Program-made: the position numbers and the translations under genes | In this document: piece after piece, positions 1 to 64,000 of the stretch | Layout: each line of letters starts with the position of its first letter | Numbering within the stretch: the stretch's first letter is position 1 | Source: Pelagerythrobacter aerophilus | Lineage (GTDB): Bacteria; Pseudomonadota; Alphaproteobacteria; Sphingomonadales; Sphingomonadaceae | Assembly: GCF_003581645.1 (NCBI RefSeq) | Contig: NZ_QXFK01000019.1 | Span: 1-64,000 of the forward strand | DNA length: 64,000 nt | Direction of reading: 5' to 3' | Notes under the pieces: generated by a model | Database searches by the model: none | Told to the model about the DNA's origin: nothing | The model's input: only the letters and a program-made list of their open reading frames with translations

Positions 1-869
1 GCGACCTGGAAGATCGGCGCGTCCTCATCCTTGTTGATGGCGATGATGGTCTTGGAGTCCTTCATCCCGGCGAGGTGCTGGATCGCGCCGGAGATGCCGA
101 TCGCGATATAGACTTCCGGTGCGACGATCTTGCCCGTCTGGCCGACCTGGTAGTCGTTGGGGACATAGCCCGCATCGACCGCCGCGCGGCTCGCACCCAC
201 GCCCGCGCCGAGCTTGTCGGCGAGCGGCATGATATATTCCTCGAAGGTCGCTGCGTCCTTGAGCGCGCGGCCGCCCGAGACGATCACCTTGGCGCTGGTC
301 AGCTCGGGACGCTCGCTCTTGGCGAGCTCCTGGCCGACGAAGCTCGAGATTCCCGCATCGCCGGCGCCGGAGACCGCCTCGACCGTGCCCGAACCGCCTT
401 CGGCGCCGGCCTTGTCGAAAGCCGTGCCGCGCACGGTGATGACCAGCTTGGGATCGCTCGATTCGACCGTCGCGATCGCGTTGCCGGCATAGATCGGACG
501 AGTGAAGGTCTTCTCCCCCTCGATCGACAGGATGTCGGAGATCTGCATCACGTCGAGCAATGCGGCAACGCGCGGGGCGATGTTCTTGCCGGTGGTCGTG
601 GCAGGAGCGAGAAAGGCGTCGTGGTCCTTCATCAGCTCGGCCGCGAGCGGCGCGACGTTCTCGGCCAGCTGGTGCTCGTAGGCGGGATCGTCGGCGACGT
701 GGACCTTGCCCACCCCTTCGATCTTCGCGGCCGCCTCGGCCGCCGCGCTGCAGCCGCTGCCGGCAACCAGCAGGTGCACTTCGCCGAGCTTGGCGGCGGC
801 GGTGACCGCGGACAGCGTTGCGTCCTTTACCGAAGCGTTGTCGTGTTCGACCAGAACCAGCGTTTTCAT
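1..869 (-). CDS. etfA: Electron transfer flavoprotein alpha subunit (partial at left edge)
   Basis: EtfA binds FAD and, with EtfB, passes electrons from acyl-CoA dehydrogenases to ETF:quinone oxidoreductase. The reading frame opens at ATG 869 with [14 protein letters not shown] and runs off the window after about 289 codons. The family is about 310 residues, so only the extreme C-terminus is missing. The C-terminal FAD-binding domain is recognisable: a [10 protein letters not shown] stretch, then [38 protein letters not shown] and [19 protein letters not shown]. It lies 109 bases after etfB and follows an acyl-CoA dehydrogenase, so all three probably work as one beta-oxidation-type electron chain. 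Identification is firm. Confidence 0.95.
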
Positions 870-919
870 CGTCTCTTCCCTAAATTCCGTTGTCCCGCAG
901 CGCTCGAGGTGGTGAGCGG

Positions 920-962
920 CCCTTCGATCCTTCGGCGTGGCTCAGGATCCGGGGCGAACGGG
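920..962. repeat. Possible interspersed repeat in the etfB-etfA spacer
   Basis: The etfB-etfA spacer holds an imperfect palindrome that starts CCCTTCG and ends CGAACGGG, with an inner GATCC...GGATC pair. Elements with a CCCTTCG ... CGAACGGG frame are common dispersed repeats in sphingomonad genomes (recalled knowledge, not checked here). No second copy of this exact form was seen in the window. Confidence 0.3.
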
Positions 963-978
963 AGCAGACCTGCTAAGC

Positions 979-1725
979 TCAAGCGATCCCAAGCGCCTTG
1001 ATCTTGGCGACCAGCTCGTCGACGTCGGCGACCTTCACACCCGCCTGCCGCACCGGCGGTTCGGAGACATTGGTCGTCTTGAGACGCGGCGCAGTGTCGA
1101 CGCCGTAATCGGCGGGGCTTTTGGTATCGAGCGGCTTCTGCTTCGCCTTCATGATGTTCGGCAGCGAAGCATAGCGCGGCTCGTTCAGGCGCAGGTCGGT
1201 GGTGACGATCGCCGGAAGCGTGAGCTTGACTGTCTCGAGGCCGCCGTCGATCTCGCGCTTCACGGTGACGCTCTCGCCGTCGATCTCGACGTCGTTGGCG
1301 AAGGTGCCCTGCGGCCGGCCGGTCAGCGCGGCCAGCATCTGGCCGGTCTGGTTCGAATCGTCGTCGATCGCCTGCTTGCCCAGGATCACCAGGCCTGGCT
1401 GCTCCGCCTCGTAGATCGCCTTGAGGATCTTGGCGACCGCCAACGGCTCGACCTCGTCATCGGTCTGGACCAGGATCGCACGGTCGGCGCCCATCGCGAG
1501 CGCGGTGCGCAGCGTTTCCTGGGCCTTGGCCGGACCGATCGAAACCGCGACCACTTCCTCGGCCTTGCCGGCTTCCTTGATTCGCAGCGCTTCCTCGACC
1601 GCGATCTCGTCGAACGGGTTCATGCTCATCTTGACGTTCGCAAGATCGACACCCGTACCGTCCGCCTTCACCCGAGGCTTCACGTTGTAGTCGATCACCC
1701 GTTTCACGGGCACGAGGATCTTCAT
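979..1725 (-). CDS. etfB: Electron transfer flavoprotein beta subunit
   Basis: EtfB is the AMP-binding subunit of the soluble ETF heterodimer that takes electrons from flavoprotein dehydrogenases. The 248-residue product has full family length and starts [16 protein letters not shown]. It carries the family signature around residues 105-140 ([20 protein letters not shown]) and an N-terminal [17 protein letters not shown] stretch. It begins 26 bases after the acyl-CoA dehydrogenase stop and is followed by etfA, so ACAD-etfB-etfA reads as one operon on the minus strand. Confidence 0.97.
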
Positions 1726-1751
1726 GCAGCTATCCTTTCCGCCTGGCAGGC

Positions 1752-2888
1752 TTAGCGCAGCAATTCGCGGGCAATGGTGTTCTTCTGGATTTCGGAAGAT
1801 CCCTCGTAGATACGCGTGATGCGAATATCACGGTAAAGCCGCTCGATCGCGTAGCCCTTGCAGTAGCCGGCACCGCCAAAGATCTGCAGTGCGGTATCGA
1901 CCGTGCGGCTGCCCGCCTCGGTCGCGAACAATTTGGCCATGGACGCCAGTTCGCGCCGCTTTTCACCTTGGTCATAACGCCATGCGGCATCCAGCAGGAT
2001 CAGACGCGCAGCACGCATGTCGGTCGCCATGCCAGCAAGGTAGTGACGGATAGCTTGGAAATCGGCGATCACACTGCCAAATGCGGGACGCACCTTGGCC
2101 TCTTCCGTGGCGAGTTCGAGTGCGTATTCACCCATGCCGACGGCGGTCGCACCGACGTTCATGCGGCCTTCGTTCAGACATTCCAATGCGTAGTGAAAGC
2201 CCTTGCCTTCTTCGCCGATCAGCGCGTCCGGGCCAACCTGGCATTCGTCAAACGTCAGCTCGTACACTCCGGGCGAAGTTCCCATTAGCTCGATCGTTCC
2301 GGTTACGGCAAAACCGGGTGTGTCCGCGGGCATAAGGAAGGCGGAGATACCTCGACGGGGTCCCGCGCTCTTGTCCGTATAGGCGTAAACCGTGACATAT
2401 TTGGCGTTCTTGCCATTCGAGATATAGGTCTTCGAACCGTTGACCACCCAGCCATCTGCGTTGCGGGTTGCCGTAGTCCGCATGGACCCCGGATCAGAAC
2501 CGGATCCCGGCTCGGTCAGCGCGAAGGCTACGGGAAGGTCCCCGGATGCCATGCCGGGTATCAGCATTTCCTTTTGCGCGTCTGTGCAGTGATAGGCGAT
2601 ATTCTTGGCGCCTGGCCCCATCAGCGGGCGGATTTCGGTCCAGAACTGGGGCGGGAGGCGGGCAAGCTCCATCTGCACTGCTGCTTGCGCCAATGCACCG
2701 AGGCCCAGGCCGCCATATTCCTCGGGCAGCGCCATGCCGAAATAGCCATTCTCGACCAGCGTTTCCCGTACGATCGGCGGAACCTTGCCGGTCTCAACGA
2801 AGTCACGCTCCAGGGGGAGCAGGTCGTTCACGATGCTGCGGGTTGCTTCGCAGAAATCCTTGATCTCGTCGGGGAGTTCGAAATCCAT
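1752..2888 (-). CDS. Acyl-CoA dehydrogenase
   Basis: This is a cytoplasmic FAD enzyme of 378 residues that introduces an alpha-beta double bond into an acyl-CoA thioester. It has the family layout: an N-terminal helical domain, a middle beta domain with [15 protein letters not shown] (flavin contact), and a C-terminal helical domain with [20 protein letters not shown]. Near the end is [10 protein letters not shown], where the Glu is the usual catalytic base. Base composition is slightly less GC-rich than its neighbours. It is the first gene of the ACAD-etfB-etfA unit and is divergent from the Rieske oxygenase. The substrate cannot be read from sequence; the pairing with a ring-hydroxylase-type gene would fit an aromatic or terpenoid degradation role, which is inference. 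Confidence 0.93.
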
Positions 2889-3287
2889 AGTGGGCCTTTC
2901 CGGAGTCTCAATTCACTCTCCTTCGCGGAGAAGCATAATGGTCCTACCATTGCAAGTAGCGACTTAATCTTTGGCGCCATCTGGCGGGAGATTGCGCGAA
3001 GCATTCTGTTGGGAACGGATCAGTTCCCAACCATCCGTCATCAGCACGCTACTGATATTACGTAGGTTTCTCGCCAGCTTGCAGGACTGGCATTCATTTT
3101 TGACGACGACATTGGGAAGCTGGCTCACACTCCAAGCCCGCTTGGCCCGGCCAACTCACCCGCCCTAAGCCCCGGAAAACTTATGGCATTATTCTATTGA
3201 AATTGGCTTGCGCGCATGTGGCGATCATATTCTGATCTGGATCAGAAAAATGCCGTGTAGATCGGCGCGAAAATTCTGGAGAGAGGC
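2889..3287. other. Divergent intergenic region (acyl-CoA dehydrogenase / Rieske oxygenase)
   Basis: This 399-base spacer between two divergent genes has no convincing coding frame and is AT-richer than its surroundings. It must hold promoters for both directions. On the Rieske side there is a good promoter plus palindrome (listed separately). On the dehydrogenase side no clear -35/-10 pair was identified. Confidence 0.6.
3203..3247 (+). promoter_or_regulatory. Promoter with overlapping palindromic operator for the Rieske oxygenase
   Basis: TTGGCT (3203-3208) and CATATT (3226-3231) are spaced by 17 bases and resemble a -35/-10 pair. A perfect 8-bp inverted repeat, TTCTGATC-TG-GATCAGAA (3230-3247), overlaps the -10 end and the expected start site. 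This is the position of a repressor operator. The regulator is unknown. Confidence 0.5.
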
Positions 3288-4331
3288 ATGTTCATCAAGA
3301 ACACCTGGTACGTTGCAGCATTTGCCGCAGAGATCGAAACCGGCAAGTCCATTGCCCGCAAGTTCCTAAACAAGCCTGTCGTCCTGTTCCGCACCGAGGA
3401 GGGCGAGATTGCCGCGCTGGAAGACCGCTGCAGCCATCGTGCCATGCCGTTGAGCGCCGGACATGTTGACGGTTGTCGGATCCGCTGTGCCTATCACGGT
3501 GTCGAATTCGACGCGAAGGGTTCATGCGTTCGCATTCCTAATCAGGAACGCATTCCTCCAGCGGCCAATGTCAGAAGCTATCCTGTGATCGAGAAAGATC
3601 ACCTGATCTGGATCTGGATGGGCGATGCCGAACTGGCAAATCCCGCCCAGATCATCGACAATCCTGAGCATAACGATCCGGCATGGACATGGCGCCCCTA
3701 TAATTTCCCGGTCAAGGCTGACTGGCAGCTGATTATCGACAATATCATGGATCTCACTCACGTGCCCTATATCCATGCGGGGACGATCGGCGGAAATCCG
3801 GAGCAGCACTACGGCGCGGACACCAAGGTCGAGTTCGACGGCAAGCGCGTCGAACTGCTACGCAAGATGCCCAATTCGGTGCCGCCACGTTCCTACATCG
3901 ATGCGGGCGGCTTCAAGGGCCGGGTTGACCGCTGGCAGGAGGTTCGCTTCGAACCCGGCCGTGGCATGACCTGCCGCGTCAATGCTGGTGGCTGCGACGC
4001 AGGCACTGGTGCATATGAAGGCCGGCGGGACAATGGGTTTGTCCTTGCTAATAATCATTTCATCACGCCCGAAACCGACACGACCAGCCATTACCTCTGG
4101 ACGATCTGCACGACCGCAGATCCCGCAACAGGTGTGCCTGAAAAGCTTTTTGACCAGTTCTTCGACACCATCTCCGAGGACGAGGAGACGCTGGAGCTGC
4201 AGCAGCAGCGGATCGACGACGAGCCCGAGCGCAACTTCGTCGGCATCGCCAGCGACGGTGCGGTTAACCAGGCGCGCCGCCTGCTCAGCTCGATGTACGA
4301 GGCCGAGAACGGCCAAGGCATCGCAGCCTGA
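3288..4331 (+). CDS. Rieske 2Fe-2S oxygenase, VanA-like aromatic ring hydroxylase/O-demethylase component
   Basis: This is the 347-residue terminal oxygenase of a Rieske non-heme iron system. The Rieske cluster ligands are visible as C48-x-H50 and C67-x2-H70 (CSHRAMPLSAGH ... CAYHG). The mononuclear iron site is D155-x2-H158-x4-H163 (MDLTHVPYIHAG). This layout matches vanillate O-demethylase oxygenase (VanA) and relatives acting on aromatic or steroid-like substrates. The ATG at 3288 follows a GAGAGG ribosome site. No ferredoxin/reductase partner (VanB) is encoded nearby, so electrons must come from elsewhere. A terminator follows, so it is probably monocistronic. The exact substrate is unknown. 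Confidence 0.88.
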   Translation: MFIKNTWYVAAFAAEIETGKSIARKFLNKPVVLFRTEEGEIAALEDRCSHRAMPLSAGHVDGCRIRCAYHGVEFDAKGSCVRIPNQERIPPAANVRSYPVIEKDHLIWIWMGDAELANPAQIIDNPEHNDPAWTWRPYNFPVKADWQLIIDNIMDLTHVPYIHAGTIGGNPEQHYGADTKVEFDGKRVELLRKMPNSVPPRSYIDAGGFKGRVDRWQEVRFEPGRGMTCRVNAGGCDAGTGAYEGRRDNGFVLANNHFITPETDTTSHYLWTICTTADPATGVPEKLFDQFFDTISEDEETLELQQQRIDDEPERNFVGIASDGAVNQARRLLSSMYEAENGQGIAA

Positions 4332-4381
4332 GCTACAAGCGACTGCCGTCTTTAGACCTTTTTGCAACCCTGGACTCAAAA

Positions 4382-4414
4382 GGAGCGGCACCCGGCACCG
4401 CTCCCTTCTTCTTT
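4382..4414 (+). terminator. Rho-independent terminator after the Rieske oxygenase
   Basis: Stem GGAGCGG (4382-4388) pairs with CCGCTCC (4398-4404) across a 9-base loop. It is followed by CTTCTTCTTT, a pyrimidine/T-rich tail. It lies 50 bases after the Rieske stop codon. Confidence 0.7.
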
Positions 4415-4423
4415 CCTGGGGTG

Positions 4424-4555
4424 TTACGATGGTGATGCTTGCTGCGCGCGATCGCGCCCCAGCTCTGCATAGGCCTCGTGGATCTCGCCGATCTCGATCT
4501 CGCGCGAGATCCAGGGCAAGTCGGTTTCCTCAAGGTGCCTTCCATTAAGCGTGAG
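4424..4555 (-). pseudogene. Possible C-terminal gene remnant
   Basis: On the minus strand an open frame of 43 codons ends at TAA 4424-4426 and has no start codon. Upstream it is closed by TGA at 4556-4558. The reading EETDLPWISREIEIGEIHEA then YAELGRDR looks like real protein (acidic, helical) rather than a shadow frame. It resembles the tail of a lost gene. No family was recognised. The rest of the 4415-4689 spacer shows nothing. Confidence 0.3.
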
Positions 4556-4689
4556 TCACGACAACAGCTTCGCGCCCATTTAGCGCATGCGCAATCTACA
4601 CTTCTTGCCGGTCACGACACCTCGCCGAATATCTGCGGCTCCGGCAGGAACTTGCAAGCCGGAGCCTCCAGCTTCGCCGTAGGCGCGCC

Positions 4690-5010
4690 TCATCGGCGGG
4701 CAGTCCGGTAAGCTGCCCGGGCTTTCGACTCTGCGAGCGACGAAAGGGCTTCGTTGGCGATCGCTCGAACAAATTGATCGGTGAGATCGTCGGCGCAACG
4801 CTTCGTCGCAACTTCCGTCACGAGTGCCGAAGCGCTCCCGCAAGATTGTAGGGATGCTCTCTCGATACGCTCGAGAAGCAACTGGCGTGCGGCGGGGGTC
4901 GCCAGTTCGCCCTCCCTGAAGGAGAAGTCGACCCGCTCGCCTGCGTTGGCGACGAAGGGTGCAGTCACGGCCAACAGCCCGACGGCGAGGAGTGTCTTGG
5001 AACTTGGCAT
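4690..5010 (-). CDS. UrcA-like exported small protein
   Basis: This is a 106-residue protein with a clear signal peptide (MPSSKTLLAVGLLAVTAPFVANAG) and a short mature chain with two cysteines about 15 residues apart (LQSCGSAS ... TKRCADDL). The mature chain is rich in Ala and Arg and ends AYRTARR. This size and layout fit the UrcA family of uncharacterised periplasmic proteins found mainly in sphingomonads and caulobacters; the assignment is moderate. The start at 5010 follows AAGGAG at good spacing. A perfect palindrome CACTGCAGTG (5031-5040) sits just upstream and could be an operator shared with the divergent LysR gene. Confidence 0.6.
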   Translation of the reverse strand: MPSSKTLLAVGLLAVTAPFVANAGERVDFSFREGELATPAARQLLLERIERASLQSCGSASALVTEVATKRCADDLTDQFVRAIANEALSSLAESKARAAYRTARR

Positions 5011-5235
5011 ACGAGTCTCCTTTCATGCTGCACTGCAGTGTAAAGAGGGGGATGCTGTGTTCCATCGCAAAGACATCAATGGCCGTTGCAATCCTAGAAA
5101 GTTTGCAAAATGATCCTGATATTCCACGATTATCCACTGCGCAAAGCGGATGTCTTCTTGAAGGATGCCAGCTCAGGAGGAAATTGTGCAATGCAACGAG
5201 GTCGGGCATAACCGGTCAGCAACAAGGAATTTGTC

Positions 5236-6132
5236 ATTCGCCGCTTGCCCCCCACCGGTTCGCTGGAAGCCTTTATTGCGGCCGCTCGCGCCGGCTCCCT
5301 TCGCAAAGTGTCGGAGGACCTCAATCTATCGGTATCTGCCTTGAGCCGCCGTGTTCAGAAGCTCGAACTGCACGCGGGGCGCGCACTCTTCAGTCGCGGG
5401 GGTAACGAGTACCGCTTGAATGACGAGGGCCGCCGATTGTTCGCTGAAATCGAGCGACCCTTGGATGAGATCGCGTCTGCGTTCGAACGACGCGCCTCGC
5501 CAGGAAGGAAGGGACTGATCGTTGGCGTTCCGACCTCGTTCGCCACGGCATGGCTGATTCCTCGGCTCGATCACTTTCGCAAGGGCAATCCCGACATCGA
5601 TCTTCGATTGGACACATCCGGATCTCCGATCGAAAAGCTCGGTGAAAGCCTCGATATGATCATCTTCTTCGCGGAGGACGGCGCAGAGCGAGTCGCGTTC
5701 GAGAAGCTTCGTCCGCAGGGAGCTTTTCTCGTAGCTCGAGAGGGAATCGTGGATCCTCTCGACGGTTTGAAGGCAGCGCTGCGCAGCACGCCGTTGCTGG
5801 TACACCGCCATCTGCCACACATCTTAGAAACCTGGGTAGCCGAGCTTAAGTTACCACAGGATGTCGAGCCGACTATCGACTCGTTCGATGACGGTCCGTT
5901 GCTGATCGCGGCTGCGCAGAGCGGACTGGGAATGGCGCTCGTGCTCGAAGACATGGTCAACTTCTACGGCAATGCGGCGGGTCTGGTTCGGCCATTCGGC
6001 GAATATGTCCGCACGCCGTTCAGCTACGCGATTGCAGCGAAACCCGCATCGGGGAGCGTCCACGCGGTCGATCGCTTCTACAGCTGGATCATCGAGGAGA
6101 CTCGCAAGGAAAGCCAGGCAAGGCTCCCGTAA
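5236..6132 (+). CDS. LysR-family transcriptional regulator
   Basis: This LTTR of about 298 residues is divergent from the UrcA-like gene. The winged-helix domain spans roughly residues 5-65 (SLEAFIAAARAGSLRKVSED, then LSVSALSRRVQKLE and a wing with RLNDEGRRLF). The rest is a periplasmic-binding-protein-like effector domain. The closest frame start by convention is TTG at 5245. However, the peptide upstream reads (I)RRLPPTGSLEAF, matching the MRRLPPLNALRAF opening typical of GcvA-like LTTRs, and an AAGGA site ends 7 bases before ATT 5236. I therefore place the start at ATT 5236. The frame is closed upstream by TAA at 5209. The target is likely the neighbouring divergent gene, by family habit. 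Confidence 0.85.
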   Translation: MRRLPPTGSLEAFIAAARAGSLRKVSEDLNLSVSALSRRVQKLELHAGRALFSRGGNEYRLNDEGRRLFAEIERPLDEIASAFERRASPGRKGLIVGVPTSFATAWLIPRLDHFRKGNPDIDLRLDTSGSPIEKLGESLDMIIFFAEDGAERVAFEKLRPQGAFLVAREGIVDPLDGLKAALRSTPLLVHRHLPHILETWVAELKLPQDVEPTIDSFDDGPLLIAAAQSGLGMALVLEDMVNFYGNAAGLVRPFGEYVRTPFSYAIAAKPASGSVHAVDRFYSWIIEETRKESQARLP

Positions 6133-6160
6133 AAAGCTGGAGGCGCCGTGGCGCCTCCAG
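6131..6160. terminator. Strong hairpin terminator at the LysR stop
   Basis: An 11-bp perfect stem CTGGAGGCGCC (6137-6147) / GGCGCCTCCAG (6150-6160) starts 5 bases after the LysR stop. In the minus-strand direction it is followed by CTTTTTACGG, a proper T-tract. So it ends minus-strand transcripts, such as read-through from tonB, and may also end the LysR transcript. Confidence 0.65.
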
Positions 6161-6770
6161 CATAAGTCTTGGGAGAGGTGCCTGAAGGAACATCCTTCCG
6201 ACGACCCCGGCTTCGAGGATTTGGCACCGCATTGCCATCGCAAAAAGGGAAGGAGCCCGTTGCAGTAAATGCAAACGCCTCTTCCTAGGCTTCTTCGTCA
6301 ATCTTGGTCATGCGCGTTGCTGACCGATGGCTCACCCGGAGAGCGACCCGGTGGCTCCTGCGCCCGAGGGCCGCGTTCAGACGCGACCGATCACCTGCAG
6401 ATCGTCGCACAGGAATGCGCTTCGGGGGGGTGGCAGCTTGCATCCGGAGCGGACTAGCGGCTCCTGGGCTGCCAAGTACCGACAGCCGCCGTCGCTCCAG
6501 TTCAAGCACTTTAGGTCTCTCTCGCCGACATGGCTGACGCTCAGACATCGACATCGACACCGCAAAGCGGCCATTCGTTCACATACCGGGAGGAAGGCAT
6601 CCAGGAGCAACGGTGAAATATCCGCCTTCGTGATCACAAATGAAAAGCACGACCCACTCGGTTGCTCAGCATCAAAACCAGTGGCTGGTGCTCAGGAGCC
6701 GACAAGTTTGGCTGCGATCGGATTCGGTAGAGGACCGATCTCCGGATGTCAGCACTTACGAGTATACATC
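6161..6770. other. Gene-poor spacer with probable decayed sequence
   Basis: These 610 bases between the LysR terminator and the tonB stop contain no intact gene. Several short overlapping frames on both strands have no RBS or family resemblance. The only coding-like trace is the minus-strand fragment listed at 6377-6637. Base composition is locally mixed. Confidence 0.5.
6377..6637 (-). pseudogene. Decayed gene fragment resembling the start of a small conserved protein
   Basis: The frame starts at GTG 6637 and its first 15 residues, MITKADISPLLLDAF, look like a genuine N-terminus of a helical soluble protein. Beyond this the frame becomes Cys/Arg-rich and unlike any protein. A shift of frame near 6590 would read PSRYVNEWPLCG-like residues instead. 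This is best explained as a frameshifted remnant. The family assignment is not secure. Confidence 0.3.
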
Positions 6771-7619
6771 CTAACGCAAATAGAACTCCACTGGGATGGT
6801 CAGTTCGAGGACATCTGGCTTGTCTTTTGGAATCGCCGGCAGCGGCTGTGCGCGTCTAAGCGTGTCAAGCGCTGCCTGATCGAGCGCGTAATGGCCCGAT
6901 TTTCGCGCTACGGTCGCAGACAGCACCTCGCCTGCGCGATTCATCGTAAAACGGATGTAGGCTGTGCCTTCCTGCCGCGCAGCGCGCGCACGCGCGGGAT
7001 AGCGGCGAAATTGTTCCAGATGAGCGAGCAGCAAGGCTTCCCAATCCGGCTTGGCATTGTTGGAGACCTGACTTGCCGCAGGCGCCGTGATCCGTCGCGG
7101 TGCGGTGGTCTCCGGCACAACGGGGCCAGGGTCGACGATCTCAACGGGTGGGCGCGGCGGCGCGCTTGGAATGCTGGGCCGGGGAAGCTGCACCAAAGGC
7201 GGCAGCATCAGCGTGTCCGGAGCCGGCTCAGGCTTTTTCTCCTGCCGTTCGACTTGTTCGGGGCCCGGAGCCACTTCGCGCACCGGCTCGGGCGGCGATG
7301 CCATCGGCTGCAGATCGACGACGATCAGCGGCGGTGACGACTGCGTGACGGAGGGAGGGGTGACCATCGGCCAAGTGACAAGCGCCCCTGCAAGGACGAG
7401 CGCTGCTATCAGAGCCGTTCCAACCAGACCGAACAAGCGTGTGCGCCAGTTTGTTGGCTGATCGCAATAACGACCGCCGCGCGCCCATGGCACATCGTCG
7501 GCCATGGGAGATCGAGGCGCTCGATCATTATTGCGGGTCACCATGATGGCGTCGCCGGAGAAAGCAGGTTTGTTGTAGCCCTCCGCGCCGAGACGTTCGT
7601 CGAACCGGGCGTATCTCAT
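6771..7619 (-). CDS. tonB: TonB-family energy transducer of the heme-uptake locus
   Basis: TonB couples the inner-membrane proton motive force to outer-membrane receptors. The 282-residue protein has an unusually long cytoplasmic N-terminus of about 60 residues and one membrane anchor (about 62-85, LFGLVGTALIAALVLAGALV). A Pro-rich periplasmic spacer follows (about 100-180, many Pro-Pro and Glu-Pro pairs). The last 90 residues form the C-terminal TonB domain, with ARAARQEGTAYIRFTMNRAG and LELTIPVEFYLR. It overlaps the DUF454 stop by ATGA, so it is translationally coupled. Its position at the end of the receptor-hemophilin-Slam-HemO series indicates a TonB dedicated to this receptor. Confidence 0.92.
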   Translation of the reverse strand: MRYARFDERLGAEGYNKPAFSGDAIMVTRNNDRAPRSPMADDVPWARGGRYCDQPTNWRTRLFGLVGTALIAALVLAGALVTWPMVTPPSVTQSSPPLIVVDLQPMASPPEPVREVAPGPEQVERQEKKPEPAPDTLMLPPLVQLPRPSIPSAPPRPPVEIVDPGPVVPETTAPRRITAPAASQVSNNAKPDWEALLLAHLEQFRRYPARARAARQEGTAYIRFTMNRAGEVLSATVARKSGHYALDQAALDTLRRAQPLPAIPKDKPDVLELTIPVEFYLR

Positions 7620-8044
7620 TGGCTATCCCCCGGTAGCGGGCGACTTAGTATCCACCCACCGCTCGCAAACAGGACGATCGCCACCGCGATAGCTGCGATC
7701 GCACCGGGATGCGCCATCCACCAGAACGCGAGATAACCGATCGCCATGCCGATGCAGGCTGCAAACTTTGCCTGGCGCGGCACCGCGCCTTCGTTCCGCC
7801 AAGCCCGAAGACCGGGGCCAAAGCGAGGGTGTTTCAGCATCCACGCCTCGAGACGCGGCGAGGATCGAGCGAAGCAAGCCGCCGCCAGGATCATGAATAT
7901 CGTCGTAGGCATCAGGGGCACCACCGCACCGACGAACCCCAGGCCAATGCAGATGAAGCCGAGCAGCAGCCATCCTGTGCGAACCATACGGCCGCCGCGG
8001 ACCACCTCGTCTGCCGACGATTCAGCCAAGGTTCGCATCGACAT
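7616..8044 (-). CDS. DUF454 (YbaN-like) inner-membrane protein
   Basis: This is a 142-residue DUF454-family protein with two hydrophobic segments near the N-terminus (TGWLLLGFICIGLGFVGAVV, then PTTIFMILAAACFA) and one or two at the C-terminus (GMAIGYLAFWWMA ... AIAAIAVAIVLFA). The family hallmark PLMPTTIF..LAA.CFARSSPR and the HPRFGPGLRAWR motif are present. Molecular function is unknown. Here it sits between heme oxygenase and tonB, overlapping both (23 bases with hemO, 4 with tonB), so it belongs to the same transcript. A second DUF454 gene lies at 41314-41661. Confidence 0.88.
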   Translation of the reverse strand: MSMRTLAESSADEVVRGGRMVRTGWLLLGFICIGLGFVGAVVPLMPTTIFMILAAACFARSSPRLEAWMLKHPRFGPGLRAWRNEGAVPRQAKFAACIGMAIGYLAFWWMAHPGAIAAIAVAIVLFASGGWILSRPLPGDSQ

Positions 8045-8624
8045 GATTCAGGACCCGCACGAAGGCAGCGATGGCCCCGTCGGTAACGCGGCCCTCTTCG
8101 CCTGCGTTCAAGGCTGCGCTATCGAGCGCGCTGGTGAACGTGCGCCAGTGCGCCGCGGGCCCTTCAGGCGCGGGAGCAAGGTGCCGTGCGCCGTGGCTAT
8201 CCGACAATCCGAGCTTCGCCGCTTCCTTGCGGAGCAAGGCTGCACCCATGTTCGAGCCTTCCACGACGTAAAGCCATCCCAGCGCAGTAGGTACGTCAAG
8301 TGTATCGCCTGACGCAAAGCTAGGCGCCGCCGCCGACGGCGGGGCGGTCTGCAAGTCCGCCAGATCCGCAGTCACAAGCGCCAAACGTTGGCGCGATCTC
8401 AGACCAGGAACCAATGCCTGTAACCGGGCATCCTCGTAGAGCGCGGCGACGTCGCGGTGGAAGAGATACTGAACCGCCAGGAACCTCTTGTAGCGGTCCA
8501 GATCGTCGAACGAAGCGGCCGACATGATCGAACGATCAACTCTCTCATGGACGTGCTGGGTGAGCGCCTTGAGCCGCTTGGCGCGGCTCGTAGACAGGTC
8601 GGCGATGGTCGCGGTCATTGGCAT
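8022..8624 (-). CDS. hemO: Biliverdin-producing heme oxygenase (HemO/BphO type)
   Basis: Cleaves heme to biliverdin, CO and iron in the cytoplasm. The 200-residue protein shows the all-helical HemO pattern: the proximal heme ligand is probably H26 in LTQHVHERVDRSI, and the distal-helix signature is LGWLYVVEGSNMGAALLRKE. I start at ATG 8624, four bases after AGGAG; a TTG 20 bases further up is less likely. It lies directly downstream of the Slam gene and overlaps the DUF454 gene. This is the final step of the locus: iron release from heme captured outside. The bacteriophytochrome-partner BphO is an alternative, but no phytochrome gene is nearby. Confidence 0.88.
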   Translation of the reverse strand: MPMTATIADLSTSRAKRLKALTQHVHERVDRSIMSAASFDDLDRYKRFLAVQYLFHRDVAALYEDARLQALVPGLRSRQRLALVTADLADLQTAPPSAAAPSFASGDTLDVPTALGWLYVVEGSNMGAALLRKEAAKLGLSDSHGARHLAPAPEGPAAHWRTFTSALDSAALNAGEEGRVTDGAIAAFVRVLNHVDANLG

Positions 8625-8665
8625 GTCACTCCTGTTTGGTGGCAAAATGAGGGAGCCGTGAACCG

Positions 8666-10177
8666 CTAGAAGGCATGGCTGAGCCTCAGGCTCGCGGTCG
8701 TGCGGTTGTAGGAATAGAGCCAGTCAATGTTGCTCTTGACGCGGTTGTGCTGGACCACGGCTTCGGGCACGAGGCCGGCAAACTTCAGGGCCGGAAAGCG
8801 CGCGATTGCGGTGGCGTTGAATTGGTCGTCCTGGCGCTGCGCTTCGAACAATTCGCTGTACGCGCGGTATTTGCGATGCCGGTATGAGCCTAGCAAAAGC
8901 AGACTCGCACTGGCACCAAAGATTTTGTTGACGCCGAGCCGCGCACCCCATTGCCGATAGGAGTCAACGGGATCGTCGGTGTCCTTGGCCGCGAAGTCCG
9001 GGCCCCCGAACAGCGTCCAGCTCGAGGACAGCGAGTACCATCCCGTGAGGTTGATATCCGTCAGGGGGCCGCTCTGCGCATCATAGGCTCGCCGGCGATA
9101 GCGAAAATCCCGGTAATTGCCCTCAATCCGGAGCATCGCGCGAGGCGAAGCGACATGCGTCCATTCCGCGTTCACGCCGGGAGCATCGTACAGCACGGAT
9201 GATCCGAGTGAGCCGATCTCGAACGAGGGCGCGAGAGTGACGGTGTTTCGGGCGGTCTGGTATTGGTAGCCAAGGCGGGCGATCGCCGTCACCTGTGAAT
9301 AGTCGTGATGATCGGGATAGACGTCGCCGAAGAGCAGGCCCCGCGCTCTAATGCCGTGATGGCCGCCGAGCGGCACATCACGCCCCAGCGTAGCCTCGAA
9401 ATTCACGCCTGCCGCCTTGATCGGATCGGGCACCTTGCGATCGAAGAGGCATGTCCCGTCGTCGGCTTCGAGCAGGCAGGTGTAGCTTGCCGAGGACTGG
9501 TTCAGATTCGTGCTGTAGCCCGGCCCGATGGCGATCGTGCCTTGCCAACCGCGCCTGCGCTTCAACGCGTTCAGAAATGCGTCGATCGTGCGCCGGACGC
9601 CGGCAGCCCTGTCCCCTTCTTCAGTCAGAAGTAGGTGAGCGTGCTCGAAGGCATGGCGTGCCTCACTGTCCTTGCGATTTTCGAACAGGACGCGCGCGAG
9701 TTCGAGTTGCCCGAGCGGGAAATCGGGCTGCAACGTCAGCAGCTCGCGGTAGTGCCCTTCCGCCACGTCCAGGTCGCCGGAGTGGCGGGCGAGGCCCCCC
9801 TTTGCATAGTGGACAAGCATAGGATCGCGGTCGGAAAAGCGCTCGTAAGCGGCAAGGAAGCGGCGAACATCGCGCCATTGCTGACGGGCGACAGAGATGT
9901 AGAGCGCCTTGCCCACGTCACTGACATTGTCGTCAACGGAATAGGTCTGGCCGTCGATTTCGAGCGAAGCTGGACGGTCGAAAGACTCTGCATCTTCAAG
10001 CAGATCGGATTCTGTGTCGCGCTTCTGCCGCTCAATCTGTTGGTCGAGGCGTATGCGCGTATCCTGATCGGTCGTCGCCTGCCCCACGGCGGCCGTGGGG
10101 GCGATCATCACGCCAAGGCACAGGAACACGGCCCCAGCGCGCTGTGCGAGGCGGAATTGCCAGGCTGCTGCATACAT
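8666..10177 (-). CDS. Slam-type outer-membrane translocator (surface lipoprotein assembly modifier, DUF560)
   Basis: Slam proteins move specific substrates across the outer membrane. This protein of about 503 residues has a signal peptide (AQRAGAVFLCLGVMIAPTAA) and an N-terminal TPR-like helical domain (about 80-195, with DLDVAEGHYRELLTLQPDF and LGQLELARVLFENR). The C-terminal half is a DUF560 beta-barrel with alternating strands, ending in the outer-membrane Phe (LRLSHAF). ATG 10177 is chosen; TTG 10195 is possible and neither has a strong RBS. It lies directly downstream of a hemophilin-like substrate gene, the standard arrangement for Slam pairs, and 41 bases before hemO. Substrate assignment is inferred from adjacency. 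Confidence 0.88.
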   Translation of the reverse strand: MYAAAWQFRLAQRAGAVFLCLGVMIAPTAAVGQATTDQDTRIRLDQQIERQKRDTESDLLEDAESFDRPASLEIDGQTYSVDDNVSDVGKALYISVARQQWRDVRRFLAAYERFSDRDPMLVHYAKGGLARHSGDLDVAEGHYRELLTLQPDFPLGQLELARVLFENRKDSEARHAFEHAHLLLTEEGDRAAGVRRTIDAFLNALKRRRGWQGTIAIGPGYSTNLNQSSASYTCLLEADDGTCLFDRKVPDPIKAAGVNFEATLGRDVPLGGHHGIRARGLLFGDVYPDHHDYSQVTAIARLGYQYQTARNTVTLAPSFEIGSLGSSVLYDAPGVNAEWTHVASPRAMLRIEGNYRDFRYRRRAYDAQSGPLTDINLTGWYSLSSSWTLFGGPDFAAKDTDDPVDSYRQWGARLGVNKIFGASASLLLLGSYRHRKYRAYSELFEAQRQDDQFNATAIARFPALKFAGLVPEAVVQHNRVKSNIDWLYSYNRTTASLRLSHAF

Positions 10178-10228
10178 GATCGGTCGTTGGGGCAAACGCG
10201 GCGCTCATTCGGAACATGGAGGGAGGGA

Positions 10229-10260
10229 GGGCCAGAGCCGGAGGGAAGCGGCTCTGGCCC
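10229..10260 (-). promoter_or_regulatory. Hairpin between hemophilin and Slam genes (probable partial terminator/stabiliser)
   Basis: An 11-bp perfect stem, GGGCCAGAGCC (10229-10239) with GGCTCTGGCCC (10250-10260), sits 17 bases after the hemophilin stop. It has no T-run on the minus strand. Such a hairpin commonly protects the upstream mRNA or reduces read-through, giving more secreted substrate than translocator. The function is inferred. Confidence 0.6.
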
Positions 10261-10277
10261 AAGTCATTCAGGAGCGA

Positions 10278-11051
10278 TCAGTTCTTCGTGCCGCCAAAAG
10301 CGGTGTCGTACTGATTGCTGCTGAAGCTCACGATGCCGGCCAGAGCCTGCGCCGCCGATCCGAAGAACTGCCCGCTGACGTCGCCGTTGCTGGCGAGAGT
10401 GGCGGATGTGCTCGGGTTTGTTGCAGTGGCGGTGCCAAAGCCCAGAATCTCAGAGCCGACGATATCGGCAGTTCCGATATTGACCTTAAGGGCGGAGTTC
10501 TGGATCGACCCGGTCACCGTATCGGTGCCGAAATTGGCCGTGAATGTGCCGCTTAGCGGCGTGCCGCTCGAGGCATAGTTGCTTATGCCCTTCACTGTGT
10601 AGGTAGCTGTACCACTGCTAGGCATATTGCCGGCCGCGGTGGCACCCGTGCCGCCATAATAGACGGTGTGATCGCCTGCCGTGGCGCTGCCGGTCTGCGA
10701 CCATTCACCGAAATAGATGTCGTGCGAGCCGACTTTGGCGAAGTCGAAGCGACCATAGGTGCTATGATCGTCGACGTCGGTCGTCGTGGCCGTGAATGTC
10801 GTGACGCCATTTCCATCGGTGCCAATGACATTCTGCAAGCCCAGGAAGTCGACATATTGGGTAGATGTCAGGGCGGGCACGTTGATCCCGACCTCGCCAG
10901 AACTGTGCGGCCCGCCATTGACGGTACTCTCGTCGATCTTGACCTTGGCGGTGTTGCTGGAATCGCCCACGACCTGGGCATGGGTGCTGCCGGCAAAGGC
11001 GGCGGACGCCAGGAGCGCAGCCGCAGCGAGCTTGAGATGCGCATTCAACAT
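10278..11051 (-). CDS. Secreted hemophilin-like Slam substrate (putative hemophore)
   Basis: This 257-residue exported protein has a signal peptide (LKLAAAALLASAAFAGSTHA, cleavage near residue 25) and no lipobox cysteine. It should be released, not lipid-anchored. The mature chain is Gly/Thr/Ser-rich beta-structure. Its C-terminus ends in the TbpB-like handle-barrel signature GQFFGSAAQALAG (227-239), typical of Slam substrates. Candidate heme ligands are His 49, 96, 110 and 128. ATG 11051 follows AAGGAG, so the longer open frame to 11168 is not used. Flanked by a TonB-dependent receptor and Slam, it matches the layout of secreted hemophilin (HphA) loci. Heme binding is inferred. Confidence 0.78.
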   Translation of the reverse strand: MLNAHLKLAAAALLASAAFAGSTHAQVVGDSSNTAKVKIDESTVNGGPHSSGEVGINVPALTSTQYVDFLGLQNVIGTDGNGVTTFTATTTDVDDHSTYGRFDFAKVGSHDIYFGEWSQTGSATAGDHTVYYGGTGATAAGNMPSSGTATYTVKGISNYASSGTPLSGTFTANFGTDTVTGSIQNSALKVNIGTADIVGSEILGFGTATATNPSTSATLASNGDVSGQFFGSAAQALAGIVSFSSNQYDTAFGGTKN

Positions 11052-11167
11052 GGTAATTCTCCTTGAGTTGAGGCACCCGACCATTCGGGCGCTGTCATCC
11101 AGGGTCGCCACCGGCATCTCCGATTGAGCAGATTGATAGATGGGGTGGCGGCCCTGAATTCGGTGCA

Positions 11168-14100
11168 TCAGAACTTCCCGGTCAGACTGAGCCGCACGGT
11201 GCGCCCGGGAGCAGGCAGCAGCGACCGCGACAGGGGATCCAGATAATAGCGGTTGGTGAGATTGAGGCCGGTCAGTTCCGCGCTGAAGCGCTCGCTAATC
11301 CGGAATTTTGCATAGGCATCGAAGGTGAGGATCTCATCCCAGGTGAACGGGATGTTCAGCACGCACCCGCCAACGCAGTCGTCGGGGTCCGTGAACTCGT
11401 CGAGCTGAGGATTGTCATATTCGCTATACCAAGTCAGTCGGCCGCCCACTTCCAGGCGCCGGTCGAGAAAGCGACCGCCAATGGTCCAGTTGACCGAGTC
11501 TTCCGGTATCGCCTGAGTGAGCAGGAAGCTGGCGAGAAAACCGTATTTCACGCAATCGGGCACGCGCCCTCGTGACGGATCCAGGGTTGCGGCGACACTT
11601 TCGTCGCAAGCCTTGTTGGTGGTCATATGACCGGCGCTAAGATCGGTGAAGAAACCCCCATTGTCATAGCGGGCCTGCAACTCGAAACCGGCGATCACCT
11701 GCTTGTCCAGATTGCTGAACTGCAGGTTTGTGTCCCGTTCGATCACGTCATGGGTCGTGTTGTGGTACCAGGTGAGCTTCAGGTCAGCGTGCTGATGCTC
11801 GCCGTTGAGGTGGAAGAGTGGCCTGAGGTCCTGAATGAAGGCAGCTTCCCAGGAATGAATCCGTTCAGGTTTGAGGTCAGCGAGGGGATTGAGCGATGCC
11901 GAAAAGCCGATCGTGCTTTCGAACATGCTGGGGAAGCGATAGGCCTGCGCATAGCGCAGATAGGCGCGGCTGCCGCCGCTCAGATAGACCGTCGCCGAGG
12001 CAGTCGGCGCCCATCCATGGCCGGACCTTCGCTTGGCTTCGGTAACGGAAACGGCCACATTGTTGGCGCTGACGACGCAGCTTTCGTCGATATAATTCTC
12101 TAGTGAGTCCAGCGAGCCATTTAGGCAGGGATTGTCGGCGCGGCGGAAATTGCCGTCAGCATCCGGTTCCCATATGCCGGTATGCTGCACTTCGAAGGGA
12201 GTGGGGTTGGCGATGTATCGTTCAAGATTTCGCGCAACAATTCTGTCAATTTGTTCCTGCGTGGCGCCAGTAGAGGCATATCTTTCCCTTAGATATGCTT
12301 CATAAGCTTCCGCGCCAAATTCGGAGGTTGCATATTCGGTATCAAAGCTGGGCGTTACAGATTGCGTGATCGACCCGCCGCGATATTCCAGAAGTTCGGG
12401 CAGAAAATCGTCTTTCGCCCAATAGCCCGAATAGGTAAGCCCGGCACTAAGTTTCAGGAACGACGCAGGACGCCATTCACCGCTGAAACTGATGCGATAT
12501 TCCTCGCGCCGGCCCGCGCGTGGATACTGCCTCCAGCCATTCGCGACCGCATCGGTATACTGGTCGTCCGATCGCAGTTTCTCATGCTGCCAGCTGCCTT
12601 CGAGCAGGAAATCGAGCGCGGCGGTCGGGCTAAACCGGTTGCTAGCGGTAAAGCCGTAACGGTCATTATCGGCATTGGAGACCGCGCTGTTGATGATGAT
12701 CGGATCTTCTTCGGATGCCGAGTTCGGAAACCCGCCTGCGCTATAGGTATCGCTGACCGTATCGGTCGCCCACAGATTGGCCTCGAGGTCGATCCAGCGG
12801 CTTTCGGGCTGCCATTTGTATTCGGTATTGTAAGCCTGGGCATGAACCTTGCTGAGCGGCCATTGCACATTGCCGAAGGAATCGACGCTACCGCTGAATA
12901 TGCGCGTGGGCATGATCTCGCCGAATTTGGTTCGGCTGTCGCGGAAGCCGAGTTGAAGATACTGGTCGGGAGCGATCCGCCAGGTGGCTTTGAGCAGAAA
13001 TGATTCCAGCTCGCTCGATGTGTTGGGAACCTCGTTGCCCGGCTCGTAATTCAGCCCGAGCCTGCGAACATAGTTGTCGGAGAGGTTAGCCGGCAGTTCC
13101 TCTTGCTGATAATAATCCGGCGCCGTCGTGCCGGAGAAATAATTGCCGCGCTCGCGGAAGGCATAAGCGCCGAACAGGTCGAAATCGCCGATCCGGCCCG
13201 CCGCGGCGATGCGGATTGCGCGATCGCCGAAGGAGAAGGCTTCGTTGTCGTCCTCCGTTCGGAGGTTTATCCGCAACGACGGGTCGCCATAGGGATAGGT
13301 GGGGCCGATTCCTCCGTCCGTAAAGCCGGGCACGTCCCTGTAGTCCTGCCCGGTGAGGAGCGTCGGCAGGCGCGGATTGGTCGAGTTGTTCCCGCCTTCG
13401 AGTCTGAATTCGACGCCGAAGGTCTCATCCGGCTTCAAAATGTCATCGGCATCGAGCGTATTGATGACGACAGCGCCGCCGGTCGAACCGTTCACCCCCC
13501 GGATGGACACCGGCCCCTTGAGGACCTGAACGTCCGAAATGAGGCTGGGATCGACATAGCTGCGGTTGCTTGCGCCATTATAACCGCGCCAGACTGTCAG
13601 CGCCTGTTCGGTCCCGTCGATGATGACCGGCACGCGCCCCGGCCCTTGGACACCGCGAATGCTGGGATCGAGCGCGCCGCCATTGCGGGCATCGCCGCTG
13701 AAAACATTCACCATGCCCTTCAGCACATCGGCGGTATTCACACCCTTGTAGCGCTCGACTTCTTCCTTGCCCGCGAAGGAGGACGAAACGTCGAGATCGT
13801 AAACTTCATCGTGCCCGCGAGCATCTTGTTGCGCTCCGGTCTCGCCGGCTGTCGTGGTCACTCCCTCGACACGAAGGGGTCCCAGCACGACCGATCCGGA
13901 CGCGTCCGGATCGGCCGCACCGGTCGAAATCCGGCGAACGGAAACGATCCCATCCGCAATTCGCCCCACCAGGCCGGTGGACGCCAGCAGGCGGTCCAGC
14001 GCCTGCGACGGCGTCATTGTCCCCCTGACGCCTTGCGTCGAAAGCCCTCGGACCTCGCTCGCCTCCACGCTAACCTGCAGGCCCGATTGCCGTCCGAACG

Positions 14101-14287
14101 CGGCTAGGGCATCGACGACTGATTGCGGCGCTACGTCAAACGACCGGGCTTCTTCCGAAGCAGCGGCCTGAGCCTGCGCCTGTGCGGCCATCGGCGCGCC
14201 GAGCACGCCGATCGCTGCCGACGCGAACAACGCGCTTGCCCTCAACCGCCGCTTTGTAGATTCTTGGAAGGCTCCCCCGGAATTCAC
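11168..14287 (-). CDS. TonB-dependent receptor with N-terminal STN signalling domain (putative hemophilin/heme receptor)
   Basis: This outer-membrane receptor is 1039 residues. A signal peptide is followed by a secretin/TonB N-terminal (STN) domain at about 45-120 (FDVAPQSVVDALAAFGRQSG ... GTMTPSQALDRLLASTG). Next comes a plug domain at about 170-290 (GVNTADVLKGMVNVFSGDAR ... VIIDGTEQ ... VQVLKGP). The C-terminal 22-strand barrel ends in Phe (LSLTGKF). The STN domain links it to the FecR-FecI pair upstream for surface signalling. It starts at GTG 14287 after AAGAGG. A Fur-like box lies 40 bases upstream. The gene order receptor-hemophilin-Slam suggests it takes heme from the secreted protein below it. 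Confidence 0.93.
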   Translation of the reverse strand: MNSGGAFQESTKRRLRASALFASAAIGVLGAPMAAQAQAQAAASEEARSFDVAPQSVVDALAAFGRQSGLQVSVEASEVRGLSTQGVRGTMTPSQALDRLLASTGLVGRIADGIVSVRRISTGAADPDASGSVVLGPLRVEGVTTTAGETGAQQDARGHDEVYDLDVSSSFAGKEEVERYKGVNTADVLKGMVNVFSGDARNGGALDPSIRGVQGPGRVPVIIDGTEQALTVWRGYNGASNRSYVDPSLISDVQVLKGPVSIRGVNGSTGGAVVINTLDADDILKPDETFGVEFRLEGGNNSTNPRLPTLLTGQDYRDVPGFTDGGIGPTYPYGDPSLRINLRTEDDNEAFSFGDRAIRIAAAGRIGDFDLFGAYAFRERGNYFSGTTAPDYYQQEELPANLSDNYVRRLGLNYEPGNEVPNTSSELESFLLKATWRIAPDQYLQLGFRDSRTKFGEIMPTRIFSGSVDSFGNVQWPLSKVHAQAYNTEYKWQPESRWIDLEANLWATDTVSDTYSAGGFPNSASEEDPIIINSAVSNADNDRYGFTASNRFSPTAALDFLLEGSWQHEKLRSDDQYTDAVANGWRQYPRAGRREEYRISFSGEWRPASFLKLSAGLTYSGYWAKDDFLPELLEYRGGSITQSVTPSFDTEYATSEFGAEAYEAYLRERYASTGATQEQIDRIVARNLERYIANPTPFEVQHTGIWEPDADGNFRRADNPCLNGSLDSLENYIDESCVVSANNVAVSVTEAKRRSGHGWAPTASATVYLSGGSRAYLRYAQAYRFPSMFESTIGFSASLNPLADLKPERIHSWEAAFIQDLRPLFHLNGEHQHADLKLTWYHNTTHDVIERDTNLQFSNLDKQVIAGFELQARYDNGGFFTDLSAGHMTTNKACDESVAATLDPSRGRVPDCVKYGFLASFLLTQAIPEDSVNWTIGGRFLDRRLEVGGRLTWYSEYDNPQLDEFTDPDDCVGGCVLNIPFTWDEILTFDAYAKFRISERFSAELTGLNLTNRYYLDPLSRSLLPAPGRTVRLSLTGKF

Positions 14288-14326
14288 GTATCGTATTCCT
14301 CTTGCCGAAATTCACGGTTCTCACTC

Positions 14327-14345
14327 GCTAATGAGAATGAGTTGC
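14327..14345 (-). promoter_or_regulatory. Candidate Fur box upstream of the heme receptor
   Basis: GCTAATGAGAATGAGTTGC matches the 19-bp classical Fur consensus at 14 of 19 positions by eye. It lies 40 bases before the receptor start and 70 bases after the fecR stop. It would let the receptor-hemophilin-Slam-hemO-tonB unit respond to iron directly, in addition to the ECF sigma factor. Confidence 0.55.
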
Positions 14346-14415
14346 ATGACTTCAACGAGCCGGCAGCGGTGAATTCCAAAAAGAAAATGCTTCAGGCGAA
14401 AAAAGCTGGCGCAGG

Positions 14416-15411
14416 CTAGCGGATCGTCACAATCCGCAGCCACGGCGATACGCGCGTGACAGTCACGTTCTGTACCCGCGCTAGCGCTTCCAGCGCGCGG
14501 TCAGGATCGCGCAAATCGTAGAGCCCGCTGACATGGCGCGTCTCGAGCCCGGGCCCGCGCGCAAGGATATAGCCCTCGTACCAGGGGCGGAGGAGGTCGA
14601 TGACGTTACCAATTGGCTGATCGTTGACGATCGCCACGCCCTCGCGCCAGCTCGCCACATGATCGGGCCGGATCTCGCCGCGGGCGGCTTCGCCGGCGCT
14701 GCCGACCGATACGGACTGGCCCGCCGTCAATTCTATCCGGGCCGGCTCTACGCCGCGAGGCGGCATAACTGCAACCCTGCCGCGCTGCACCGCGACCTCC
14801 GCTCCGGAATCGATCTGGCGCACCGAAAAGGCGGTGCCAAGGACGGTGACGGTGCTTTCGCCCGCGGCGACCGTGAACGGTCGGCTCTTGTCGTGCGCGA
14901 CATCGAACCAGGCTTCTCCACGAAGAAGCTCCAGGGACCGACTCTTTGCGCTGTCGTCGAACGCGATAGCCGTATCAGGTGCCAGAAATGCCGTGCTGCC
15001 GTCGTCGAGCTCAACCACGCGCAGTTCGCCTGTCCTGGTGATCTCGTCTGATTGGAGGTGCAGCGCGAGGTCAGGCACAACCGCCCAGGCGAGGCAGGCC
15101 GCCAGCGCGGCAGACGCCAGCGCTTTAGCGGGCGACAAACGTCGGAAACGACCCGCTCTAGCCCATATCGACGCCGTAATGGGACGAGGCCGGACTACAG
15201 AGCCCGCGGCCGTCATCAGGCGGGAAACACGCTCCGTTTCCTCCCAGGCCTCGAGATGAGCGGAGCTGGTGCCGAGCCAATCCATGAAATCTAGCTGCAG
15301 CGCGGCGTTGTCCGGCTCGTCTGCTAGCTGAACCAGCCAAGCGGCGGCCTGACGACTGAGATCGTCGCGCCTCCGATCAGCCTCAGTTCCTGCGCTCATT
15401 CCCGTTCCCAT
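14416..15411 (-). CDS. fecR: FecR-family anti-sigma factor
   Basis: This is an inner-membrane regulator of 331 residues. The N-terminal DUF4880-type cytoplasmic domain has AAAWLVQLADEPDNAAL and FMDWLGTSSAHLEAWEETER. One membrane segment lies at about 95-115 (ASAALAACLAWAVVPDLALH). The periplasmic FecR domain has VVELDDGSTAFLAPDTAIAF and GEAWFDVAHDKSRPFTV, and an STN-like C-terminus has VSGLYDLRDPDRALEALARV. It binds the STN domain of the receptor and controls the adjacent FecI. It starts 93 bases after fecI. The start at 15411 is by length; ATG 15399 (MSAGTEAD) is an alternative. Confidence 0.92.
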   Translation of the reverse strand: MGTGMSAGTEADRRRDDLSRQAAAWLVQLADEPDNAALQLDFMDWLGTSSAHLEAWEETERVSRLMTAAGSVVRPRPITASIWARAGRFRRLSPAKALASAALAACLAWAVVPDLALHLQSDEITRTGELRVVELDDGSTAFLAPDTAIAFDDSAKSRSLELLRGEAWFDVAHDKSRPFTVAAGESTVTVLGTAFSVRQIDSGAEVAVQRGRVAVMPPRGVEPARIELTAGQSVSVGSAGEAARGEIRPDHVASWREGVAIVNDQPIGNVIDLLRPWYEGYILARGPGLETRHVSGLYDLRDPDRALEALARVQNVTVTRVSPWLRIVTIR

Positions 15412-15504
15412 ATTCGTGACTGCTAGCGCTCGGCGGACGAAACTCCATGGCTTTACGCATACAACGAACGGGGAGGCTACAATTCCGGGAGTTTCTGCAA
15501 TCGA

Positions 15505-16014
15505 TCACCAATCGCGGCGCAGCGCCGCCTTGCAGAATTCAACTGCATCGATCACGAGCGAGTGTGCCAGGCTCTTGGAAATTCTGAGCTCGGCCGCGAT
15601 CTCGACCAGCTTCATTTCCTCGAAACGGTGCATTTCAAATGCTCGGCGTGTCCGCTCCGGCAGTTGCGCCAGCGCGCGTCGGAGCGCGGCGAGTTCATCT
15701 TTCGCCTCGGCGCCGACGTGTTGCGAAGGCCGGTCGCTTGGCACGAGGGCTATTGCGGCTGCATCCCCCCGGGCGAAAATCTGTGTCTCCCGTTTTTTGC
15801 GCCGTTGCCTGTCCAGCGCGAGATTCTGGACGATCCGGAAGAGATAGCCATTGGGTTCTTCGAGCACGCGCGCACTGGTGATCGAACGAAATCGTAGCCA
15901 GGCCTCCTGCACCACATCTTCCGCCTCGACGGTGTCTCCCGTGATCCTGACGGCGTAACGAAGCAGTTCCGCTTGCGCCGCAAGGAAGACCTGAAGGGTA
16001 TCCATCTTAGACAC
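15505..16014 (-). CDS. fecI: ECF sigma-70 factor, FecI type
   Basis: This 169-residue ECF sigma factor activates the receptor operon when the receptor signals through FecR. Region 2 is at about 15-85 (LLRYAVRITGDTVEAEDVVQ, then EAWLRFRSI and YLFRIVQNLALDRQRR). Region 4 is at about 110-160 (LPERTRRAFEMHRFEEMKLV, then EIAAELRISKSLAHSLV). GTG 16014 has AGGAG 9 bases upstream and is preferred over ATG 16005. An inverted repeat resembling an alphaproteobacterial iron operator lies 59-75 bases upstream. Confidence 0.93.
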   Translation of the reverse strand: MSKMDTLQVFLAAQAELLRYAVRITGDTVEAEDVVQEAWLRFRSITSARVLEEPNGYLFRIVQNLALDRQRRKKRETQIFARGDAAAIALVPSDRPSQHVGAEAKDELAALRRALAQLPERTRRAFEMHRFEEMKLVEIAAELRISKSLAHSLVIDAVEFCKAALRRDW

Positions 16015-16326
16015 CCGGCGTTGCTCCTAAATCTGGCTGAGATATCGTCTAAGCCGAGTAGCACTTTCATTATTGCGAACCAATCGCAAATGTGCGGTGC
16101 CGCATCGCCACTCCTGGGTAAACGCTGCATCGGACCAAGTTCTATGAAGCGGTCAGGGAGTCGAGAGGCCGGTATGCAGTGCGTGTGAAATAGTCCGGGC
16201 CCAATTGCTGCATCACCGTGGTCCGTCGCCGATCGTTCGAACAGGTTTGCGCTCGCCCTGAAAGCGTGCCGTCAGTTCCATTGAGATGCTGACGGGACGA
16301 ACCGCAGGAATTAGCTTCAGAAGCGC
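16015..16326. other. Promoter region upstream of fecI
   Basis: This 312-base spacer between fecI and the integrase remnant has no supported gene. The part near fecI contains the inverted repeat at 16073-16089. The distal part (16150-16326) shows nothing recognisable and may be island scar sequence. Confidence 0.55.
16073..16089 (-). promoter_or_regulatory. Inverted-repeat operator upstream of fecI (possible Fur/iron box)
   Basis: TTGCGA (16073-16078) and TCGCAA (16084-16089) form a perfect 6-bp inverted repeat with a 5-base centre (ACCAA). Its flanks on the minus strand continue TAATGAAAG. Its position fits the fecI promoter. The TGC...GCA symmetry resembles iron-response operators of alphaproteobacteria, but this resemblance is by eye. 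Confidence 0.45.
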
Positions 16327-16953
16327 TTAGTGGGCATTGGGCCGATCGTGCGAGGGTTGGACGGTGTGTTGTAGGGATCCTATCCCAACACGCTGCCGAC
16401 AATGCGTGGCGGCCTTGCATCGAACAGATTGGCGATGACCATGCATTTCGCTGTTGGCCAGTCCCGGGCTATTCGTCAGCCGTTCACGACCGAAACCGAA
16501 GAGTACCGATGCGGTGGTGTAGGAGCGCCTCGTTTTGACGAGTTCGCGCGCCAGGCACCGCCTCAGCTCACACCGACTCCCCGTCGATCTCGCCCGGATC
16601 GCGCGCGCGAACCCGTGGGCGCTGCATTTGTCGGAGAGGCTCCTTCGCGTCATCCCTGCTCTGTGCACATTCGTCGCACAGGCCCGGCACTTCGAACAGG
16701 GATCGCCGCGGGGAGAAGCCTGCTGCCTTGCAAGAGGTGTCCAGTGCCGAGGTAAGATCGGAGACAGAGAACATCTCGATGGCGCGGCAACAGAGGCAGA
16801 CCAGAAAGCCCATTCTCTCGCCGCGGATCGGAACGTAGGCTGCCAGCACTTCGATCCGCCGGGCTTCACCAGCAGGTAGAGGCGGTGACTATCTGTGAGC
16901 TTGTAGGGCTTCTTTCGCGGCTTTGCTGTGCGGACTTTTGCATCGCTGAGCAT
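16327..16953 (-). pseudogene. Frameshifted tyrosine-type integrase remnant (DUF4102 N-terminus)
   Basis: ATG 16953 follows GGAG by 6 bases and opens MLSDAKVRTAKPRKKPYKLT, then DSHRLYLLVKPGGSKCWQ. This is the standard DUF4102 arm-binding start of island integrases. After residue 38 the frame loses resemblance. At 16840 the other frame continues AYVPIRGERMGFLV, as expected for the strand after KxWR in this family. So a frameshift lies near 16840 and the catalytic domain is absent or degraded by about 16330. It points away from the 3' end of tRNA-Ser, the normal position of an island integrase. Confidence 0.65.
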
Positions 16954-16964
16954 GTTCATCTCCG

Positions 16965-17020
16965 GGACCACGTTTTTTCCGGCCTGGGTCCACGTTTTAG
17001 ACCCTCCAGGACCACGTTTT
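16965..17020. repeat. Three 22-bp-phased iterons upstream of the integrase remnant
   Basis: GG(A/T)CCACGTTTT occurs at 16965-16976, 16987-16998 and 17009-17020. Each copy is exactly 22 bases after the last, two helical turns, so all face the same side of DNA. The 22-base period is not a multiple of three, so it is not a coding repeat. They sit between the integrase start and tRNA-Ser, where arm-type integrase or excisionase sites are expected. Confidence 0.65.
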
Positions 17021-17142
17021 GAGGCCAACGGGCGAGCGAAGGCCTCCGAACGGTCGCGAACCGATCGAGCCGCTAAGTCTCGGAATTCAGGGGGAAAACG
17101 TCAATCTCGGTGGACGTTTGCGAACCCCTGCGAGGGGATTCA

Positions 17143-17232
<90 letters not shown>

Positions 17233-17395
17233 GCACGAGGAAGCGCATAGGGCGCGCGGGCGCCCCGGTCGCGTTCGGGAGGGCGGCGGTTAGCCGAGGT
17301 CCGCCGCCTTGCCAAGCCCCTTGTTCGACATGACTGGGGATGACGCGCGTGCTGCGCTTGTCTGGCGGATGCGACACCCTATATTTCCGGCTGTA

Positions 17396-17776
17396 ATGGA
17401 ACGTTCGCAGTTCTTCTCCGCCCAGGCGGGTCGCTTCATCGAGATGCCGCGTCATGCCACCGCGCGGTTCGGAATCGGTGACGTGGTGCGCCACCGCATG
17501 TTCGATTTCCGCGGGGTCATCTTCGATATCGACCCGGTCTTCTCCAACAGCGAGGAGTGGTACGAGGCCATCCCGCAGGACATGCGTCCGCGCCGGGACC
17601 AGCCGTTCTACCACCTGCTCGCGGAGAACGAGGATTCGTCCTACGTCGCGTACGTCAGCCAGCAGAACCTGCTGTCCGACGCCGACGGCGGGCCGGTCGA
17701 TCACCCGAACGTGCCCGAACTGTTCGAGGAATTCCGCAATGGCCGCTATCGGATGCGCCGTTCGCTGACGCATTGA
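17396..17776 (+). CDS. hspQ: Heat-shock protein HspQ (hemimethylated DNA-binding/YccV-like)
   Basis: HspQ is a small cytoplasmic protein; in E. coli it modulates Lon-type proteolysis and binds hemimethylated DNA. The 126-residue product has the family core ARFGIGDVVRHRMFDFRGVI, then DIDPVFSNSEEWY, DQPFYHLLAENEDSSYVAYV and SQQNLL. ATG 17396 is chosen because the family core begins soon after it. The longer TTG start at 17309 would add an unlikely leader. It is a single gene between tRNA-Ser and a convergent ABC permease. Confidence 0.9.
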   Translation: MERSQFFSAQAGRFIEMPRHATARFGIGDVVRHRMFDFRGVIFDIDPVFSNSEEWYEAIPQDMRPRRDQPFYHLLAENEDSSYVAYVSQQNLLSDADGGPVDHPNVPELFEEFRNGRYRMRRSLTH

Positions 17777-17790
17777 GCGCCGACGCCGGC

Positions 17791-18693
17791 TCAGTCCTTG
17801 AGCTTCCAGCCCGATTTCAGCACGCGGTAGCAGACGTACGCCAGCGCGAGGTTGAACAGGCCGAGGCCGATCGCGCTCTTCACCAGTGCCGCATCGGTAT
17901 TGCCGATATCGCTCTGGCCCAGAAAGCCGTAGCGGAAGCCCGAGATCACGTAGAAGAACGGGTTGGCGCGGCTGATCGACTGGAACACCGGCGCGAGGTT
18001 GTGGATCACGTAGAAGGTGCCCGAAAGCAGCGCGAGCGGGGCGACGACGAAGTTGGTGATCGCCGCGTTGTGGTCGAACTTCTCGGCCCAGATCGAGGTC
18101 AGCAGGCCCATCAGCGAGAGCATCACCGCGCCCATCAGGCCGAACCAGACAACCGCCCAGACATGCTCCATGGCCAGACTGACGCCCGGATAGAACGCCA
18201 TCGCCAGCGCAACTGCGGCGCCGACCATGACCGCACGCGTCACCGCGGCGCCGACGATTCCCGCCATCAGTTCGCCTTCGGAGAGCGGCGGCATCAGGAC
18301 GTCGATGATCGTGCCCTGGATCTTGCCGCCCAGCAGCGTGAAACTCGAATTGGCAAAGGCATTCTGCATCATGCCCATGACGATCAGCCCGGGCGCGACG
18401 AAGGTAGCGAACGGCACGCCGAGCACTTCGCGCCCCGAGCGGCCCAGCGCGACCGTGAAGATCACCAGAAACAGCAGCGTGGTGACGGCCGGCGCCCACA
18501 CAGTCTGCGTCTGCACCTTGAGAAATCGCCGAACCTCCTTCATATAGAGGCTCCACAAACCGATGCGGTTGATCCCGTCGAACACGGGCACGCCGCGCGG
18601 CGGAAACCGGCTCATGTCGCCGGCATTTTCGTCAACGGGGAACGAGCCTGTATCGAGGGGCGAACCGGCGGGTGTGCGGGCTTGATCGGCCAT
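17791..18693 (-). CDS. ABC-2 type transporter permease
   Basis: This 300-residue inner-membrane permease has an N-terminal soluble stretch and six hydrophobic segments (starting APAVTTLLFLVIFTVAL and ending GLGLFNLALAYVCYRVL). It carries the ABC-2 family pattern GLIVMGMMQNAF, SFTLLGGKIQGTIIDVLMPP and ANPFFYVISGFRYGFLG. Such permeases export lipids, polysaccharides or drugs with a separate ATPase, which is not in this window. ATG 18693 (MADQARTP) is preferred over an upstream extension. Substrate unknown. Confidence 0.88.
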   Translation of the reverse strand: MADQARTPAGSPLDTGSFPVDENAGDMSRFPPRGVPVFDGINRIGLWSLYMKEVRRFLKVQTQTVWAPAVTTLLFLVIFTVALGRSGREVLGVPFATFVAPGLIVMGMMQNAFANSSFTLLGGKIQGTIIDVLMPPLSEGELMAGIVGAAVTRAVMVGAAVALAMAFYPGVSLAMEHVWAVVWFGLMGAVMLSLMGLLTSIWAEKFDHNAAITNFVVAPLALLSGTFYVIHNLAPVFQSISRANPFFYVISGFRYGFLGQSDIGNTDAALVKSAIGLGLFNLALAYVCYRVLKSGWKLKD

Positions 18694-18767
18694 GGTGGCG
18701 CGACTAGTGCTCTGCGCCTTCGCTGGCAAGCCGCACCCCGATAGATTTTATTGCGAATGGAAACCGA

Positions 18768-19448
18768 ATGAGCTGGACCGACGAACGGATCGCCACGCTG
18801 AAAAAGATGTGGGAAGGCGGCGCCACTGCGAGCCAGATCGCCGACGAACTCGGCGGCGTGAGCCGCAACGCGGTGATCGGCAAGGCGCACCGCCTCGGCC
18901 TCAAGTCGCGCCCGTCGCCGGTCAAGGCGAACGAGCCGAAGAAGGTGGAGAAGAAGGCGGCCGCCCCTGCTCCCGCACCGCGGAAACCCGCGCCGCGCCC
19001 GGCTGCGACCAAGGCGCCCGAGCCCGCCCCGGCCGCTGCTCCCGCACGCCCGCCGGCCAGCGCCGGAACGGGTGCGCCCGCGCAGCCGCTGCCGAACCCG
19101 AGCTCCAACCTGCCCAAAATCGTTTCTGTCGGCCCCGGCGGCTTCCTGCGCCAAGGCCCCGGAGATCAGCAGGCTCCGATCCCGCCGGCCCCGCCGCGCC
19201 GCCTCGTTCCGGCCAAGCCGAGCCCGGAGATAGCGGACAAGACCAGCCTGCTCGATCTCAACGACCGGGTCTGCCGCTGGCCGATGGGCCATCCGGGCGA
19301 GCCGGACTTCCACTTCTGCGGCGGGCCGGTGAACCCGGGCTTCCCCTATTGCGTCGAGCATTGCGGGCGCGCCTATCAAGCACAGCTTCCGCGCGGTGCC
19401 CGCAGACCCCCTCCCCCGCTACCGTTCGGTGGCCCGCGCGTCCGCTAG
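18768..19448 (+). CDS. gcrA: GcrA-family cell cycle regulator
   Basis: GcrA is an alphaproteobacterial transcription regulator that binds sigma-70 and responds to GANTC methylation by CcrM. The 226-residue protein starts MSWTDERIATLKKMWEGG and has an N-terminal HTH (1-45, ASQIADELGGVSRNAVIGKA). A long Ala/Pro-rich linker (about 55-120) follows. The C-terminal sigma-contact domain has the conserved CRWPMGHPGEPDFHFCG and PGFPYCVEHC cysteines. It is longer than Caulobacter GcrA because of the linker. Its last 30 bases overlap a convergent gene. Confidence 0.95.
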   Translation: MSWTDERIATLKKMWEGGATASQIADELGGVSRNAVIGKAHRLGLKSRPSPVKANEPKKVEKKAAAPAPAPRKPAPRPAATKAPEPAPAAAPARPPASAGTGAPAQPLPNPSSNLPKIVSVGPGGFLRQGPGDQQAPIPPAPPRRLVPAKPSPEIADKTSLLDLNDRVCRWPMGHPGEPDFHFCGGPVNPGFPYCVEHCGRAYQAQLPRGARRPPPPLPFGGPRVR

Positions 19449-19955
19449 GACTGGTCGCCGCAGACCGGTAAGCGCCAGCACGGCGCAGGGAAGCCAGACC
19501 CAAACGAGTTCGGATAGCAGCGTCTCGACCCCGCGCGCGCTGAAGAACTCCGCGCCGATCGGGGAAACCCGGATCGGCCGCGCCGGGAGGAAATGGCGTC
19601 CGGTCTCGAACGGCCAGGCCAGCCCGACACCCAGGCCGCCGTCGGTCGCCATGTCCAGCACTCCGTGCGAGGCCATTGCGACAAACAGGAATAGCGCCGC
19701 TGGAAGTGTTCGCGCTCTTGGCCAGAACAGGGCCAGGAAAGCCGCTGTGAAGGCTGCAAGGGCGAGCGAGTGCGACGCTCCGCGATGCCCCCAGGCATCG
19801 GCGTAGGCGACTCCGAACTTGAATCCGATGACGTCCGCGTCGGGCACGGCAGCGAGAGCTGCACCGACGAGCGCGACCGGCAGTACAATCCTGCGGGGCC
19901 CCATCGCAGCGGCAAGCGCGAGGGGGACGGCGGCATGGGTGATAATCGTCGGCAT
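19419..19955 (-). CDS. YdjM-family inner-membrane putative metal-dependent hydrolase
   Basis: This 178-residue membrane protein starts MPTIITHAAVPLALAAAMGP. The His and Asp residues typical of the family are visible in the first helix (ITHAAV), in AVPDADVI and in WGHRGASHSL, with a later ASHGVLDMATDGGLG. Several hydrophobic segments are present. The family (PF04307) is annotated as LexA-binding, inner-membrane putative hydrolase; real function is unknown. It is convergent with gcrA. Confidence 0.85.
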   Translation of the reverse strand: MPTIITHAAVPLALAAAMGPRRIVLPVALVGAALAAVPDADVIGFKFGVAYADAWGHRGASHSLALAAFTAAFLALFWPRARTLPAALFLFVAMASHGVLDMATDGGLGVGLAWPFETGRHFLPARPIRVSPIGAEFFSARGVETLLSELVWVWLPCAVLALTGLRRPVLADARATER

Positions 19956-20085
19956 CGCGATCTGGTAACCTCTTGGCGGAAGGCAGTCGACCGCAGCCGG
20001 CCCGATGCATGGCCGCGATGCTGGCCGCCGCGACATAGGCCGCATATAAGTCGCAGAATCGAACCGGGTTACCAGGGGAATTGCG

Positions 20086-20610
20086 ATGCCGCTCTCGCTT
20101 CACGCCGCCTTTGTCCCAAGCGCGCTCCAGATGCTCGGCACCACGCATCATCTGATCGACCGTGCGGAGGAATGGTGCAGCGAGGAAGGCTGCGATCCTG
20201 AGCAGATCGTCTACGCGCACATCCACGACGACATGCTTCCCTTCGCCTATCAGGTGAAGAGCGTCGCGGTGCATACGGCGGGCGCGATAGAAGCTGTCGG
20301 GGCGGGCCTGTTCTCACCGCACCTGCAGGAACCTCCCTACGACTTCGCCGGGCTGCGCACGCGGCTGGACGATGCGATCGCGACGCTCGAAGGGGTCTCC
20401 GAAGCGGACCTGGAGACGAAGATAGGGGCGCCGATGCGTTTCCAGATGCGCGATTTCACGATGGACTTCACCGTGGAAGATTTCCTGCTCAGCTTCAGCC
20501 AGCCCAACTTCTACTTCCACGCCGCCACCGCTTACGACATCCTGCGGATGAAGGGCGTGAGCGTCGGCAAGCGGGACTTTATGGGGAAGCTGCGGATCAA
20601 GCGCGACTGA
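20086..20610 (+). CDS. DUF1993 family protein
   Basis: This 174-residue soluble protein matches DUF1993 (a DinB-like four-helix fold): it starts MPLSLHAAFVPSALQMLGTT and includes RAEEWCSEEGCDPEQIVYAH, DDMLPFAYQVKSVAVHT and NFYFHAATAYDILRMKGV. His residues at positions fitting a DinB-type metal site are visible. Function is unknown. It is a single gene, convergent with the next. Confidence 0.85.
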   Translation: MPLSLHAAFVPSALQMLGTTHHLIDRAEEWCSEEGCDPEQIVYAHIHDDMLPFAYQVKSVAVHTAGAIEAVGAGLFSPHLQEPPYDFAGLRTRLDDAIATLEGVSEADLETKIGAPMRFQMRDFTMDFTVEDFLLSFSQPNFYFHAATAYDILRMKGVSVGKRDFMGKLRIKRD

Positions 20611-20614
20611 CCCG

Positions 20615-21304
20615 TCACGCGCTCCGCCGGGCGAACCAGATCGTGTGGCGCGGGCCCTTGTTGTTCGGGCGGGCGCGGACGGTGCGCTCCTCCACCATGA
20701 AGCCGGCGTCCTTCAGCCGCCGCGTGAAGCGCGGGTCGGGCGCCGCCGACCACACCGCGAGCACACCGCTGGGATTGAGCGCATCGTGCGCCCGGGCCAG
20801 CCCACCGCGGCCGTAGAGCCGCTCGTTTCCGTCGCGCACGATGCCGTCCGGGCCGTTGTCGACATCGAGCAGGATCGCGTCATAGCGCTCGCTCGTGCCG
20901 TCGACCGCATCGTCGATCAGGGCGGCGACGTCGGCGATCACGACCTCGCCGCGCGGGTCGGACAGCGTGTCGCCCGTAAGCGCCGCCAAGGGCCCTTTCG
21001 CCCATTCGAGGATTTCGGGTACCACTTCGGCCACGACCACTCTGCCATCTTGCGGCAGGTGCGCGAGCGCGGCGCGAAAGGTGAAACCCATGCCGTAACC
21101 GCCGATCAGCACGCGCGGCCGCTTTGCCGTGAGCTGCTCGAGCGTCAGTTCGGCAAGTTGCTCTTCGGAAAAGCGCATCCGCGTGCCCATCAGCTCGTCG
21201 CGACCGAGCATGATCACGAAGTCGCGGCCGTGGCTGACCAGCGTCAGCGTATCGCCTCTAGGGATGCGGGCGGTGGCGAGGGTTTCGCGAGGAAGGATGG
21301 GCAA
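20615..21304 (-). CDS. Spermidine synthase-like methyltransferase-fold protein
   Basis: This 229-residue protein has a Rossmann-like fold. A glycine-rich motif, VLIGGYGMGFTFRAAL (about 65-80), is followed by VVVAEVVPEILEWAKG and an acidic YDAILLDVDNGPDG. This is typical of the spermidine/spermine synthase superfamily. It lacks the long N-terminal beta domain of true SpeE and is shorter, so a propylamine transfer role is doubtful. It may be a generic SAM-dependent enzyme. Three bases separate it from the convergent DUF1993 stop. Confidence 0.78.
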   Translation of the reverse strand: MPILPRETLATARIPRGDTLTLVSHGRDFVIMLGRDELMGTRMRFSEEQLAELTLEQLTAKRPRVLIGGYGMGFTFRAALAHLPQDGRVVVAEVVPEILEWAKGPLAALTGDTLSDPRGEVVIADVAALIDDAVDGTSERYDAILLDVDNGPDGIVRDGNERLYGRGGLARAHDALNPSGVLAVWSAAPDPRFTRRLKDAGFMVEERTVRARPNNKGPRHTIWFARRSA

Positions 21305-21386
21305 TCTCCGATGCGGTGCGGCCGCCCACCACGGGTAGCGCCGCCCCCCTTAACCGCAGGCGGCGCTGCGAGAAAGCCCGCTTCGT

Positions 21387-22448
21387 TCAGCCCGTGACCT
21401 CCAGCACCATGTTGGTCGGCGTCTCGGCCGCGCGGCGCACCTTCGCAAACCCGGCTTCCTCGAGCACCTCCGTCAGGCGCTTCTGGCCGGCCTGCGCGCC
21501 CAGCCCCAACCCGACGTCCTGCGACAGCGAGTTCGGTGTGCAGACCGTGGTGGAGAAGGCGTAAAAGATCTGGCCCAGCGGGTTCATGTTCTCGGCCATC
21601 GTGTCGCCGGCCATCGGCTCGACCAGCATGAACGTACCGTCCTTCTTCAACGTCTCGCGAATGTGACGTGCGGCGCCCACCGGGTCCCCCATGTCGTGCA
21701 GGGCGTCGAAGATGCAGGCGAAATCGAAGTCGTTACCTGCGAAATCCTGCGCGGTGGCGACCTGGAATTCGATGTTGGTCACCCCTGCAGCCTCCGCCTT
21801 GCGCCGCGCCTCCTCGATCGAGGGTGCGTGGTAGTCGATCCCGCAGATGGTGGAGTTGGGGAAGGCCTGCGCCATCAGCACGGTGGAGGAGCCGTGACCG
21901 CAACCGATGTCGGCCACCCTGGCGCCCGCTTTCAGCTTCTCCTCCACCCCCGCAAGCGAAGGTATCCAGATATCGATCAGATTCGCCTGATAGCCGGGTC
22001 GGAAGAACCGGTCGGTGCCGCAGAACAGGCATTGGGTGTGCTCGCCCCACGGCTTGCCCTTGCCCGACCGGAAGATTTCGACCGACTGCTCGTACTCCTC
22101 GTACTGCGATACGATCGCCTGGATGAAGCCCTGCATGCAGGCGGGCTGACCCTCGCGCGCGAACACGAGCGCCTGCTCGGGCGGCAGCGAGAAGGTCTCG
22201 TCGTCGGGATGGAAGGTGACGTAGCCCGCTGCACTCACCGAGCCGAGCCATTCATGCAGGTACTTCTCGTTGAGCCCGGTCTTGCGCGCCAGTTCGGCGA
22301 CCGTCACGCGACCTGCCCCGTCGAGGGCGTCGAAGATGCCGGTCCTGTCGCCGAGGTAGGCCATAAAGAGACTCATGGCGCCGGCGACGTCGCCGATCAC
22401 CTTGCCGGCCATCGCCTCGACCTTGGCCATGTCGATTTGCTCGCTCAT
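21387..22448 (-). CDS. Class I SAM-dependent methyltransferase with N-terminal winged-helix domain
   Basis: This 353-residue protein has an N-terminal dimerisation/winged-helix segment (about 30-85, with GRVTVAELARKTGLNEKYLH, then EWLGSVSAAGYV). A Rossmann methyltransferase domain follows, with motif I VADIGCGHGSSTVLMAQAFP (about 180-200), motif II CGIDYHAPSIEEARRKA and ACIFDALHDMGDPVGAARHI. This is the layout of O-methyltransferase-like Rv2258c relatives. Substrate unknown. It is the last gene before the pnp terminator and is transcribed on the same strand from its own promoter. Confidence 0.87.
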   Translation of the reverse strand: MSEQIDMAKVEAMAGKVIGDVAGAMSLFMAYLGDRTGIFDALDGAGRVTVAELARKTGLNEKYLHEWLGSVSAAGYVTFHPDDETFSLPPEQALVFAREGQPACMQGFIQAIVSQYEEYEQSVEIFRSGKGKPWGEHTQCLFCGTDRFFRPGYQANLIDIWIPSLAGVEEKLKAGARVADIGCGHGSSTVLMAQAFPNSTICGIDYHAPSIEEARRKAEAAGVTNIEFQVATAQDFAGNDFDFACIFDALHDMGDPVGAARHIRETLKKDGTFMLVEPMAGDTMAENMNPLGQIFYAFSTTVCTPNSLSQDVGLGLGAQAGQKRLTEVLEEAGFAKVRRAAETPTNMVLEVTG

Positions 22449-22593
22449 TTCTCGCTCTCCATTTACTGGACAAGCGACCCGGCGACCCGGCTGGTATGTC
22501 TCTTCTTGGCGGCGGGCGGCAGCGCCGCCACTGCGCGAACCCGCATTATCACAGTGCCCGATGGCGGGGGAGTCTGACGCCCCCGCCCCAACG

Positions 22594-22621
22594 AAAAGGG
22601 GCCACGGAATACCGCAGCCCC
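22594..22621 (-). terminator. Rho-independent terminator after pnp
   Basis: On the minus strand a 10-bp stem GGGGCTGCGG / CCGTGGCCCC (two wobble pairs) with loop TATT is followed directly by TTTT. It lies 24 bases after the pnp stop. A second GC-rich stem, GGCGGGGG (22563-22570) / CCCCCGCC (22580-22587), follows without a T-run. Confidence 0.75.
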
Positions 22622-22644
22622 ATGTCGTTGATCCCGGTGAGCGA

Positions 22645-24933
<2,289 letters not shown>

Positions 24934-25111
24934 TGATTTTCCTTCGTGAACCCGCCGTGCCCTATTGCAGGGCGGGGCCTCTATGCCGGGGGATACCGTC
25001 CCGGCCCGGTGCGGGGCCTTTTCCTGCCCCAAGGCCCCTCCGCCGGAGTGCGAAGGACGACCCTGTCTGGTTGGTCACATCGGCGGTTTTGGCGCGATGC
25101 TTCCAGATGCG

Positions 25112-25136
25112 AAAAGGGCGGCTCACCGAGCCGCCC
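25112..25136 (-). terminator. Terminator/attenuator between rpsO and pnp
   Basis: On the minus strand, stem GGGCGGCTC / GAGCCGCCC with loop GGT is followed by TTTT (25112-25115). It lies 11 bases after the rpsO stop. As in E. coli, such a hairpin separates rpsO from pnp. The 179 bases from here to pnp (24934-25111) hold no gene and presumably contain the pnp promoter/leader. Confidence 0.75.
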
Positions 25137-25147
25137 TTGCTAAACTC

Positions 25148-25417
25148 TTACTTACGCAGACCCAGCTTCTGGATCAGGCTGTTGTACCGCTCGACATCCG
25201 TCTTCTTGAGGTAGGCGAGCAGGCTGCGGCGCTTGTTGACCATGGTCAACAGGCCGCGGCGCGAGTGATTGTCCTTGTGGTGGCCCTTGAAGTGCTCGGT
25301 CAGGTTGCGAATACGCTCCGTGAGGATCGCGACCTGGACTTCCGGGCTGCCCGTGTCGTTGTTGGCGCGGGCATTGTCCTTGATGATTTCCTGCTTCTTC
25401 TCGGCAGTAACCGACAT
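25148..25417 (-). CDS. rpsO: 30S ribosomal protein S15
   Basis: This 89-residue primary 16S rRNA-binding protein has the exact family length. It starts [20 protein letters not shown] and carries the conserved [32 protein letters not shown] and [13 protein letters not shown]. It starts 5 bases after the truB stop and is transcribed with it. ATG 25417 is preferred over the in-frame ATG three codons upstream. Confidence 0.98.
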
Positions 25418-25422
25418 TCTCT

Positions 25423-26415
25423 TCACTCCGCGGTATCGGGGATGTTGAAACCCCTGACGACTTTCGCCGTCCCCGCCGTCACTTCCATCAGCGCCACCGG
25501 AACAGTGCCGGCTTTCGCAAGGAGGAGCCCGTCGGGATGGGGCATTCCGGAAAGGACCCGGCCCTGTCGGACCGCCTGCGCGCTTTCCGGATCGAGTTGA
25601 TGGGCCGGGATACCGTCCAGCCCAGCCTCGAGCGGCAGAAGATGGTCTTCAAGGCGCGCGCCCTTACCGATTTCGTTGAGCGTGTCCAGCGAAATCGCCT
25701 GATCCTGCACGAAGGGACCGGCCTTGATGCGCCTGAGATAGGTGACGTGACCAACCGCTCCAAGTGCGCGCGCGATGTCCCTTGCCAGGCTCCGGATGTA
25801 CGTACCCTTGCTGACGTGGGCGACGAGCGTGATGCTGTCGGCCAGTTCGAGCGGCACTGTGGGGTCGAACGGACCGAGCCGGCCGGCATCCGTCGCAAAT
25901 GCCGACTCGAGCCTCTCGCCCTTCTCCTCTCGCTCGCGAAAAACGTGAAGGTCGTGCACCGTCACCCGCCGCGCCTGCATCGCGACGTCCTCCCCCGCCC
26001 GCGCACGATCATAGGCGCGCCTGCCATCGATTTTCACCGCCGAATAGGACGGCGGGATCTGTTCGATCTCGCCAGTGAAGTGCGGCAGAATTGCCTCGAC
26101 CGCAGCGATCGGCGGCCGATGATCGGACCGTGCGATCACCTCGCCTTCGGTATCGAGGGTGTCGGTCTCCTCGCCGAACTGCACTGTGAACTCATAGACC
26201 TTGCTCGCGTCGAGCATGCGCCCGGCGAGCTTGGTCGCCTCGCCCAGCGCGATCGGCAGCACGCCCTCCGCCAGCGGATCGAGCGTGCCGCCATGCCCGA
26301 CCTTGGTCTTGGCATAGCCGCCCTCGCGCAAGTTGCGCTTGACCGCGCCGACCGCCTGGGTCGAGCCGAGGCCGCGCGGCTTGTCGAGGATGAGCCAGCC
26401 GTGAAGTTGCGTCAT
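25423..26415 (-). CDS. truB: tRNA pseudouridine(55) synthase
   Basis: TruB converts U55 of the tRNA T loop to pseudouridine. The 330-residue protein starts [20 protein letters not shown], with catalytic D46 in [15 protein letters not shown]. Further family marks are [20 protein letters not shown] and [23 protein letters not shown] 26415 overlaps the DUF2239 stop, so translation is coupled. In many alphaproteobacteria truB follows rbfA directly. Here it is separated from rbfA by four genes. Confidence 0.97.
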
Positions 26416-26915
26416 TCGGGAAATGCGAGCCTCCGTCCGTGGTCGCGGATTGCCGGCGGCCATTCGTAGCTGAAGTGGTCGTAGCCGACCTTGTTTCCGG
26501 CATATATCTCGCGCACCGCGTCCACGAAGTGCGGCAGGTTCCCCGCCATCGTGTTGAGGAAGCGATAGGCCGTATCGTGATTGTCCTTGGGCGCGCGTCC
26601 CTTGCGCAGCGCATCCTCGACCAGCTTGCGCAGGGTCGCGGAGGCGCCGCCGCGTTGCCTGGCCAGCCATTCCCAATGGCGCGGCAGCAGCGTGACTTCC
26701 TTCGCCTCGACACCGAGCGCCGGGCGCCCCCGCGGGCGCGGCGCGGGCTGCGCCTCGGCCCGCAGGTCGAGATCGATCTGGCGCCCGGTCTCATCGTCGA
26801 ATGCGAGCAGGTCCGAGCTGCGCTCGAGCGGCTGCAGCGCGCGCATCGTCGGCACGACCTCCTCAGCCGGCCCGCGCGCGACGATCTCGTCCTTGAGAAA
26901 CACAGTCAGCGTCAT
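26412..26915 (-). CDS. DUF2239 family protein
   Basis: This 167-residue soluble protein of the DUF2239 family starts MTLTVFLKDEIVARGPAEEV. It contains a Pro/Arg-rich linker and the conserved C-terminal EVTLLPRHWEWLARQRGGAS, then DTAYRFLNTMAGNLPHFVDA and DHFSYEWPPAIRDH. GGAGG precedes ATG 26915 by 7 bases. Function is unknown. Two copies of a CCGGGTGAA-based operator lie just upstream and suggest tight repression by an unknown regulator. It is co-transcribed with truB. Confidence 0.85.
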   Translation of the reverse strand: MTLTVFLKDEIVARGPAEEVVPTMRALQPLERSSDLLAFDDETGRQIDLDLRAEAQPAPRPRGRPALGVEAKEVTLLPRHWEWLARQRGGASATLRKLVEDALRKGRAPKDNHDTAYRFLNTMAGNLPHFVDAVREIYAGNKVGYDHFSYEWPPAIRDHGRRLAFPE

Positions 26916-26944
26916 CTTCAGCCTCCGTTCGGAGGGCATATATA

Positions 26945-26981
26945 TTCACCCGGGTGAAATCGTCAATTTTATCCGGGTGAA
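26945..26981 (-). promoter_or_regulatory. Twin CCGGGTGAA operator upstream of DUF2239-truB
   Basis: A perfect 14-bp palindrome TTCACCCGGGTGAA (26945-26958) and a second half-site ATCCGGGTGAAT (26971-26982) share CCGGGTGAA with starts 23 bases apart. AT-rich sequence lies between and beside them, as in a promoter. It ends 2 bases from the M50 protease stop. The regulator (TetR/MarR-like by site type) is not identified. Confidence 0.55.
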
Positions 26982-26982
26982 T

Positions 26983-27666
26983 TTAACCGCCGGCGACCCA
27001 CAGCGCGAGTGCGAGATACTTCTCGCGCAACCATTCGACAGGCGGCCAGACGACATTCTCGATGATTCCGCTGCCCGGGAAAGCCCAGGTGATCGCGATC
27101 AGCGCGATCAGCAGGAACATCCCGACTTGCTGCAGCCGCGCATATTGCGCCGCCATCGACCGCGGCAGCAGCCCCTCCACGATATGCGAGCCGTCGAACG
27201 GCGGGATCGGCAGGAGATTGAACAGCGCGAGGAAGATGTTGATGACGATGAAGTAGTTGAGCCCCGTCAGCACCCATTCCACCCCGCCGCTGGGCGGCAG
27301 CGTCAGCGTGGTCGCGACGAGCCCGAGCGCGACCGCGCCCACACCCGCGAGGAGAAGATTGCTCCCCGGCCCGGCGGCCGCGACCGCCATCATCCCATAG
27401 CGCGGATTGTCGAGCCGGTTCTTGCGCACGGGCACGGGCTTGGCCCAGCCGAACACCGGCCCGCCGAACAGCGCGAGCGCGCCCGGCACGATCAGCGTGC
27501 CGATCGGATCGATATGGCGGATCGGATTGAGCGACAGCCGCCGCTGCTCCTTCGCCGTCGGATCGCCGAGCGCGAGGGCGGTCCATCCATGTGCGACTTC
27601 GTGGAACACGATCGCGATCACCAGGCAGGGGATCAGGATCGCGGCTAGAATGAGGGTTTCCGTCAT
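26983..27666 (-). CDS. Site-2 protease family (M50) membrane metalloprotease
   Basis: This 227-residue multi-pass membrane protein is of the short YwhC/Rip3-like M50 branch. The zinc motif HEVAHG is at residues 22-27 in the first membrane helix, and the third ligand lies in FNLLPIPPFDGSHIVEG. PGSNLLLAG in the middle is also a family mark. It lacks PDZ and CBS domains. Substrate unknown. It is on the same strand as tdk upstream (63 bases) and DUF2239 downstream. Confidence 0.92.
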   Translation of the reverse strand: MTETLILAAILIPCLVIAIVFHEVAHGWTALALGDPTAKEQRRLSLNPIRHIDPIGTLIVPGALALFGGPVFGWAKPVPVRKNRLDNPRYGMMAVAAAGPGSNLLLAGVGAVALGLVATTLTLPPSGGVEWVLTGLNYFIVINIFLALFNLLPIPPFDGSHIVEGLLPRSMAAQYARLQQVGMFLLIALIAITWAFPGSGIIENVVWPPVEWLREKYLALALWVAGG

Positions 27667-27729
27667 GGCGGGTAGATAGTCGCTCCCGAGCCGGAAAACA
27701 TCCTGCTCATTTCGGATAAAAGAGTATCG

Positions 27730-28314
27730 TCAGCGGGCAGAGCCGAGCGCCGCCGAGAAATGCCGGCGGCACAGCGCGACATAGCGGTCATTGCCGCCGA
27801 TCTCCGTCTGAGCGCCATGCCTGACCGCCGCGCCGCTCGCATCCACCCGCAAGTTCATCGTCGCCTTGCGGCCGCAATGGCACACGGCCTTGAGCTCGAT
27901 CAGCGCGTCGGCGATCCCGAGCAGGACCGCGGATCCGGGGAACAACTCGCCCTGAAAGTCGGTTCGCAGGCCATAGCACAGCACGGGGATATTGGCCTCG
28001 TCCGCCAGCCGGGCGCATTGCCAGACCTGCGCCCGAGTCAGGAATTGCGCCTCGTCGACCAGCACGCAGCCCAGCGGTTCCGCCTTGTGCGCCGCGGTCA
28101 CCCGCTGCCACAGGTCGGTCTCCGCATCGTAGCGCTGCGCATCGGCACCGAGGCCGATGCGGCTCTCGATCGCCTGATGCTCGCCCCGGTCGTCGAGCGC
28201 GGCGGTCCACAGCATCGTGTGCATGCCGCGCTCGCGGTAGTTGAAATCGGCCTGCAGCAATGTGGTCGATTTCCCCGCATTCATGCTGGCGTAGTAGAAA
28301 TAGAGCTTGGCCAT
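27730..28314 (-). CDS. tdk: Thymidine kinase (TK1 type)
   Basis: Phosphorylates thymidine in pyrimidine salvage. The 194-residue protein has the P-loop near residues 9-17 (ASMNAGKST), the Walker B-like VLVDEAQFL (about 85), and the zinc-binding CHCGRKATMNLR plus a C-terminal Cys (ALCRRHF). The lasso loop carries IGGNDRYVALC. The start at 28314 gives MAKLYFYYASMN, the expected beginning. Confidence 0.96.
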   Translation of the reverse strand: MAKLYFYYASMNAGKSTTLLQADFNYRERGMHTMLWTAALDDRGEHQAIESRIGLGADAQRYDAETDLWQRVTAAHKAEPLGCVLVDEAQFLTRAQVWQCARLADEANIPVLCYGLRTDFQGELFPGSAVLLGIADALIELKAVCHCGRKATMNLRVDASGAAVRHGAQTEIGGNDRYVALCRRHFSAALGSAR

Positions 28315-28367
28315 CTGCGCTGGCTAGGCATCCGGCACGCGCCTGCCAATCGCGACGCCGCGATTGC

Positions 28368-29297
28368 TCACAGTTCCAGCAGCCAGCTCTCGCTCAGTTC
28401 CGGCTTGCCGAAATCGTCATGGGTGTGCGTCTCGACGATCCGGTAGCCTTCCGCTGCGTAGATCCGCCGGGCGCTTTCGAGCACGGCGTGAGTCCAGAGC
28501 ACGATCCGGCGGTACCCAGCCTCGCGCGCGAACGCCGTGCACTGCTTCACCAGCGCTTGCCCGACGCCCATCCCGCGCGCCTCGGGTTCGACATAGAGCA
28601 GGCGGAGGCGCGCAATCTCCGCGTCGTCCTCGACGAGAAAGACCGAGCCGAGCATTCGTCCGTCGCGATCAGCGATCCAGCACTGCTCACGCTCCGGCTT
28701 GAAATCGCGCAGGAATGCGGCGGTGATCTCCCCGATCAGCGCCTCCATGCCGCGCCCCCAGCCATAGCCTTCGTGATAGAGGATCGACTGCCGCGCGGTG
28801 ATCAGACCCATATCGCCGGGGCGGAACGTGCGAAGCGACCATTCGCCGGGTGCCGCGCCGAACAGCAGCGCGCTTGCCTCACCCAGCAGCGTGCCGAGGC
28901 GCCGCGCGCCGTCCTCGCCGAGCGGCGCGATCATGCGCGCCGTCTGCTCGGCCGTCGTCCGGTCGAGTTCCGCGTATGCCGATCGCCCCTCGGGCGTCAG
29001 CGAAAGCGGCCGCTCCCGCGCGTCCTTCCCGCGCCCGCGCTCCACGAACCCACGCCGGAGCAGGCGCGCGACCAGGCGGCTGAGGTAGCCTGGGTCGAGC
29101 CGCAGCGCCGCAGCGATATCGCGCGCCAGAGCAGGCTCCCGCTGGACGATTTCATACAGAACCCGCGCTTCCACGACCGACAGGTCACTGCCCATGTAGC
29201 GGGGCTCGAGCAGACCCATCAGTTGCGAGAAGTCGCGGTTGAACGCCCGCACGCGCGGCACGATCGGATCGATCGAATGGGAGCTCCCGAGTTCCAT
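28368..29297 (-). CDS. MarR-family regulator fused to GNAT acetyltransferase
   Basis: This 309-residue two-domain protein has an N-terminal MarR winged helix (about 30-140, with DLSVVEARVLYEIVQREPAL, then YLSRLVARLLRRGFVERGRG). The C-terminal GNAT domain (about 155-309) has the acetyl-CoA loop RGMGVGQALVKQC and VLWTHAVLESARRIYAAEGY. This fusion is a known arrangement with mostly unassigned roles. It is transcribed on its own between rbfA and tdk. Confidence 0.93.
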   Translation of the reverse strand: MELGSSHSIDPIVPRVRAFNRDFSQLMGLLEPRYMGSDLSVVEARVLYEIVQREPALARDIAAALRLDPGYLSRLVARLLRRGFVERGRGKDARERPLSLTPEGRSAYAELDRTTAEQTARMIAPLGEDGARRLGTLLGEASALLFGAAPGEWSLRTFRPGDMGLITARQSILYHEGYGWGRGMEALIGEITAAFLRDFKPEREQCWIADRDGRMLGSVFLVEDDAEIARLRLLYVEPEARGMGVGQALVKQCTAFAREAGYRRIVLWTHAVLESARRIYAAEGYRIVETHTHDDFGKPELSESWLLEL

Positions 29298-29432
29298 GCC
29301 TCCTCGTCACAGGATTTAGTTGCCTATGTCAAGTATTGGTTCCCGCAGAGACGGGGAGCGAAACGTGGAAGGCTGGTGATCGGTCCTTCGGAGCGGGCAG
29401 CGGGAACTTTGCCCACCCGTCCGCGCGGCGAG

Positions 29433-29828
29433 TCAGGTGTCGCCCAGGTCCCGTGCGACTTTGGGATCGTTCAGCAATCGCTCGATCCGCTCGGCTTCGT
29501 CGAAGCTCTCGTCGGGCTTGAACTGCAGCCTGGGCGCGAACTTGAGGCCGAGACGCTTGGCGACTTCGCGCTGGAAGAACGCGGTATTGGTGCGCAGCGC
29601 CTTGAGCACCACATCCTCATCCTCGCCCAGCAGCGGCTTCACGTAGGCATTGGCGTTGCGCAGGTCCGGCGTCATCCGCACTTCGGTGACGCTGACCGAA
29701 TGCGCGGTCAGCACCTCGTCGTGCACCTCGCCGCGCGCGAGCAGTTCCGACAGGATATGCCGCACCCGCTCCCCCACCTTGAGGACACGGACCGACTGCT
29801 GTTCGGGGGTGGATTGATTGCGGGCCAT
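29433..29828 (-). CDS. rbfA: 30S ribosome-binding factor A
   Basis: RbfA assists 16S rRNA 5'-end maturation and 30S assembly. The 131-residue protein has the KH-like family core: [20 protein letters not shown], then [20 protein letters not shown] and [23 protein letters not shown] 29828 is chosen; its first bases overlap the TGA of the 53-residue gene upstream, so the two are coupled. It belongs to the rimP-nusA-ylxR-infB operon. Confidence 0.95.
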
Positions 29829-29989
29829 CAGAGCATAATCACAAGCGGAAATACCAAAATGCATGCGACCGCCGGCAGGCAGCCATAGGTGACGCCGCTA
29901 TCCACAGAGCGCCAGTTGCGCGACCACCACGAACGCTTGCGAGCCGGACGCTCGGAAACCTTCCTCTTTCGCGTCCGGCTCTTCGGCAT
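29828..29989 (-). CDS. 53-residue basic single-pass membrane protein between infB and rbfA
   Basis: ATG 29989 follows a strong AGGAGG ribosome site four bases away. The product starts [20 protein letters not shown] and is very basic for 20 residues. It then has [10 protein letters not shown] and one hydrophobic segment ending [13 protein letters not shown]. The TGA overlaps the rbfA ATG. The RBS, spacing and coupling support a real gene. No family was recognised. It could be a small regulator or ribosome-linked membrane peptide; that is speculation. Confidence 0.6.
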
Positions 29990-30025
29990 CTCACCTCCTC
30001 GCCGAAAGTCACTTTCGGCGAAATC

Positions 30026-32566
30026 CTACAGCGTCCGTTCGCGTTCCTCGACCTCGAACACTTCGAGATGATCGCCCGGCTTGATGTCGTTCGTGTCGCT
30101 AAGCACCACGCCGCACTCGAGGCCGGCGCGGACTTCGTCCACGTCGTCCTTGAAGCGCCGCAGCGAGGCGATGGTCGTCGCGCTGACGATGACGTCCTCG
30201 CGCGTGAGACGCGCATGGAGACCCTTGCGGATGACGCCTTCGACCACGAGGAGGCCGGCGGCCTTGTCCTTCTTGCCCGCCGGGAACACCTGCTTGACCT
30301 CGGCACGGCCGACGACATGCTCGATCCGTTCGGGGCCGAGCTCGCCCGCCATCTCCTTCGCGATCTCCTCGGTCAGGTGATAGATGACGTCGTAGTACAT
30401 CATCCGCACCTTCTCGCGCTCGACCAGCTGGCGCGCCTTGGCATTCGGGCGCACGTTGAAGCCGAGGATCGGTGCCTTCGAGGCGGCGGCGAGCTGCACG
30501 TCGCTTTCGGTGATCGCGCCCACGCCCGCATGAAGCACGCGGACCTTGATGAGATCGTTCGAGAGGTTGTGCAGTGCCGAATTGATCGCCTCCACACTGC
30601 CCTGCACGTCCGCCTTCACCACCACCGGGAATTCGACGACGTTCGACTGAAGATTGCTGAACATCGTGTCGAAGTTGGTCGGGGCGAGCGCGGTGCGCTT
30701 CTCGGTCGCCTTCTCCTGGCGGTACTGCGCAACCTCGCGGGCGCGCTGCTCGTTCTCGACCACGGTGAGCTGGTCGCCCGCCATCGGCACGCCGCCGAGG
30801 CCGAGGACCTCGACCGGCATCGAGGGGCCGGCTTCCTTGATCTGCTTGCCCTGATCGTCGATCAGCGCGCGCACGCGGCCGCTCTCGGTGCCGACCACGA
30901 AAGTGTCGCCGCGCCGGAGCGTACCGCGCGTGACGAGTACGGTCGCGACCGGGCCGCGGCCCTTGTCGAGCTGCGCCTCGATCACGGTCGCATCGGCCGC
31001 ACGGTCGGGGTTCGCCTTGAGTTCGAGCAGTTCCGCCTGGAGCGCGATCTTCTCGAGCAGATCGTCGAGGCCGATCTTCTTGAGCGCGGAAATCTCCACG
31101 TCCTGCACGTCGCCCGACATCTCTTCGACGACAACCTCGTGCTCGAGCAGGCGCTCGCGGATCCGCTGCGGATTCGCGTCTTCCTTGTCGACCTTGTTGA
31201 TCGCGACGATCATCGGCACGCCCGCCGCCTTGGTGTGATTGATGGCCTCGATCGTCTGCGGCATGATCCCGTCGTCGGCCGCAACCACCAGCACGACGAT
31301 GTCGGTCACATTGGCGCCGCGCGCGCGCATTTCGGTGAACGCGGCGTGGCCCGGCGTGTCGAGGAACGTGATCCTGTCGCCGCTCTTGGTCTTCACCTGA
31401 TAGCTGCCGATGTGCTGGGTGATGCCGCCGGCTTCGCCCTTCACGACATTGGTGCCGCGCAGCGCGTCGAGCAGCGAGGTCTTGCCGTGGTCGACGTGGC
31501 CCATGATCGTGACCACCGCCGGGCGCGACTGGAGTGCCTCGTCCGGATCGACGTCCACGGTCGTGTCGATGTCGACGTCGCTCTCGCTGACACGCTTGAT
31601 GTTGTGGCCGAACTCCTCGACCAGCAGCTCCGCGGTGTCCTGGTCGATCGTCTGGTTGACGGTGACCATCATGCCCATGTTGAACAGCGCCTTCACCAAG
31701 TCGGCGCCCTTCTCGGCCATGCGGTTGGCGAGTTCCTGCACGGTGATCGCCTCGGGCACGACGACGTCGCGCACCTGCTTCTCGCGTGGCCTCGAGGGTC
31801 CGCCCTGCGTCCGGCGCTCCTTCTCCCGCGCGCGCTTGAGCGCGGCGAGCGAACGCGCACGGCGCCCTTCGTCCTCGTTCAGCGCCTTGGTGACGGTCAG
31901 CTTGCCCGAGCGGCGCTTGTCGACGCGCTCCGTGGCAGCGCTGCCACCGCCGCGCTTGTCGTCCTTCTTCTTCTTTTCCGGCTTCTTCGGCTCGGGGCGC
32001 GCGACCGGAGTGAAGCGGCGCGGCGCGGGAGCCTTGGCTTCCGGAGAGGATGACGGCTGAGTCTCGGCCGAAGCCGGCACGTCTTCCGCTTCGGCGGAGG
32101 CCGGAGCAGGCTCGGGGGCAGGCGCTGCGGCTTCCTCGGCCGCGCGCTTCTCCGCTTCCTCGGCCGCCTTGCGATTCTCCTCGGCGCGGCGCTTCTCGTC
32201 CTCGGCCGCCTGACGCGCGGCCGCATCGTCGCGGCGGCGTGCCTCTTCGGCGAGGCGCAGGCGCTCTTCCTCGGCCTCGCGCTGAAGGCGCGCGACGCGT
32301 TCCTGCGGGGTCTCACCCGGAGGCGCCTTTTTCGGCGCAGCCTTCTTCGCGGCCGGCTCCGGCGCCGGGGGCGGCGGAGGGGGTGGCGGCGGAGGAGGCG
32401 GAGGCGGCGCCGCTTCGCCCGGCTTGACGAGCTTGCGGCGGCGCTTCACCTCGACCGCCACCTTGTTGGTGCGGCCGTGGCTGAAGGTCTGCTTGACCTC
32501 GCCCGCATCCACCGACCTTTTCAGGCCGAGCGGTTTGCGGGGGCGCTGGTTGTCACTATCGCTCAT
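30026..32566 (-). CDS. infB: Translation initiation factor IF-2
   Basis: This GTPase brings initiator tRNA to the 30S subunit. The 846-residue protein has an N-terminal domain ([20 protein letters not shown]), a long charged Ala/Glu/Arg linker and an IF2_N segment ([20 protein letters not shown]). The G domain (about 345-510) shows [26 protein letters not shown] and NKVDK, and C-terminal domains II-IV follow. A run of 14 consecutive prolines (32361-32408) lies near residue 50. ATG 32566 is chosen, 8 bases after the ylxR stop. Confidence 0.97.
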
Positions 32567-32574
32567 AAAACTCG

Positions 32575-33330
32575 TCAATCCTTCAAATCAATCAGCTTGT
32601 CCCCGGCCGAGACCGGGGATCGCGGTGAACCGGCAGCCGGTTCACCGTCATCGTCAACGGTCGCAAGACCCCTGAAATGCAACAGGCGCGCGAGGATCGC
32701 TCGGATCCGCTCGGCCGCAGCATCACCGGCCAGCGCCAAGTGGACGACGTTGTCGCGGCCCAATGCCACAGACAGCGCCGCTCGGTCCAGTGGCAAGCGG
32801 ATGCCTCTCTCGCCGGTCCCTTCCGCCTCGCGCCCGACGCGCCAGGCCTGGTCGAGCTTCCTGGTCCCGTCTTCGCTGGCGTCCGCGGCATGGAGCAGCA
32901 GAGCCACGCGGCCGCTGCGCGCGTGCTCGGCAATCCGGTCGGACCCCAAGATAAGCTTTCCGGCGCGCATTTCGAGTCCCAGCCGGTCGAGCAGCACGCG
33001 GACCAGCGCATCGTCGACTTTCTGCGGCAGGTCCTCGGGCACCGTCAGCGGCGCGCCCTTGAACGCACGCGCCAGCGCTCCGCTCAGCCGGCCTTTCGCC
33101 ACCGCTCCTTCGAGCGCGGCGCGCGTGACGCCGATCCAGGCACCGCGGCCGGGCGCCTTGGCGAGCGGATCGGGCAACACCAGGCCATCGGACGAGATCG
33201 CGAGGCGGATCAACGCATCGCGCGCGCCATGCTCCCCTGAGAGGATGCATCGCCGTTCCGGCGCGGATTTCCCCGCGCCGGCGGCGTCAGCGATGTCGGA
33301 CGTCAGGCGCTCATTGTTCGGAGTCCGCAT
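32575..33330 (-). CDS. ylxR: YlxR-family (DUF448) RNA-binding protein with C-terminal L7Ae-like extension
   Basis: This 251-residue protein has an N-terminal YlxR domain (about 20-95, with APERRCILSGEHGARDALIR, then GRGAWIGVTRAALEGAV). A second half (about 120-200) has the L7Ae/ribosomal-protein-like reading ALVRVLLDRLGLEMRAGKLI, then ARSGRVALLLHAADASEDG. Fused YlxR-L7Ae proteins are usual in alphaproteobacteria. It is a core member of the nusA-infB operon: ATG 33330 overlaps the nusA end by 20 bases. Confidence 0.93.
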   Translation of the reverse strand: MRTPNNERLTSDIADAAGAGKSAPERRCILSGEHGARDALIRLAISSDGLVLPDPLAKAPGRGAWIGVTRAALEGAVAKGRLSGALARAFKGAPLTVPEDLPQKVDDALVRVLLDRLGLEMRAGKLILGSDRIAEHARSGRVALLLHAADASEDGTRKLDQAWRVGREAEGTGERGIRLPLDRAALSVALGRDNVVHLALAGDAAAERIRAILARLLHFRGLATVDDDGEPAAGSPRSPVSAGDKLIDLKD

Positions 33331-34975
33331 CGGCGGCCTCCTCGGTGGCGGGTTCCTCGGCAGCCGGCGCGGGAGCCGGCTCCTCATCTTCAAACCAATG
33401 CGCGCGGGCGGCCATGATGATCTCGTTGCCCTGCTCTTCGCTCAGGCCGTATTCGCCGAGCACGCCGCCCTTGTCCTGCTCGCGCACCGGGGGGCGCCGG
33501 GTCGGCGGACCGTCGGTATTGTTGCGGCGGCGCGGGGCTTCGCGCTTCTTGGCGATCAGCTCGTCCGTGGCGAGGTCGGCCAGATCGTCGAGCGTCTTGA
33601 TGCCGGCCTTGCCCAGCGTGACGAGCATCTGCTCGGTCAGGTGCGGGATCTCGGCCAGAGCATCCTCGACGCCGAGCTCGCGGCGCTCGGTGCGCGCCGT
33701 TTCCTCGTGCCGCTCGATCGCTTCGAGCGCACGGCTCTGCAGCTCTTCGGCGAGTTCGTCGTCGAAGCCTTCGATCGAGGCGAGCTCGTCGAGCTCCACA
33801 TAGGCGACTTCGTCGAGTTCGGCGAAGCCTTCGGCCACGAGAAGCTGGCTCAGCGTCTCGTCGACGTCGAGCTCTTCCTCGAACATCTTGGAGCGTTCGG
33901 CGAATTCCTTCTGCCGCTTCTCGCTCGCCTCTTCCTCGGTCATGATGTCGATCTGGTGACCGGTGAGCTGGCTGGCGAGACGCACGTTCTGGCCGCGGCG
34001 GCCGATCGCGAGGCTGAGCTGGTCGTCGGGCACGACGACTTCGATCCGCCCTTCGTCCTCGTCGAGCACGACGCGGCTGACGGTGGCCGGCTGGAGCGCG
34101 TTGACGACGAAGGTCGCGGTGTCCTCGCTCCAGGGGATGATGTCGATCTTTTCGCCCTGCAGCTCCTGCACGACCGCCTGGACGCGGCTGCCCTTCATGC
34201 CGACGCACGCGCCGACCGGATCGATCGAACTGTCGCGGCTGATCACCCCGATCTTGGCACGGCTGCCCGGGTCACGGGCGGCGGCCTTGATCTCGATGAT
34301 GCCGTCGTAGATCTCGGGCACTTCCTGCGCGAAGAGCTTCTTCATGAATTCGGGATGCGCGCGGCTGAGGAAAATCTGCTGCCCGCGGTTGTTGCGCTCG
34401 ACCTTGGTGATCAGCGCACGCACGCGCTCGCCGACACGCGCGGCCTCGCGCGGGATCTGCTGATCGCGGCGGATCACGCCCTCGGCCCGGCCGAGGTTGA
34501 CGATCACGTGGCCGAATTCGACCGACTTGATCACGCCGGTGATGACTTCGCCGGCGCGGTCCTTGAATTCCTCGTACTGGCGCTCGCGCTCGGCATCGCG
34601 GACCTTCTGGAAGATGACCTGCTTGGCGCTCTGCGCGTCGATACGGCCGAGGTCGACCGGCGGCAGCGGATCGACGATGAAGTCGCCCAGCTTGGCCTCG
34701 GCGTCGAGCTTCTTGGCTGCTTCGAGGTCAACCTGCTTGAAGTAGTCCTCGACTTCCTCGACCACTTCCACAACGCGCCACAGGCGCAGGTCGCCGGTCT
34801 GCGGGTCGAGCTTGGCGCGAATGTCGTTCTCGGCGCCGTAGCGGTTGCGCGCGCTCTTCTGGATCGCTTCTTCCATCGCCTCGATGACGATCGCCTTGTC
34901 GATCATCTTCTCCGAGGCGACCGCGTTCGCGATCGCGAGCAGCTCGGCCTTGTTGGCGGAAATTGCACTGGCCAT
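33311..34975 (-). CDS. nusA: Transcription termination/antitermination factor NusA
   Basis: This RNA polymerase-associated elongation factor has 554 residues. The N-terminal domain starts [20 protein letters not shown], followed by S1 (about 135-200, [19 protein letters not shown]) and two KH domains (about 230-375, [20 protein letters not shown] and [18 protein letters not shown]). The C-terminal acidic repeats have [14 protein letters not shown] and [17 protein letters not shown] basic/acidic tail ends the protein. It overlaps rimP by one base and ylxR by 20. Confidence 0.97.
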
Positions 34976-35541
34976 CAGTCGTCAGCCTTCTCTTCTGTGA
35001 CTTCGTCGATTTCCTCGGCACCGGTGGTGTCGAGCGGTCTGGTTGCGGCGATAAGCTCGTCGGTCAGGACGAGCTTCGCCGAATGAATTGCGTCGAGCGG
35101 CACCGCGATGGCGCCCCCCTTGCGGTCCTCGATCAGCACTTTGCCGTCCTGAAGACCGCCCAGGGCGCCACGCAGGTTGCGCAGCCCGTCGATCTTCTCC
35201 GCGAGCGCGATCTTCGCCTCGTGCCCCGCCCAGTTCTCGAAATCCTTCGGCCGGACGAGCGGCCGGTCGATCCCGGGGGAGCTGACTTCCAGGTGATAGG
35301 CGCCTTCGACCAGCACCGTGCCCTGTTCCTCGAGCTCGTCGATCCGGTCGGAGATGCGGCGCGAGAGCGCGGCGCACTGGTCGAGCACGAGCTGCCCGGT
35401 CGCCGGGTCCTCCGCCATCACCTGCAGCGCCTGCCCGCCGTCGCCGGCTTCGGAGGCGATCATCTTCACGCGCACGAGATCGAAGCCGAGCGCGTTCGCT
35501 TCGGGCTCGATAATCTCGGTCAGGCGCGTCAGATCGGCCAT
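34975..35541 (-). CDS. rimP: Ribosome maturation factor RimP
   Basis: RimP is needed for 30S maturation. The 188-residue protein starts MADLTRLTEIIEPEANALGF and carries VEGAYHLEVSSPGIDRPLVR (the family hallmark) and DRISDRIDELEEQGTVLVE. ATG 35541 is chosen from family length. It is the first gene of the rimP-nusA-ylxR-infB-rbfA operon and overlaps nusA by ATGA. Confidence 0.96.
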   Translation of the reverse strand: MADLTRLTEIIEPEANALGFDLVRVKMIASEAGDGGQALQVMAEDPATGQLVLDQCAALSRRISDRIDELEEQGTVLVEGAYHLEVSSPGIDRPLVRPKDFENWAGHEAKIALAEKIDGLRNLRGALGGLQDGKVLIEDRKGGAIAVPLDAIHSAKLVLTDELIAATRPLDTTGAEEIDEVTEEKADD

Positions 35542-35914
35542 TCGGTCTCCATGTTTACACGACGGATGCGACAAGCAGGTTGCTCAATGGCCCTTTGGCC
35601 GGCCCCTTGCGGCGCCAGCCCCTCCAGTGTCGCGACAATGTCGGGATTGATGGGCAGATAGACTCGGCCCGCCCCATTTGCAACTGCATTCGACTCATCG
35701 CTTCGGCCGGGCGCCGCTTCCATTTGACACCGCACCGCCAAGGTGACAGCTTCGCACGATGACAAGGGCGTACTTTCGACATCACGGGGGACAGCTTCTC
35801 GCGGGCATCTAGCCCCGGGTTCGGTGCGCGCACGCCCCGGTCCCGGGGCGAGCAGTCCGCCTTCTGACGCGCCGGCGCGCGTCTTTTTCGCACCTTCCTC
35901 GAAAGATTCGATCC
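35542..35914. other. Divergent promoter region between rimP and rnk
   Basis: This 373-base spacer contains no supported gene. It should hold the promoter of the large rimP operon (minus) and of rnk (plus). A GC palindrome CGCCCCGG-TC-CCGGGGCG (35833-35850) lies inside. No clear -35/-10 was assigned. Confidence 0.5.
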
Positions 35915-36319
35915 ATGAACGTCCAGCAGGCCGCAGAACGGCCTCCCATCACCCTCGTCGAAAGCGAAGCCGATGCGCTCGCCGATCTCGCCTTCGGCAT
36001 CCGCACCCGCCATCCCAACGTCAGCCGCATGCTGCTGGAGGAGATCGACCGGGCCGAGACCCTGCCCGCCGAAGAGGTGCCCGGCGACGTGGTGACCATG
36101 GGCTCGACGGTCGAGTTCGTCGTCGAGAAGACGGGCGAACGGCGAACGGTCAAGCTCGTCTACCCGAAGGATGCGGATATCGCCGAGGGGCGGCTTTCGA
36201 TCCTCACCCCCGTCGGCGCCGGGCTGATCGGCCTGCGCGTGGGGCAGTCGATAAGCTGGCCCGACCGCAGCGGGGAGGAACGGCTGCTGACGATCGGGAA
36301 CGTCGCCCGGCCGGGCTAG
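35915..36319 (+). CDS. rnk: Rnk-like GreA/GreB-family regulator of nucleoside diphosphate kinase
   Basis: This 134-residue cytoplasmic protein has a short N-terminal helical part and a GreA/GreB C-terminal FKBP-like domain (GDVVTMGSTVEFVVEKTGER, then LTPVGAGLIGLRVGQSISW). This is the Rnk pattern; in E. coli Rnk binds RNA polymerase and affects Ndk levels. Its stop overlaps by four bases with the convergent pspF. Confidence 0.88.
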   Translation: MNVQQAAERPPITLVESEADALADLAFGIRTRHPNVSRMLLEEIDRAETLPAEEVPGDVVTMGSTVEFVVEKTGERRTVKLVYPKDADIAEGRLSILTPVGAGLIGLRVGQSISWPDRSGEERLLTIGNVARPG

Positions 36320-37353
36320 TCCTCGTCGTTCCGCTCGGCCAGGCCGTGCTTGCGGATACAGTGCCGGAGTTGGTCGTAAGTGAGGCCGAGCGCCTTCGCG
36401 GTCTGCCGCTGGTTCCAGCGGTGCTTGCCGAGAGCATGCTCGACGATGCGGCGCTCGTGCGCATCGACTTCGGCGCGCAGGTCCTCGATCCCATCGAGAT
36501 CGGCTCCTCCCGGCTGCGCGGGCGCTGCCGGGGCGGACGCGCCGGTCTGCGCCTTGCGCGTGGCGGGCGAGAACGGCTTCCACGGCGAATCGAACGGGTC
36601 GAACTGAACGTGCCCGATCGGCTCGCGCCAGCTGTCCCAGCGATAGACCGCCCGCTCGACCACATTGCGCAGTTCGCGGACATTGCCTGGCCAGGAATGC
36701 TCCTCCAGCTGGCGCGCGACATGCTCGGCGAAACCGGGCCAGCCTTCCCAGTGCAACTCCGCCGCCATGCGCCGGCCGAAGTATTCGGCGAGCACCTCGA
36801 CATCGCCCTCGCGCACGCGCAGCGGCGGCAGGGTGATCACCTCGAAGCTCAGCCGGTCGAGCAGGTCGGCGCGGAACTCGCCGCGCTCCGCGAGCTCGGG
36901 CAGGTTCTCGTTGGTCGCGGCGACGATCCGCACGTCGACCCGGATCGGACGGCTCGATCCGATTCGCGTGACCTCGCCATATTCGACCGCGCGCAGCAGC
37001 CGCTCCTGTGCCGCCATCGACAGCGTGCCCAGTTCGTCGAGAAATAGCGTCCCTTTGTCGGCTTCCTCGAACCTTCCCGCGCGGACTCTGGTAGCGCCGG
37101 TGAAGGCTCCGGCCTCGTGGCCGAACAGCTCCGCCTCGATCAGCGTTTCGGGCAGCGCGGCGCAGTTCATCGTCACGAGCGGCTCGTCCCAGCGGGTCGA
37201 GAGGCGGTGGAGGCGTTCGGCGATCAATTCCTTGCCGGTCCCCCGCTCGCCGATCACCAGCACCGGCCTGCGCATCGGAGCCGCGCGGCTGGCGCGCTCG
37301 ACCGCGTCGAGAAACGCGCTCGATTGACCGATGAACTGGTTATCGCGATCCAT
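36316..37353 (-). CDS. pspF: PspF, sigma-54-dependent activator of the phage shock operon
   Basis: PspF is a AAA+ enhancer-binding protein of 345 residues that activates the divergent psp operon; PspA inhibits it when bound. The AAA+ domain has Walker A GERGTGKELIAERLH (about 35-50), the sigma-54-contact loop FGHEAGAFTGATRVRAG (GAFTGA motif), and Walker B GTLFLDELGTLS. The C-terminal Fis-type HTH has HRWNQRQTAKALGLTYDQLR. Like E. coli PspF it lacks an N-terminal regulatory domain. ATG 37353 (MDRDNQFIGQ) matches the short family start. It is divergent from the psp genes. Confidence 0.95.
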   Translation of the reverse strand: MDRDNQFIGQSSAFLDAVERASRAAPMRRPVLVIGERGTGKELIAERLHRLSTRWDEPLVTMNCAALPETLIEAELFGHEAGAFTGATRVRAGRFEEADKGTLFLDELGTLSMAAQERLLRAVEYGEVTRIGSSRPIRVDVRIVAATNENLPELAERGEFRADLLDRLSFEVITLPPLRVREGDVEVLAEYFGRRMAAELHWEGWPGFAEHVARQLEEHSWPGNVRELRNVVERAVYRWDSWREPIGHVQFDPFDSPWKPFSPATRKAQTGASAPAAPAQPGGADLDGIEDLRAEVDAHERRIVEHALGKHRWNQRQTAKALGLTYDQLRHCIRKHGLAERNDED

Positions 37354-37380
37354 GGCCAATCTATAGTGAAATTCGCCGAT

Positions 37381-37401
37381 TGTTGGCAACATAAACCAAC
37401 A
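37381..37401. promoter_or_regulatory. Inverted repeat in pspF-psp spacer (candidate PspF upstream activating site)
   Basis: TGTTGG (37381-37386) and CCAACA (37396-37401) form a perfect inverted repeat with a 9-base centre. It lies about 70 bases upstream of the sigma-54 promoter and next to the pspF start, where PspF sites are normally found. It may also autoregulate pspF. Confidence 0.5.
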
Positions 37402-37453
37402 CCCGGCTTGCGACATACCGGTAAGCAGTTGAAATTCCACCACTCTGCGAGTT

Positions 37454-37468
37454 TGGCACACCTCTTGC
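37454..37468 (+). promoter_or_regulatory. Sigma-54 (-24/-12) promoter of the psp operon
   Basis: TGGCAC-ACCTC-TTGC matches the sigma-54 consensus TGGCAC-N5-TTGC at every consensus position. It lies 41 bases before the first gene of the operon and opposite pspF. Transcription should start near 37480. Confidence 0.88.
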
Positions 37469-37508
37469 GAAATGGTTTCCGTAACCGAGTTCCGGGAGGA
37501 CCCACACG

Positions 37509-37661
37509 ATGTACGACCGCCGCTTCTTTCAGACCAAGCTGGGACAGGCAGCCCTCGCCAGCGTCACCGCGATGGCCCTGTTCGTGGCGCTGAGCGGCCA
37601 GATGCAGGCGACCCCGGCCATGGCCGCGACGATCGGCTGCCAACAGGTCGAACTGGCGTGA
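37509..37661 (+). CDS. 50-residue exported/membrane leader protein of the psp operon
   Basis: ATG 37509 follows GGGAGGA by 8 bases and is the first start after the sigma-54 promoter. The product starts MYDRRFFQTKLGQAALASVT and has a signal-like hydrophobic stretch (AMALFVALSG). It then reads ATPAMAATIGCQQVELA with a single Cys; AMA-A looks like a signal peptidase site, leaving only about a dozen residues. The TGA overlaps a GTG (37658) that opens a frame continuous with pspA. No family was recognised. The role is likely translational coupling or a stress-response micropeptide; that is inference. Confidence 0.6.
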   Translation: MYDRRFFQTKLGQAALASVTAMALFVALSGQMQATPAMAATIGCQQVELA

Positions 37662-37897
37662 CCAAGCCGACCGATCTCGATCCCTTTGGGCCGGAGCGCG
37701 AGTCCCCCCAGTCCCGCGGCGCCGGACAGCGCGCCGATCGCGCTTCGGCCCATAGCCGCCTGTCGCGTCTCGACGAGGAAGTCGAGCGCTTGCGTACCAG
37801 CCCGACCCCGACGCAGGGAAGGCCGACGCAGGGCCGGTCACACGCACGTGCAGGCGGCGGCTGGTCGAGCGAGTTCAATTTCAACGGAGTGCCCCTG

Positions 37898-38590
37898 ATG
37901 GGAATTTTCAGCCGTACCCGCGATATCATCGCCGCAAACTTCAACGACATGCTCGACAAGGCCGACGACCCGGCCAAGATGATCCGCATGATCATCCTCG
38001 AGATGGAGGAGACGCTGGTCGAGGTCCGCGCGAGCGCCGCGCGCACCATCGCCGACCAGAAGGAGATGCATCGCCATACGGTCAAGCTCGACCGGCTCCA
38101 GGCGGACTGGGGCGAGAAGGCCCAGCTCGCGCTCAGCAAGGATCGCGAGGATCTCGCCCGCGCCGCGCTGGTCGAGAAGAAGAAGGCCGCCGACATGGGC
38201 GAGCAGCTCAAGCAGGAAATCGCGGTGCTCGACGACGCGCTGCGCGCCTACGAGCAGGACATCGCCAAGCTGCAGCAGCGCCTACGCGAGGCCCGCAGCC
38301 GCCAGACCGCGATCGCCGCGCGCCTCGAAAGCGCCGAAAACCGGGTCAAGCTGCGCACGCTGATGAGCACCGAGCGGACCGACGAGGCGCTGGCGCGCTT
38401 CGACCAGCTCGAACGCCGCGTCGATTACGCCGAAGGGCGCGCCGACGCGCTCTCGCTGTCCGACGGCAGCGGTCAGCTCTCGCTCGCCGACGAAATCGCC
38501 TCGCTCGAGGACTCGGACCGGGTCGACGAGGAACTGGAAGAGATGAAGCGCGCGCTCGGCAAGGGCGACGCCGCAAACAAGGGGGACTGA
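37898..38590 (+). CDS. pspA: Phage shock protein A (PspA/IM30)
   Basis: PspA is a membrane-bound coiled-coil protein that repairs membrane leakage and inhibits PspF. The 230-residue core starts MGIFSRTRDIIAANFNDMLD and has the full family layout: the amphipathic N-terminal helix, KADDPAKMIRMIILEMEETL and long coiled coil, EKKKAADMGEQLKQEI and a shorter C-terminal helix region. CGGAG precedes ATG 37898. The same frame is open for 80 more codons back to GTG 37658, which overlaps the stop of the upstream 50-residue gene; that extension includes a Pro/Gly-rich part and SRLSRLDEEVERLRT. A longer isoform is possible. Confidence 0.95.
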   Translation: MGIFSRTRDIIAANFNDMLDKADDPAKMIRMIILEMEETLVEVRASAARTIADQKEMHRHTVKLDRLQADWGEKAQLALSKDREDLARAALVEKKKAADMGEQLKQEIAVLDDALRAYEQDIAKLQQRLREARSRQTAIAARLESAENRVKLRTLMSTERTDEALARFDQLERRVDYAEGRADALSLSDGSGQLSLADEIASLEDSDRVDEELEEMKRALGKGDAANKGD

Positions 38591-38593
38591 TCC

Positions 38594-38890
38594 ATGGAAG
38601 GAGTACTGGCAATCGTCGCGATCTTCATCGCGCTCCCGTGGATCATTTTCCACTACGTCACGAAGTGGAAGACCTCCGCCACGATCACCACCGACGACGA
38701 GGCCCTCCTCGAGGAGCTCTACAGCCTCGCCAAGCGGCTCGACGAGCGGATGGACACGGTCGAGCGGCTGGTGGCTTCCGACAACCCGGACTTCAAGCCG
38801 GCCCGGCTGATGCACGACCGCGAAATCGACAACGAAAAGCTGCGCGAGCTCGACCGTATGCTCGCCGAGAAGAAGGGAGCCCACCAGTGA
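38594..38890 (+). CDS. pspB: Phage shock protein B
   Basis: PspB is an inner-membrane partner of PspC and an activator of the psp response. The 98-residue protein has one N-terminal membrane helix (VLAIVAIFIALPWIIFHYV). The PspB cytoplasmic helix is LEELYSLAKRLDERMDTVER followed by LVASDNPDF, equivalent to the E. coli RMRERIQALESIL region. An extra C-terminal helix makes it longer than E. coli PspB (74). It lies 3 bases after pspA and overlaps pspC. Confidence 0.93.
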   Translation: MEGVLAIVAIFIALPWIIFHYVTKWKTSATITTDDEALLEELYSLAKRLDERMDTVERLVASDNPDFKPARLMHDREIDNEKLRELDRMLAEKKGAHQ

Positions 38891-39264
38891 ACAGCCCGCG
38901 CACCACGCTTTACCGCGACAAGCAGAACGCCAAGCTGATGGGCGTCTGCGCCGGGATCGCCGACTATACCGGGGTCAACGCGCTCTGGGTCCGGCTCGGG
39001 TTCATCGGCCTGACCTTCGTGGCTGGCGGCGGTACCATACCGTTCTACTTCATCGCCGGCCTGCTGCTGAACAAGAAGCCGCCGCACCTCTACGTCGACC
39101 GGGAGGAGCAGCAGTACTGGCAGCGCGTGCGGCAGAGCCCGAAGCGCACGGCGCGCGAGATCCGCGCCCGGATGCGCGACATCGACCGGCGCCTGGCCGA
39201 AGTCGAAACCTACTACGTCTCGTCCAACCCGCGCCTGACCGCCGAAATCGAGCGGCTGCGCTGA
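38887..39264 (+). CDS. pspC: Phage shock protein C
   Basis: PspC is an inner-membrane sensor and toxin-protective component of the Psp system. The 125-residue protein starts at GTG 38887, overlapping the pspB TGA. The PspC domain is clear: LYRDKQNAKLMGVCAGIADY, then VNALWVRLGFIGLTFVAGGG and a second hydrophobic segment ending FIAGLLLN. A charged C-terminal helix (RQSPKRTAREIRARMRDIDR, then RLAEVE) follows. It is translated with pspB by GTGA coupling. Confidence 0.94.
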   Translation: MNSPRTTLYRDKQNAKLMGVCAGIADYTGVNALWVRLGFIGLTFVAGGGTIPFYFIAGLLLNKKPPHLYVDREEQQYWQRVRQSPKRTAREIRARMRDIDRRLAEVETYYVSSNPRLTAEIERLR

Positions 39265-39292
39265 GACCATACGCAAGGAAGGGGAAGTCTGA

Positions 39293-39598
39293 ATGGACCT
39301 TGGAATTCTCGTACCGCTGGCACCCTTCCTGATGGTGCTCGGCATCGTCTGGATCGTGAAGCACAGCAAGCTGGAGGAGAAGCGCCTCGCCGCGACCGCC
39401 AGCCAGACCGCCGAACAGGCCGCGCAATACTCCAGCCGCGTTGCCGAGCTCGAACAGCGGGTCCAGGTGCTCGAGCGCATTGTCACCGACCGCGGCTACG
39501 ACATCGCCACCCAGATCGAAGCCCTGCGCGACAAGCGCGAGGTCGAGGAACGCGACACCGGTGTGCCGCTTCGCATGCCGAACCGGGAGAACGCATGA
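39293..39598 (+). CDS. PspB-like small membrane coiled-coil protein (copy 1)
   Basis: This 101-residue protein has an N-terminal membrane helix (GILVPLAPFLMVLGIVWIV) and a long cytoplasmic helix. It carries VAELEQRVQVLERIVTDRGY then DIATQIEALRD. The R-V-x-x-LE-x-I core is equivalent to the PspB RMRERIQALESIL motif, so I read it as a PspB-family paralog. It is 28 bases after pspC and overlaps the next gene by ATGA. Probable role: envelope-stress accessory protein. Confidence 0.8.
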   Translation: MDLGILVPLAPFLMVLGIVWIVKHSKLEEKRLAATASQTAEQAAQYSSRVAELEQRVQVLERIVTDRGYDIATQIEALRDKREVEERDTGVPLRMPNRENA

Positions 39599-39942
39599 TG
39601 CAAGTGCAGGGCATCGAACTTCTCCCCTATCTGCCCTGGATCATCGCCGGCGCAACCGCCGTCGGTCTGGCGGGCGTGTTCGGGTGGATCCACACCACCC
39701 GGTTGCGGATCAAGCACGGCTATCCGCTGGAAGGCATGTGGGGCCAGTCGCTCAAGCCGAGCACCGATGCCCAGGCCGCCGAGCGGATCAGGCTTCTGAC
39801 GCAGGAGAACGCCGAGCTGCGCGCCGAGGTCGGATCGATGAAGGACCGGCTCGCCAATGTGGAGCGGATCGTCACCGACAGCGGCTATCAGCTCACGCAT
39901 GAGATCGACCGTCTGCGCGAAGGCAAGGAGAAGGTGCAGTGA
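39595..39942 (+). CDS. PspB-like small membrane coiled-coil protein (copy 2)
   Basis: This 115-residue protein has a membrane helix at about 12-32 (PWIIAGATAVGLAGVFGWI), a basic hinge, then a coiled coil with LRAEVGSMKDRLANVERIVT and DSGYQLTHEIDRLRE. The last part matches copy 1 and copy 3 closely (ERIVTD.GY...IDRLR). Starts ATG 39595 or 39598; the first overlaps the previous stop. It overlaps the next gene by GTGA. Confidence 0.8.
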   Translation: MMQVQGIELLPYLPWIIAGATAVGLAGVFGWIHTTRLRIKHGYPLEGMWGQSLKPSTDAQAAERIRLLTQENAELRAEVGSMKDRLANVERIVTDSGYQLTHEIDRLREGKEKVQ

Positions 39943-40223
39943 ACATTGCTGAAGCCATCGCCTTCTGCGCGCTCGTCATCGGCCTGATCTCGGGCGCCGG
40001 CATCTGGCTCGATGCCTACAAGCGGCGCCTGACGAACCGTGAGCGCGAGCTCGAATTGCAGGCCCGCGCAGCCGAAGCGCGGAGCCGGACGGGCGACGCG
40101 GACGTGACCAAGCTGGAAAGCCGCCTGCGCGTCCTCGAACGGATCGCCACGGATCGCGGCCAGGATCTGGCCATGCAGATCGAGGGTCTGCGCCACGATA
40201 TCGACAGCCGGGAGAAGGTGTGA
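39939..40223 (+). CDS. PspB-like small membrane coiled-coil protein (copy 3)
   Basis: This 94-residue protein starts at GTG 39939 over the previous TGA. An N-terminal membrane helix (AIAFCALVIGLISGAGIWL) is followed by a charged stretch and VTKLESRLRVLERIATDRGQ then DLAMQIEGLRHD. The C-terminal motif is nearly the same as copy 1. It is part of the same coupled series as pspC and copies 1, 2 and 4. Confidence 0.8.
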   Translation: MNIAEAIAFCALVIGLISGAGIWLDAYKRRLTNRERELELQARAAEARSRTGDADVTKLESRLRVLERIATDRGQDLAMQIEGLRHDIDSREKV

Positions 40224-40477
40224 TGAATTTCTGGACCGCTCTGGTCGTAATCGCCGCCATCTGGGGCTTCGTGCAGGTCATGGCGGCGCGGCAGGCACGC
40301 CGCAGACACCGGCACGCGGAACGAGGGAACGATCTCGCCGCACCGCAGCCCGATCCCGGCACCCAGCGCGAGCTGGAGGAGCTGCGCGAGCGCGTGAAGG
40401 TACTGGAACAGATCACCGTCGACGGGCGCGAGGCCAAGGCGATCGCCGACGAAATCGAGCGGCTGCGCGACAGGTAG
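40220..40477 (+). CDS. PspB-like small membrane coiled-coil protein (copy 4)
   Basis: This 85-residue protein starts at GTG 40220 or ATG 40223, overlapping the previous TGA. An N-terminal helix (WTALVVIAAIWGFVQVMAA) is followed by a basic hinge (RQARRRHRHAERG) and ELEELRERVKVLEQITVDGR then ADEIERLRDR. The RVKVLEQI core keeps the PspB-type pattern. It is coupled to copy 3. Confidence 0.78.
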   Translation: MMNFWTALVVIAAIWGFVQVMAARQARRRHRHAERGNDLAAPQPDPGTQRELEELRERVKVLEQITVDGREAKAIADEIERLRDR

Positions 40478-40512
40478 GCCCGGCCCCACAAGGAATCGCA
40501 AGGGAAGGAGCA

Positions 40513-40761
40513 ATGCATATGAGCGACCAGATCATCATCGCCGCCGCAGCGCTCGTCGCCATCGGCATCATCGCGCTCGCCGCCTTGCGCGGCTGGCAGG
40601 GCTGGTTGACTCTCAAGGAGCGCGAACTCGACCGCGTCGGCGCGCGGCCCCTGCGCGAGATCGAAGGCGGCGCGCAAATGGGGGGCGCACGGATCGAGAT
40701 TGCCGATCTCAAGGAACGCATCCGCAGGCTCGAGGCGATCGCCAGCGGAGTGGACCTGTAG
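40513..40761 (+). CDS. PspB-like small membrane coiled-coil protein (copy 5)
   Basis: This 82-residue protein is 35 bases after copy 4, with AAGGAG before ATG 40513. The N-terminal membrane helix is IIIAAAALVAIGIIALAAL. The C-terminal coiled coil ends IEIADLKERIRRLEAIASGV, a truncated version of the shared RxxxLExI motif. It is the last of the array; no terminator was recognised before sufE. Confidence 0.75.
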   Translation: MHMSDQIIIAAAALVAIGIIALAALRGWQGWLTLKERELDRVGARPLREIEGGAQMGGARIEIADLKERIRRLEAIASGVDL

Positions 40762-40892
40762 GCCTTCGTCACAGCGAAAGCCGGGATGGCACGCCCTTTT
40801 CCACGGAGAAAACGGGAGGCCGCTCCCCTCCCCCGACAACGCTCCGCTGCCAGGGCTTTCGTTTTCGCCCTCGCCCCCCTAACTGCCCCATC

Positions 40893-41312
40893 ATGCGAAC
40901 GCTCGACGATATCCGCGAAGAATACGAGTTTCTCGAAGGCGACGAACGCTATCGCCTGCTGATCGAGCTCGGCCGCGAGCTCGAGCCGATGCCGGAGGCG
41001 CTCAAGACCGACGCCACGTTGGTGCGCGGCTGCTCCGCCGCGGTCTGGGTCTATCCGACCGAGCGGAACGGCGAACTACACTTCCTCGCCGACAGCAATG
41101 CCGCGATCACCAAGGGGATCGTCGCGCTGGTGATCGCCGCGGTGCAGGACAAGCCGGCCGCCGAAGTCGCCGCGATGGACGTGACGGCGGCGCTCGCGCC
41201 GTTCGACCTCAAGAACCAGCTCAGCTCGAACCGTACGCAGGGCGTGCCCAACATGATCGCGCTGGTGAAGGATCACGCCGCGCGGATCGCCCAGAGCGGG
41301 CCGACGAGCTGA
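40893..41312 (+). CDS. sufE: SufE-family cysteine desulfurase activator
   Basis: SufE accepts sulfur from a cysteine desulfurase for Fe-S cluster assembly. The 139-residue protein starts MRTLDDIREEYEFLEGDERY and carries the acceptor Cys in LVRGCSAAVWVYP (about residue 51), then KGIVALVIAAVQDKPAAEVA and NRTQGVPNMIALVKDHA. No other suf gene is in the window. It is followed one base later by a DUF454 gene. Confidence 0.93.
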   Translation: MRTLDDIREEYEFLEGDERYRLLIELGRELEPMPEALKTDATLVRGCSAAVWVYPTERNGELHFLADSNAAITKGIVALVIAAVQDKPAAEVAAMDVTAALAPFDLKNQLSSNRTQGVPNMIALVKDHAARIAQSGPTS

Positions 41313-41313
41313 C

Positions 41314-41661
41314 ATGCGCCGCCTCTTCCTCATCGGAGGCATCGTATCGGTGGGGCTCGGGGCGGTCGGTGCGTTCCTGCCAATCATGCCGACGGTGCCG
41401 TTCCTGCTGCTGGCGGTTTACTGCTTCGCGCGCAGCAACCCGGAGTGGGAGCAGCGCATTCTCGACCATCCGCACTGGGGCCCGCAAGTGCGCGACTGGC
41501 GCGAACGCCGCGCGATCTCCCGCCGGGCCAAGACGATGGCGATCGGCGCGATGACCATCGGCGCGGTGTTCACCTGGTACACGCTCGGCCACCCGTGGTA
41601 CTGGATCTCGATTGCGATCCTCGTTGTCGCCGGAAGCTGGATCGCGACCCGCAACGAATAA
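41314..41661 (+). CDS. DUF454 (YbaN-like) inner-membrane protein
   Basis: This 115-residue DUF454 protein starts MRRLFLIGGIVSVGLGAVGA and carries the family motif FLPIMPTVPFLLLAVYCFAR and DHPHWGPQVRDWRERRAIS. C-terminal hydrophobic segments follow. It is the second DUF454 copy in the window and, unlike the first, is not in a heme-uptake cluster. It is co-transcribed with sufE (1-base gap). Function unknown. Confidence 0.9.
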   Translation: MRRLFLIGGIVSVGLGAVGAFLPIMPTVPFLLLAVYCFARSNPEWEQRILDHPHWGPQVRDWRERRAISRRAKTMAIGAMTIGAVFTWYTLGHPWYWISIAILVVAGSWIATRNE

Positions 41662-41742
41662 ACCGGCGAGGCGCGGCGAGAGGGATTAAACCGAGCCTGC
41701 CATCCGTTGTCCGATCGGAACCTGTTCTGCTGATCGGAGACG

Positions 41743-42570
41743 ATGATCTTGCCTTACCTTCGCGCCTGCCTGCTGCCTTTACCTCTGCTCGTCCTCGCCG
41801 CGCCGCTTGCCGCACAGCAGCGTGAGGAGGTCAAACCCGAGGCCACCACCGAGGGTGACGACACCGCGGTAGAATTCTTCACCGGTGCGGAATTTCAAGA
41901 GATCGAGCTGAACGACGGGCGCAAGGTCGAGAAGTTCTCGATTCCCGTTGCGGCGCAAGTGATCGCGGGGCGCGTGCGCGTGACCGCGCAGGTCCCCTAC
42001 ATGCGCGTGAAGGCGCCGGGAGACGTGGTGGTGCCGAGCGGTCCGCTCGGCCTTCCCATCCTCGTCGACCCGGCCGGGCCGCCCGAAGTCAGCACGCGCG
42101 AGGGGATCGGCGATGTACGGGTCGATGCGGCCTACCAACTTCCGATCCAGGGGGTGAACGCCTCACTGAGCGGCGGGGTGAAGCTTCCGACCGCCTCGAC
42201 CGACAAGGGCCTCGGCACCGGCAAGACCGATTACCGCGTCGGCGCCGATCTCTCCAAGACGGTCGGAGCGGTGACGCCATTCGCAGGGGTGAGCTACACC
42301 AAAGTCGGCGATCCGGCCGAATACGATCTGGAGGATACGCTGGCCGGCCATGCCGGCGCCGCCGTGCGCCTCGGCAGGTCGGCCTCGGCCCATCTGGGCT
42401 AAAGCTACGAGGAGAACGCGAGCGGCCTGGTGGACGATCAGCAGCGGGTCTTCGGCGGGGTCAACACCGCGCTGGGCAGCGGGTTGTCGCTCGGCGTATA
42501 CGGTTCCGCGGGCGTGAACGGCCCGGCGGATGTCGGCGCGGGGGTCAGCCTCGGCGTGCGGCTGGACTGA
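41743..42570 (+). pseudogene. Outer-membrane/transporter-like protein gene interrupted by one in-frame TAA
   Basis: A signal peptide (ACLLPLPLLVLAAPLAAQQ) is followed by a beta-rich chain with repeated strand patterns (LNDGRKVEKFSIPVAAQVIA ... SLSGGVKLPTAST ... GVSYTKVGDP). It stops at TAA 42400-42402. The same frame then continues without interruption for 55 codons to TGA 42568, reading SYEENASGLVDDQQRVFGGV, then NTALGSG and VGAGVSLGVRLD, an obvious continuation of the barrel. A single base change (TAC or TAT to TAA) explains it. Either a recent null mutation or a sequencing error. Confidence 0.75.
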
Positions 42571-42573
42571 GTT

Positions 42574-43092
42574 TCAGCGCCCGGCGCTGTCGCGCAGCGT
42601 CGCCAGCCCAGCCTCGCGCTGGCGTTTCAGTTCGGTCTTCAGTCGGGCCGGATCGCGGGCGAAGACGAAACCGAAACTCACCCCGCCCTCCTTGCCAACG
42701 GTCGCGTGGTGGAGCTTGTGCGCCTGGACCAGCCGCCGGGCGTAGCCGCGCTTGGGCACCCATTTGAAGTAGCGCTGGTGGACCAGTCCGTCGTGCACCA
42801 GCGTGTAGATCACGCCGTAGACGAGCACGCCGAGCCCGATCCAGGTGCCCGGCCACCACGCGCCCTCGCCCATGACCAGCGGGCTGCCGAGCGCGAACAT
42901 CGCGATGCTCAGCCCCGCGCCGACCAAGGCGAAGCGGTCGTTCTTCTCAAGCATCCGGTCGTGCGGTTCGTGATGGTCGCGGTGCCAGGCCCAGCCGAAC
43001 CCGTGCATGACGTACTTGTGGCTCGCCCAGGCAACCCCCTCCATCGCAACGACGGTGGCGAGAACGATCAGGGCGGGCACAATCACGCTCAT
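42574..43092 (-). CDS. crtZ: Beta-carotene hydroxylase CrtZ
   Basis: CrtZ is a membrane di-iron hydroxylase adding 3-OH groups to carotenoid rings (zeaxanthin/astaxanthin-type pigments). The 172-residue protein shows all four histidine motifs: HKYVMH, HRDHHEPH, HDGLVH and HKLHH. It has about four hydrophobic segments. It is a single gene without other crt genes nearby, which is common in sphingomonads. It converges with the broken outer-membrane gene. Confidence 0.94.
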   Translation of the reverse strand: MSVIVPALIVLATVVAMEGVAWASHKYVMHGFGWAWHRDHHEPHDRMLEKNDRFALVGAGLSIAMFALGSPLVMGEGAWWPGTWIGLGVLVYGVIYTLVHDGLVHQRYFKWVPKRGYARRLVQAHKLHHATVGKEGGVSFGFVFARDPARLKTELKRQREAGLATLRDSAGR

Positions 43093-43110
43093 GACGAGCG
43101 CGACTATACG

Positions 43111-43512
43111 CTAGTCGTCCTTGGGAAAGAAGAAGCGCGAGATGTCCTCGCCGATGCGCGCCGGGCGCAGGGTCTCGGCGTCGATGCAGCACCAGCTCGA
43201 TTTCACTTCGGCCAGCACGTCCTCCCCGCGCTGGATCACGGTGGAGTAGAACGCCCGCGCGCCCTTGATGCTCTCGAGCACGGTGCGCGCGATCACGTCG
43301 TCCTCCAGGAAGGCGGGTTTGCGGTAGGTGATCTCGTGCTTGAGCGCGACCCAGGCCTTGCTCGCCACCTCATCCGACGGGGCGAGCTTGCGCCAGTGCG
43401 CGAGCACCGCGTCCTGCACCCAGCCAAGATAGCGCGCGTTGTTCACGTGCCCCATGAAATCGATATCGGCGGGCTGGACCTTGATCGGAAATGCGAATGA
43501 CCTTGCTGACAT
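43111..43512 (-). CDS. Hotdog-fold acyl-CoA thioesterase (4HBT family)
   Basis: This 133-residue cytoplasmic thioesterase has an N-terminal VQPADIDFMGHVNNARYLGW with the catalytic Asp and HVNN motif of the 4-hydroxybenzoyl-CoA thioesterase family. LKHEITYRKPAFLEDDVIAR and the final strands follow. It lies 18 bases before crtZ and may be co-transcribed. Substrate unknown. Confidence 0.9.
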   Translation of the reverse strand: MSARSFAFPIKVQPADIDFMGHVNNARYLGWVQDAVLAHWRKLAPSDEVASKAWVALKHEITYRKPAFLEDDVIARTVLESIKGARAFYSTVIQRGEDVLAEVKSSWCCIDAETLRPARIGEDISRFFFPKDD

Positions 43513-43639
43513 ACGTGTAAGCTATCAGATTTCCGTTGCAATTGCATTGCAAATCTCGGGACGTCGTCGCGCCGATCCTTGAGCGCGGCCAAGTTTTCCC
43601 ATCTTGTCGGGCGCACGCGGCAGGCATAGCCCGAGAGGC

Positions 43640-45073
43640 ATGCCCAACGCCCCCCGCACGCTCTACGAAAAGATCTGGGACGCGCACGTCGTCGAGACCC
43701 GCGACGACGGCACCAGCCTGATCTTCATTGACCGCCACCTAGTCCACGAAGTCACCAGCCCGCAGGCCTTCGACGCGCTGCGCGCCAGCGGCCGCACCGT
43801 CCGCCGCCCCGATCTCACGCTCGCCGTGCCGGACCACAACCTGCCGACGACCCCGCGGCGCGATGCGGCCGGCAACGCGATCCCGATCGCCGATCCGCAG
43901 AGCGCCGCGCAGCTCGCCGCGCTCGAGCGCAACGCGCCCGATTTCGGCATCCGCTACATTAGCGCGACCGCGCCCGAGCAGGGCATCGTCCACGTCGTCG
44001 GGCCCGAGCAGGGCTTCTCCCTCCCCGGCGCAACGATCGTCTGCGGCGACAGCCACACCGCGGCGCACGGCGGGATCGGCGCGCTCGCCTTCGGCATCGG
44101 CACCAGCGAGGTCGAGCACGTCCTCGCCACCCAGACCCTGCTGCTCACGCGCTCGAAGACGATGGAAGTCCGCGTCGAGGGCGATCTCGGCCCCGGGATC
44201 ACGCCCAAGGACCTGATCCTCCACGTGATCGGCGTGATCGGCACCGCCGGCGGCACCGGCCACGTGATCGAATACCGCGGCCGCGTGTTCGAGCAGATGA
44301 GCATCGAAGGTCGCCTCACCGTCTGCAACATGAGCATCGAAGGCGGCGCCCGCGCCGGCCTGATCGCGCCGGACGATGTCACATTCGAATACCTGAAAGG
44401 CCGCCCCTATGCCCCCAAGGGCGAGGAATGGGACCGGGCGGTCGCCTGGTGGCGCACGCTGCGGACCGACGAGGGCGCCGTGTTCGACAAGTCGGTGACG
44501 ATCGACGCCGCCGCCGTCCAGCCGACCGTGACCTGGGGCACCAGCCCGGAGGACGTGGCCCCGATCGGCGGGACCATCCCCGCCCCCGAAAGCTTCGCCG
44601 ATCCCTCCAAGCAGGAAGCCGCGCGCAAGAGCCTCGCCTACATGGGCCTCGAGCCCGGCCAGCGCCTCGCCGACGTGGCGATCGAGAACGTCTTCATCGG
44701 AAGCTGCACCAATAGCCGGATCGAGGACTTGCGCGCCGCCGCTCAGGTCCTGCGCGGCCGGCACAAGGCCGCCGGCGTCCGGTGGGCGATCGTCGTCCCC
44801 GGATCGGGGCTGGTGAAGCATCAGGCGGAGGCCGAAGGGCTGGACAAGGTCTTCACCGACGCCGGCTTCGAATGGCGCGAGCCGGGCTGCTCGGCCTGCC
44901 TAGCGATGAACCCCGACAAGGTGCCGGCGGGCGAACGCTGCGCCTCCACCAGCAATCGGAACTTCGTCGGCCGCCAGGGCCCCGGCGCCCGCACCCATCT
45001 GATGAGCCCCGCCATGGCCGCCGCCGCCGCAGTGACCGGCCGCCTGACGGACGTGCGCGAGCTGGCCCGCTGA
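43640..45073 (+). CDS. leuC: 3-isopropylmalate dehydratase large subunit
   Basis: LeuC carries the 4Fe-4S cluster of isopropylmalate isomerase in leucine biosynthesis. The 477-residue protein starts [20 protein letters not shown]. It shows [20 protein letters not shown] and the cluster cysteines in [12 protein letters not shown] and [20 protein letters not shown] precedes ATG 43640. Its partner leuD is 2 kb downstream, separated by four unrelated genes. Confidence 0.97.
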
Positions 45074-45086
45074 GATACCAAGGACT

Positions 45087-45114
45087 CGTCATCCCAGCTT
45101 TCGCTGGGATGACG
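45087..45114. repeat. 12-bp palindromic repeat after leuC (also acts as terminator-like hairpin)
   Basis: CGTCATCCCAGC-TTTC-GCTGGGATGACG is a perfect 12-bp inverted repeat, 13 bases after leuC. Very similar CGTCATCCCAGC-type palindromes are widespread dispersed repeats in alphaproteobacterial genomes (recalled, not checked). No T-run follows. Confidence 0.6.
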
Positions 45115-45170
45115 CGAAGGTGTGATATAGGGCTGGCGGTGGGCCAACGGCGTGCGGGAGGAGCAGGGCA

Positions 45171-45575
45171 ATGAAGGGAAGCTGCGTCTGCGGGGGCGTC
45201 ACGCTGGCACTGCCGCGCAGGCCCGACTACATCAACATCTGCAACTGCCGCCTGTGCCGCTCGACCGGCGGCGCCTACGGCTACTTCGCGCCCGAGGAAC
45301 TGACGGTCACCGGCGAGACGAAGGGCTTCGAGCGCGACGACCTACCCGATGTCTGGCTCACCACGCACTTCTGCCCGCGCTGCGGCAGCGCCACGCACTG
45401 GACGCCGACGGGCAACACCGAACTCGGGCGCATCGGCGTCAACATGCGGCTCTTCGCGCAGGACGAGCTCGAGGGGATCGAGGTCCGCTACCAGGACGGG
45501 CGCGGCGTGATCGACGAGACGGACGATTTCATCACCACCGCCACCGGACAGATCGGCGACGGCAAGGCCTTCTGA
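45171..45575 (+). CDS. GFA-family (glutathione-dependent formaldehyde-activating-like) zinc protein
   Basis: This 134-residue protein has the GFA/CENP-V zinc fold: MKGSCVCGGVTLALPRRPDY, then CNCRLCRSTGGAYGYFAPEE and THFCPRCGSATHWTP. The C-x-C and C-x-C-x2-C cysteines are all present. Most family members are not true formaldehyde enzymes and function is unknown. It is the first of the genes inserted between leuC and leuD. Confidence 0.9.
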   Translation: MKGSCVCGGVTLALPRRPDYINICNCRLCRSTGGAYGYFAPEELTVTGETKGFERDDLPDVWLTTHFCPRCGSATHWTPTGNTELGRIGVNMRLFAQDELEGIEVRYQDGRGVIDETDDFITTATGQIGDGKAF

Positions 45576-45629
45576 CGCTTGACCCAGGCGCCCTGCACGG
45601 CACAACCGGAGGCAGGGAGAAACAAGCCG

Positions 45630-46451
45630 ATGAAACACATTCTGGCCGTCGCACTCGCCTGCACCTCGATCGCGGCAACTGCTGCGGAACCCGCGCCCGA
45701 CGTGAGCCTGACCCGGCTCGATTGCGGGCGCGCCACCGAGCCCTGGCCGCTCGACTCGTTCGACGACACCGGCGGCGCGGACGGCATGAAGAAGGCCATC
45801 GTCGGATCGTGTTACCTCATCCGGCACGGCGAGCGACTGATGATCTGGGACACGGGCATCGACCCGGCCACCAGCGGAGATCCCGACGGAGGCTTCTTTC
45901 TCGATCGCACCTTGGTCGACCAACTGGCGCAGCTCGGCATCGCCCCCGCCGACATCGAGTTCGTCGGCGTGAGCCATTACCACTACGACCACACCGGCCA
46001 GGCGAAGGATTTCCCGCAGGCGACCCTGCTGATCGGCAAGGAGGACTGGCAGGCAATCACGCACGATCCGCCGCTCGGCAACGCCAACCCTGCGCACTTT
46101 CCCGCCTGGGTGTCGGGCCAGGCGAAAGTCGAGGCATTTTCCGGCGACAAGGATGTCTTCGGCGACCGCAGCGTGCGCATCCTCGCCACGCCGGGTCATA
46201 CGCCCGGGCACCATTCGCTGCTCGTGCGTCTGCCGGAGACCGGACCGGTGCTGCTCACCGGCGACGTCGCGCATTTCACCGCCAACTACGAGCGTGAAGG
46301 GGTGCCCACCTACAACACCAACCGGGCCGACACCCTCGCCTCGTTCGACCGGGTAAAGAAGATGGCGAAGAACCTCGGCGTGAAAGTGATCATCCAGCAC
46401 GAACCGGCGGACGTCGCCAAGCTGCCCGCGTTTCCGGAGGCCGCCCGCTGA
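45630..46451 (+). CDS. Exported metallo-beta-lactamase-fold hydrolase (AHL lactonase-like)
   Basis: This 273-residue protein has a signal peptide (HILAVALACTSIAATAAEPA). The MBL zinc motif is in VSHYHYDHTGQAKDF (HxHxDH), with a further His in GHTPGHHSLLV and Asp in LTGDVAHFT. The order of motifs fits the AttM/AiiA N-acyl-homoserine lactonase branch, but many relatives act on other lactones. It is placed in the periplasm by the signal peptide. Its stop overlaps the next gene. Confidence 0.85.
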   Translation: MKHILAVALACTSIAATAAEPAPDVSLTRLDCGRATEPWPLDSFDDTGGADGMKKAIVGSCYLIRHGERLMIWDTGIDPATSGDPDGGFFLDRTLVDQLAQLGIAPADIEFVGVSHYHYDHTGQAKDFPQATLLIGKEDWQAITHDPPLGNANPAHFPAWVSGQAKVEAFSGDKDVFGDRSVRILATPGHTPGHHSLLVRLPETGPVLLTGDVAHFTANYEREGVPTYNTNRADTLASFDRVKKMAKNLGVKVIIQHEPADVAKLPAFPEAAR

Positions 46452-46942
46452 CCGCGCGCAAGTCCGCCTTCGCGGCGGTCGCCGCGCCCGATGCGCGGGT
46501 GCTGATCCTCGGCAGCCTGCCGGGCGAAGCCTCGCTCGCCGCCCGGCGGTACTACGCGCATCCGCAGAACCGGTTCTGGCACCTGGTCGGCGGGGCGATC
46601 GGGGTGGACCTCGCTGCGCTCGACTACGACGATCGGCTCGAAGCCCTCAAGGCGCACCGGATCGCACTGTGGGACACGGTCGCCTCGGCGCACCGGATCG
46701 GCAGCGGCGACGCCGCGATCCGCGAGGCGGAGCACGCGCCGCTCGCCGAGCTCCTCGCCACCCTGCCCGACTTGCGCGCCGTCGCCTTCAACGGCCGCAA
46801 GAGCGCCGCGATCGGCCGGCCGCAGCTTGCCGGCAGCGATCTGGCGCTGATCGACCTGCCCTCCTCCTCGCCCGCCTACGCCGCCATGCCGCTGGCCGAG
46901 AAAGAGCGCCTTTGGGCGCGCCTAGCCGATTTCCTCGCCTGA
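46448..46942 (+). CDS. DNA-deoxyinosine glycosylase / mismatch uracil-DNA glycosylase family
   Basis: This protein of the UDG superfamily starts by family comparison at CTG 46448 (TARKSAFAAVAAPDARVLIL, then GSLPGEASLAARRYYAHPQN). GGAGG lies 7 bases upstream and the CTG overlaps the previous TGA. A GTG at 46499 would delete part of the first strand. Motif GSLPGE and the downstream FNGRKSA and LPSSSPAYA are typical. It removes hypoxanthine or uracil from DNA; exact specificity is unknown. The product is 164 residues. Confidence 0.85.
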   Translation: MTARKSAFAAVAAPDARVLILGSLPGEASLAARRYYAHPQNRFWHLVGGAIGVDLAALDYDDRLEALKAHRIALWDTVASAHRIGSGDAAIREAEHAPLAELLATLPDLRAVAFNGRKSAAIGRPQLAGSDLALIDLPSSSPAYAAMPLAEKERLWARLADFLA

Positions 46943-46981
46943 CCCCTTGCCAAGAATCCATGCGCCTCGCATGAAAGCCCG

Positions 46982-47152
46982 ATGACCAAGAAGCTCCCCA
47001 CATCGCTCGGCGGAAAGGCGGCGCTCGCAGGCGCGGCCATAGGATCCGCAGCCGTCGCGGCCGCCCTGCTCTACGCCTCCAAGCGCAAGCCGAAGAACGA
47101 GCCGACCCAGCCCGGCCCGATTCCCTCGGGCGAGAAGCCCGAGACCGATTGA
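46982..47152 (+). CDS. 56-residue single-pass membrane protein before leuD
   Basis: ATG 46982 opens a frame [20 protein letters not shown], then [20 protein letters not shown], then a Pro/Glu-rich tail. One hydrophobic Ala-rich helix with a basic stop-transfer is evident. Its TGA overlaps the leuD ATG (47152), so it is coupled to leuD. The RBS is weak. No family was recognised. Probably a real small gene. Confidence 0.6.
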
Positions 47153-47754
47153 TGGAGCCGGTCTCGACTATCGAGGGGCGGGCGATCCCGTTCGGCGCCA
47201 AGAACGTCGACACCGACGTGATCATCCCGGCCCACTGGCTCAAGACGGTAACCCGCGAAGGCCTGGGGCGCGGCGCGTTCGAGACGGTGCGGGCCCAGCC
47301 CGGCAATGTGTTCGACGATCCCGAGTTCGCCGGCGCGCCGGTCCTGATCGCGGGCGACAACTTCGGCTGCGGGTCGAGCCGCGAGCATGCCGCATGGGCG
47401 ATCCTCGACCTCGGCATCCGCGCGGTGATCGCGCCCAGTTTCTCCGACATCTTCGGCGGCAACGCGTTCAAGAACGGTATCCTGACCGTGGCGCTGCCGC
47501 AGGATCAGGTCGACCGCCTGCTCGAAGTGGCGCGCGAACACCCGATCACGATCGATCTCGAGAACCAGACCGTCACCACGCCCTTCCAGGATCGCTTCAC
47601 GTTCGAGATCGATCCGTTCCGCAAGCACTGCCTGCTGGAAGGGCTCGACGAAGTCGGCCTTACGCTGACTCGCGACGCGGCAATCGCGGATTACGAGAAG
47701 CACCAGGCGCAGGAATTGCCCTGGCTGGCAAAACCTATGGAGAGAGCTGCATGA
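47152..47754 (+). CDS. leuD: 3-isopropylmalate dehydratase small subunit
   Basis: LeuD is the small swivelling-domain subunit that pairs with LeuC. The 200-residue protein starts [20 protein letters not shown] and carries [19 protein letters not shown] and the hallmark [20 protein letters not shown] 47152 is preferred over the in-frame TTG one codon upstream. It overlaps the quinone oxidoreductase gene by four bases. Confidence 0.96.
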
Positions 47755-48761
47755 AAGCCCTGCGCACCCACGCCGTCGGCGGAGCCGACACCCTCACGCT
47801 CGATGAAGTGGAGGTGCCGCAGCTGGCCAAGGGGCAGGTGCTGGTCGACGTGAAGGCCTGCGCGATCAATTTCCCCGACACGCTGATGATCCGCGACCTC
47901 TATCAGTTCAAGCCGGAGCGCCCCTATGCACCGGGCGGCGAGATCGCTGGCGTGATCGAGGCGATCGGCGAAGGCGTCGAAGGGTGGGAGGTCGGCGACC
48001 GCGTACTCGCCGGGATCGGCAACGGCGGGCTGGCGGAGAAGGTCTGCGTGCCCGCCGGGCGCATGTTCGCCGTGCCGGAAGGGGTGCCGTTCGAAAAGGC
48101 CGCCTCTCTGATGATGACCTATGGCACGACGATCCACGGTCTCAAGGATCGCGGCCACATCAAGGAAGGCGACGTGCTGCTGGTGCTCGGCGCGGCGGGC
48201 GGCGTCGGCCTCTCCGCAGTCGAGCTCGGCAAGGCCTACGGCGCGCGCGTGGTCGCCGCCGTCTCCAGCGAGGAGAAGGGCGAAGTCGCCCGCAAGGCCG
48301 GGGCGGACGAAGTGGTCATCTATCCCAAGGGCGAAATGGACAAGGCGGCCAGCAAGGAACTGGCCAACGCATTCAAGGCCGCTTGCGGGCCGGAAGGCGC
48401 GAACATCGTCTACGATGTCGTCGGCGGGCAGTATTCGGAACCGGCCCTGCGCGCGATCGCGTGGGAGGGGCGCTTCCTGGTGGTCGGCTTCCCCGCGGGT
48501 ATCGCGAAGATGCCGCTCAACCTCACCCTGCTGAAATCGTGCGACATCTGCGGCGTGTTCTGGGGCGCCTTCACCGCGCGCGAGCCCGAGCGGTTCCGCG
48601 CCCAGGTGGACGAGCTGTTCGACCTGCTGAAAGCTGGCCGGATCGACCCGCTGATCTCCGAGACGTTCCCGCTCGAACGCGGCGGCGAGGCGATCGCCAA
48701 GCTGGAGAACCGGCAGGCGGTCGGCAAGCTCGTCGTGACGATGGGTAGCGGGTCCGTTTGA
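47751..48761 (+). CDS. NADPH:quinone oxidoreductase family (zinc-independent MDR) protein
   Basis: This 336-residue medium-chain reductase starts [20 protein letters not shown]. The substrate domain has [20 protein letters not shown], and the Rossmann NADPH domain starts [20 protein letters not shown] (about 140-165). It lacks the zinc-binding cysteines. It reduces quinones or enoyl substrates; true substrate unknown. ATG 47751 overlaps the leuD stop. Confidence 0.9.
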
Positions 48762-48770
48762 ACATCCTCT

Positions 48771-48890
48771 CCCCTCCCGCTTGCGGGAGGGGCAGCAAGA
48801 CTTGGGTGAGCGCAGCGAACCTAGTCGCAGCGGGGCGGGCTGTTGCGACGCCGCTGCTCACCCCCCGACCTCTCCCGCAGGCGGGAGGGG
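48771..48890. repeat. Compound palindromic interspersed element
   Basis: Two hairpins, CCCCTCCCGC-TT-GCGGGAGGGG (48771-48792) and CCTCTCCCGC-AG-GCGGGAGGGG (48869-48890), flank an inner pair GGGTGAGCGCAGCG / CGCCGCTGCTCACCCC. Together they form a 120-base imperfect inverted repeat, like a non-autonomous mobile repeat. This CCTCCCGC...GCGGGAGG type is frequent in sphingomonads (recalled). No gene lies in the spacer. Confidence 0.65.
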
Positions 48891-48987
48891 GGAAAGACCG
48901 CGCTCGCATATGCGGGCAATGGAGTGACTTGCCCGAGCGCGGGCAGGTGACTATCTCCACCTCCTATCCCAACTCCGAGAGGACTGC

Positions 48988-49311
48988 ATGACCGACTTCA
49001 AGGATCGCGAGCGCGCGGAAGAAGCCAAGTTCGCGATGGATGAGGAGACCGCGTTCCGCATTGCGGCGCGGCGCAATCGCCTGCTGGGCGAATGGGCCGC
49101 CGGCCTGATGGGCCTCACCGCCGAGGAAGCCGATGCCTACAAGAAGGCGGTCGTCCAGGCCGATTTCGAGGAAGCTGGCGACGAGGACGTGGTCCGCAAG
49201 CTGCTCGGCGACCTCACCGCCGCCGAATGCGACGTCAACGAAGCCGACATTCGTGCCAAGCTCGACGAGAAGACCGTCGAGGCCAAGCGCCAGTTGATGA
49301 GCGAAAGCTGA
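48988..49311 (+). CDS. DUF1476 protein, F1-ATPase zeta-subunit-like inhibitor
   Basis: This 107-residue helical protein starts MTDFKDRERAEEAKFAMDEE and has RRNRLLGEWAAGLMGLTAEE, then DADAYK-type and LLGDLTAAECDVNEADIRAK segments. It matches DUF1476, which in Paracoccus is the zeta subunit that blocks ATP hydrolysis by F1FO-ATPase. It is followed by bolA and grxD, an arrangement often seen in alphaproteobacteria. Confidence 0.88.
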   Translation: MTDFKDRERAEEAKFAMDEETAFRIAARRNRLLGEWAAGLMGLTAEEADAYKKAVVQADFEEAGDEDVVRKLLGDLTAAECDVNEADIRAKLDEKTVEAKRQLMSES

Positions 49312-49333
49312 TCGGCGCGTCGAGGAACCTGCC

Positions 49334-49567
49334 ATGCCGATGAGCGCCGCCGAAATCGAAGGGATGATCAAGTCCGCCCTGCCCGATGCCGAAGTCGAGA
49401 TCCGCGATCTCGCCGGCGACGGGGATCACTACGCGGCGCACGTCGTCTCCCCCGCTTTCGCCGGAAAGAGCCGGGTGCAGCAGCACAAGATGGTCTACGA
49501 GGCGCTCGGCGGAAAGATGGGCGGCGTGCTCCATGCCTTGCAACTGACCACCCAAGCGCCCACCTGA
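49334..49567 (+). CDS. bolA: BolA-family protein
   Basis: This 77-residue BolA fold protein starts MPMSAAEIEGMIKSALPDAE and carries DGDHYAAHVVSPAFAGKSRV with a conserved His, then QQHKMVYEALGGKMGGVLHA. BolA forms Fe-S bridged complexes with monothiol glutaredoxins, and grxD lies 38 bases downstream, so the two probably act together in Fe-S handling. Confidence 0.94.
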   Translation: MPMSAAEIEGMIKSALPDAEVEIRDLAGDGDHYAAHVVSPAFAGKSRVQQHKMVYEALGGKMGGVLHALQLTTQAPT

Positions 49568-49605
49568 CTCTCACGACTTGAATTACCTGAGCGGAAGTTT
49601 TTCCA

Positions 49606-49932
49606 ATGTCCGATACCAATGAACGCATTTCCGGCATCGTCGGCGGGAACGATGTGGTCCTCTTCATGAAGGGCACGCCGCTGTTCCCGCAGTGCGGCTT
49701 TTCCAGCCGTGCGGTGGCCATCCTCGATCACTGCGGCGTCTCGTACGAGAGCGTCGACGTGCTGCAGGACATGGAGGTCCGGCAGGGGATCAAGGCCTTC
49801 TCCGACTGGCCGACGATCCCGCAGCTCTATGTGAAGGGCGAATTCGTCGGCGGCAGCGACATCATGATGGAGATGTTCGAAGCCGGCGAATTGCAGCAAC
49901 TTCTCACCGACAAGCAGGTCGCCAAGGCCTGA
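49606..49932 (+). CDS. grxD: Monothiol glutaredoxin, Grx4 family
   Basis: This 108-residue glutaredoxin binds and transfers 2Fe-2S clusters. It has the CGFS motif in [20 protein letters not shown] and the family stretches [20 protein letters not shown] and [14 protein letters not shown]. It works with BolA (gene immediately upstream). A clear terminator follows. Confidence 0.96.
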
Positions 49933-49953
49933 CGTTCCGCCCCGGCGGATGCA

Positions 49954-49989
49954 GAAAGGGCCCGTCCGATTTCTCGGGCGGGCCCTTTC
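49954..49989 (+). terminator. Rho-independent terminator after grxD
   Basis: A 15-bp stem (GAAAGGGCCCGTCCG / CGGGCGGGCCCTTTC with one G-T pair) with a 6-base loop lies 21 bases after grxD. The T's at its 3' arm serve as a short tract. The following spacer to 50204 shows nothing further apart from an imperfect GTGTCAG...CCGACAC repeat near 50147-50165. Confidence 0.7.
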
Positions 49990-50204
49990 GCTTGCGGGGA
50001 GACGGCGCCGGAGACTGGGGGGTGGCGCCGCCTCGTTCGAAGACCATTGTGGGTGCGGCCTGCGATGCATCCCGCGTGCCAGTTCGCCGGAATCGCGCGA
50101 ATGCGCGGCAGGCGAAGGTGAAGAGGCATTAACCCTGCGGGGCGAGTGTCAGAAATTCCGACACCCTCTTGGCATCCCGCCCGCGCGGCCCCACAGTCCT
50201 TCCG

Positions 50205-50978
50205 ATGAGCGACACCCCCGCAGACGGAATCCCCGCCGCCACCCTCGTGATCTTCCGCCGCGGCCCCGGGGGCGCCCCCCCCGAACTCCTAATGGTCACA
50301 CGCGCTAATTTCATGAAGTTCGCCGCCGGCGCTGCCGTCTTCCCCGGCGGCCGTGTCGATCCGGCGGATCGCGATCTCGCCAAGCGCCTGTCCGGAATCG
50401 AGGATGTGGACGAAGCCGCCCACCGCATCGCCGCGATCCGCGAGACGCTGGAGGAAACCGGACTCGCCATCGGAGTGATCGGCGAAATCGACGCAGGGCG
50501 CGCTGCCGAAGCGCGGCAGATGCTGCTCGAGGCGGGCACATTGGCGCCCGTGCTCGAGGCGATGGACTGGTCGCTCGATCTCGCAGCGATCGTCCCCTTC
50601 GCGCGCTGGTTCCCCAAGAACGAGCGGCTGCCGCGCGTGTTCGACACGCGCTTCTATCTCGCGGACCTCGGCACCGGCGCCGTCGACATCGCGGTCGACG
50701 CGACGGAGAACACGCACCTGTTCTGGGTCACCGCACGCGAAGCCCTCGCAGCCGCCGAACGCGGCGAGCTCACGGTGATCTTCCCCACCCGCCGCAATCT
50801 GGAACGCCTGGCACAATTCGACGATTTCGACGCCGCCCTGAGCGACTGCGCCGCTCACCCCCCGCGTACGATCACCCCCTTTTTCGAAGAGCATGACGGC
50901 GAAGGCTGGATCTGCATTCCCGACGATGCCGGCTACCCCGTCACCCGCGAACGCCTGCGGGGCGTCAATCGCGGCTAG
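50205..50978 (+). CDS. NUDIX hydrolase
   Basis: This 257-residue NUDIX protein has N-terminal PAATLVIFRRGPGGAPPELL and MVTRANFMKFAAGAAVFPGG, then the Nudix box tail AAIRETLEETGLAIGV (RExxEExGx). A long insertion between box halves is typical of the NUDT19/RNU-like branch. C-terminal domain residues include THLFWVTAREALAAAERGEL. Substrate unknown; CoA- or nucleotide-type pyrophosphatase is plausible. Confidence 0.88.
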   Translation: MSDTPADGIPAATLVIFRRGPGGAPPELLMVTRANFMKFAAGAAVFPGGRVDPADRDLAKRLSGIEDVDEAAHRIAAIRETLEETGLAIGVIGEIDAGRAAEARQMLLEAGTLAPVLEAMDWSLDLAAIVPFARWFPKNERLPRVFDTRFYLADLGTGAVDIAVDATENTHLFWVTAREALAAAERGELTVIFPTRRNLERLAQFDDFDAALSDCAAHPPRTITPFFEEHDGEGWICIPDDAGYPVTRERLRGVNRG

Positions 50979-51002
50979 TCGACGCGCGAGACAGGATCAT
51001 CG

Positions 51003-52742
51003 TCACACATTCCGCTCCTTGCGGCCACGCGGCTTGTGCTTCCCGCCGGGCCGTCCTTTCGGAGCGCCCGGGCCGGCCTTCCGGCCCTTATGCGAAAACT
51101 TGTTAGGCTTGACGCTCCGATTGGCATGAGCCGCCTGACGCGGGCCTTCCGAAGGCTCGATCCGCACGACCTCATCCTCGCTCTCGTCCCGCGCCGTGCG
51201 CTGGAGCGCGGCACCGAACTTCTCGGCAATGGCTCGCGGTATCTGAAAATGGGTTTCGTTGGCGCCGATGCGGATCGCCCCCACCTCGTTGCGGGTGATG
51301 TGGCCGCGGCGGCATAGCAAAGGCAAGATCCAGCGCGGGTCGGCGTTCTGCCGGCGCCCGATATCCATGCGGAACCAGACGGTATCCTCGAAACCCGGGC
51401 GATGCCGTTCCTCTTGCGCGGCACGGCGCGCCTCGGGCGTGTTCTCCAGCATCTCCTCCGGCTGCGGCATCGCGGCGCGATGCACGCGCACCAGAGCGGC
51501 GGCGATATCCTCCGGAGAGCGTTCGGCAAGGAGGCGCTGGGCCAGCGCGCGATCCTCGTCGTCGAACTCGGCCGGCTGCAGGAGTTCCGCGAGCAGACGC
51601 TCGCGGTCCCGCGTGCGGATCGCGTCCGGAGTCGGAGCATCGATCCAGTCGGCCTTGATCCTGGCGCCGCGTAGCATCGATTCCACCCGCCTGCGCCGCG
51701 GAAACGGCACGATCAGCGCCGCAGTGCCCTTCTTCCCGGCGCGGCCGGTCCGGCCGGAGCGGTGCTGGAGCGTTTCCGCATCGCGGGGGAGATCGACATG
51801 GACGACGAGCCTGAGGCTTGGCAGATCGATACCGCGCGCCGCCACGTCGGTCGCGACGCAGACACGCGCACGGCGGTCGCGCAGGGCCTGGAGCGCCTGG
51901 TTGCGCTCCGACTGCGAGTGCTCGCCCGACAGCGCGACGACGGCGAAGCCCCGCTCCTGCAGCGTCGCGTGAAGCCGGCGGACATTATCGCGGGTGGCGC
52001 AGAAGAGAATGGCCGTTTCGGCTTGGTGGAAACGCAGCAGATTGACCGCTGCCGCCTCGACCTCCGCGGGTGAAACCGTGATCACCTGAAAGGCGATATC
52101 GCCGTGGCCGCGATCGTCGCCCGCGGTCGATATCCGCAGCGCACCTCGCTGGTAGCGTTCGGCCAGCGCAACAATCGGTTTCGGCATCGTCGCCGAGAAC
52201 AGCAACGTGCGCCGCTCCGCCGGAGTCGCATCGAGAATCTCCTCGAGATCCTCGCGGAAGCCCATATCGAGCATCTCGTCCGCTTCGTCGAGCACCACTT
52301 CCTTGAGATTCGACAGGTCGAGCGCACCCCGCTCAAGGTGGTCGCGCAGACGGCCGGGCGTGCCGACGACGACGTGCGGACCGGCCCGCAGCACGCGCCG
52401 CTCCTTCGAAGCGTCCATGCCGCCGACACAGGTCGCAATGCGCGCGCCGGCCTTGGCATAGAGCCAGCCCAGCTCTCGGCTGACCTGCAGGGCCAGTTCG
52501 CGCGTCGGCGCGATGACCAGGGCGAGAGGCGACTGGGTCGGCGCCCCGAAGTCCTCGAGCAGATCGCAGGCCATCGAAAGGCCGAATGCGACGGTTTTGC
52601 CCGAACCGGTCTGGGCTGAGACGATGAGGTCGCGGGCCGCAGCCTCGGGAGCGAGAACGGCTGTCTGGACGGCAGTCAGTTCGGCATAGCCGCGCTCGGC
52701 GAGTGCTTCGCCAAGCATTGGCGGAAGATTGGGAAAGGTCAT
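51003..52742 (-). CDS. DEAD-box RNA helicase with DbpA-type RNA-binding domain
   Basis: This 579-residue ATP-dependent RNA helicase has Q motif FPNLPPMLGEALAERGYAEL and motif I AQTGSGKTVAF. Motif II is VLDEADEMLDMGF, motif III LLFSATMPKP and motif VI HRSGRTGRAG. A DbpA-like domain follows (about 485-555, WFRMDIGRRQNADPRWILPL, then GHITRNEVGAIRI), with a basic Gly/Pro/Lys tail. This is the CsdA/DeaD-type layout used in ribosome assembly or cold response. ATG 52742 gives MTFPNLPP. It is divergent from tRNA-Arg/yhhQ. Confidence 0.94.
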   Translation of the reverse strand: MTFPNLPPMLGEALAERGYAELTAVQTAVLAPEAAARDLIVSAQTGSGKTVAFGLSMACDLLEDFGAPTQSPLALVIAPTRELALQVSRELGWLYAKAGARIATCVGGMDASKERRVLRAGPHVVVGTPGRLRDHLERGALDLSNLKEVVLDEADEMLDMGFREDLEEILDATPAERRTLLFSATMPKPIVALAERYQRGALRISTAGDDRGHGDIAFQVITVSPAEVEAAAVNLLRFHQAETAILFCATRDNVRRLHATLQERGFAVVALSGEHSQSERNQALQALRDRRARVCVATDVAARGIDLPSLRLVVHVDLPRDAETLQHRSGRTGRAGKKGTAALIVPFPRRRRVESMLRGARIKADWIDAPTPDAIRTRDRERLLAELLQPAEFDDEDRALAQRLLAERSPEDIAAALVRVHRAAMPQPEEMLENTPEARRAAQEERHRPGFEDTVWFRMDIGRRQNADPRWILPLLCRRGHITRNEVGAIRIGANETHFQIPRAIAEKFGAALQRTARDESEDEVVRIEPSEGPRQAAHANRSVKPNKFSHKGRKAGPGAPKGRPGGKHKPRGRKERNV

Positions 52743-52968
52743 GATGCTCACTAATGGACCAAGCCGCCACAAAGGACGGCGGGGCGGAGGGTGTTCGCGG
52801 CAAGCGGACCCTATGGCCTCGGTCATGGAAATTGCGGCCGCTTCGCCGGCCGGTCGCCTCAATGGCGACGGCGGCTCCATACACGATCCGCACCCGTTTG
52901 GCTTCCCCTGATTTCGCCCCGCCGATCCTGTGGTCCGAAGCACCCACAATTGGACAGCTTGGAGCAAG

Positions 52969-53045
52969 TGGCGCGCCCGGCAGGACTCGAACCTGCTGCC
53001 TCAAGATTAGAAGTCTCGCGCTCTATCCAGATGAGCTACGGGCGC
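52969..53045 (-). tRNA. tRNA-Arg (anticodon TCT)
   Basis: The minus strand reads GCGCCCGTAGCTCATCTGG (acceptor and D arm), with anticodon loop CTTCTAA giving TCT and T arm CAGGTTCGAGTCCTG. The acceptor closes with CGGGCGC, discriminator G and encoded CCA (52969-52971). Length is 77 with CCA. No integrase lies beside it. Confidence 0.97.
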
Positions 53046-53102
53046 GCGCGCCATGCGCCATAGCGCGCTTTTCCGGAGGCGCAAATCGCGATAGGCAGCG
53101 CC

Positions 53103-53849
53103 ATGGACGAGACACCGCAGCGCATCGAGACGGGGCGAGGCCCGCCGCCGGCCTTCCGCTACTACGATCTGATCATGGCCGCGTTCGTCGCAATCCTGCT
53201 GCTGTCGAATATCATCGGGGCATCCAAGCCGTCGTACGTGACGCTGCCGGGGGGCATGGAGTGGTCGTTCGGCGCTGGCGTGTTGTTCTTTCCGATCAGC
53301 TACATCATCGGCGACGTGCTGACGGAGGTGTACGGCTACGCACGGGCACGGCGGGTCATCTGGACCGGCTTTGCCGCTCTCGCCTTCATGGCGGTGATGG
53401 CCTGGATCGTCGTCGCCCTCCCGCCGGCGGAGGGATGGCCCGGACAGGAGGCCTACGAATTCGTGTTCGGCAATTCGTGGCGCATCGTGATCGCTTCGAT
53501 GGTGGCGTTCTGGGCCGGCGAGTTCGCCAACAGCTTCGTGCTCGCCAAGATGAAAGTCTGGACGGCCGGGAAGGCGCTCTGGGCGCGGACGATCGGCTCG
53601 ACCGTTGTCGGCCAGGGGCTCGACAGCCTGATCTTCTATCCCCTCGCCTTCTGGGGCCTCGCGGGATGGCCGGTCGAACTGCTGTGGCAGGTCGTGCTGT
53701 CGCAGTGGCTGATCAAGGCGGCGTGGGAGGCGCTGCTGACGCCGGTCACCTACCTGGTGGTCGGTGCGCTCAAGCGGCGCGAGGGTATCGATATCTACGA
53801 CACCGGGACGAACTTCTCACCCTTCGCTGGCACGGCGCAGCGCGGATAG
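53103..53849 (+). CDS. yhhQ: Queuosine precursor transporter (YhhQ/DUF165)
   Basis: This 248-residue inner-membrane transporter takes up queuosine precursors. It has six hydrophobic segments and the family motifs VAILLLSNIIGASKPSYVTL, then FGAGVLFFPISYIIGDVLTE, VYGYARARRVIW and TIGSTVVGQGLDSLIFYPL. No preQ1 riboswitch was recognised in the short leader. It is followed by a bidirectional terminator. Confidence 0.95.
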   Translation: MDETPQRIETGRGPPPAFRYYDLIMAAFVAILLLSNIIGASKPSYVTLPGGMEWSFGAGVLFFPISYIIGDVLTEVYGYARARRVIWTGFAALAFMAVMAWIVVALPPAEGWPGQEAYEFVFGNSWRIVIASMVAFWAGEFANSFVLAKMKVWTAGKALWARTIGSTVVGQGLDSLIFYPLAFWGLAGWPVELLWQVVLSQWLIKAAWEALLTPVTYLVVGALKRREGIDIYDTGTNFSPFAGTAQRG

Positions 53850-53852
53850 CAA

Positions 53853-53882
53853 AAGGGGCCGGACCACAAGGTCCGGCCCCTT
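53853..53882. terminator. Bidirectional terminator between yhhQ and TonB-dependent receptor
   Basis: A 13-bp perfect stem AAGGGGCCGGACC (53853-53865) / GGTCCGGCCCCTT (53870-53882) with loop ACAA sits between convergent genes. T/A tracts on both sides suit termination in both directions. Confidence 0.8.
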
Positions 53883-53907
53883 CCCCTCTCCCCAACCGTC
53901 GTTGCGG

Positions 53908-56829
53908 TCAGAACCTGGCACCGACCGCGATGCCGTAGCGACGCGGATCGAGCGTGAAGATGTTGGTGAAGTTCCCCGAGCTGGCATCGGTCAAATAAAG
54001 GCCCGTCATCGACGAACTGTCGAAGATGTTCTGGATGAACCCGCGCACATACCAACGCTCGTCCGGGCCGTTGAGTTGGATCTGCGCATTCGCCTGAACG
54101 AAGGACTCGATCCGATTGACGTTGCCGTTGAAGACATTGCCGTACTGCTCGCCGGTCAGGGCAATATCGAAGCGCGGCACGAGCGTCATGCCGTTGGCGA
54201 ACTCGGCGGTATATTGCACGCCGACAGATGCCTTCATCTCCGGTGCCTGAGGCAGCTTGTTGCCCTTGATGTTCACCTGGACGCCGGGGCTGAGGACGGA
54301 GAAGCCCGTCGGCGCATTGGCGTCGAGCAGTGCGCAAATGCCGAATGCTCCGCTCGAAGCAATCCCGCTGTCGGACGGGAAAGCCTCGGGGCCGCGCAGG
54401 CCGAGGCCGGTATTGACGGTCGTTACGAACGCCGCCGCGGCGCCCGGCGCCGGGCCGGTGACGGCGCACAGCGAGCCATTCGAGATATCCTTGATGATTA
54501 CTGCGTCCGGATCGCCGCCGCCCGGATCGCGCGGGTTGGAGAAGAACTGATCGCCTGCCACCTCGGCATTGAGATAGCTGAAGGTCGCGTTGATCAGCCA
54601 CCGCGGGCTCGGGCGTATGATTCCCTCTATCTCGACGCCCCAGATGTTGGCATCAATTGAGTCGTTGACCGACGTGCGGGCAACGATGCGGCTGAGCTGC
54701 AAGTCCTTGTACTTGTAGTAGAACGCGGTCGCGTTGAGTTGCAAAGCACCATTGGCGAAGGTGTTCTTCGTCCCAATCTCGAACGCGTCGATGGATTCGG
54801 GGCCGAAACTCTCGTCCACATCGAACACAGGTGACAGCGGGGGATTTATGCCGCCCGACTTGTAGCCACGAGAATAGGACGCATAGAACAGATTGTCCGG
54901 CGTCGCCTGGAAGTCGAGCACGGCGCGACCGGTAATCTCGTCGAACGAAACCGACCGCTCCTGGACGATCTGATTGCCATCCGTGCCGGGATCGGCGTCG
55001 TATGAGCCTACGTAGGGTGAATCGAACGGGTCGCCGTCATTGCCGAACGGGTTGAGAAAGCTCGCGAGCGAGGTGCGGGCGGCTATCGACTTCTTGTCGT
55101 TGTTGTAGCGCAGCCCGCCGGTGAACTTCAGCCTATCGCTAATGTCGAAGTAGACTTCGCCGAAAATGCCGTAGCTGTCGAGTTCGAAATCTCGCGTATT
55201 GTTGCGGTACATCGATGTTGCGAGATAGGAGGGGGGTAGGGGCGCCGGATCGCCTTCTTCGTCTTCCGCAAACAGCGCCGAGAAGGTGCCAAGAATGCCG
55301 GTCGCGTAATCGAGACCGAACGAGTTCACGTAGTAGCTGTTCTCGAGGACCCTGGTGTTGGCATAGATCCCACCGAGCAGGAAGTTGAACGGCCCGTCGA
55401 AATCGCTGCTCAATATGGCTTCCGCCGACCATGATTTCTGATCGCCGTTCGAACGGTCGAACGCCAACGGCACGTCCGCGCAGAGCGCATGTCCTTCATA
55501 AGCGCCCTGACTGCCCTGACGATTGTCGGAGGTACACAGCTCACCGGTCGGCCCATTAGGGATCAGCGCCTCCGCGATGGGTGCGAAGTAAGCGTTCGAC
55601 CCCGGGGCACCGGTACCGTTCTGCGCAAGGAAGGCCAGTGTGCTCAGCGCAGTCAGGTAACCGGACCGGTCGAGTACGCCGAGATTATAGTCCTGACGGG
55701 AGTCGACCGAAGTTTCCTGATACATCCCGCCAACCGATAGGTTCAGATCGCCGAAGCGCTGCTCCAGACGCGCCTGCACCTGCAGTTCGTCGGCGAAATA
55801 TTCGGGCGTGAATGCGGTGCGGACCGTGCGCACATCGTTGGGCTCATCGAAGTTCGAGTAGCCGTCACCGTCGTCGGGATAGATGCTGCCGAGCCCCAGG
55901 GCTGCCGGGATGCCCTGGATGGCAAAGAGCTCCCGCGAACTCAGTACCGAGGCAAGTGTCGAGTCCGCATTGGCCTTGTCGAAGTCGAGCCGGGCGTTGA
56001 GACAGCCCAGAACACCCGTCGGATCGCGCTGACAAGCCTGCTTCTGGATGCGCAGGCGATTGTCGGTCTCGCGGAAGTAATATCCCATGAGATCGATCGT
56101 GGTGTCCGGCCCCGGCTCGAAGCGCAGGCTGCCGCGAACCGCGTACATGTCGCGGTCGTCGATCCGGCTGTCGTCGTAGAGGTTGCGGGTATAGCCGTCG
56201 CGATTGAGATAGAAGCCCGCGATCCGCACGCCCAGAACATCGCCGATGGGCAGGTTGATCATGCCCTTCGCCTTGATGCTGTTGTAGTTGCCATACTCGA
56301 GGTCCGCCGCCGCCGCGATGCCCGAGAGATCGGGCTTAGCCGTGACGACGTTGACCACGCCCGACGTCGCGTTGCGGCCGAACAGGGTGCCCTGCGGACC
56401 GCGCAGCACTTCGACCCGCTCGAGGTCGAAATACTCGGTCTCGAACAGGCGTGTTCCGAACAAGGGCGCGCCGTTGGTGTGGATCGCCGTCGCGCTATCG
56501 CAGCTCACACCGACACACAGATCGCCGATCCCCCGGATGGTGAAGCTGGCGCCCGTGAAGTTGCTCTTGGTGAACGAGACGTTCGGAAGCGTCAGTTGCA
56601 GGTCGCTGGCGTTCTCGATCTGCTGCGCCTCGAGCGCTTCGGCAGTGAACGCGCTGACCGCGATCGGCACTTCCTGAAGACTCTGGTTCTGGCGCTGGGC
56701 AGTAACGACGATGACGGGGCCGCCGGTCGCAGCGGCGACACCCTCGTCCGTGTCAGTTTCCTGAGCGTTAGCGGGAAATGCGAGCACACCGGCGCAAATG
56801 CCGGCAAGCAGGGTGGCCTTGCCCCTCAT
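53908..56829 (-). CDS. TonB-dependent receptor (no STN domain)
   Basis: This 973-residue outer-membrane receptor has a signal peptide (MRGKATLLAGICAGVLAFPA). A TonB-box region with VIVVTAQRQNQSLQEVPIAV follows, then a plug domain (SDLQLTLPNVSFTKSNFTGA, then FTIRGIGD and EVLRGPQGTLFGRNATSGVV). The large barrel ends in Phe (GIAVGARF). Its length and loop style fit the large FyuA/BtuB-like family common in sphingomonads. No partner genes for a specific substrate are adjacent, so the ligand is unknown. ATG 56829 is chosen; the upstream extension is not signal-like. Confidence 0.93.
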   Translation of the reverse strand: MRGKATLLAGICAGVLAFPANAQETDTDEGVAAATGGPVIVVTAQRQNQSLQEVPIAVSAFTAEALEAQQIENASDLQLTLPNVSFTKSNFTGASFTIRGIGDLCVGVSCDSATAIHTNGAPLFGTRLFETEYFDLERVEVLRGPQGTLFGRNATSGVVNVVTAKPDLSGIAAAADLEYGNYNSIKAKGMINLPIGDVLGVRIAGFYLNRDGYTRNLYDDSRIDDRDMYAVRGSLRFEPGPDTTIDLMGYYFRETDNRLRIQKQACQRDPTGVLGCLNARLDFDKANADSTLASVLSSRELFAIQGIPAALGLGSIYPDDGDGYSNFDEPNDVRTVRTAFTPEYFADELQVQARLEQRFGDLNLSVGGMYQETSVDSRQDYNLGVLDRSGYLTALSTLAFLAQNGTGAPGSNAYFAPIAEALIPNGPTGELCTSDNRQGSQGAYEGHALCADVPLAFDRSNGDQKSWSAEAILSSDFDGPFNFLLGGIYANTRVLENSYYVNSFGLDYATGILGTFSALFAEDEEGDPAPLPPSYLATSMYRNNTRDFELDSYGIFGEVYFDISDRLKFTGGLRYNNDKKSIAARTSLASFLNPFGNDGDPFDSPYVGSYDADPGTDGNQIVQERSVSFDEITGRAVLDFQATPDNLFYASYSRGYKSGGINPPLSPVFDVDESFGPESIDAFEIGTKNTFANGALQLNATAFYYKYKDLQLSRIVARTSVNDSIDANIWGVEIEGIIRPSPRWLINATFSYLNAEVAGDQFFSNPRDPGGGDPDAVIIKDISNGSLCAVTGPAPGAAAAFVTTVNTGLGLRGPEAFPSDSGIASSGAFGICALLDANAPTGFSVLSPGVQVNIKGNKLPQAPEMKASVGVQYTAEFANGMTLVPRFDIALTGEQYGNVFNGNVNRIESFVQANAQIQLNGPDERWYVRGFIQNIFDSSSMTGLYLTDASSGNFTNIFTLDPRRYGIAVGARF

Positions 56830-57088
56830 TCGTCCTCTCCTCTTGTCCAGTCGTCTGATGCGACTTGAACTGCAAGGAAAGTAAATCACGATACGCGCTT
56901 CTGGCAATAGGGTTACCCAGTAGAGCCGGTCGGCAACCCGGAAATTTCCGAATACGATTGCGCGGGGAGATGCAGAGAACGTAGCATTCCCCTACGTCAA
57001 ACGGTCTTGCACGCCGCCTGCAGCCTCGTGAAATTTATTCACTGTTGTTGCGCTCGGGAGACTAACGCTCACCCGAATTCGCGAAGAC

Positions 57089-58093
57089 TCACAGCAAAGA
57101 AGAGGTTTTTGCGATCTGCGTGATGCCGCGTTTGCCGTCTGCATTCCGGCCCAGTTGCACGATCACATCGATCACCGAGGCGGCATAAGCGATCGTGTCG
57201 GGCCGGGTGAGCCCGATGCCGGTCTGCATCACCATCAGCGCCAATTGCTCGAGCGCCCCGCGCAGCGAATTGGCGTGGATGGTCGAGAAGCTGCCCGGAT
57301 GGCCGGTATTGATGGCGCGCAGGAAGCTGACGCTCTCGGCGCCGCGCAGTTCGCCGAGCACGATCCGGTCGGGCCGCAGGCGCAGCGCGGCCTGGAGCAG
57401 TTCGTTGGCGGTCACCTTGGCTTCGCCCAGTTCGCCCTTGACCGCGACAAGGCCGACGCCGTTCTCGCCTGGCAGGCGCAGTTCGGGCGTGTCCTCGACC
57501 AGCACCACACGCTCATGGCGCGGGATCTCGCCGAGCATGGCGTTGAGGAAGGTCGTCTTGCCGGTGCTCGTGCCGCCGGAGATCAGGATCGTGTTTCGCT
57601 GCCGGATCGCCTCGCGCAGGAAGGCGATCGGTTCTCCCTGAGCATCGGGCATGGATGGCTGCTTCGGCTGCGCGAGCGGACCGGCGTCGTAAGCGTCGAG
57701 CGGCAGGTCGAGCCGGCGGTGACGACGGATCGCCATCGCCCAGTGGCGCCGCGCGGCAGGCGGCCCGCAGAACTGGATGCGCGCACCGCCCCATTCGCTG
57801 ACCGGCAGGGTCGCGCCGAGCAGAGGATGCTCGCGATTGATGCCCTGATGGCTGACGCGCGCCACCTGTTCGGCAAGGCGCTGGATCAGCATGTCGTCGA
57901 TATGCGGCGTCTCGATCCGCTGCATGCCGGGCGCGGCCGCGTCCTCGATCCACACCTCGCCGGGGCGGTTGACGAGGATCTCGGTCACCGTGTCGCGATC
58001 GAGCCATTCGCGAAACGGCGCGAGATAAGCGTCCAGATAGACGCTCCGCTCCCCGTCGGCTTCGGATTTCAGCGAGCGGATGTCGGCCACCAT
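57089..58093 (-). CDS. virB11: Type IV secretion ATPase VirB11
   Basis: This is the hexameric ATPase of the T4SS, 334 residues. Walker A is in ILISGGTSTGKTTFLNAMLG (about 165-180), Walker B-type VLVEDTPELRLPGE follows, then the Asp/His boxes LGELRGAESVSFLRAINTGH and PGSFSTIHANS. ATG 58093 is nine bases after the virB10 stop. It is the last gene of the virB series seen here. Confidence 0.95.
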   Translation of the reverse strand: MVADIRSLKSEADGERSVYLDAYLAPFREWLDRDTVTEILVNRPGEVWIEDAAAPGMQRIETPHIDDMLIQRLAEQVARVSHQGINREHPLLGATLPVSEWGGARIQFCGPPAARRHWAMAIRRHRRLDLPLDAYDAGPLAQPKQPSMPDAQGEPIAFLREAIRQRNTILISGGTSTGKTTFLNAMLGEIPRHERVVLVEDTPELRLPGENGVGLVAVKGELGEAKVTANELLQAALRLRPDRIVLGELRGAESVSFLRAINTGHPGSFSTIHANSLRGALEQLALMVMQTGIGLTRPDTIAYAASVIDVIVQLGRNADGKRGITQIAKTSSLL

Positions 58094-58102
58094 CGCCGTG
58101 CC

Positions 58103-59221
58103 TTATTTGACAGCCGGGACTTGCGAAAAGTCGAGATCGCGCGCGGTGAACACGCGGATCGGCTCGCCCTGGCGGACGCGGACCGTCGGGCCGATCTGGC
58201 TGTCCTGCTGCGCGGCAACGCCCGCTGCCGATTGCCCGGCCCCCCCGAGTATGACCGACGCACCGCCGCTGCCGATGGCCGATAGACCGCCGATGACAGA
58301 GAGCAGCATCGCCGAACCGAAACGCCGGAAGAAATGGCTGTCGACTTCGCCGGCGAGGCCTGTGGTCCCATCGAATCCGATCGCTGGAGAGCCGAGGTTG
58401 ACCGACGCGCCATCGGGCCGGATCAGCCGCGTCCAGATCACATAGGCGCGTTTCTGGCCGCCTTGCAGTCCGGATTGGTATTGCCCGACCAGGCGACTGC
58501 TGCGCGGGACGAGCACGCGCGTGCCGTCGAAACTGCGCACGTCCTGGCTCACCACGGCGCGGACATAACCCGGGACATCTGTATTGATCGCGGTTTCGAG
58601 GACTGCGGGGATAAGCGTGCCCTGCGTGACGGTGGTCTGCGGATTGACCATCGCCTTGGCCTGTGCGGGCGCACCACCGACGCCGCCGATGCGGCTGGCG
58701 AAGTCGGAGGCCGAACTGCCCGTTGCCGCCGCGGTCCCTTCGGTGCCGACCGGCGCAGCGGCAACCGCAGGTGATGCCGCGGCGCTCGCATCGAACACGA
58801 CGGTCGGACTGGCGTAGGGATTGCCCATCGGCGCGGGCGAGGCGCCGGGATCCGCCGCAAGGACTGGGGCCGGCGCCGGATCGGGCTGCGCAAGTCCGAC
58901 CGGGGCCGGCGCGGGTGTGGCAGCTGTCGGCACGGGTTGCGGCGCGGCCGGCGCCTGGGGAGCCTGCGCCCCGCCTATGCCCTCCGGCTCTCCCAAGCGG
59001 GTCGAATCCATCCCGATAAAGGTCGCAGCGCCGAGCAGGGCCACGATCGCAACACCGGCGGCGAGACCGAGCGTGTCCGACTTGCCCTTGCGCTGGGTTA
59101 CCGCAGGGAAGGCGTTGCGGCTTGCGAGATCGATGACCTCGGCCGATTCCTGCTCGCGCGGATCGACGTCGCTGGCACTGTCCCCGCTCTTGCGGGTCGG
59201 CAGACGCATGGCGAGGCGCAT
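58103..59221 (-). CDS. virB10: Type IV secretion protein VirB10 (TrbI)
   Basis: VirB10 spans inner and outer membranes in the T4SS core. The 372-residue protein has a cytoplasmic N-terminus and one membrane helix (about 50-70, LGLAAGVAIVALLGAATFIG). A Pro/Ala-rich periplasmic linker follows. The C-terminal TrbI domain has QTTVTQGTLIPAVLETAINT, then VRSFDGTRVLVPRSSRLVGQ and GFDGTTGLAGEVDSHFFRRF. ATG 59221 overlaps the virB9 stop. Confidence 0.95.
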   Translation of the reverse strand: MRLAMRLPTRKSGDSASDVDPREQESAEVIDLASRNAFPAVTQRKGKSDTLGLAAGVAIVALLGAATFIGMDSTRLGEPEGIGGAQAPQAPAAPQPVPTAATPAPAPVGLAQPDPAPAPVLAADPGASPAPMGNPYASPTVVFDASAAASPAVAAAPVGTEGTAAATGSSASDFASRIGGVGGAPAQAKAMVNPQTTVTQGTLIPAVLETAINTDVPGYVRAVVSQDVRSFDGTRVLVPRSSRLVGQYQSGLQGGQKRAYVIWTRLIRPDGASVNLGSPAIGFDGTTGLAGEVDSHFFRRFGSAMLLSVIGGLSAIGSGGASVILGGAGQSAAGVAAQQDSQIGPTVRVRQGEPIRVFTARDLDFSQVPAVK

Positions 59222-59994
59222 TATCGTTTCTCCCCTGCCCGGGCGAGCGCGGCTTGCGCGCGCTCCGCCATGGGCCGCTCGGGCCCCGTGTTGGTGAGGA
59301 CGGCGCTGTCATCCCCGGCGCGAAGGACGATCTCGCGCGGCACGCCGTCGACCACGATCGTGTCGCCGCGCACGGTGAAGTTCACCGGGCCTTCCGTCCC
59401 TTCGTGGTTCTTGACCAGGATCGCCGGAACGGCACGTCCGGCGGGCCAGGTAAGGAAAGTCGCCTCGCCATCATCGTAAGTGCGAGTCGGCAGTAGGCCG
59501 GCGTCGCCCTGAGCGGCCCATGCGAAGTTAAGCTCCGCCGGATCGACAACCGCGTAAGGGTCGGTCGCCGCCGCTACCTCGACCGCGTTCGGCGTCTGGG
59601 CCAGCTTCGGCTCCTCTTCCTTCGGCTCGTCAGGATAGGTGAATTTGAGAACGTAGAGCGGCTTGGCCCGCGGGCTCGCGACGAGATCGAACAGGTATGT
59701 GCGCTTGGTGGTTACCACCGTCATGTTGGTCGCGGCGGTGGGCGCCAGCGGCTTCACGAACAGGAGATCGGCGCGCTTGTTCGGCGTCACTTGCCAGGCT
59801 TCGGAATCGCCGATCGCGACGTTCTCTATCGCCTCATCCTCGCCAAACTGGATCGTCGCCTGGACTTTGGTGCGGCCTTCGATCGTCACGACTTGGGCGG
59901 GCTGATAAACCCGTTCGACCAAGCGAGGATCGTCCGCCGCAGCGGGGGTCGCAACGAGAGCAAGAGCGAGCGCAGGAAAGACCACGCGGTTCAT
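59221..59994 (-). CDS. virB9: Type IV secretion protein VirB9 (TrbG)
   Basis: VirB9 is the outer-membrane core component of the T4SS. The 257-residue protein has a signal peptide (VVFPALALALVATPAAADDP). The family core is VYQPAQVVTIEGRTKVQATI, then NKRADLLFVKPLAPTAATNM and VVTTKRTYLFDLVASPRAKP. The C-terminal conserved part is ATFLTWPAGRAVPAILVKNH. ATG 59994 overlaps the virB6 stop (ATGA). Confidence 0.95.
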   Translation of the reverse strand: MNRVVFPALALALVATPAAADDPRLVERVYQPAQVVTIEGRTKVQATIQFGEDEAIENVAIGDSEAWQVTPNKRADLLFVKPLAPTAATNMTVVTTKRTYLFDLVASPRAKPLYVLKFTYPDEPKEEEPKLAQTPNAVEVAAATDPYAVVDPAELNFAWAAQGDAGLLPTRTYDDGEATFLTWPAGRAVPAILVKNHEGTEGPVNFTVRGDTIVVDGVPREIVLRAGDDSAVLTNTGPERPMAERAQAALARAGEKR

Positions 59995-61160
59995 TTCAAG
60001 GTCTCCGATATTCGTTTCTGCGGCGCACGAAAGCGGCTGCCGATGCCGCTCGTGCGCGAAGTCGAGGAACTGAGCGGCTGCACTTGCGAACCGCCTTGCG
60101 TGGCCGAGACAATGCGGGTGTCGCGGCGCGTGGAGCTCTGCGCACCGGGGCCGATGTCGTTCGCGGCCATGCCCGGGGTAACCGCGCTCACTGCAATGCG
60201 GCGCTGCGCTGCGCCGGACGAAGCCGCCGGGCTCTGCGCGGTCACGGCAGCAGGCCGTGCAGCCGGGGGCGCGGAAGTCCGGCTGCTCTCGGCCTGGCGA
60301 TCCTCGTCGTTCCGCACGAGGCCGAACACACGCCAGCCACCCACCATGGTCCCCGCCACTTTGAGCGCCATGGCCATCAGGGCCACGTGCACCGCGCCGA
60401 TCATGAAGAAAGCGACCGCCGCCTGCGGATCGACCATGCCCGGCGTCGCCGAGAGGGCCGCTAGGATCGGGACTGCGAGTTCGAGCATGACGCCCCCGCC
60501 GAGCACCGCAAAAAGCGGCGTCAGCGCGAGCAGGACCACGCCCTTGAGCCAGCCGGTGAAGAGTCCGCGCGTCCCGTTGAACAAGGCCATGACGACGAAG
60601 ATCGGCCCCAGCGCGACGAGCACGGCCAGCCCGATCCGCGCCGTCACCAGCACGCCCACGGTCCCGAGCAGGAACAGCATCGCGCCAAGCCACAGGATGC
60701 CGGTCGGCGAGAATGCGCCGACGTCCTCCTGCCCCTTGGTCGCCTCCTGAACGGCGAGGAAGACGATGTCGATCTTCTGGGCGAAAACCTGCGTTGCCGA
60801 GCCGTCCGTTCCGCCAAGCACGCTTGCGAGCCAGTCCGGGGCGGAGAGCGCGAGGTTCCATACGACGCTCTGATACGCCACCCAGCTCGTCGCGAAGGTG
60901 ACCACCAGGCCGAGCGTGATCATGCGCGGGGTTACCGAACGAACCCCGATGTTCGAGCGGCCGAGCAGAAGAGAGATTGCGAAGAACGCGACGAACAGCG
61001 TCAGCGCAATGGTCAGCACCGGGGTGAGCGCACCGCCGGGAGCAAAGAGGCGGCCGAACGCCTGCGCAGTGAATTCGCCGGCCGTGCAGTCGACCGCCCG
61101 CAGTGCCGCTGCGACGCCGTTGCCCACCTCGGCGGCGGCCGCCTGGCAGGCGGCGCTCAT
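59991..61160 (-). CDS. virB6: Type IV secretion protein VirB6 (TrbL-like inner-membrane channel)
   Basis: This 389-residue polytopic inner-membrane protein has about six hydrophobic segments (e.g. VLTIALTLFVAFFAISLLLG, then GLVVTFATSWVAYQ and IGLAVLVALGPIFVVMALF). The VirB6-type central loop contains FNGTRGLFTGWLKGVVLLAL. The C-terminus is Ser/Ala-rich and charged. ATG 61160 overlaps the virB4 end. The family is divergent, but position and topology support it. Confidence 0.9.
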   Translation of the reverse strand: MSAACQAAAAEVGNGVAAALRAVDCTAGEFTAQAFGRLFAPGGALTPVLTIALTLFVAFFAISLLLGRSNIGVRSVTPRMITLGLVVTFATSWVAYQSVVWNLALSAPDWLASVLGGTDGSATQVFAQKIDIVFLAVQEATKGQEDVGAFSPTGILWLGAMLFLLGTVGVLVTARIGLAVLVALGPIFVVMALFNGTRGLFTGWLKGVVLLALTPLFAVLGGGVMLELAVPILAALSATPGMVDPQAAVAFFMIGAVHVALMAMALKVAGTMVGGWRVFGLVRNDEDRQAESSRTSAPPAARPAAVTAQSPAASSGAAQRRIAVSAVTPGMAANDIGPGAQSSTRRDTRIVSATQGGSQVQPLSSSTSRTSGIGSRFRAPQKRISETLK

Positions 61161-63586
61161 TCGGCGGCCTGGCGGAAGGGCACCACGTCGCCCTCCCCTT
61201 GGTCGTTGATTGCCGCCGGCCAACCATGTCCGGTGAGAGCGGGATACCATTCGGCGGGATTGTCACCGACTGCGGCGCGGAGCAGATCGAGCCGACGAAC
61301 CGAGCTTTCGCGGCCGGACAGAATGGTCAGCACCTCGGGCGCATTGGAGAGGTCGAGGCGCACCACCACGCTGGCATCGGGCTGGCGGACGAGGAAGCAG
61401 CGGCTGTGCGCGGGCAGGCTGCGGATGACGGCCAGTTCGTGCTGGGTGAGGCCGAAGCCGTCGCAGTAGTCCTCCGGCCGCGCGCGGGAGTTGGGCATGA
61501 AGACCATCGTCGCCGTCTGTTCGACCAGTGCGGTCGAGATGCGGCTCTCGAGCGCGTCGCGCGCGCTCTGGGTTGCGAAACCGACCAGCGCGTTGCGCTT
61601 GCGCAGAGTCTTGAGCCAGTCGCGAATACGCGCGGCGAAGACCGCATCGTCGAGCGCCTTCCACCCCTCGTCGATCAGGATCATCGTCGGCTGACCATCG
61701 AGCCGCTCCTCGATCCGGTGGAAGAGGTACATCATGACCGGCGTGCGCAGCTTGGGATTTTCCAGCAGCGCGGTCATGTCGAAGCCAAGCACGCGGTTCG
61801 ACAGATCGAGCCGGTCTTCGGCATTGTCGAACAGCCAGCCATGCTCGCCCTGCCCGATCCAGGCGGAAAGCCGGTCGGCCAAATCGCCCGCCTCCGGACG
61901 CCGGGCGCCTGAAAGCAATTCCTTGAAATGCCGCAAGCGGCGCAGCGAACTGTCGTTGCCATAAGCGGCGTCGACGGCCTGACTGACCGTCGCCAGCTCC
62001 TCCGGCCCCTCGGCATTGAGCAGCACCCCGAGCCAGTCGCGCAGGAAGGCGCGGTTCACCGCCGTGTCGGGCAGCGCGAGCGGGTTGAAGCCGGTCGGTT
62101 CCCCCGCGCTGATCCGGTCGTAGCGCCCGCCGATCCCGCGCACGAACAGCTCGGCGCCGCGATCCTTGTCGAACAGGATCGTGCGCGGTTTGAACTTCTG
62201 CGCCTGAGCGGCGAGGAAGTTCATCACCACCGTCTTGCCCGAACCCGAGGGACCGATGACCGAGAAGTTACCCAGGTCGCCATGGTGGAAGTTGAAGAAG
62301 AACGGGGTCGAGCTGGTGGTCTGCAGCAGCGTCACCGCCTCGCCCCAGTGATTGCCCTGCGCCTGCCCCAGCGCCATGCCGTGGAGACTGCCGAAGCTCG
62401 CCATATTGGCCGAGGAGATCATCGCGCGGCGCACAATATATTGCTCGTTGCCGGGGAACTGCGCCCAGAAGGCCGGTTCGAGATTGGTGTCCTCGCGCAC
62501 CGCGATCGCGCCGGTGTCGGCAAGCGCGGCGGCGCAGGCGGCGGTCGCCTCGTCCAGCCGACCGAGGTTGCGCTCGCGAACGAGCACGGTCAGGTGATGA
62601 TCCCCGAAGCCAACCGCGCCGTTGCCCAGTGCGTCGCGAGCGGTAAGCATGTCGGCGCGTTCGGCAGCGGCTTCCTCATCGGCGGAGCGCAAGCGGCGCA
62701 GCGCCAGATCCATCCGCTCGCGCGCGGTCTGCCGCTCGGCCGGCGCGTAGCTTTCGGAAACGACCATCTCGTACGGCAGCCGCAGGAGCCCATCGAGCAG
62801 GCCGGGCGAGGTCGCATCGGGATAGTCCTTGAGGCTCAGCAGCGCGGCGAAATCGGGTTCGCCAGAGCCGCGCAGTTCCATCGCATCGAGCCCGAAGCTC
62901 GCACGGCGATAGGGCAGCATCTGGCCAACATCACTGTCCTCATGCGGGCGGCGCACGGGGCGCATCTCGCCGTTGTAGAGCGCGGAGAGCAGCTCCAGCA
63001 GTTCGTTGTTGGCCTTGCCCTGCGGCCCCTCGTAGTCGCCGAGAACCGCGGCGCCGTAGGACTGGAGCGCGGCGACGAGCCCGGTCACCGCCGCCTTGAG
63101 CGAACGGATGTCCTTGGGATCGGCCTCGATCTCCTTGCGGCCGCGGCGGTTCCACAAGCGCGCCGCGCGTTCGGCGAGCCCGGCCTTCCCCCTGGCTGGC
63201 CGCCGGATCAGCGTGACGAACTGGTCGTTGACGAACAGCGCGCCCGAACCGAGCCGCTCCTTCCACCGCGCATCGATATGCCGGCTCAGCGTATCGTCGA
63301 ACTCCGCCTCAAGCTCGATCTCCACCCGACGCCGGATGACGTGGTGATACATCACGAACCGTGCATCGAGCGTCGAACGCAGCATGACCTCGCGCGTGGC
63401 GGCGTGCGCGTTCAGCGCATCGCTGTCCTCGGTCTCGAACAGGAGGCCGGGCACCTGGATCGCGGCCATGACCGATCCGTCGCGCAGCAGCATCGTGTTC
63501 GCATCGATCAGACCGGCGTAGGGCAGCCGGTCGCCGGCGCGAGTTTCCCTCGCGCTCCAGGCTGCGGCTCCGATCCACTTGCTCAT
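61157..63586 (-). CDS. virB4: Type IV secretion ATPase VirB4
   Basis: This large T4SS ATPase has 809 residues. The N-terminal CagE/VirB4 domain starts MSKWIGAAAWSARETRAGDR; the C-terminal ATPase domain has Walker A GPSGSGKTVVMNF and Walker B PTMILIDEGWKAL. Motifs ILFDKDRGAELFVRGIGG and VGFATQSARDAL fit the family. It starts 25 bases after the virB3 stop and overlaps virB6 by four bases. Confidence 0.96.
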   Translation of the reverse strand: MSKWIGAAAWSARETRAGDRLPYAGLIDANTMLLRDGSVMAAIQVPGLLFETEDSDALNAHAATREVMLRSTLDARFVMYHHVIRRRVEIELEAEFDDTLSRHIDARWKERLGSGALFVNDQFVTLIRRPARGKAGLAERAARLWNRRGRKEIEADPKDIRSLKAAVTGLVAALQSYGAAVLGDYEGPQGKANNELLELLSALYNGEMRPVRRPHEDSDVGQMLPYRRASFGLDAMELRGSGEPDFAALLSLKDYPDATSPGLLDGLLRLPYEMVVSESYAPAERQTARERMDLALRRLRSADEEAAAERADMLTARDALGNGAVGFGDHHLTVLVRERNLGRLDEATAACAAALADTGAIAVREDTNLEPAFWAQFPGNEQYIVRRAMISSANMASFGSLHGMALGQAQGNHWGEAVTLLQTTSSTPFFFNFHHGDLGNFSVIGPSGSGKTVVMNFLAAQAQKFKPRTILFDKDRGAELFVRGIGGRYDRISAGEPTGFNPLALPDTAVNRAFLRDWLGVLLNAEGPEELATVSQAVDAAYGNDSSLRRLRHFKELLSGARRPEAGDLADRLSAWIGQGEHGWLFDNAEDRLDLSNRVLGFDMTALLENPKLRTPVMMYLFHRIEERLDGQPTMILIDEGWKALDDAVFAARIRDWLKTLRKRNALVGFATQSARDALESRISTALVEQTATMVFMPNSRARPEDYCDGFGLTQHELAVIRSLPAHSRCFLVRQPDASVVVRLDLSNAPEVLTILSGRESSVRRLDLLRAAVGDNPAEWYPALTGHGWPAAINDQGEGDVVPFRQAAE

Positions 63587-63611
63587 AATCTCTCGACCCC
63601 TTCCAGGTCCG

Positions 63612-63896
63612 TCACGCGGCGTAGCTGTTGCAGCCCCAGCGCTTCCAGTTCTTCACCCGCGGACACTTCGAAACCTTGGTGATCCACAAGTCGAACACGC
63701 GCGGCTCGCGCAGGCACGCGAAATAGCCGATGCCGTGAATGACGAGCGCCGCGGGCAGCGCGAGGAAGCTGCCCGTGATCAGGAACAGCTCGGTCGTCAC
63801 CGCCGCGTTGATGATGAAGAAGTTGTACGTCACCCCCGCGAACATCTGCGGCCGCGTCAGCGCGCGGTGCACGGGATGGCGGACGAGCTGATCCAC
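63612..63896 (-). CDS. virB3: Type IV secretion protein VirB3
   Basis: This 94-residue small inner-membrane protein starts at GTG 63896 (MDQLVRHPVHRALTRPQMFA). It has two hydrophobic segments (GVTYNFFIINAAVTTELFLI, then FLALPAALVIHGIGYFACL) and the conserved end EPRVFDLWITK. It lies one base after the virB2 stop. Confidence 0.93.
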   Translation of the reverse strand: MDQLVRHPVHRALTRPQMFAGVTYNFFIINAAVTTELFLITGSFLALPAALVIHGIGYFACLREPRVFDLWITKVSKCPRVKNWKRWGCNSYAA

Positions 63897-63897
63897 C

Positions 63898-64000
63898 TCA
63901 GCCCCCTGCCGCCTGCTGGATGCCCGCGACGATCGAGGCCGCGCCGAACAGGATGAAGCAGCCGATGATCACCGTCGCACCGAAGCGCCAGTTCATGCGC
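63898..64000 (-). CDS. virB2: Type IV secretion pilin VirB2 (partial at right edge)
   Basis: The minus-strand frame enters from the right edge and ends at TGA 63898-63900. The visible C-terminus reads RMNWRFGATVIIGCFILFGA, then ASIVAGIQQAAGG: the second hydrophobic helix typical of TrbC/VirB2 pilins. The N-terminal part with the signal peptide lies outside the window. Confidence 0.85.
   Translation of the reverse strand, partial: RMNWRFGATVIIGCFILFGAASIVAGIQQAAGG

Follow-up and report, generated by a model that had tools for sequence, protein, structure and literature searches.

Three questions are raised by a run of eight genes in Pelagerythrobacter aerophilus: whether it encodes a complete hemophilin-Slam heme acquisition pathway, how it came to lie where it does, and how far it departs from the system known in Acinetobacter baumannii. 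Our analysis of a 64-kb stretch of this genome (the window) makes it very likely that the locus is a complete and probably working hemophilin cassette for heme acquisition, that it belongs to the hemO type of A. baumannii, and that it sits on a genomic island at a tRNA-Ser gene.

Gene content of the cassette

All eight ORFs are intact, lie on the minus strand from position 16014 to 6771 of the window and match their families above the Pfam cut-offs; coordinates and Pfam matches thus agree with the original prediction of eight same-strand genes of these families. The cassette starts with a fecI-type ECF sigma factor (15505..16014; Sigma70_r2 3e-12, r4_2 2e-11), a FecR anti-sigma regulator with DUF4880 and FecR domains (14416..15411; FecR 2e-21) and a TonB-dependent, HphR-like hemophilin receptor bearing an N-terminal STN domain (11168..14287; Plug 4e-13, STN 4e-8), which together bring a cell-surface signalling gene set into one locus. 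These are followed by a hemophilin (HphA) of 257 aa, predicted to be secreted and soluble (10278..11051; HphA_N 4e-35, HphA_C 1.5e-31, TbpB_B_D 8e-8), a Slam or type 11 secretion outer-membrane translocator of the DUF560 family (8666..10195; SlipAM 3e-43, TPR_Slam 3e-23), a biliverdin-type heme oxygenase (8022..8645; Pfam 2.5e-18), a YbaN-like DUF454 membrane protein (7616..8044; Pfam 1e-35) and a TonB of its own (6771..7547, with a possible ORF start at 7619; TonB_C 2e-16, TIGR01352). Intergenic gaps measure 20–128 bp and hemO overlaps the DUF454 gene by 23 bp, so a single operon is plausible. A function in hemophilin-Slam heme uptake is well supported.

Probable island context and distribution among sphingomonads

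The likely insertion site of the island is a tRNA-Ser(CGA) gene (17143..17232, minus strand; ARAGORN). A relic of a tyrosine-type integrase on the same strand retains the arm-binding domain only (16801..16953; PF13356 2e-7); the whole 233-aa ORF (16327-17028) matches PF13356 at 4e-6 and has no catalytic domain. At the contig edge, within the putative island, lie a second etfB and the greater part of a second etfA (1..1726, minus strand; ETF domains), 100% identical to the first copies. Window positions 1-17142 were searched for an att site in the form of an exact copy of the last 11 to 25 bases of the tRNA gene, and none was found. From these contigs we infer an island of about 43 kb at tRNA-Ser that holds the integrase relic and aromatic-degradation genes; this is a consistent reading of the contigs, and the size depends on the join of contigs C6 and C3 across a 1.7-kb repeat.

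At least 28 further Sphingomonadales loci are present in public records; 24 of them carry all eight genes, three lack DUF454 only and one is cut by a contig end. Cassette length is 8.5–9.6 kb in 27/28 of them. The best 80 of 173 relatives were kept and correspond to 79 loci, 26 from sphingomonads and seven from Caulobacter, and taxon counts therefore apply to those only; two further Novosphingobium replicons carry loci beyond the 79. Cassette counts and tree leave out L009-L011 (same genomes as L018, L019 and L027), L034 (a fragment) and L090 (a probable contaminant), and L026 is missing from the tree because its contig has no slam. No relative was confirmed in viral contigs.

In the tree the sphingomonad copies form one clade with the Caulobacter loci as sister, as slow vertical descent would give, and the window starts at a contig edge; one could thus imagine that the cassette was inherited vertically in the host genus and that the island look is an assembly effect. 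We consider this very improbable. Hemophilin is absent from all six congeners examined, so that the cassette is found in 1/7 genomes of the genus and 4/396 genomes of the order sample, the window's own being included in both. Homology to the six congeners stops at the tRNA-Ser 3' end or at most 13 bp past it in every case, and the sequence that follows tRNA-Ser in congener G778 sits at C3:27412 in the window's genome. Flank proteins are common to just 13/406 locus pairs, the cassette surroundings being different, and Aurantiacibacter groups with Novosphingobium in the tree. Against the island reading, both this site and parts of the region are variable within the genus: in congener G777 a different sequence, absent from the window's genome, follows tRNA-Ser, and congener G327 has a relative (82%) of window positions 4601-6274.

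Proposed heme capture and regulation, and the DUF454 protein

The identity of the hemophilin rests on computation of its domains, fold and ligand residues. Pfam (HphA_N/HphA_C) and an AlphaFold2 model (pLDDT 92.5) describe an N-terminal heme clamp and a C-terminal 8-stranded barrel of the TbpB type. Hemophilins occupy ranks 1-8 of a Foldseek search with this model, the best by E-value being holo-HphA of S. maltophilia (8gmm, 8e-19), and a sequence search of the PDB retrieves solved hemophilins at 8e-34. The TbpB-type barrel on which the original prediction staked its Slam-substrate interpretation is therefore present by Pfam, model and Foldseek, and the ORF at 8666 matches DUF560/SlipAM as that interpretation demanded. 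The heme ligands of HphA are H43 and H106 (PMC8560813), with which H49 and H96 of the window protein align; H49 is kept in 81/82 alignment rows (the remaining row is a gap) and H96 in 82/82. Besides the window, the structure alignment (A2) covers 34 of the 79 loci. NCBIfam NF041636, 'Slam-dependent surface lipoprotein', exceeds its cut-off in this locus (130.7 bits vs 80), and the putative signal peptide of the hemophilin, judged by eye, shows no lipobox cysteine.

Slam cargo proteins share a common barrel and have variable N-terminal domains, as an excerpt of PMC12282271 describes, and the barrel protein could on that ground carry a ligand other than heme; this is most unlikely, given that Pfam recognises the very domain that clamps heme (HphA_N 4e-35), that both ligand histidines are conserved and that a heme oxygenase gene lies within the same gene run. 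We retain heme as the predicted ligand.

The Slam combines a DUF560/SlipAM barrel with N-terminal TPR (Pfam), is the only Slam match found in the genome and, from its genetic neighbourhood, would secrete the adjacent hemophilin. The receptor has an STN score of 33.3 bits (cut-off 28.4) and matches the TIGR01785 heme receptor model below that model's cut-off; its nearest solved structure is HasR, a hemophore receptor (2e-35). The heme oxygenase, also the only such match found in the genome, retrieves pa-HO (7e-35) and HemO (2e-34) among solved structures, and one of its histidines aligns with the N. meningitidis counterpart, which we take to be the proximal ligand. The locus has no heme ABC transporter, and only one FecCD-type permease was found in the genome, which counts against a complete and functional cassette. 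That the island is decaying and its genes no longer work, as the integrase fragment and a relative (L024) whose hemophilin ORF encodes 225 aa where about 257 are usual might suggest, is highly improbable, since all eight reading frames are uninterrupted and span their family models and the residues checked (the two hemophilin histidines and the aligned HemO histidine) are kept.

The iron boxes claimed by the original prediction exist as sequence before fecI and before the receptor gene. The first is an iron-box-like palindrome, TTGCGATTGGTTCGCAA (16073..16089, minus strand), and the only TTGCGA-N5-TCGCAA in the 64 kb. Its core, TGCGA-N5-TCGCA, precedes fecI in 12/28 other sphingomonad loci (0.015 expected per stretch) and is missing from the other 16/28, a point against the proposed reading of the locus. 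The second, TGCAACTCATTCTCATTAGC (14327..14346, minus strand), follows a pattern with 0 matches expected by chance; its presence is by construction because the pattern was derived from the window itself. An exact search of 124 loci with the degenerate pattern gave no match; similarity scoring succeeded instead, at least 16 of 21 positions matching in 30/35 sphingomonad and Caulobacter loci vs 42/1500 random stretches. Scans for sigma-70 promoters and terminators were not above chance.

A working model would be as follows. Iron starvation would lift Fur repression at the two boxes; pre-hemophilin would cross the inner membrane via Sec and Slam would translocate it across the outer membrane, releasing it in free, soluble form. 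Hemophilin would clamp heme between H49 and H96 and hand it to the HphR-like receptor, import being driven by the locus's own TonB, and loaded hemophilin would signal through the receptor STN domain to FecR and FecI, raising expression. Once heme is in the cytoplasm, HemO would open the ring and free the iron.

DUF454 is found in 32/37 hemophilin loci with hemO vs 0/44 without it, always within 150 bp of hemO and on the same strand (32/32). A count of 36/37 was rejected, wrong-frame ORFs within hemO accounting for the difference in L005, L024, L035 and L036. In a test of tree-based independent pairs, for which 5/81 tree rows were set aside by hand as cut or incomplete (L042, L046, L049, L053 and L070), five of six pairs agree (sign test, p about 0.06). 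It is a tentative and rather unlikely proposal that DUF454 is a dedicated membrane partner of heme oxygenase supplying the inner-membrane step, either delivery of heme to HemO or product removal. This locus co-occurrence, the overlapping reading frames and the lack of an ABC transporter in the cassette speak for such a partnership; against it stand the five hemO loci without DUF454, a second DUF454 elsewhere in the same genome and the control genome of E. coli, which matches DUF454 and not heme oxygenase. Outside hemophilin loci, a YbaN protein was near heme oxygenase in only one of four neighbourhoods viewed (Psychrobacter), not directly adjacent; the four were taken from 44 plasmid records with a match. 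The pairing is nonetheless a concrete lead for an uncharacterised protein family.

Comparison with known systems

The claim that the locus extends hemophilin systems to a new group is weak in the face of at least 28 sphingomonad and seven Caulobacter loci and of published work: environmental Sphingomonadaceae Slam proteins (subcluster 1C) appear in one study (PMC8406197) and hemophilin-like proteins of the Roseobacter family in another (PMC12282271). Some sphingomonad loci may be listed in two J Bacteriol 2024 papers on hemophilin homologs (PMC11332172, PMC11332152). Among the matches listed in a literature search of open-licence papers, none dealt with a hemophilin locus of a sphingomonad by its title or abstract. 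Given the related copies in other sphingomonads, the locus illustrates a known system well and is not a new one. This analysis adds the single sphingomonad clade, the cassette of about 9 kb in differing surroundings, the putative island context and the hemO-DUF454 pairing. Heme capture by hemophilin is not confined to gammaproteobacteria, being encoded also in sphingomonads and Caulobacter, which raises the question of the heme source served outside animals and provides further versions, from harmless strains, for structural and secretion work.

The hemO cluster of A. baumannii (HphR-HphA-HsmA), for which Slam-dependent secretion, heme binding and receptor dependence were demonstrated experimentally (Bateman 2021, PMC8560813), has the same eight genes in its annotated record and the same order from sigma factor to Slam; a table in PMC10483418 likewise lists these genes, the eighth being labelled hypothetical. 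A sigma factor, hemO, DUF454 and tonB of its own, which the original prediction took for an extension of that system, had to be rejected as such because the A. baumannii record already holds exactly these. Its receptor likewise bears an STN domain and its HphA has two histidine heme ligands; identity is 36% for HphA, 41% for the receptor (L008) and 34% for Slam. Unlike the A. baumannii cluster, the window cassette has an alphaproteobacterial host and lies on a putative island, and its tonB is the final gene rather than the one next to slam. Closer relatives, each with the whole cassette, are those of Sphingobium sp. OAS761 (L012, HphA 91% identical) and Novosphingobium pSA1 (L006, 57%); at the threshold applied, neither has a flank protein in common with the window. 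Among solved structures the hemophilin of Stenotrophomonas maltophilia (PDB 8gmm) ranks first by E-value in both sequence and fold; 7/8 Stenotrophomonas loci have neither hemO nor DUF454 in the stretch examined, and L045 has both. The HasA-HasR system of Serratia, with HasI/HasS, offers a parallel in its secreted hemophore, signalling-domain receptor and own sigma/anti-sigma pair, but HasA, unlike hemophilin, has an unrelated fold and leaves the cell by type I export.

The eight-gene heme acquisition cassette

The original prediction of eight same-strand genes of named families at 6771-16014 is borne out: all eight ORFs are open, lie on the minus strand and match their families in Pfam or NCBIfam profile searches, with gaps of 20-128 bp between genes and a 23-bp overlap of hemO and the DUF454 gene. 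The Slam carries the TPR and SlipAM barrel domains (Pfam) expected of a DUF560 protein and is the sole SlipAM match in the genome. The heme oxygenase, whose closest solved structures are pa-HO and HemO, is also the only match of its family there.

We identify the 257-aa product of 10278-11051 as a hemophilin because it matches two Pfam domains built on HphA (4e-35 and 1.5e-31), retrieves solved hemophilins with phmmer (8gmm, 8e-34; 7re4, 1e-25) and yields an AlphaFold2 model (mean pLDDT 92.5) whose first eight Foldseek matches are all hemophilins, in agreement with the fold originally proposed. The model was built from 35 sequences, the window's and those of 34 of the 79 loci described below. 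H43 and H106, given as the heme ligands of Acinetobacter baumannii HphA in the available text of one study (PMC8560813), align with H49 and H96 of the window's protein; H49 is kept in 81 of 82 proteins (the other having a gap) and H96 in all 82.

Pfam identifies a plug and an STN domain in the receptor, and the closest among solved receptors is HasR, a hemophore receptor. Among seven other receptors scanned with Pfam, the STN domain scores above the cut-off in five, including that of A. baumannii, and slightly under it in Caulobacter, while the Photorhabdus receptor lacks it. Cell-surface signalling via STN, FecI and FecR is established for related systems, and the presence of all three in the cassette would fit such signalling here.

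Iron-box-like sites and the DUF454 gene

The palindrome TTGCGA-N5-TCGCAA lies before fecI at 16073-16089 and occurs once in the 64 kb. A second site, TGCAACTCATTCTCATTAGC at 14327-14346, lies ahead of the receptor gene; similar sites, agreeing at 16 or more of the 21 positions in a pattern taken from the window itself, are found around the receptor start in 30/35 sphingomonad and Caulobacter loci versus 42/1500 random same-length stretches. Both are probably Fur boxes. The palindrome core recurs ahead of fecI in 12 of the 28 other sphingomonad loci, against an expectation of 0.015 per stretch, and is missing there in 16.

DUF454 occurs in 32/37 hemophilin loci with hemO versus 0/44 without it (81 loci, the window excluded; five of the 44 are incomplete), and in all 32 loci having both genes it lies within 150 bp of hemO on the same strand. 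Kinship among loci makes these rows non-independent; the tree yields six independent pairs, too few to settle the pairing, of which five agree (p ~0.06). The cluster's eighth gene is given as hypothetical in the available text on A. baumannii genomics (PMC10483418) and carries a DUF454 annotation in the A. baumannii locus that we retrieved (L008). Our literature search found no paper naming both 'DUF454' and 'heme oxygenase'. Outside hemophilin loci, a YbaN gene is nearby in one of four plasmid heme-oxygenase neighbourhoods viewed out of 44 records. The genome of the window encodes one FecCD permease, next to a binding protein and an ATPase on ORF reading, and a second DUF454 gene at 41317-41643 (plus strand), outside the candidate island described next.

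A candidate island at tRNA-Ser

Homology to all six congeners stops at the 3' end of tRNA-Ser(CGA), 17143-17232, exactly in four and at most 13 bp beyond in two (query extended to 16900). In the congener G778, the sequence after this tRNA matches C3:27412-30711, on another contig of the window's genome. Window 1-1726, which carries etfB and the greater part of etfA (ETF domains matched), is a perfect repeat at four contig ends (the start and end of C6, the start of C4 and the start of C3), and for this reason probably has two genomic copies. The native etf copy in G777 and G778 is collinear with two of these ends, the end of C6 and the start of C4. The consistent reading is an insertion of ~43 kb at tRNA-Ser, from window 17142 to 1 and then through C3 from 1727 to ~27411, a reading in which we infer the join across the repeat. 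This simple picture is weakened by two congeners: G777 has a different sequence after tRNA-Ser, not found in the window's genome, and G327, without hemophilin, has on its contig C10 a relative (82% identical) of the LysR stretch that adjoins the cassette at window 4601-6274. An att repeat was sought at the island and none was found.

The window part of this candidate island holds an integrase relic (a 233-aa ORF with the arm-binding domain PF13356, the catalytic domain being absent in the domain search), the heme cassette, a LysR regulator, a Rieske/VanA-type oxygenase, an acyl-CoA dehydrogenase and the second etf copy, 100% identical and adjoining the dehydrogenase. The C3 part encodes a LigXa-like oxygenase, two amidohydrolases, PrpF, a CoA-transferase, a GMC oxidoreductase and a LigB-type ring-opening dioxygenase, which look like genes of aromatic-acid degradation, so that the inferred island would unite these with the heme cassette (loci L117 and L118). 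Near its far end lies a GNAT acetyltransferase (L118:6305-6814, minus strand), reminiscent of toxin-antitoxin acetyltransferases. Pieces of the etf repeat also occur in G327, on C11 and at the starts of C12, C14 and C15, a hint that this congener too has a duplicate.

Across 29 loci, flank proteins are common to 13 of 406 pairs (ORFs of at least 180 aa, E <=1e-40, identity >50%), and those of the window recur in no other locus at this identity. The cassette spans 8.5-9.6 kb in 27/28 loci.

Distribution and relation to known systems

HphA_N is found in 4/396 genomes of the order, 1/385 of the class sample and 1/7 of the genus, each count including the window's own genome. A scan of named genomes, in which the best 80 of 173 relatives were kept, gave 79 loci: 26 sphingomonad and seven Caulobacter, the others including Stenotrophomonas and relatives, Luteibacter, Lysobacter, Photorhabdus, Xenorhabdus, Marinomonas, Halopseudomonas, Pseudoalteromonas, Neisseriaceae MAGs and Acinetobacter. 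Two Novosphingobium replicons (~1.8 Mb) from plasmid records bring the sphingomonad loci to 28. On these genome counts and loci, the system is present across the order, yet sparse. All eight genes are present in 24 of the 28 loci; three lack DUF454 only and one is truncated by the end of its contig.

Some records are irregular. A 'Rickettsia endosymbiont' MAG contig (L090) has a hemophilin locus with a split receptor and a short Slam, its hemophilin sharing its first 35 residues with that of S. maltophilia (L077); it is probably contamination of the MAG. In Novosphingobium sp. ST904 the hemophilin ORF is shortened to 225 aa (L024:10001-10675) in a locus otherwise resembling L005, possibly through a frameshift or sequencing error. 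The Sphingomonas gei ZFGT-11 assembly contains two different cassettes on two contigs (L025 and L037), one of which may be foreign since their coverage is unlike (59 and 19).

In a quick maximum likelihood tree of joined receptor, hemophilin and Slam (81 rows, LG+G4, SH-aLRT support only), all 28 sphingomonad rows, including the window, form one clade (support 100); the branch that joins them to the adjacent seven Caulobacter rows has support 91, and Luteibacter falls outside it. Taxa are intermixed within the clade: Aurantiacibacter is paired with Novosphingobium mathurense, and the partner of the window is Sphingobium sp. OAS761. The deep branches are unsure because of long branches and uneven composition, both flagged.

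The original prediction saw here an extension of the system to a new group, which published work does not favor. Slam-mediated secretion, heme binding and receptor dependence have been demonstrated in A. baumannii (PMC8560813). As far as the available text goes, Slam subcluster 1C is mostly from environmental Sphingomonadaceae and subcluster 1B cargo consists of soluble hemophilin-like proteins (PMC8406197), while accessible parts of another study describe hemophilin-like proteins from Rhodobacteraceae/Roseobacteraceae and a different Slam cargo, the 'Sphingomonas surface protein' (PMC12282271). In light of these three reports, the window's system is already known in kind, and the novelty of its host group is light at most.
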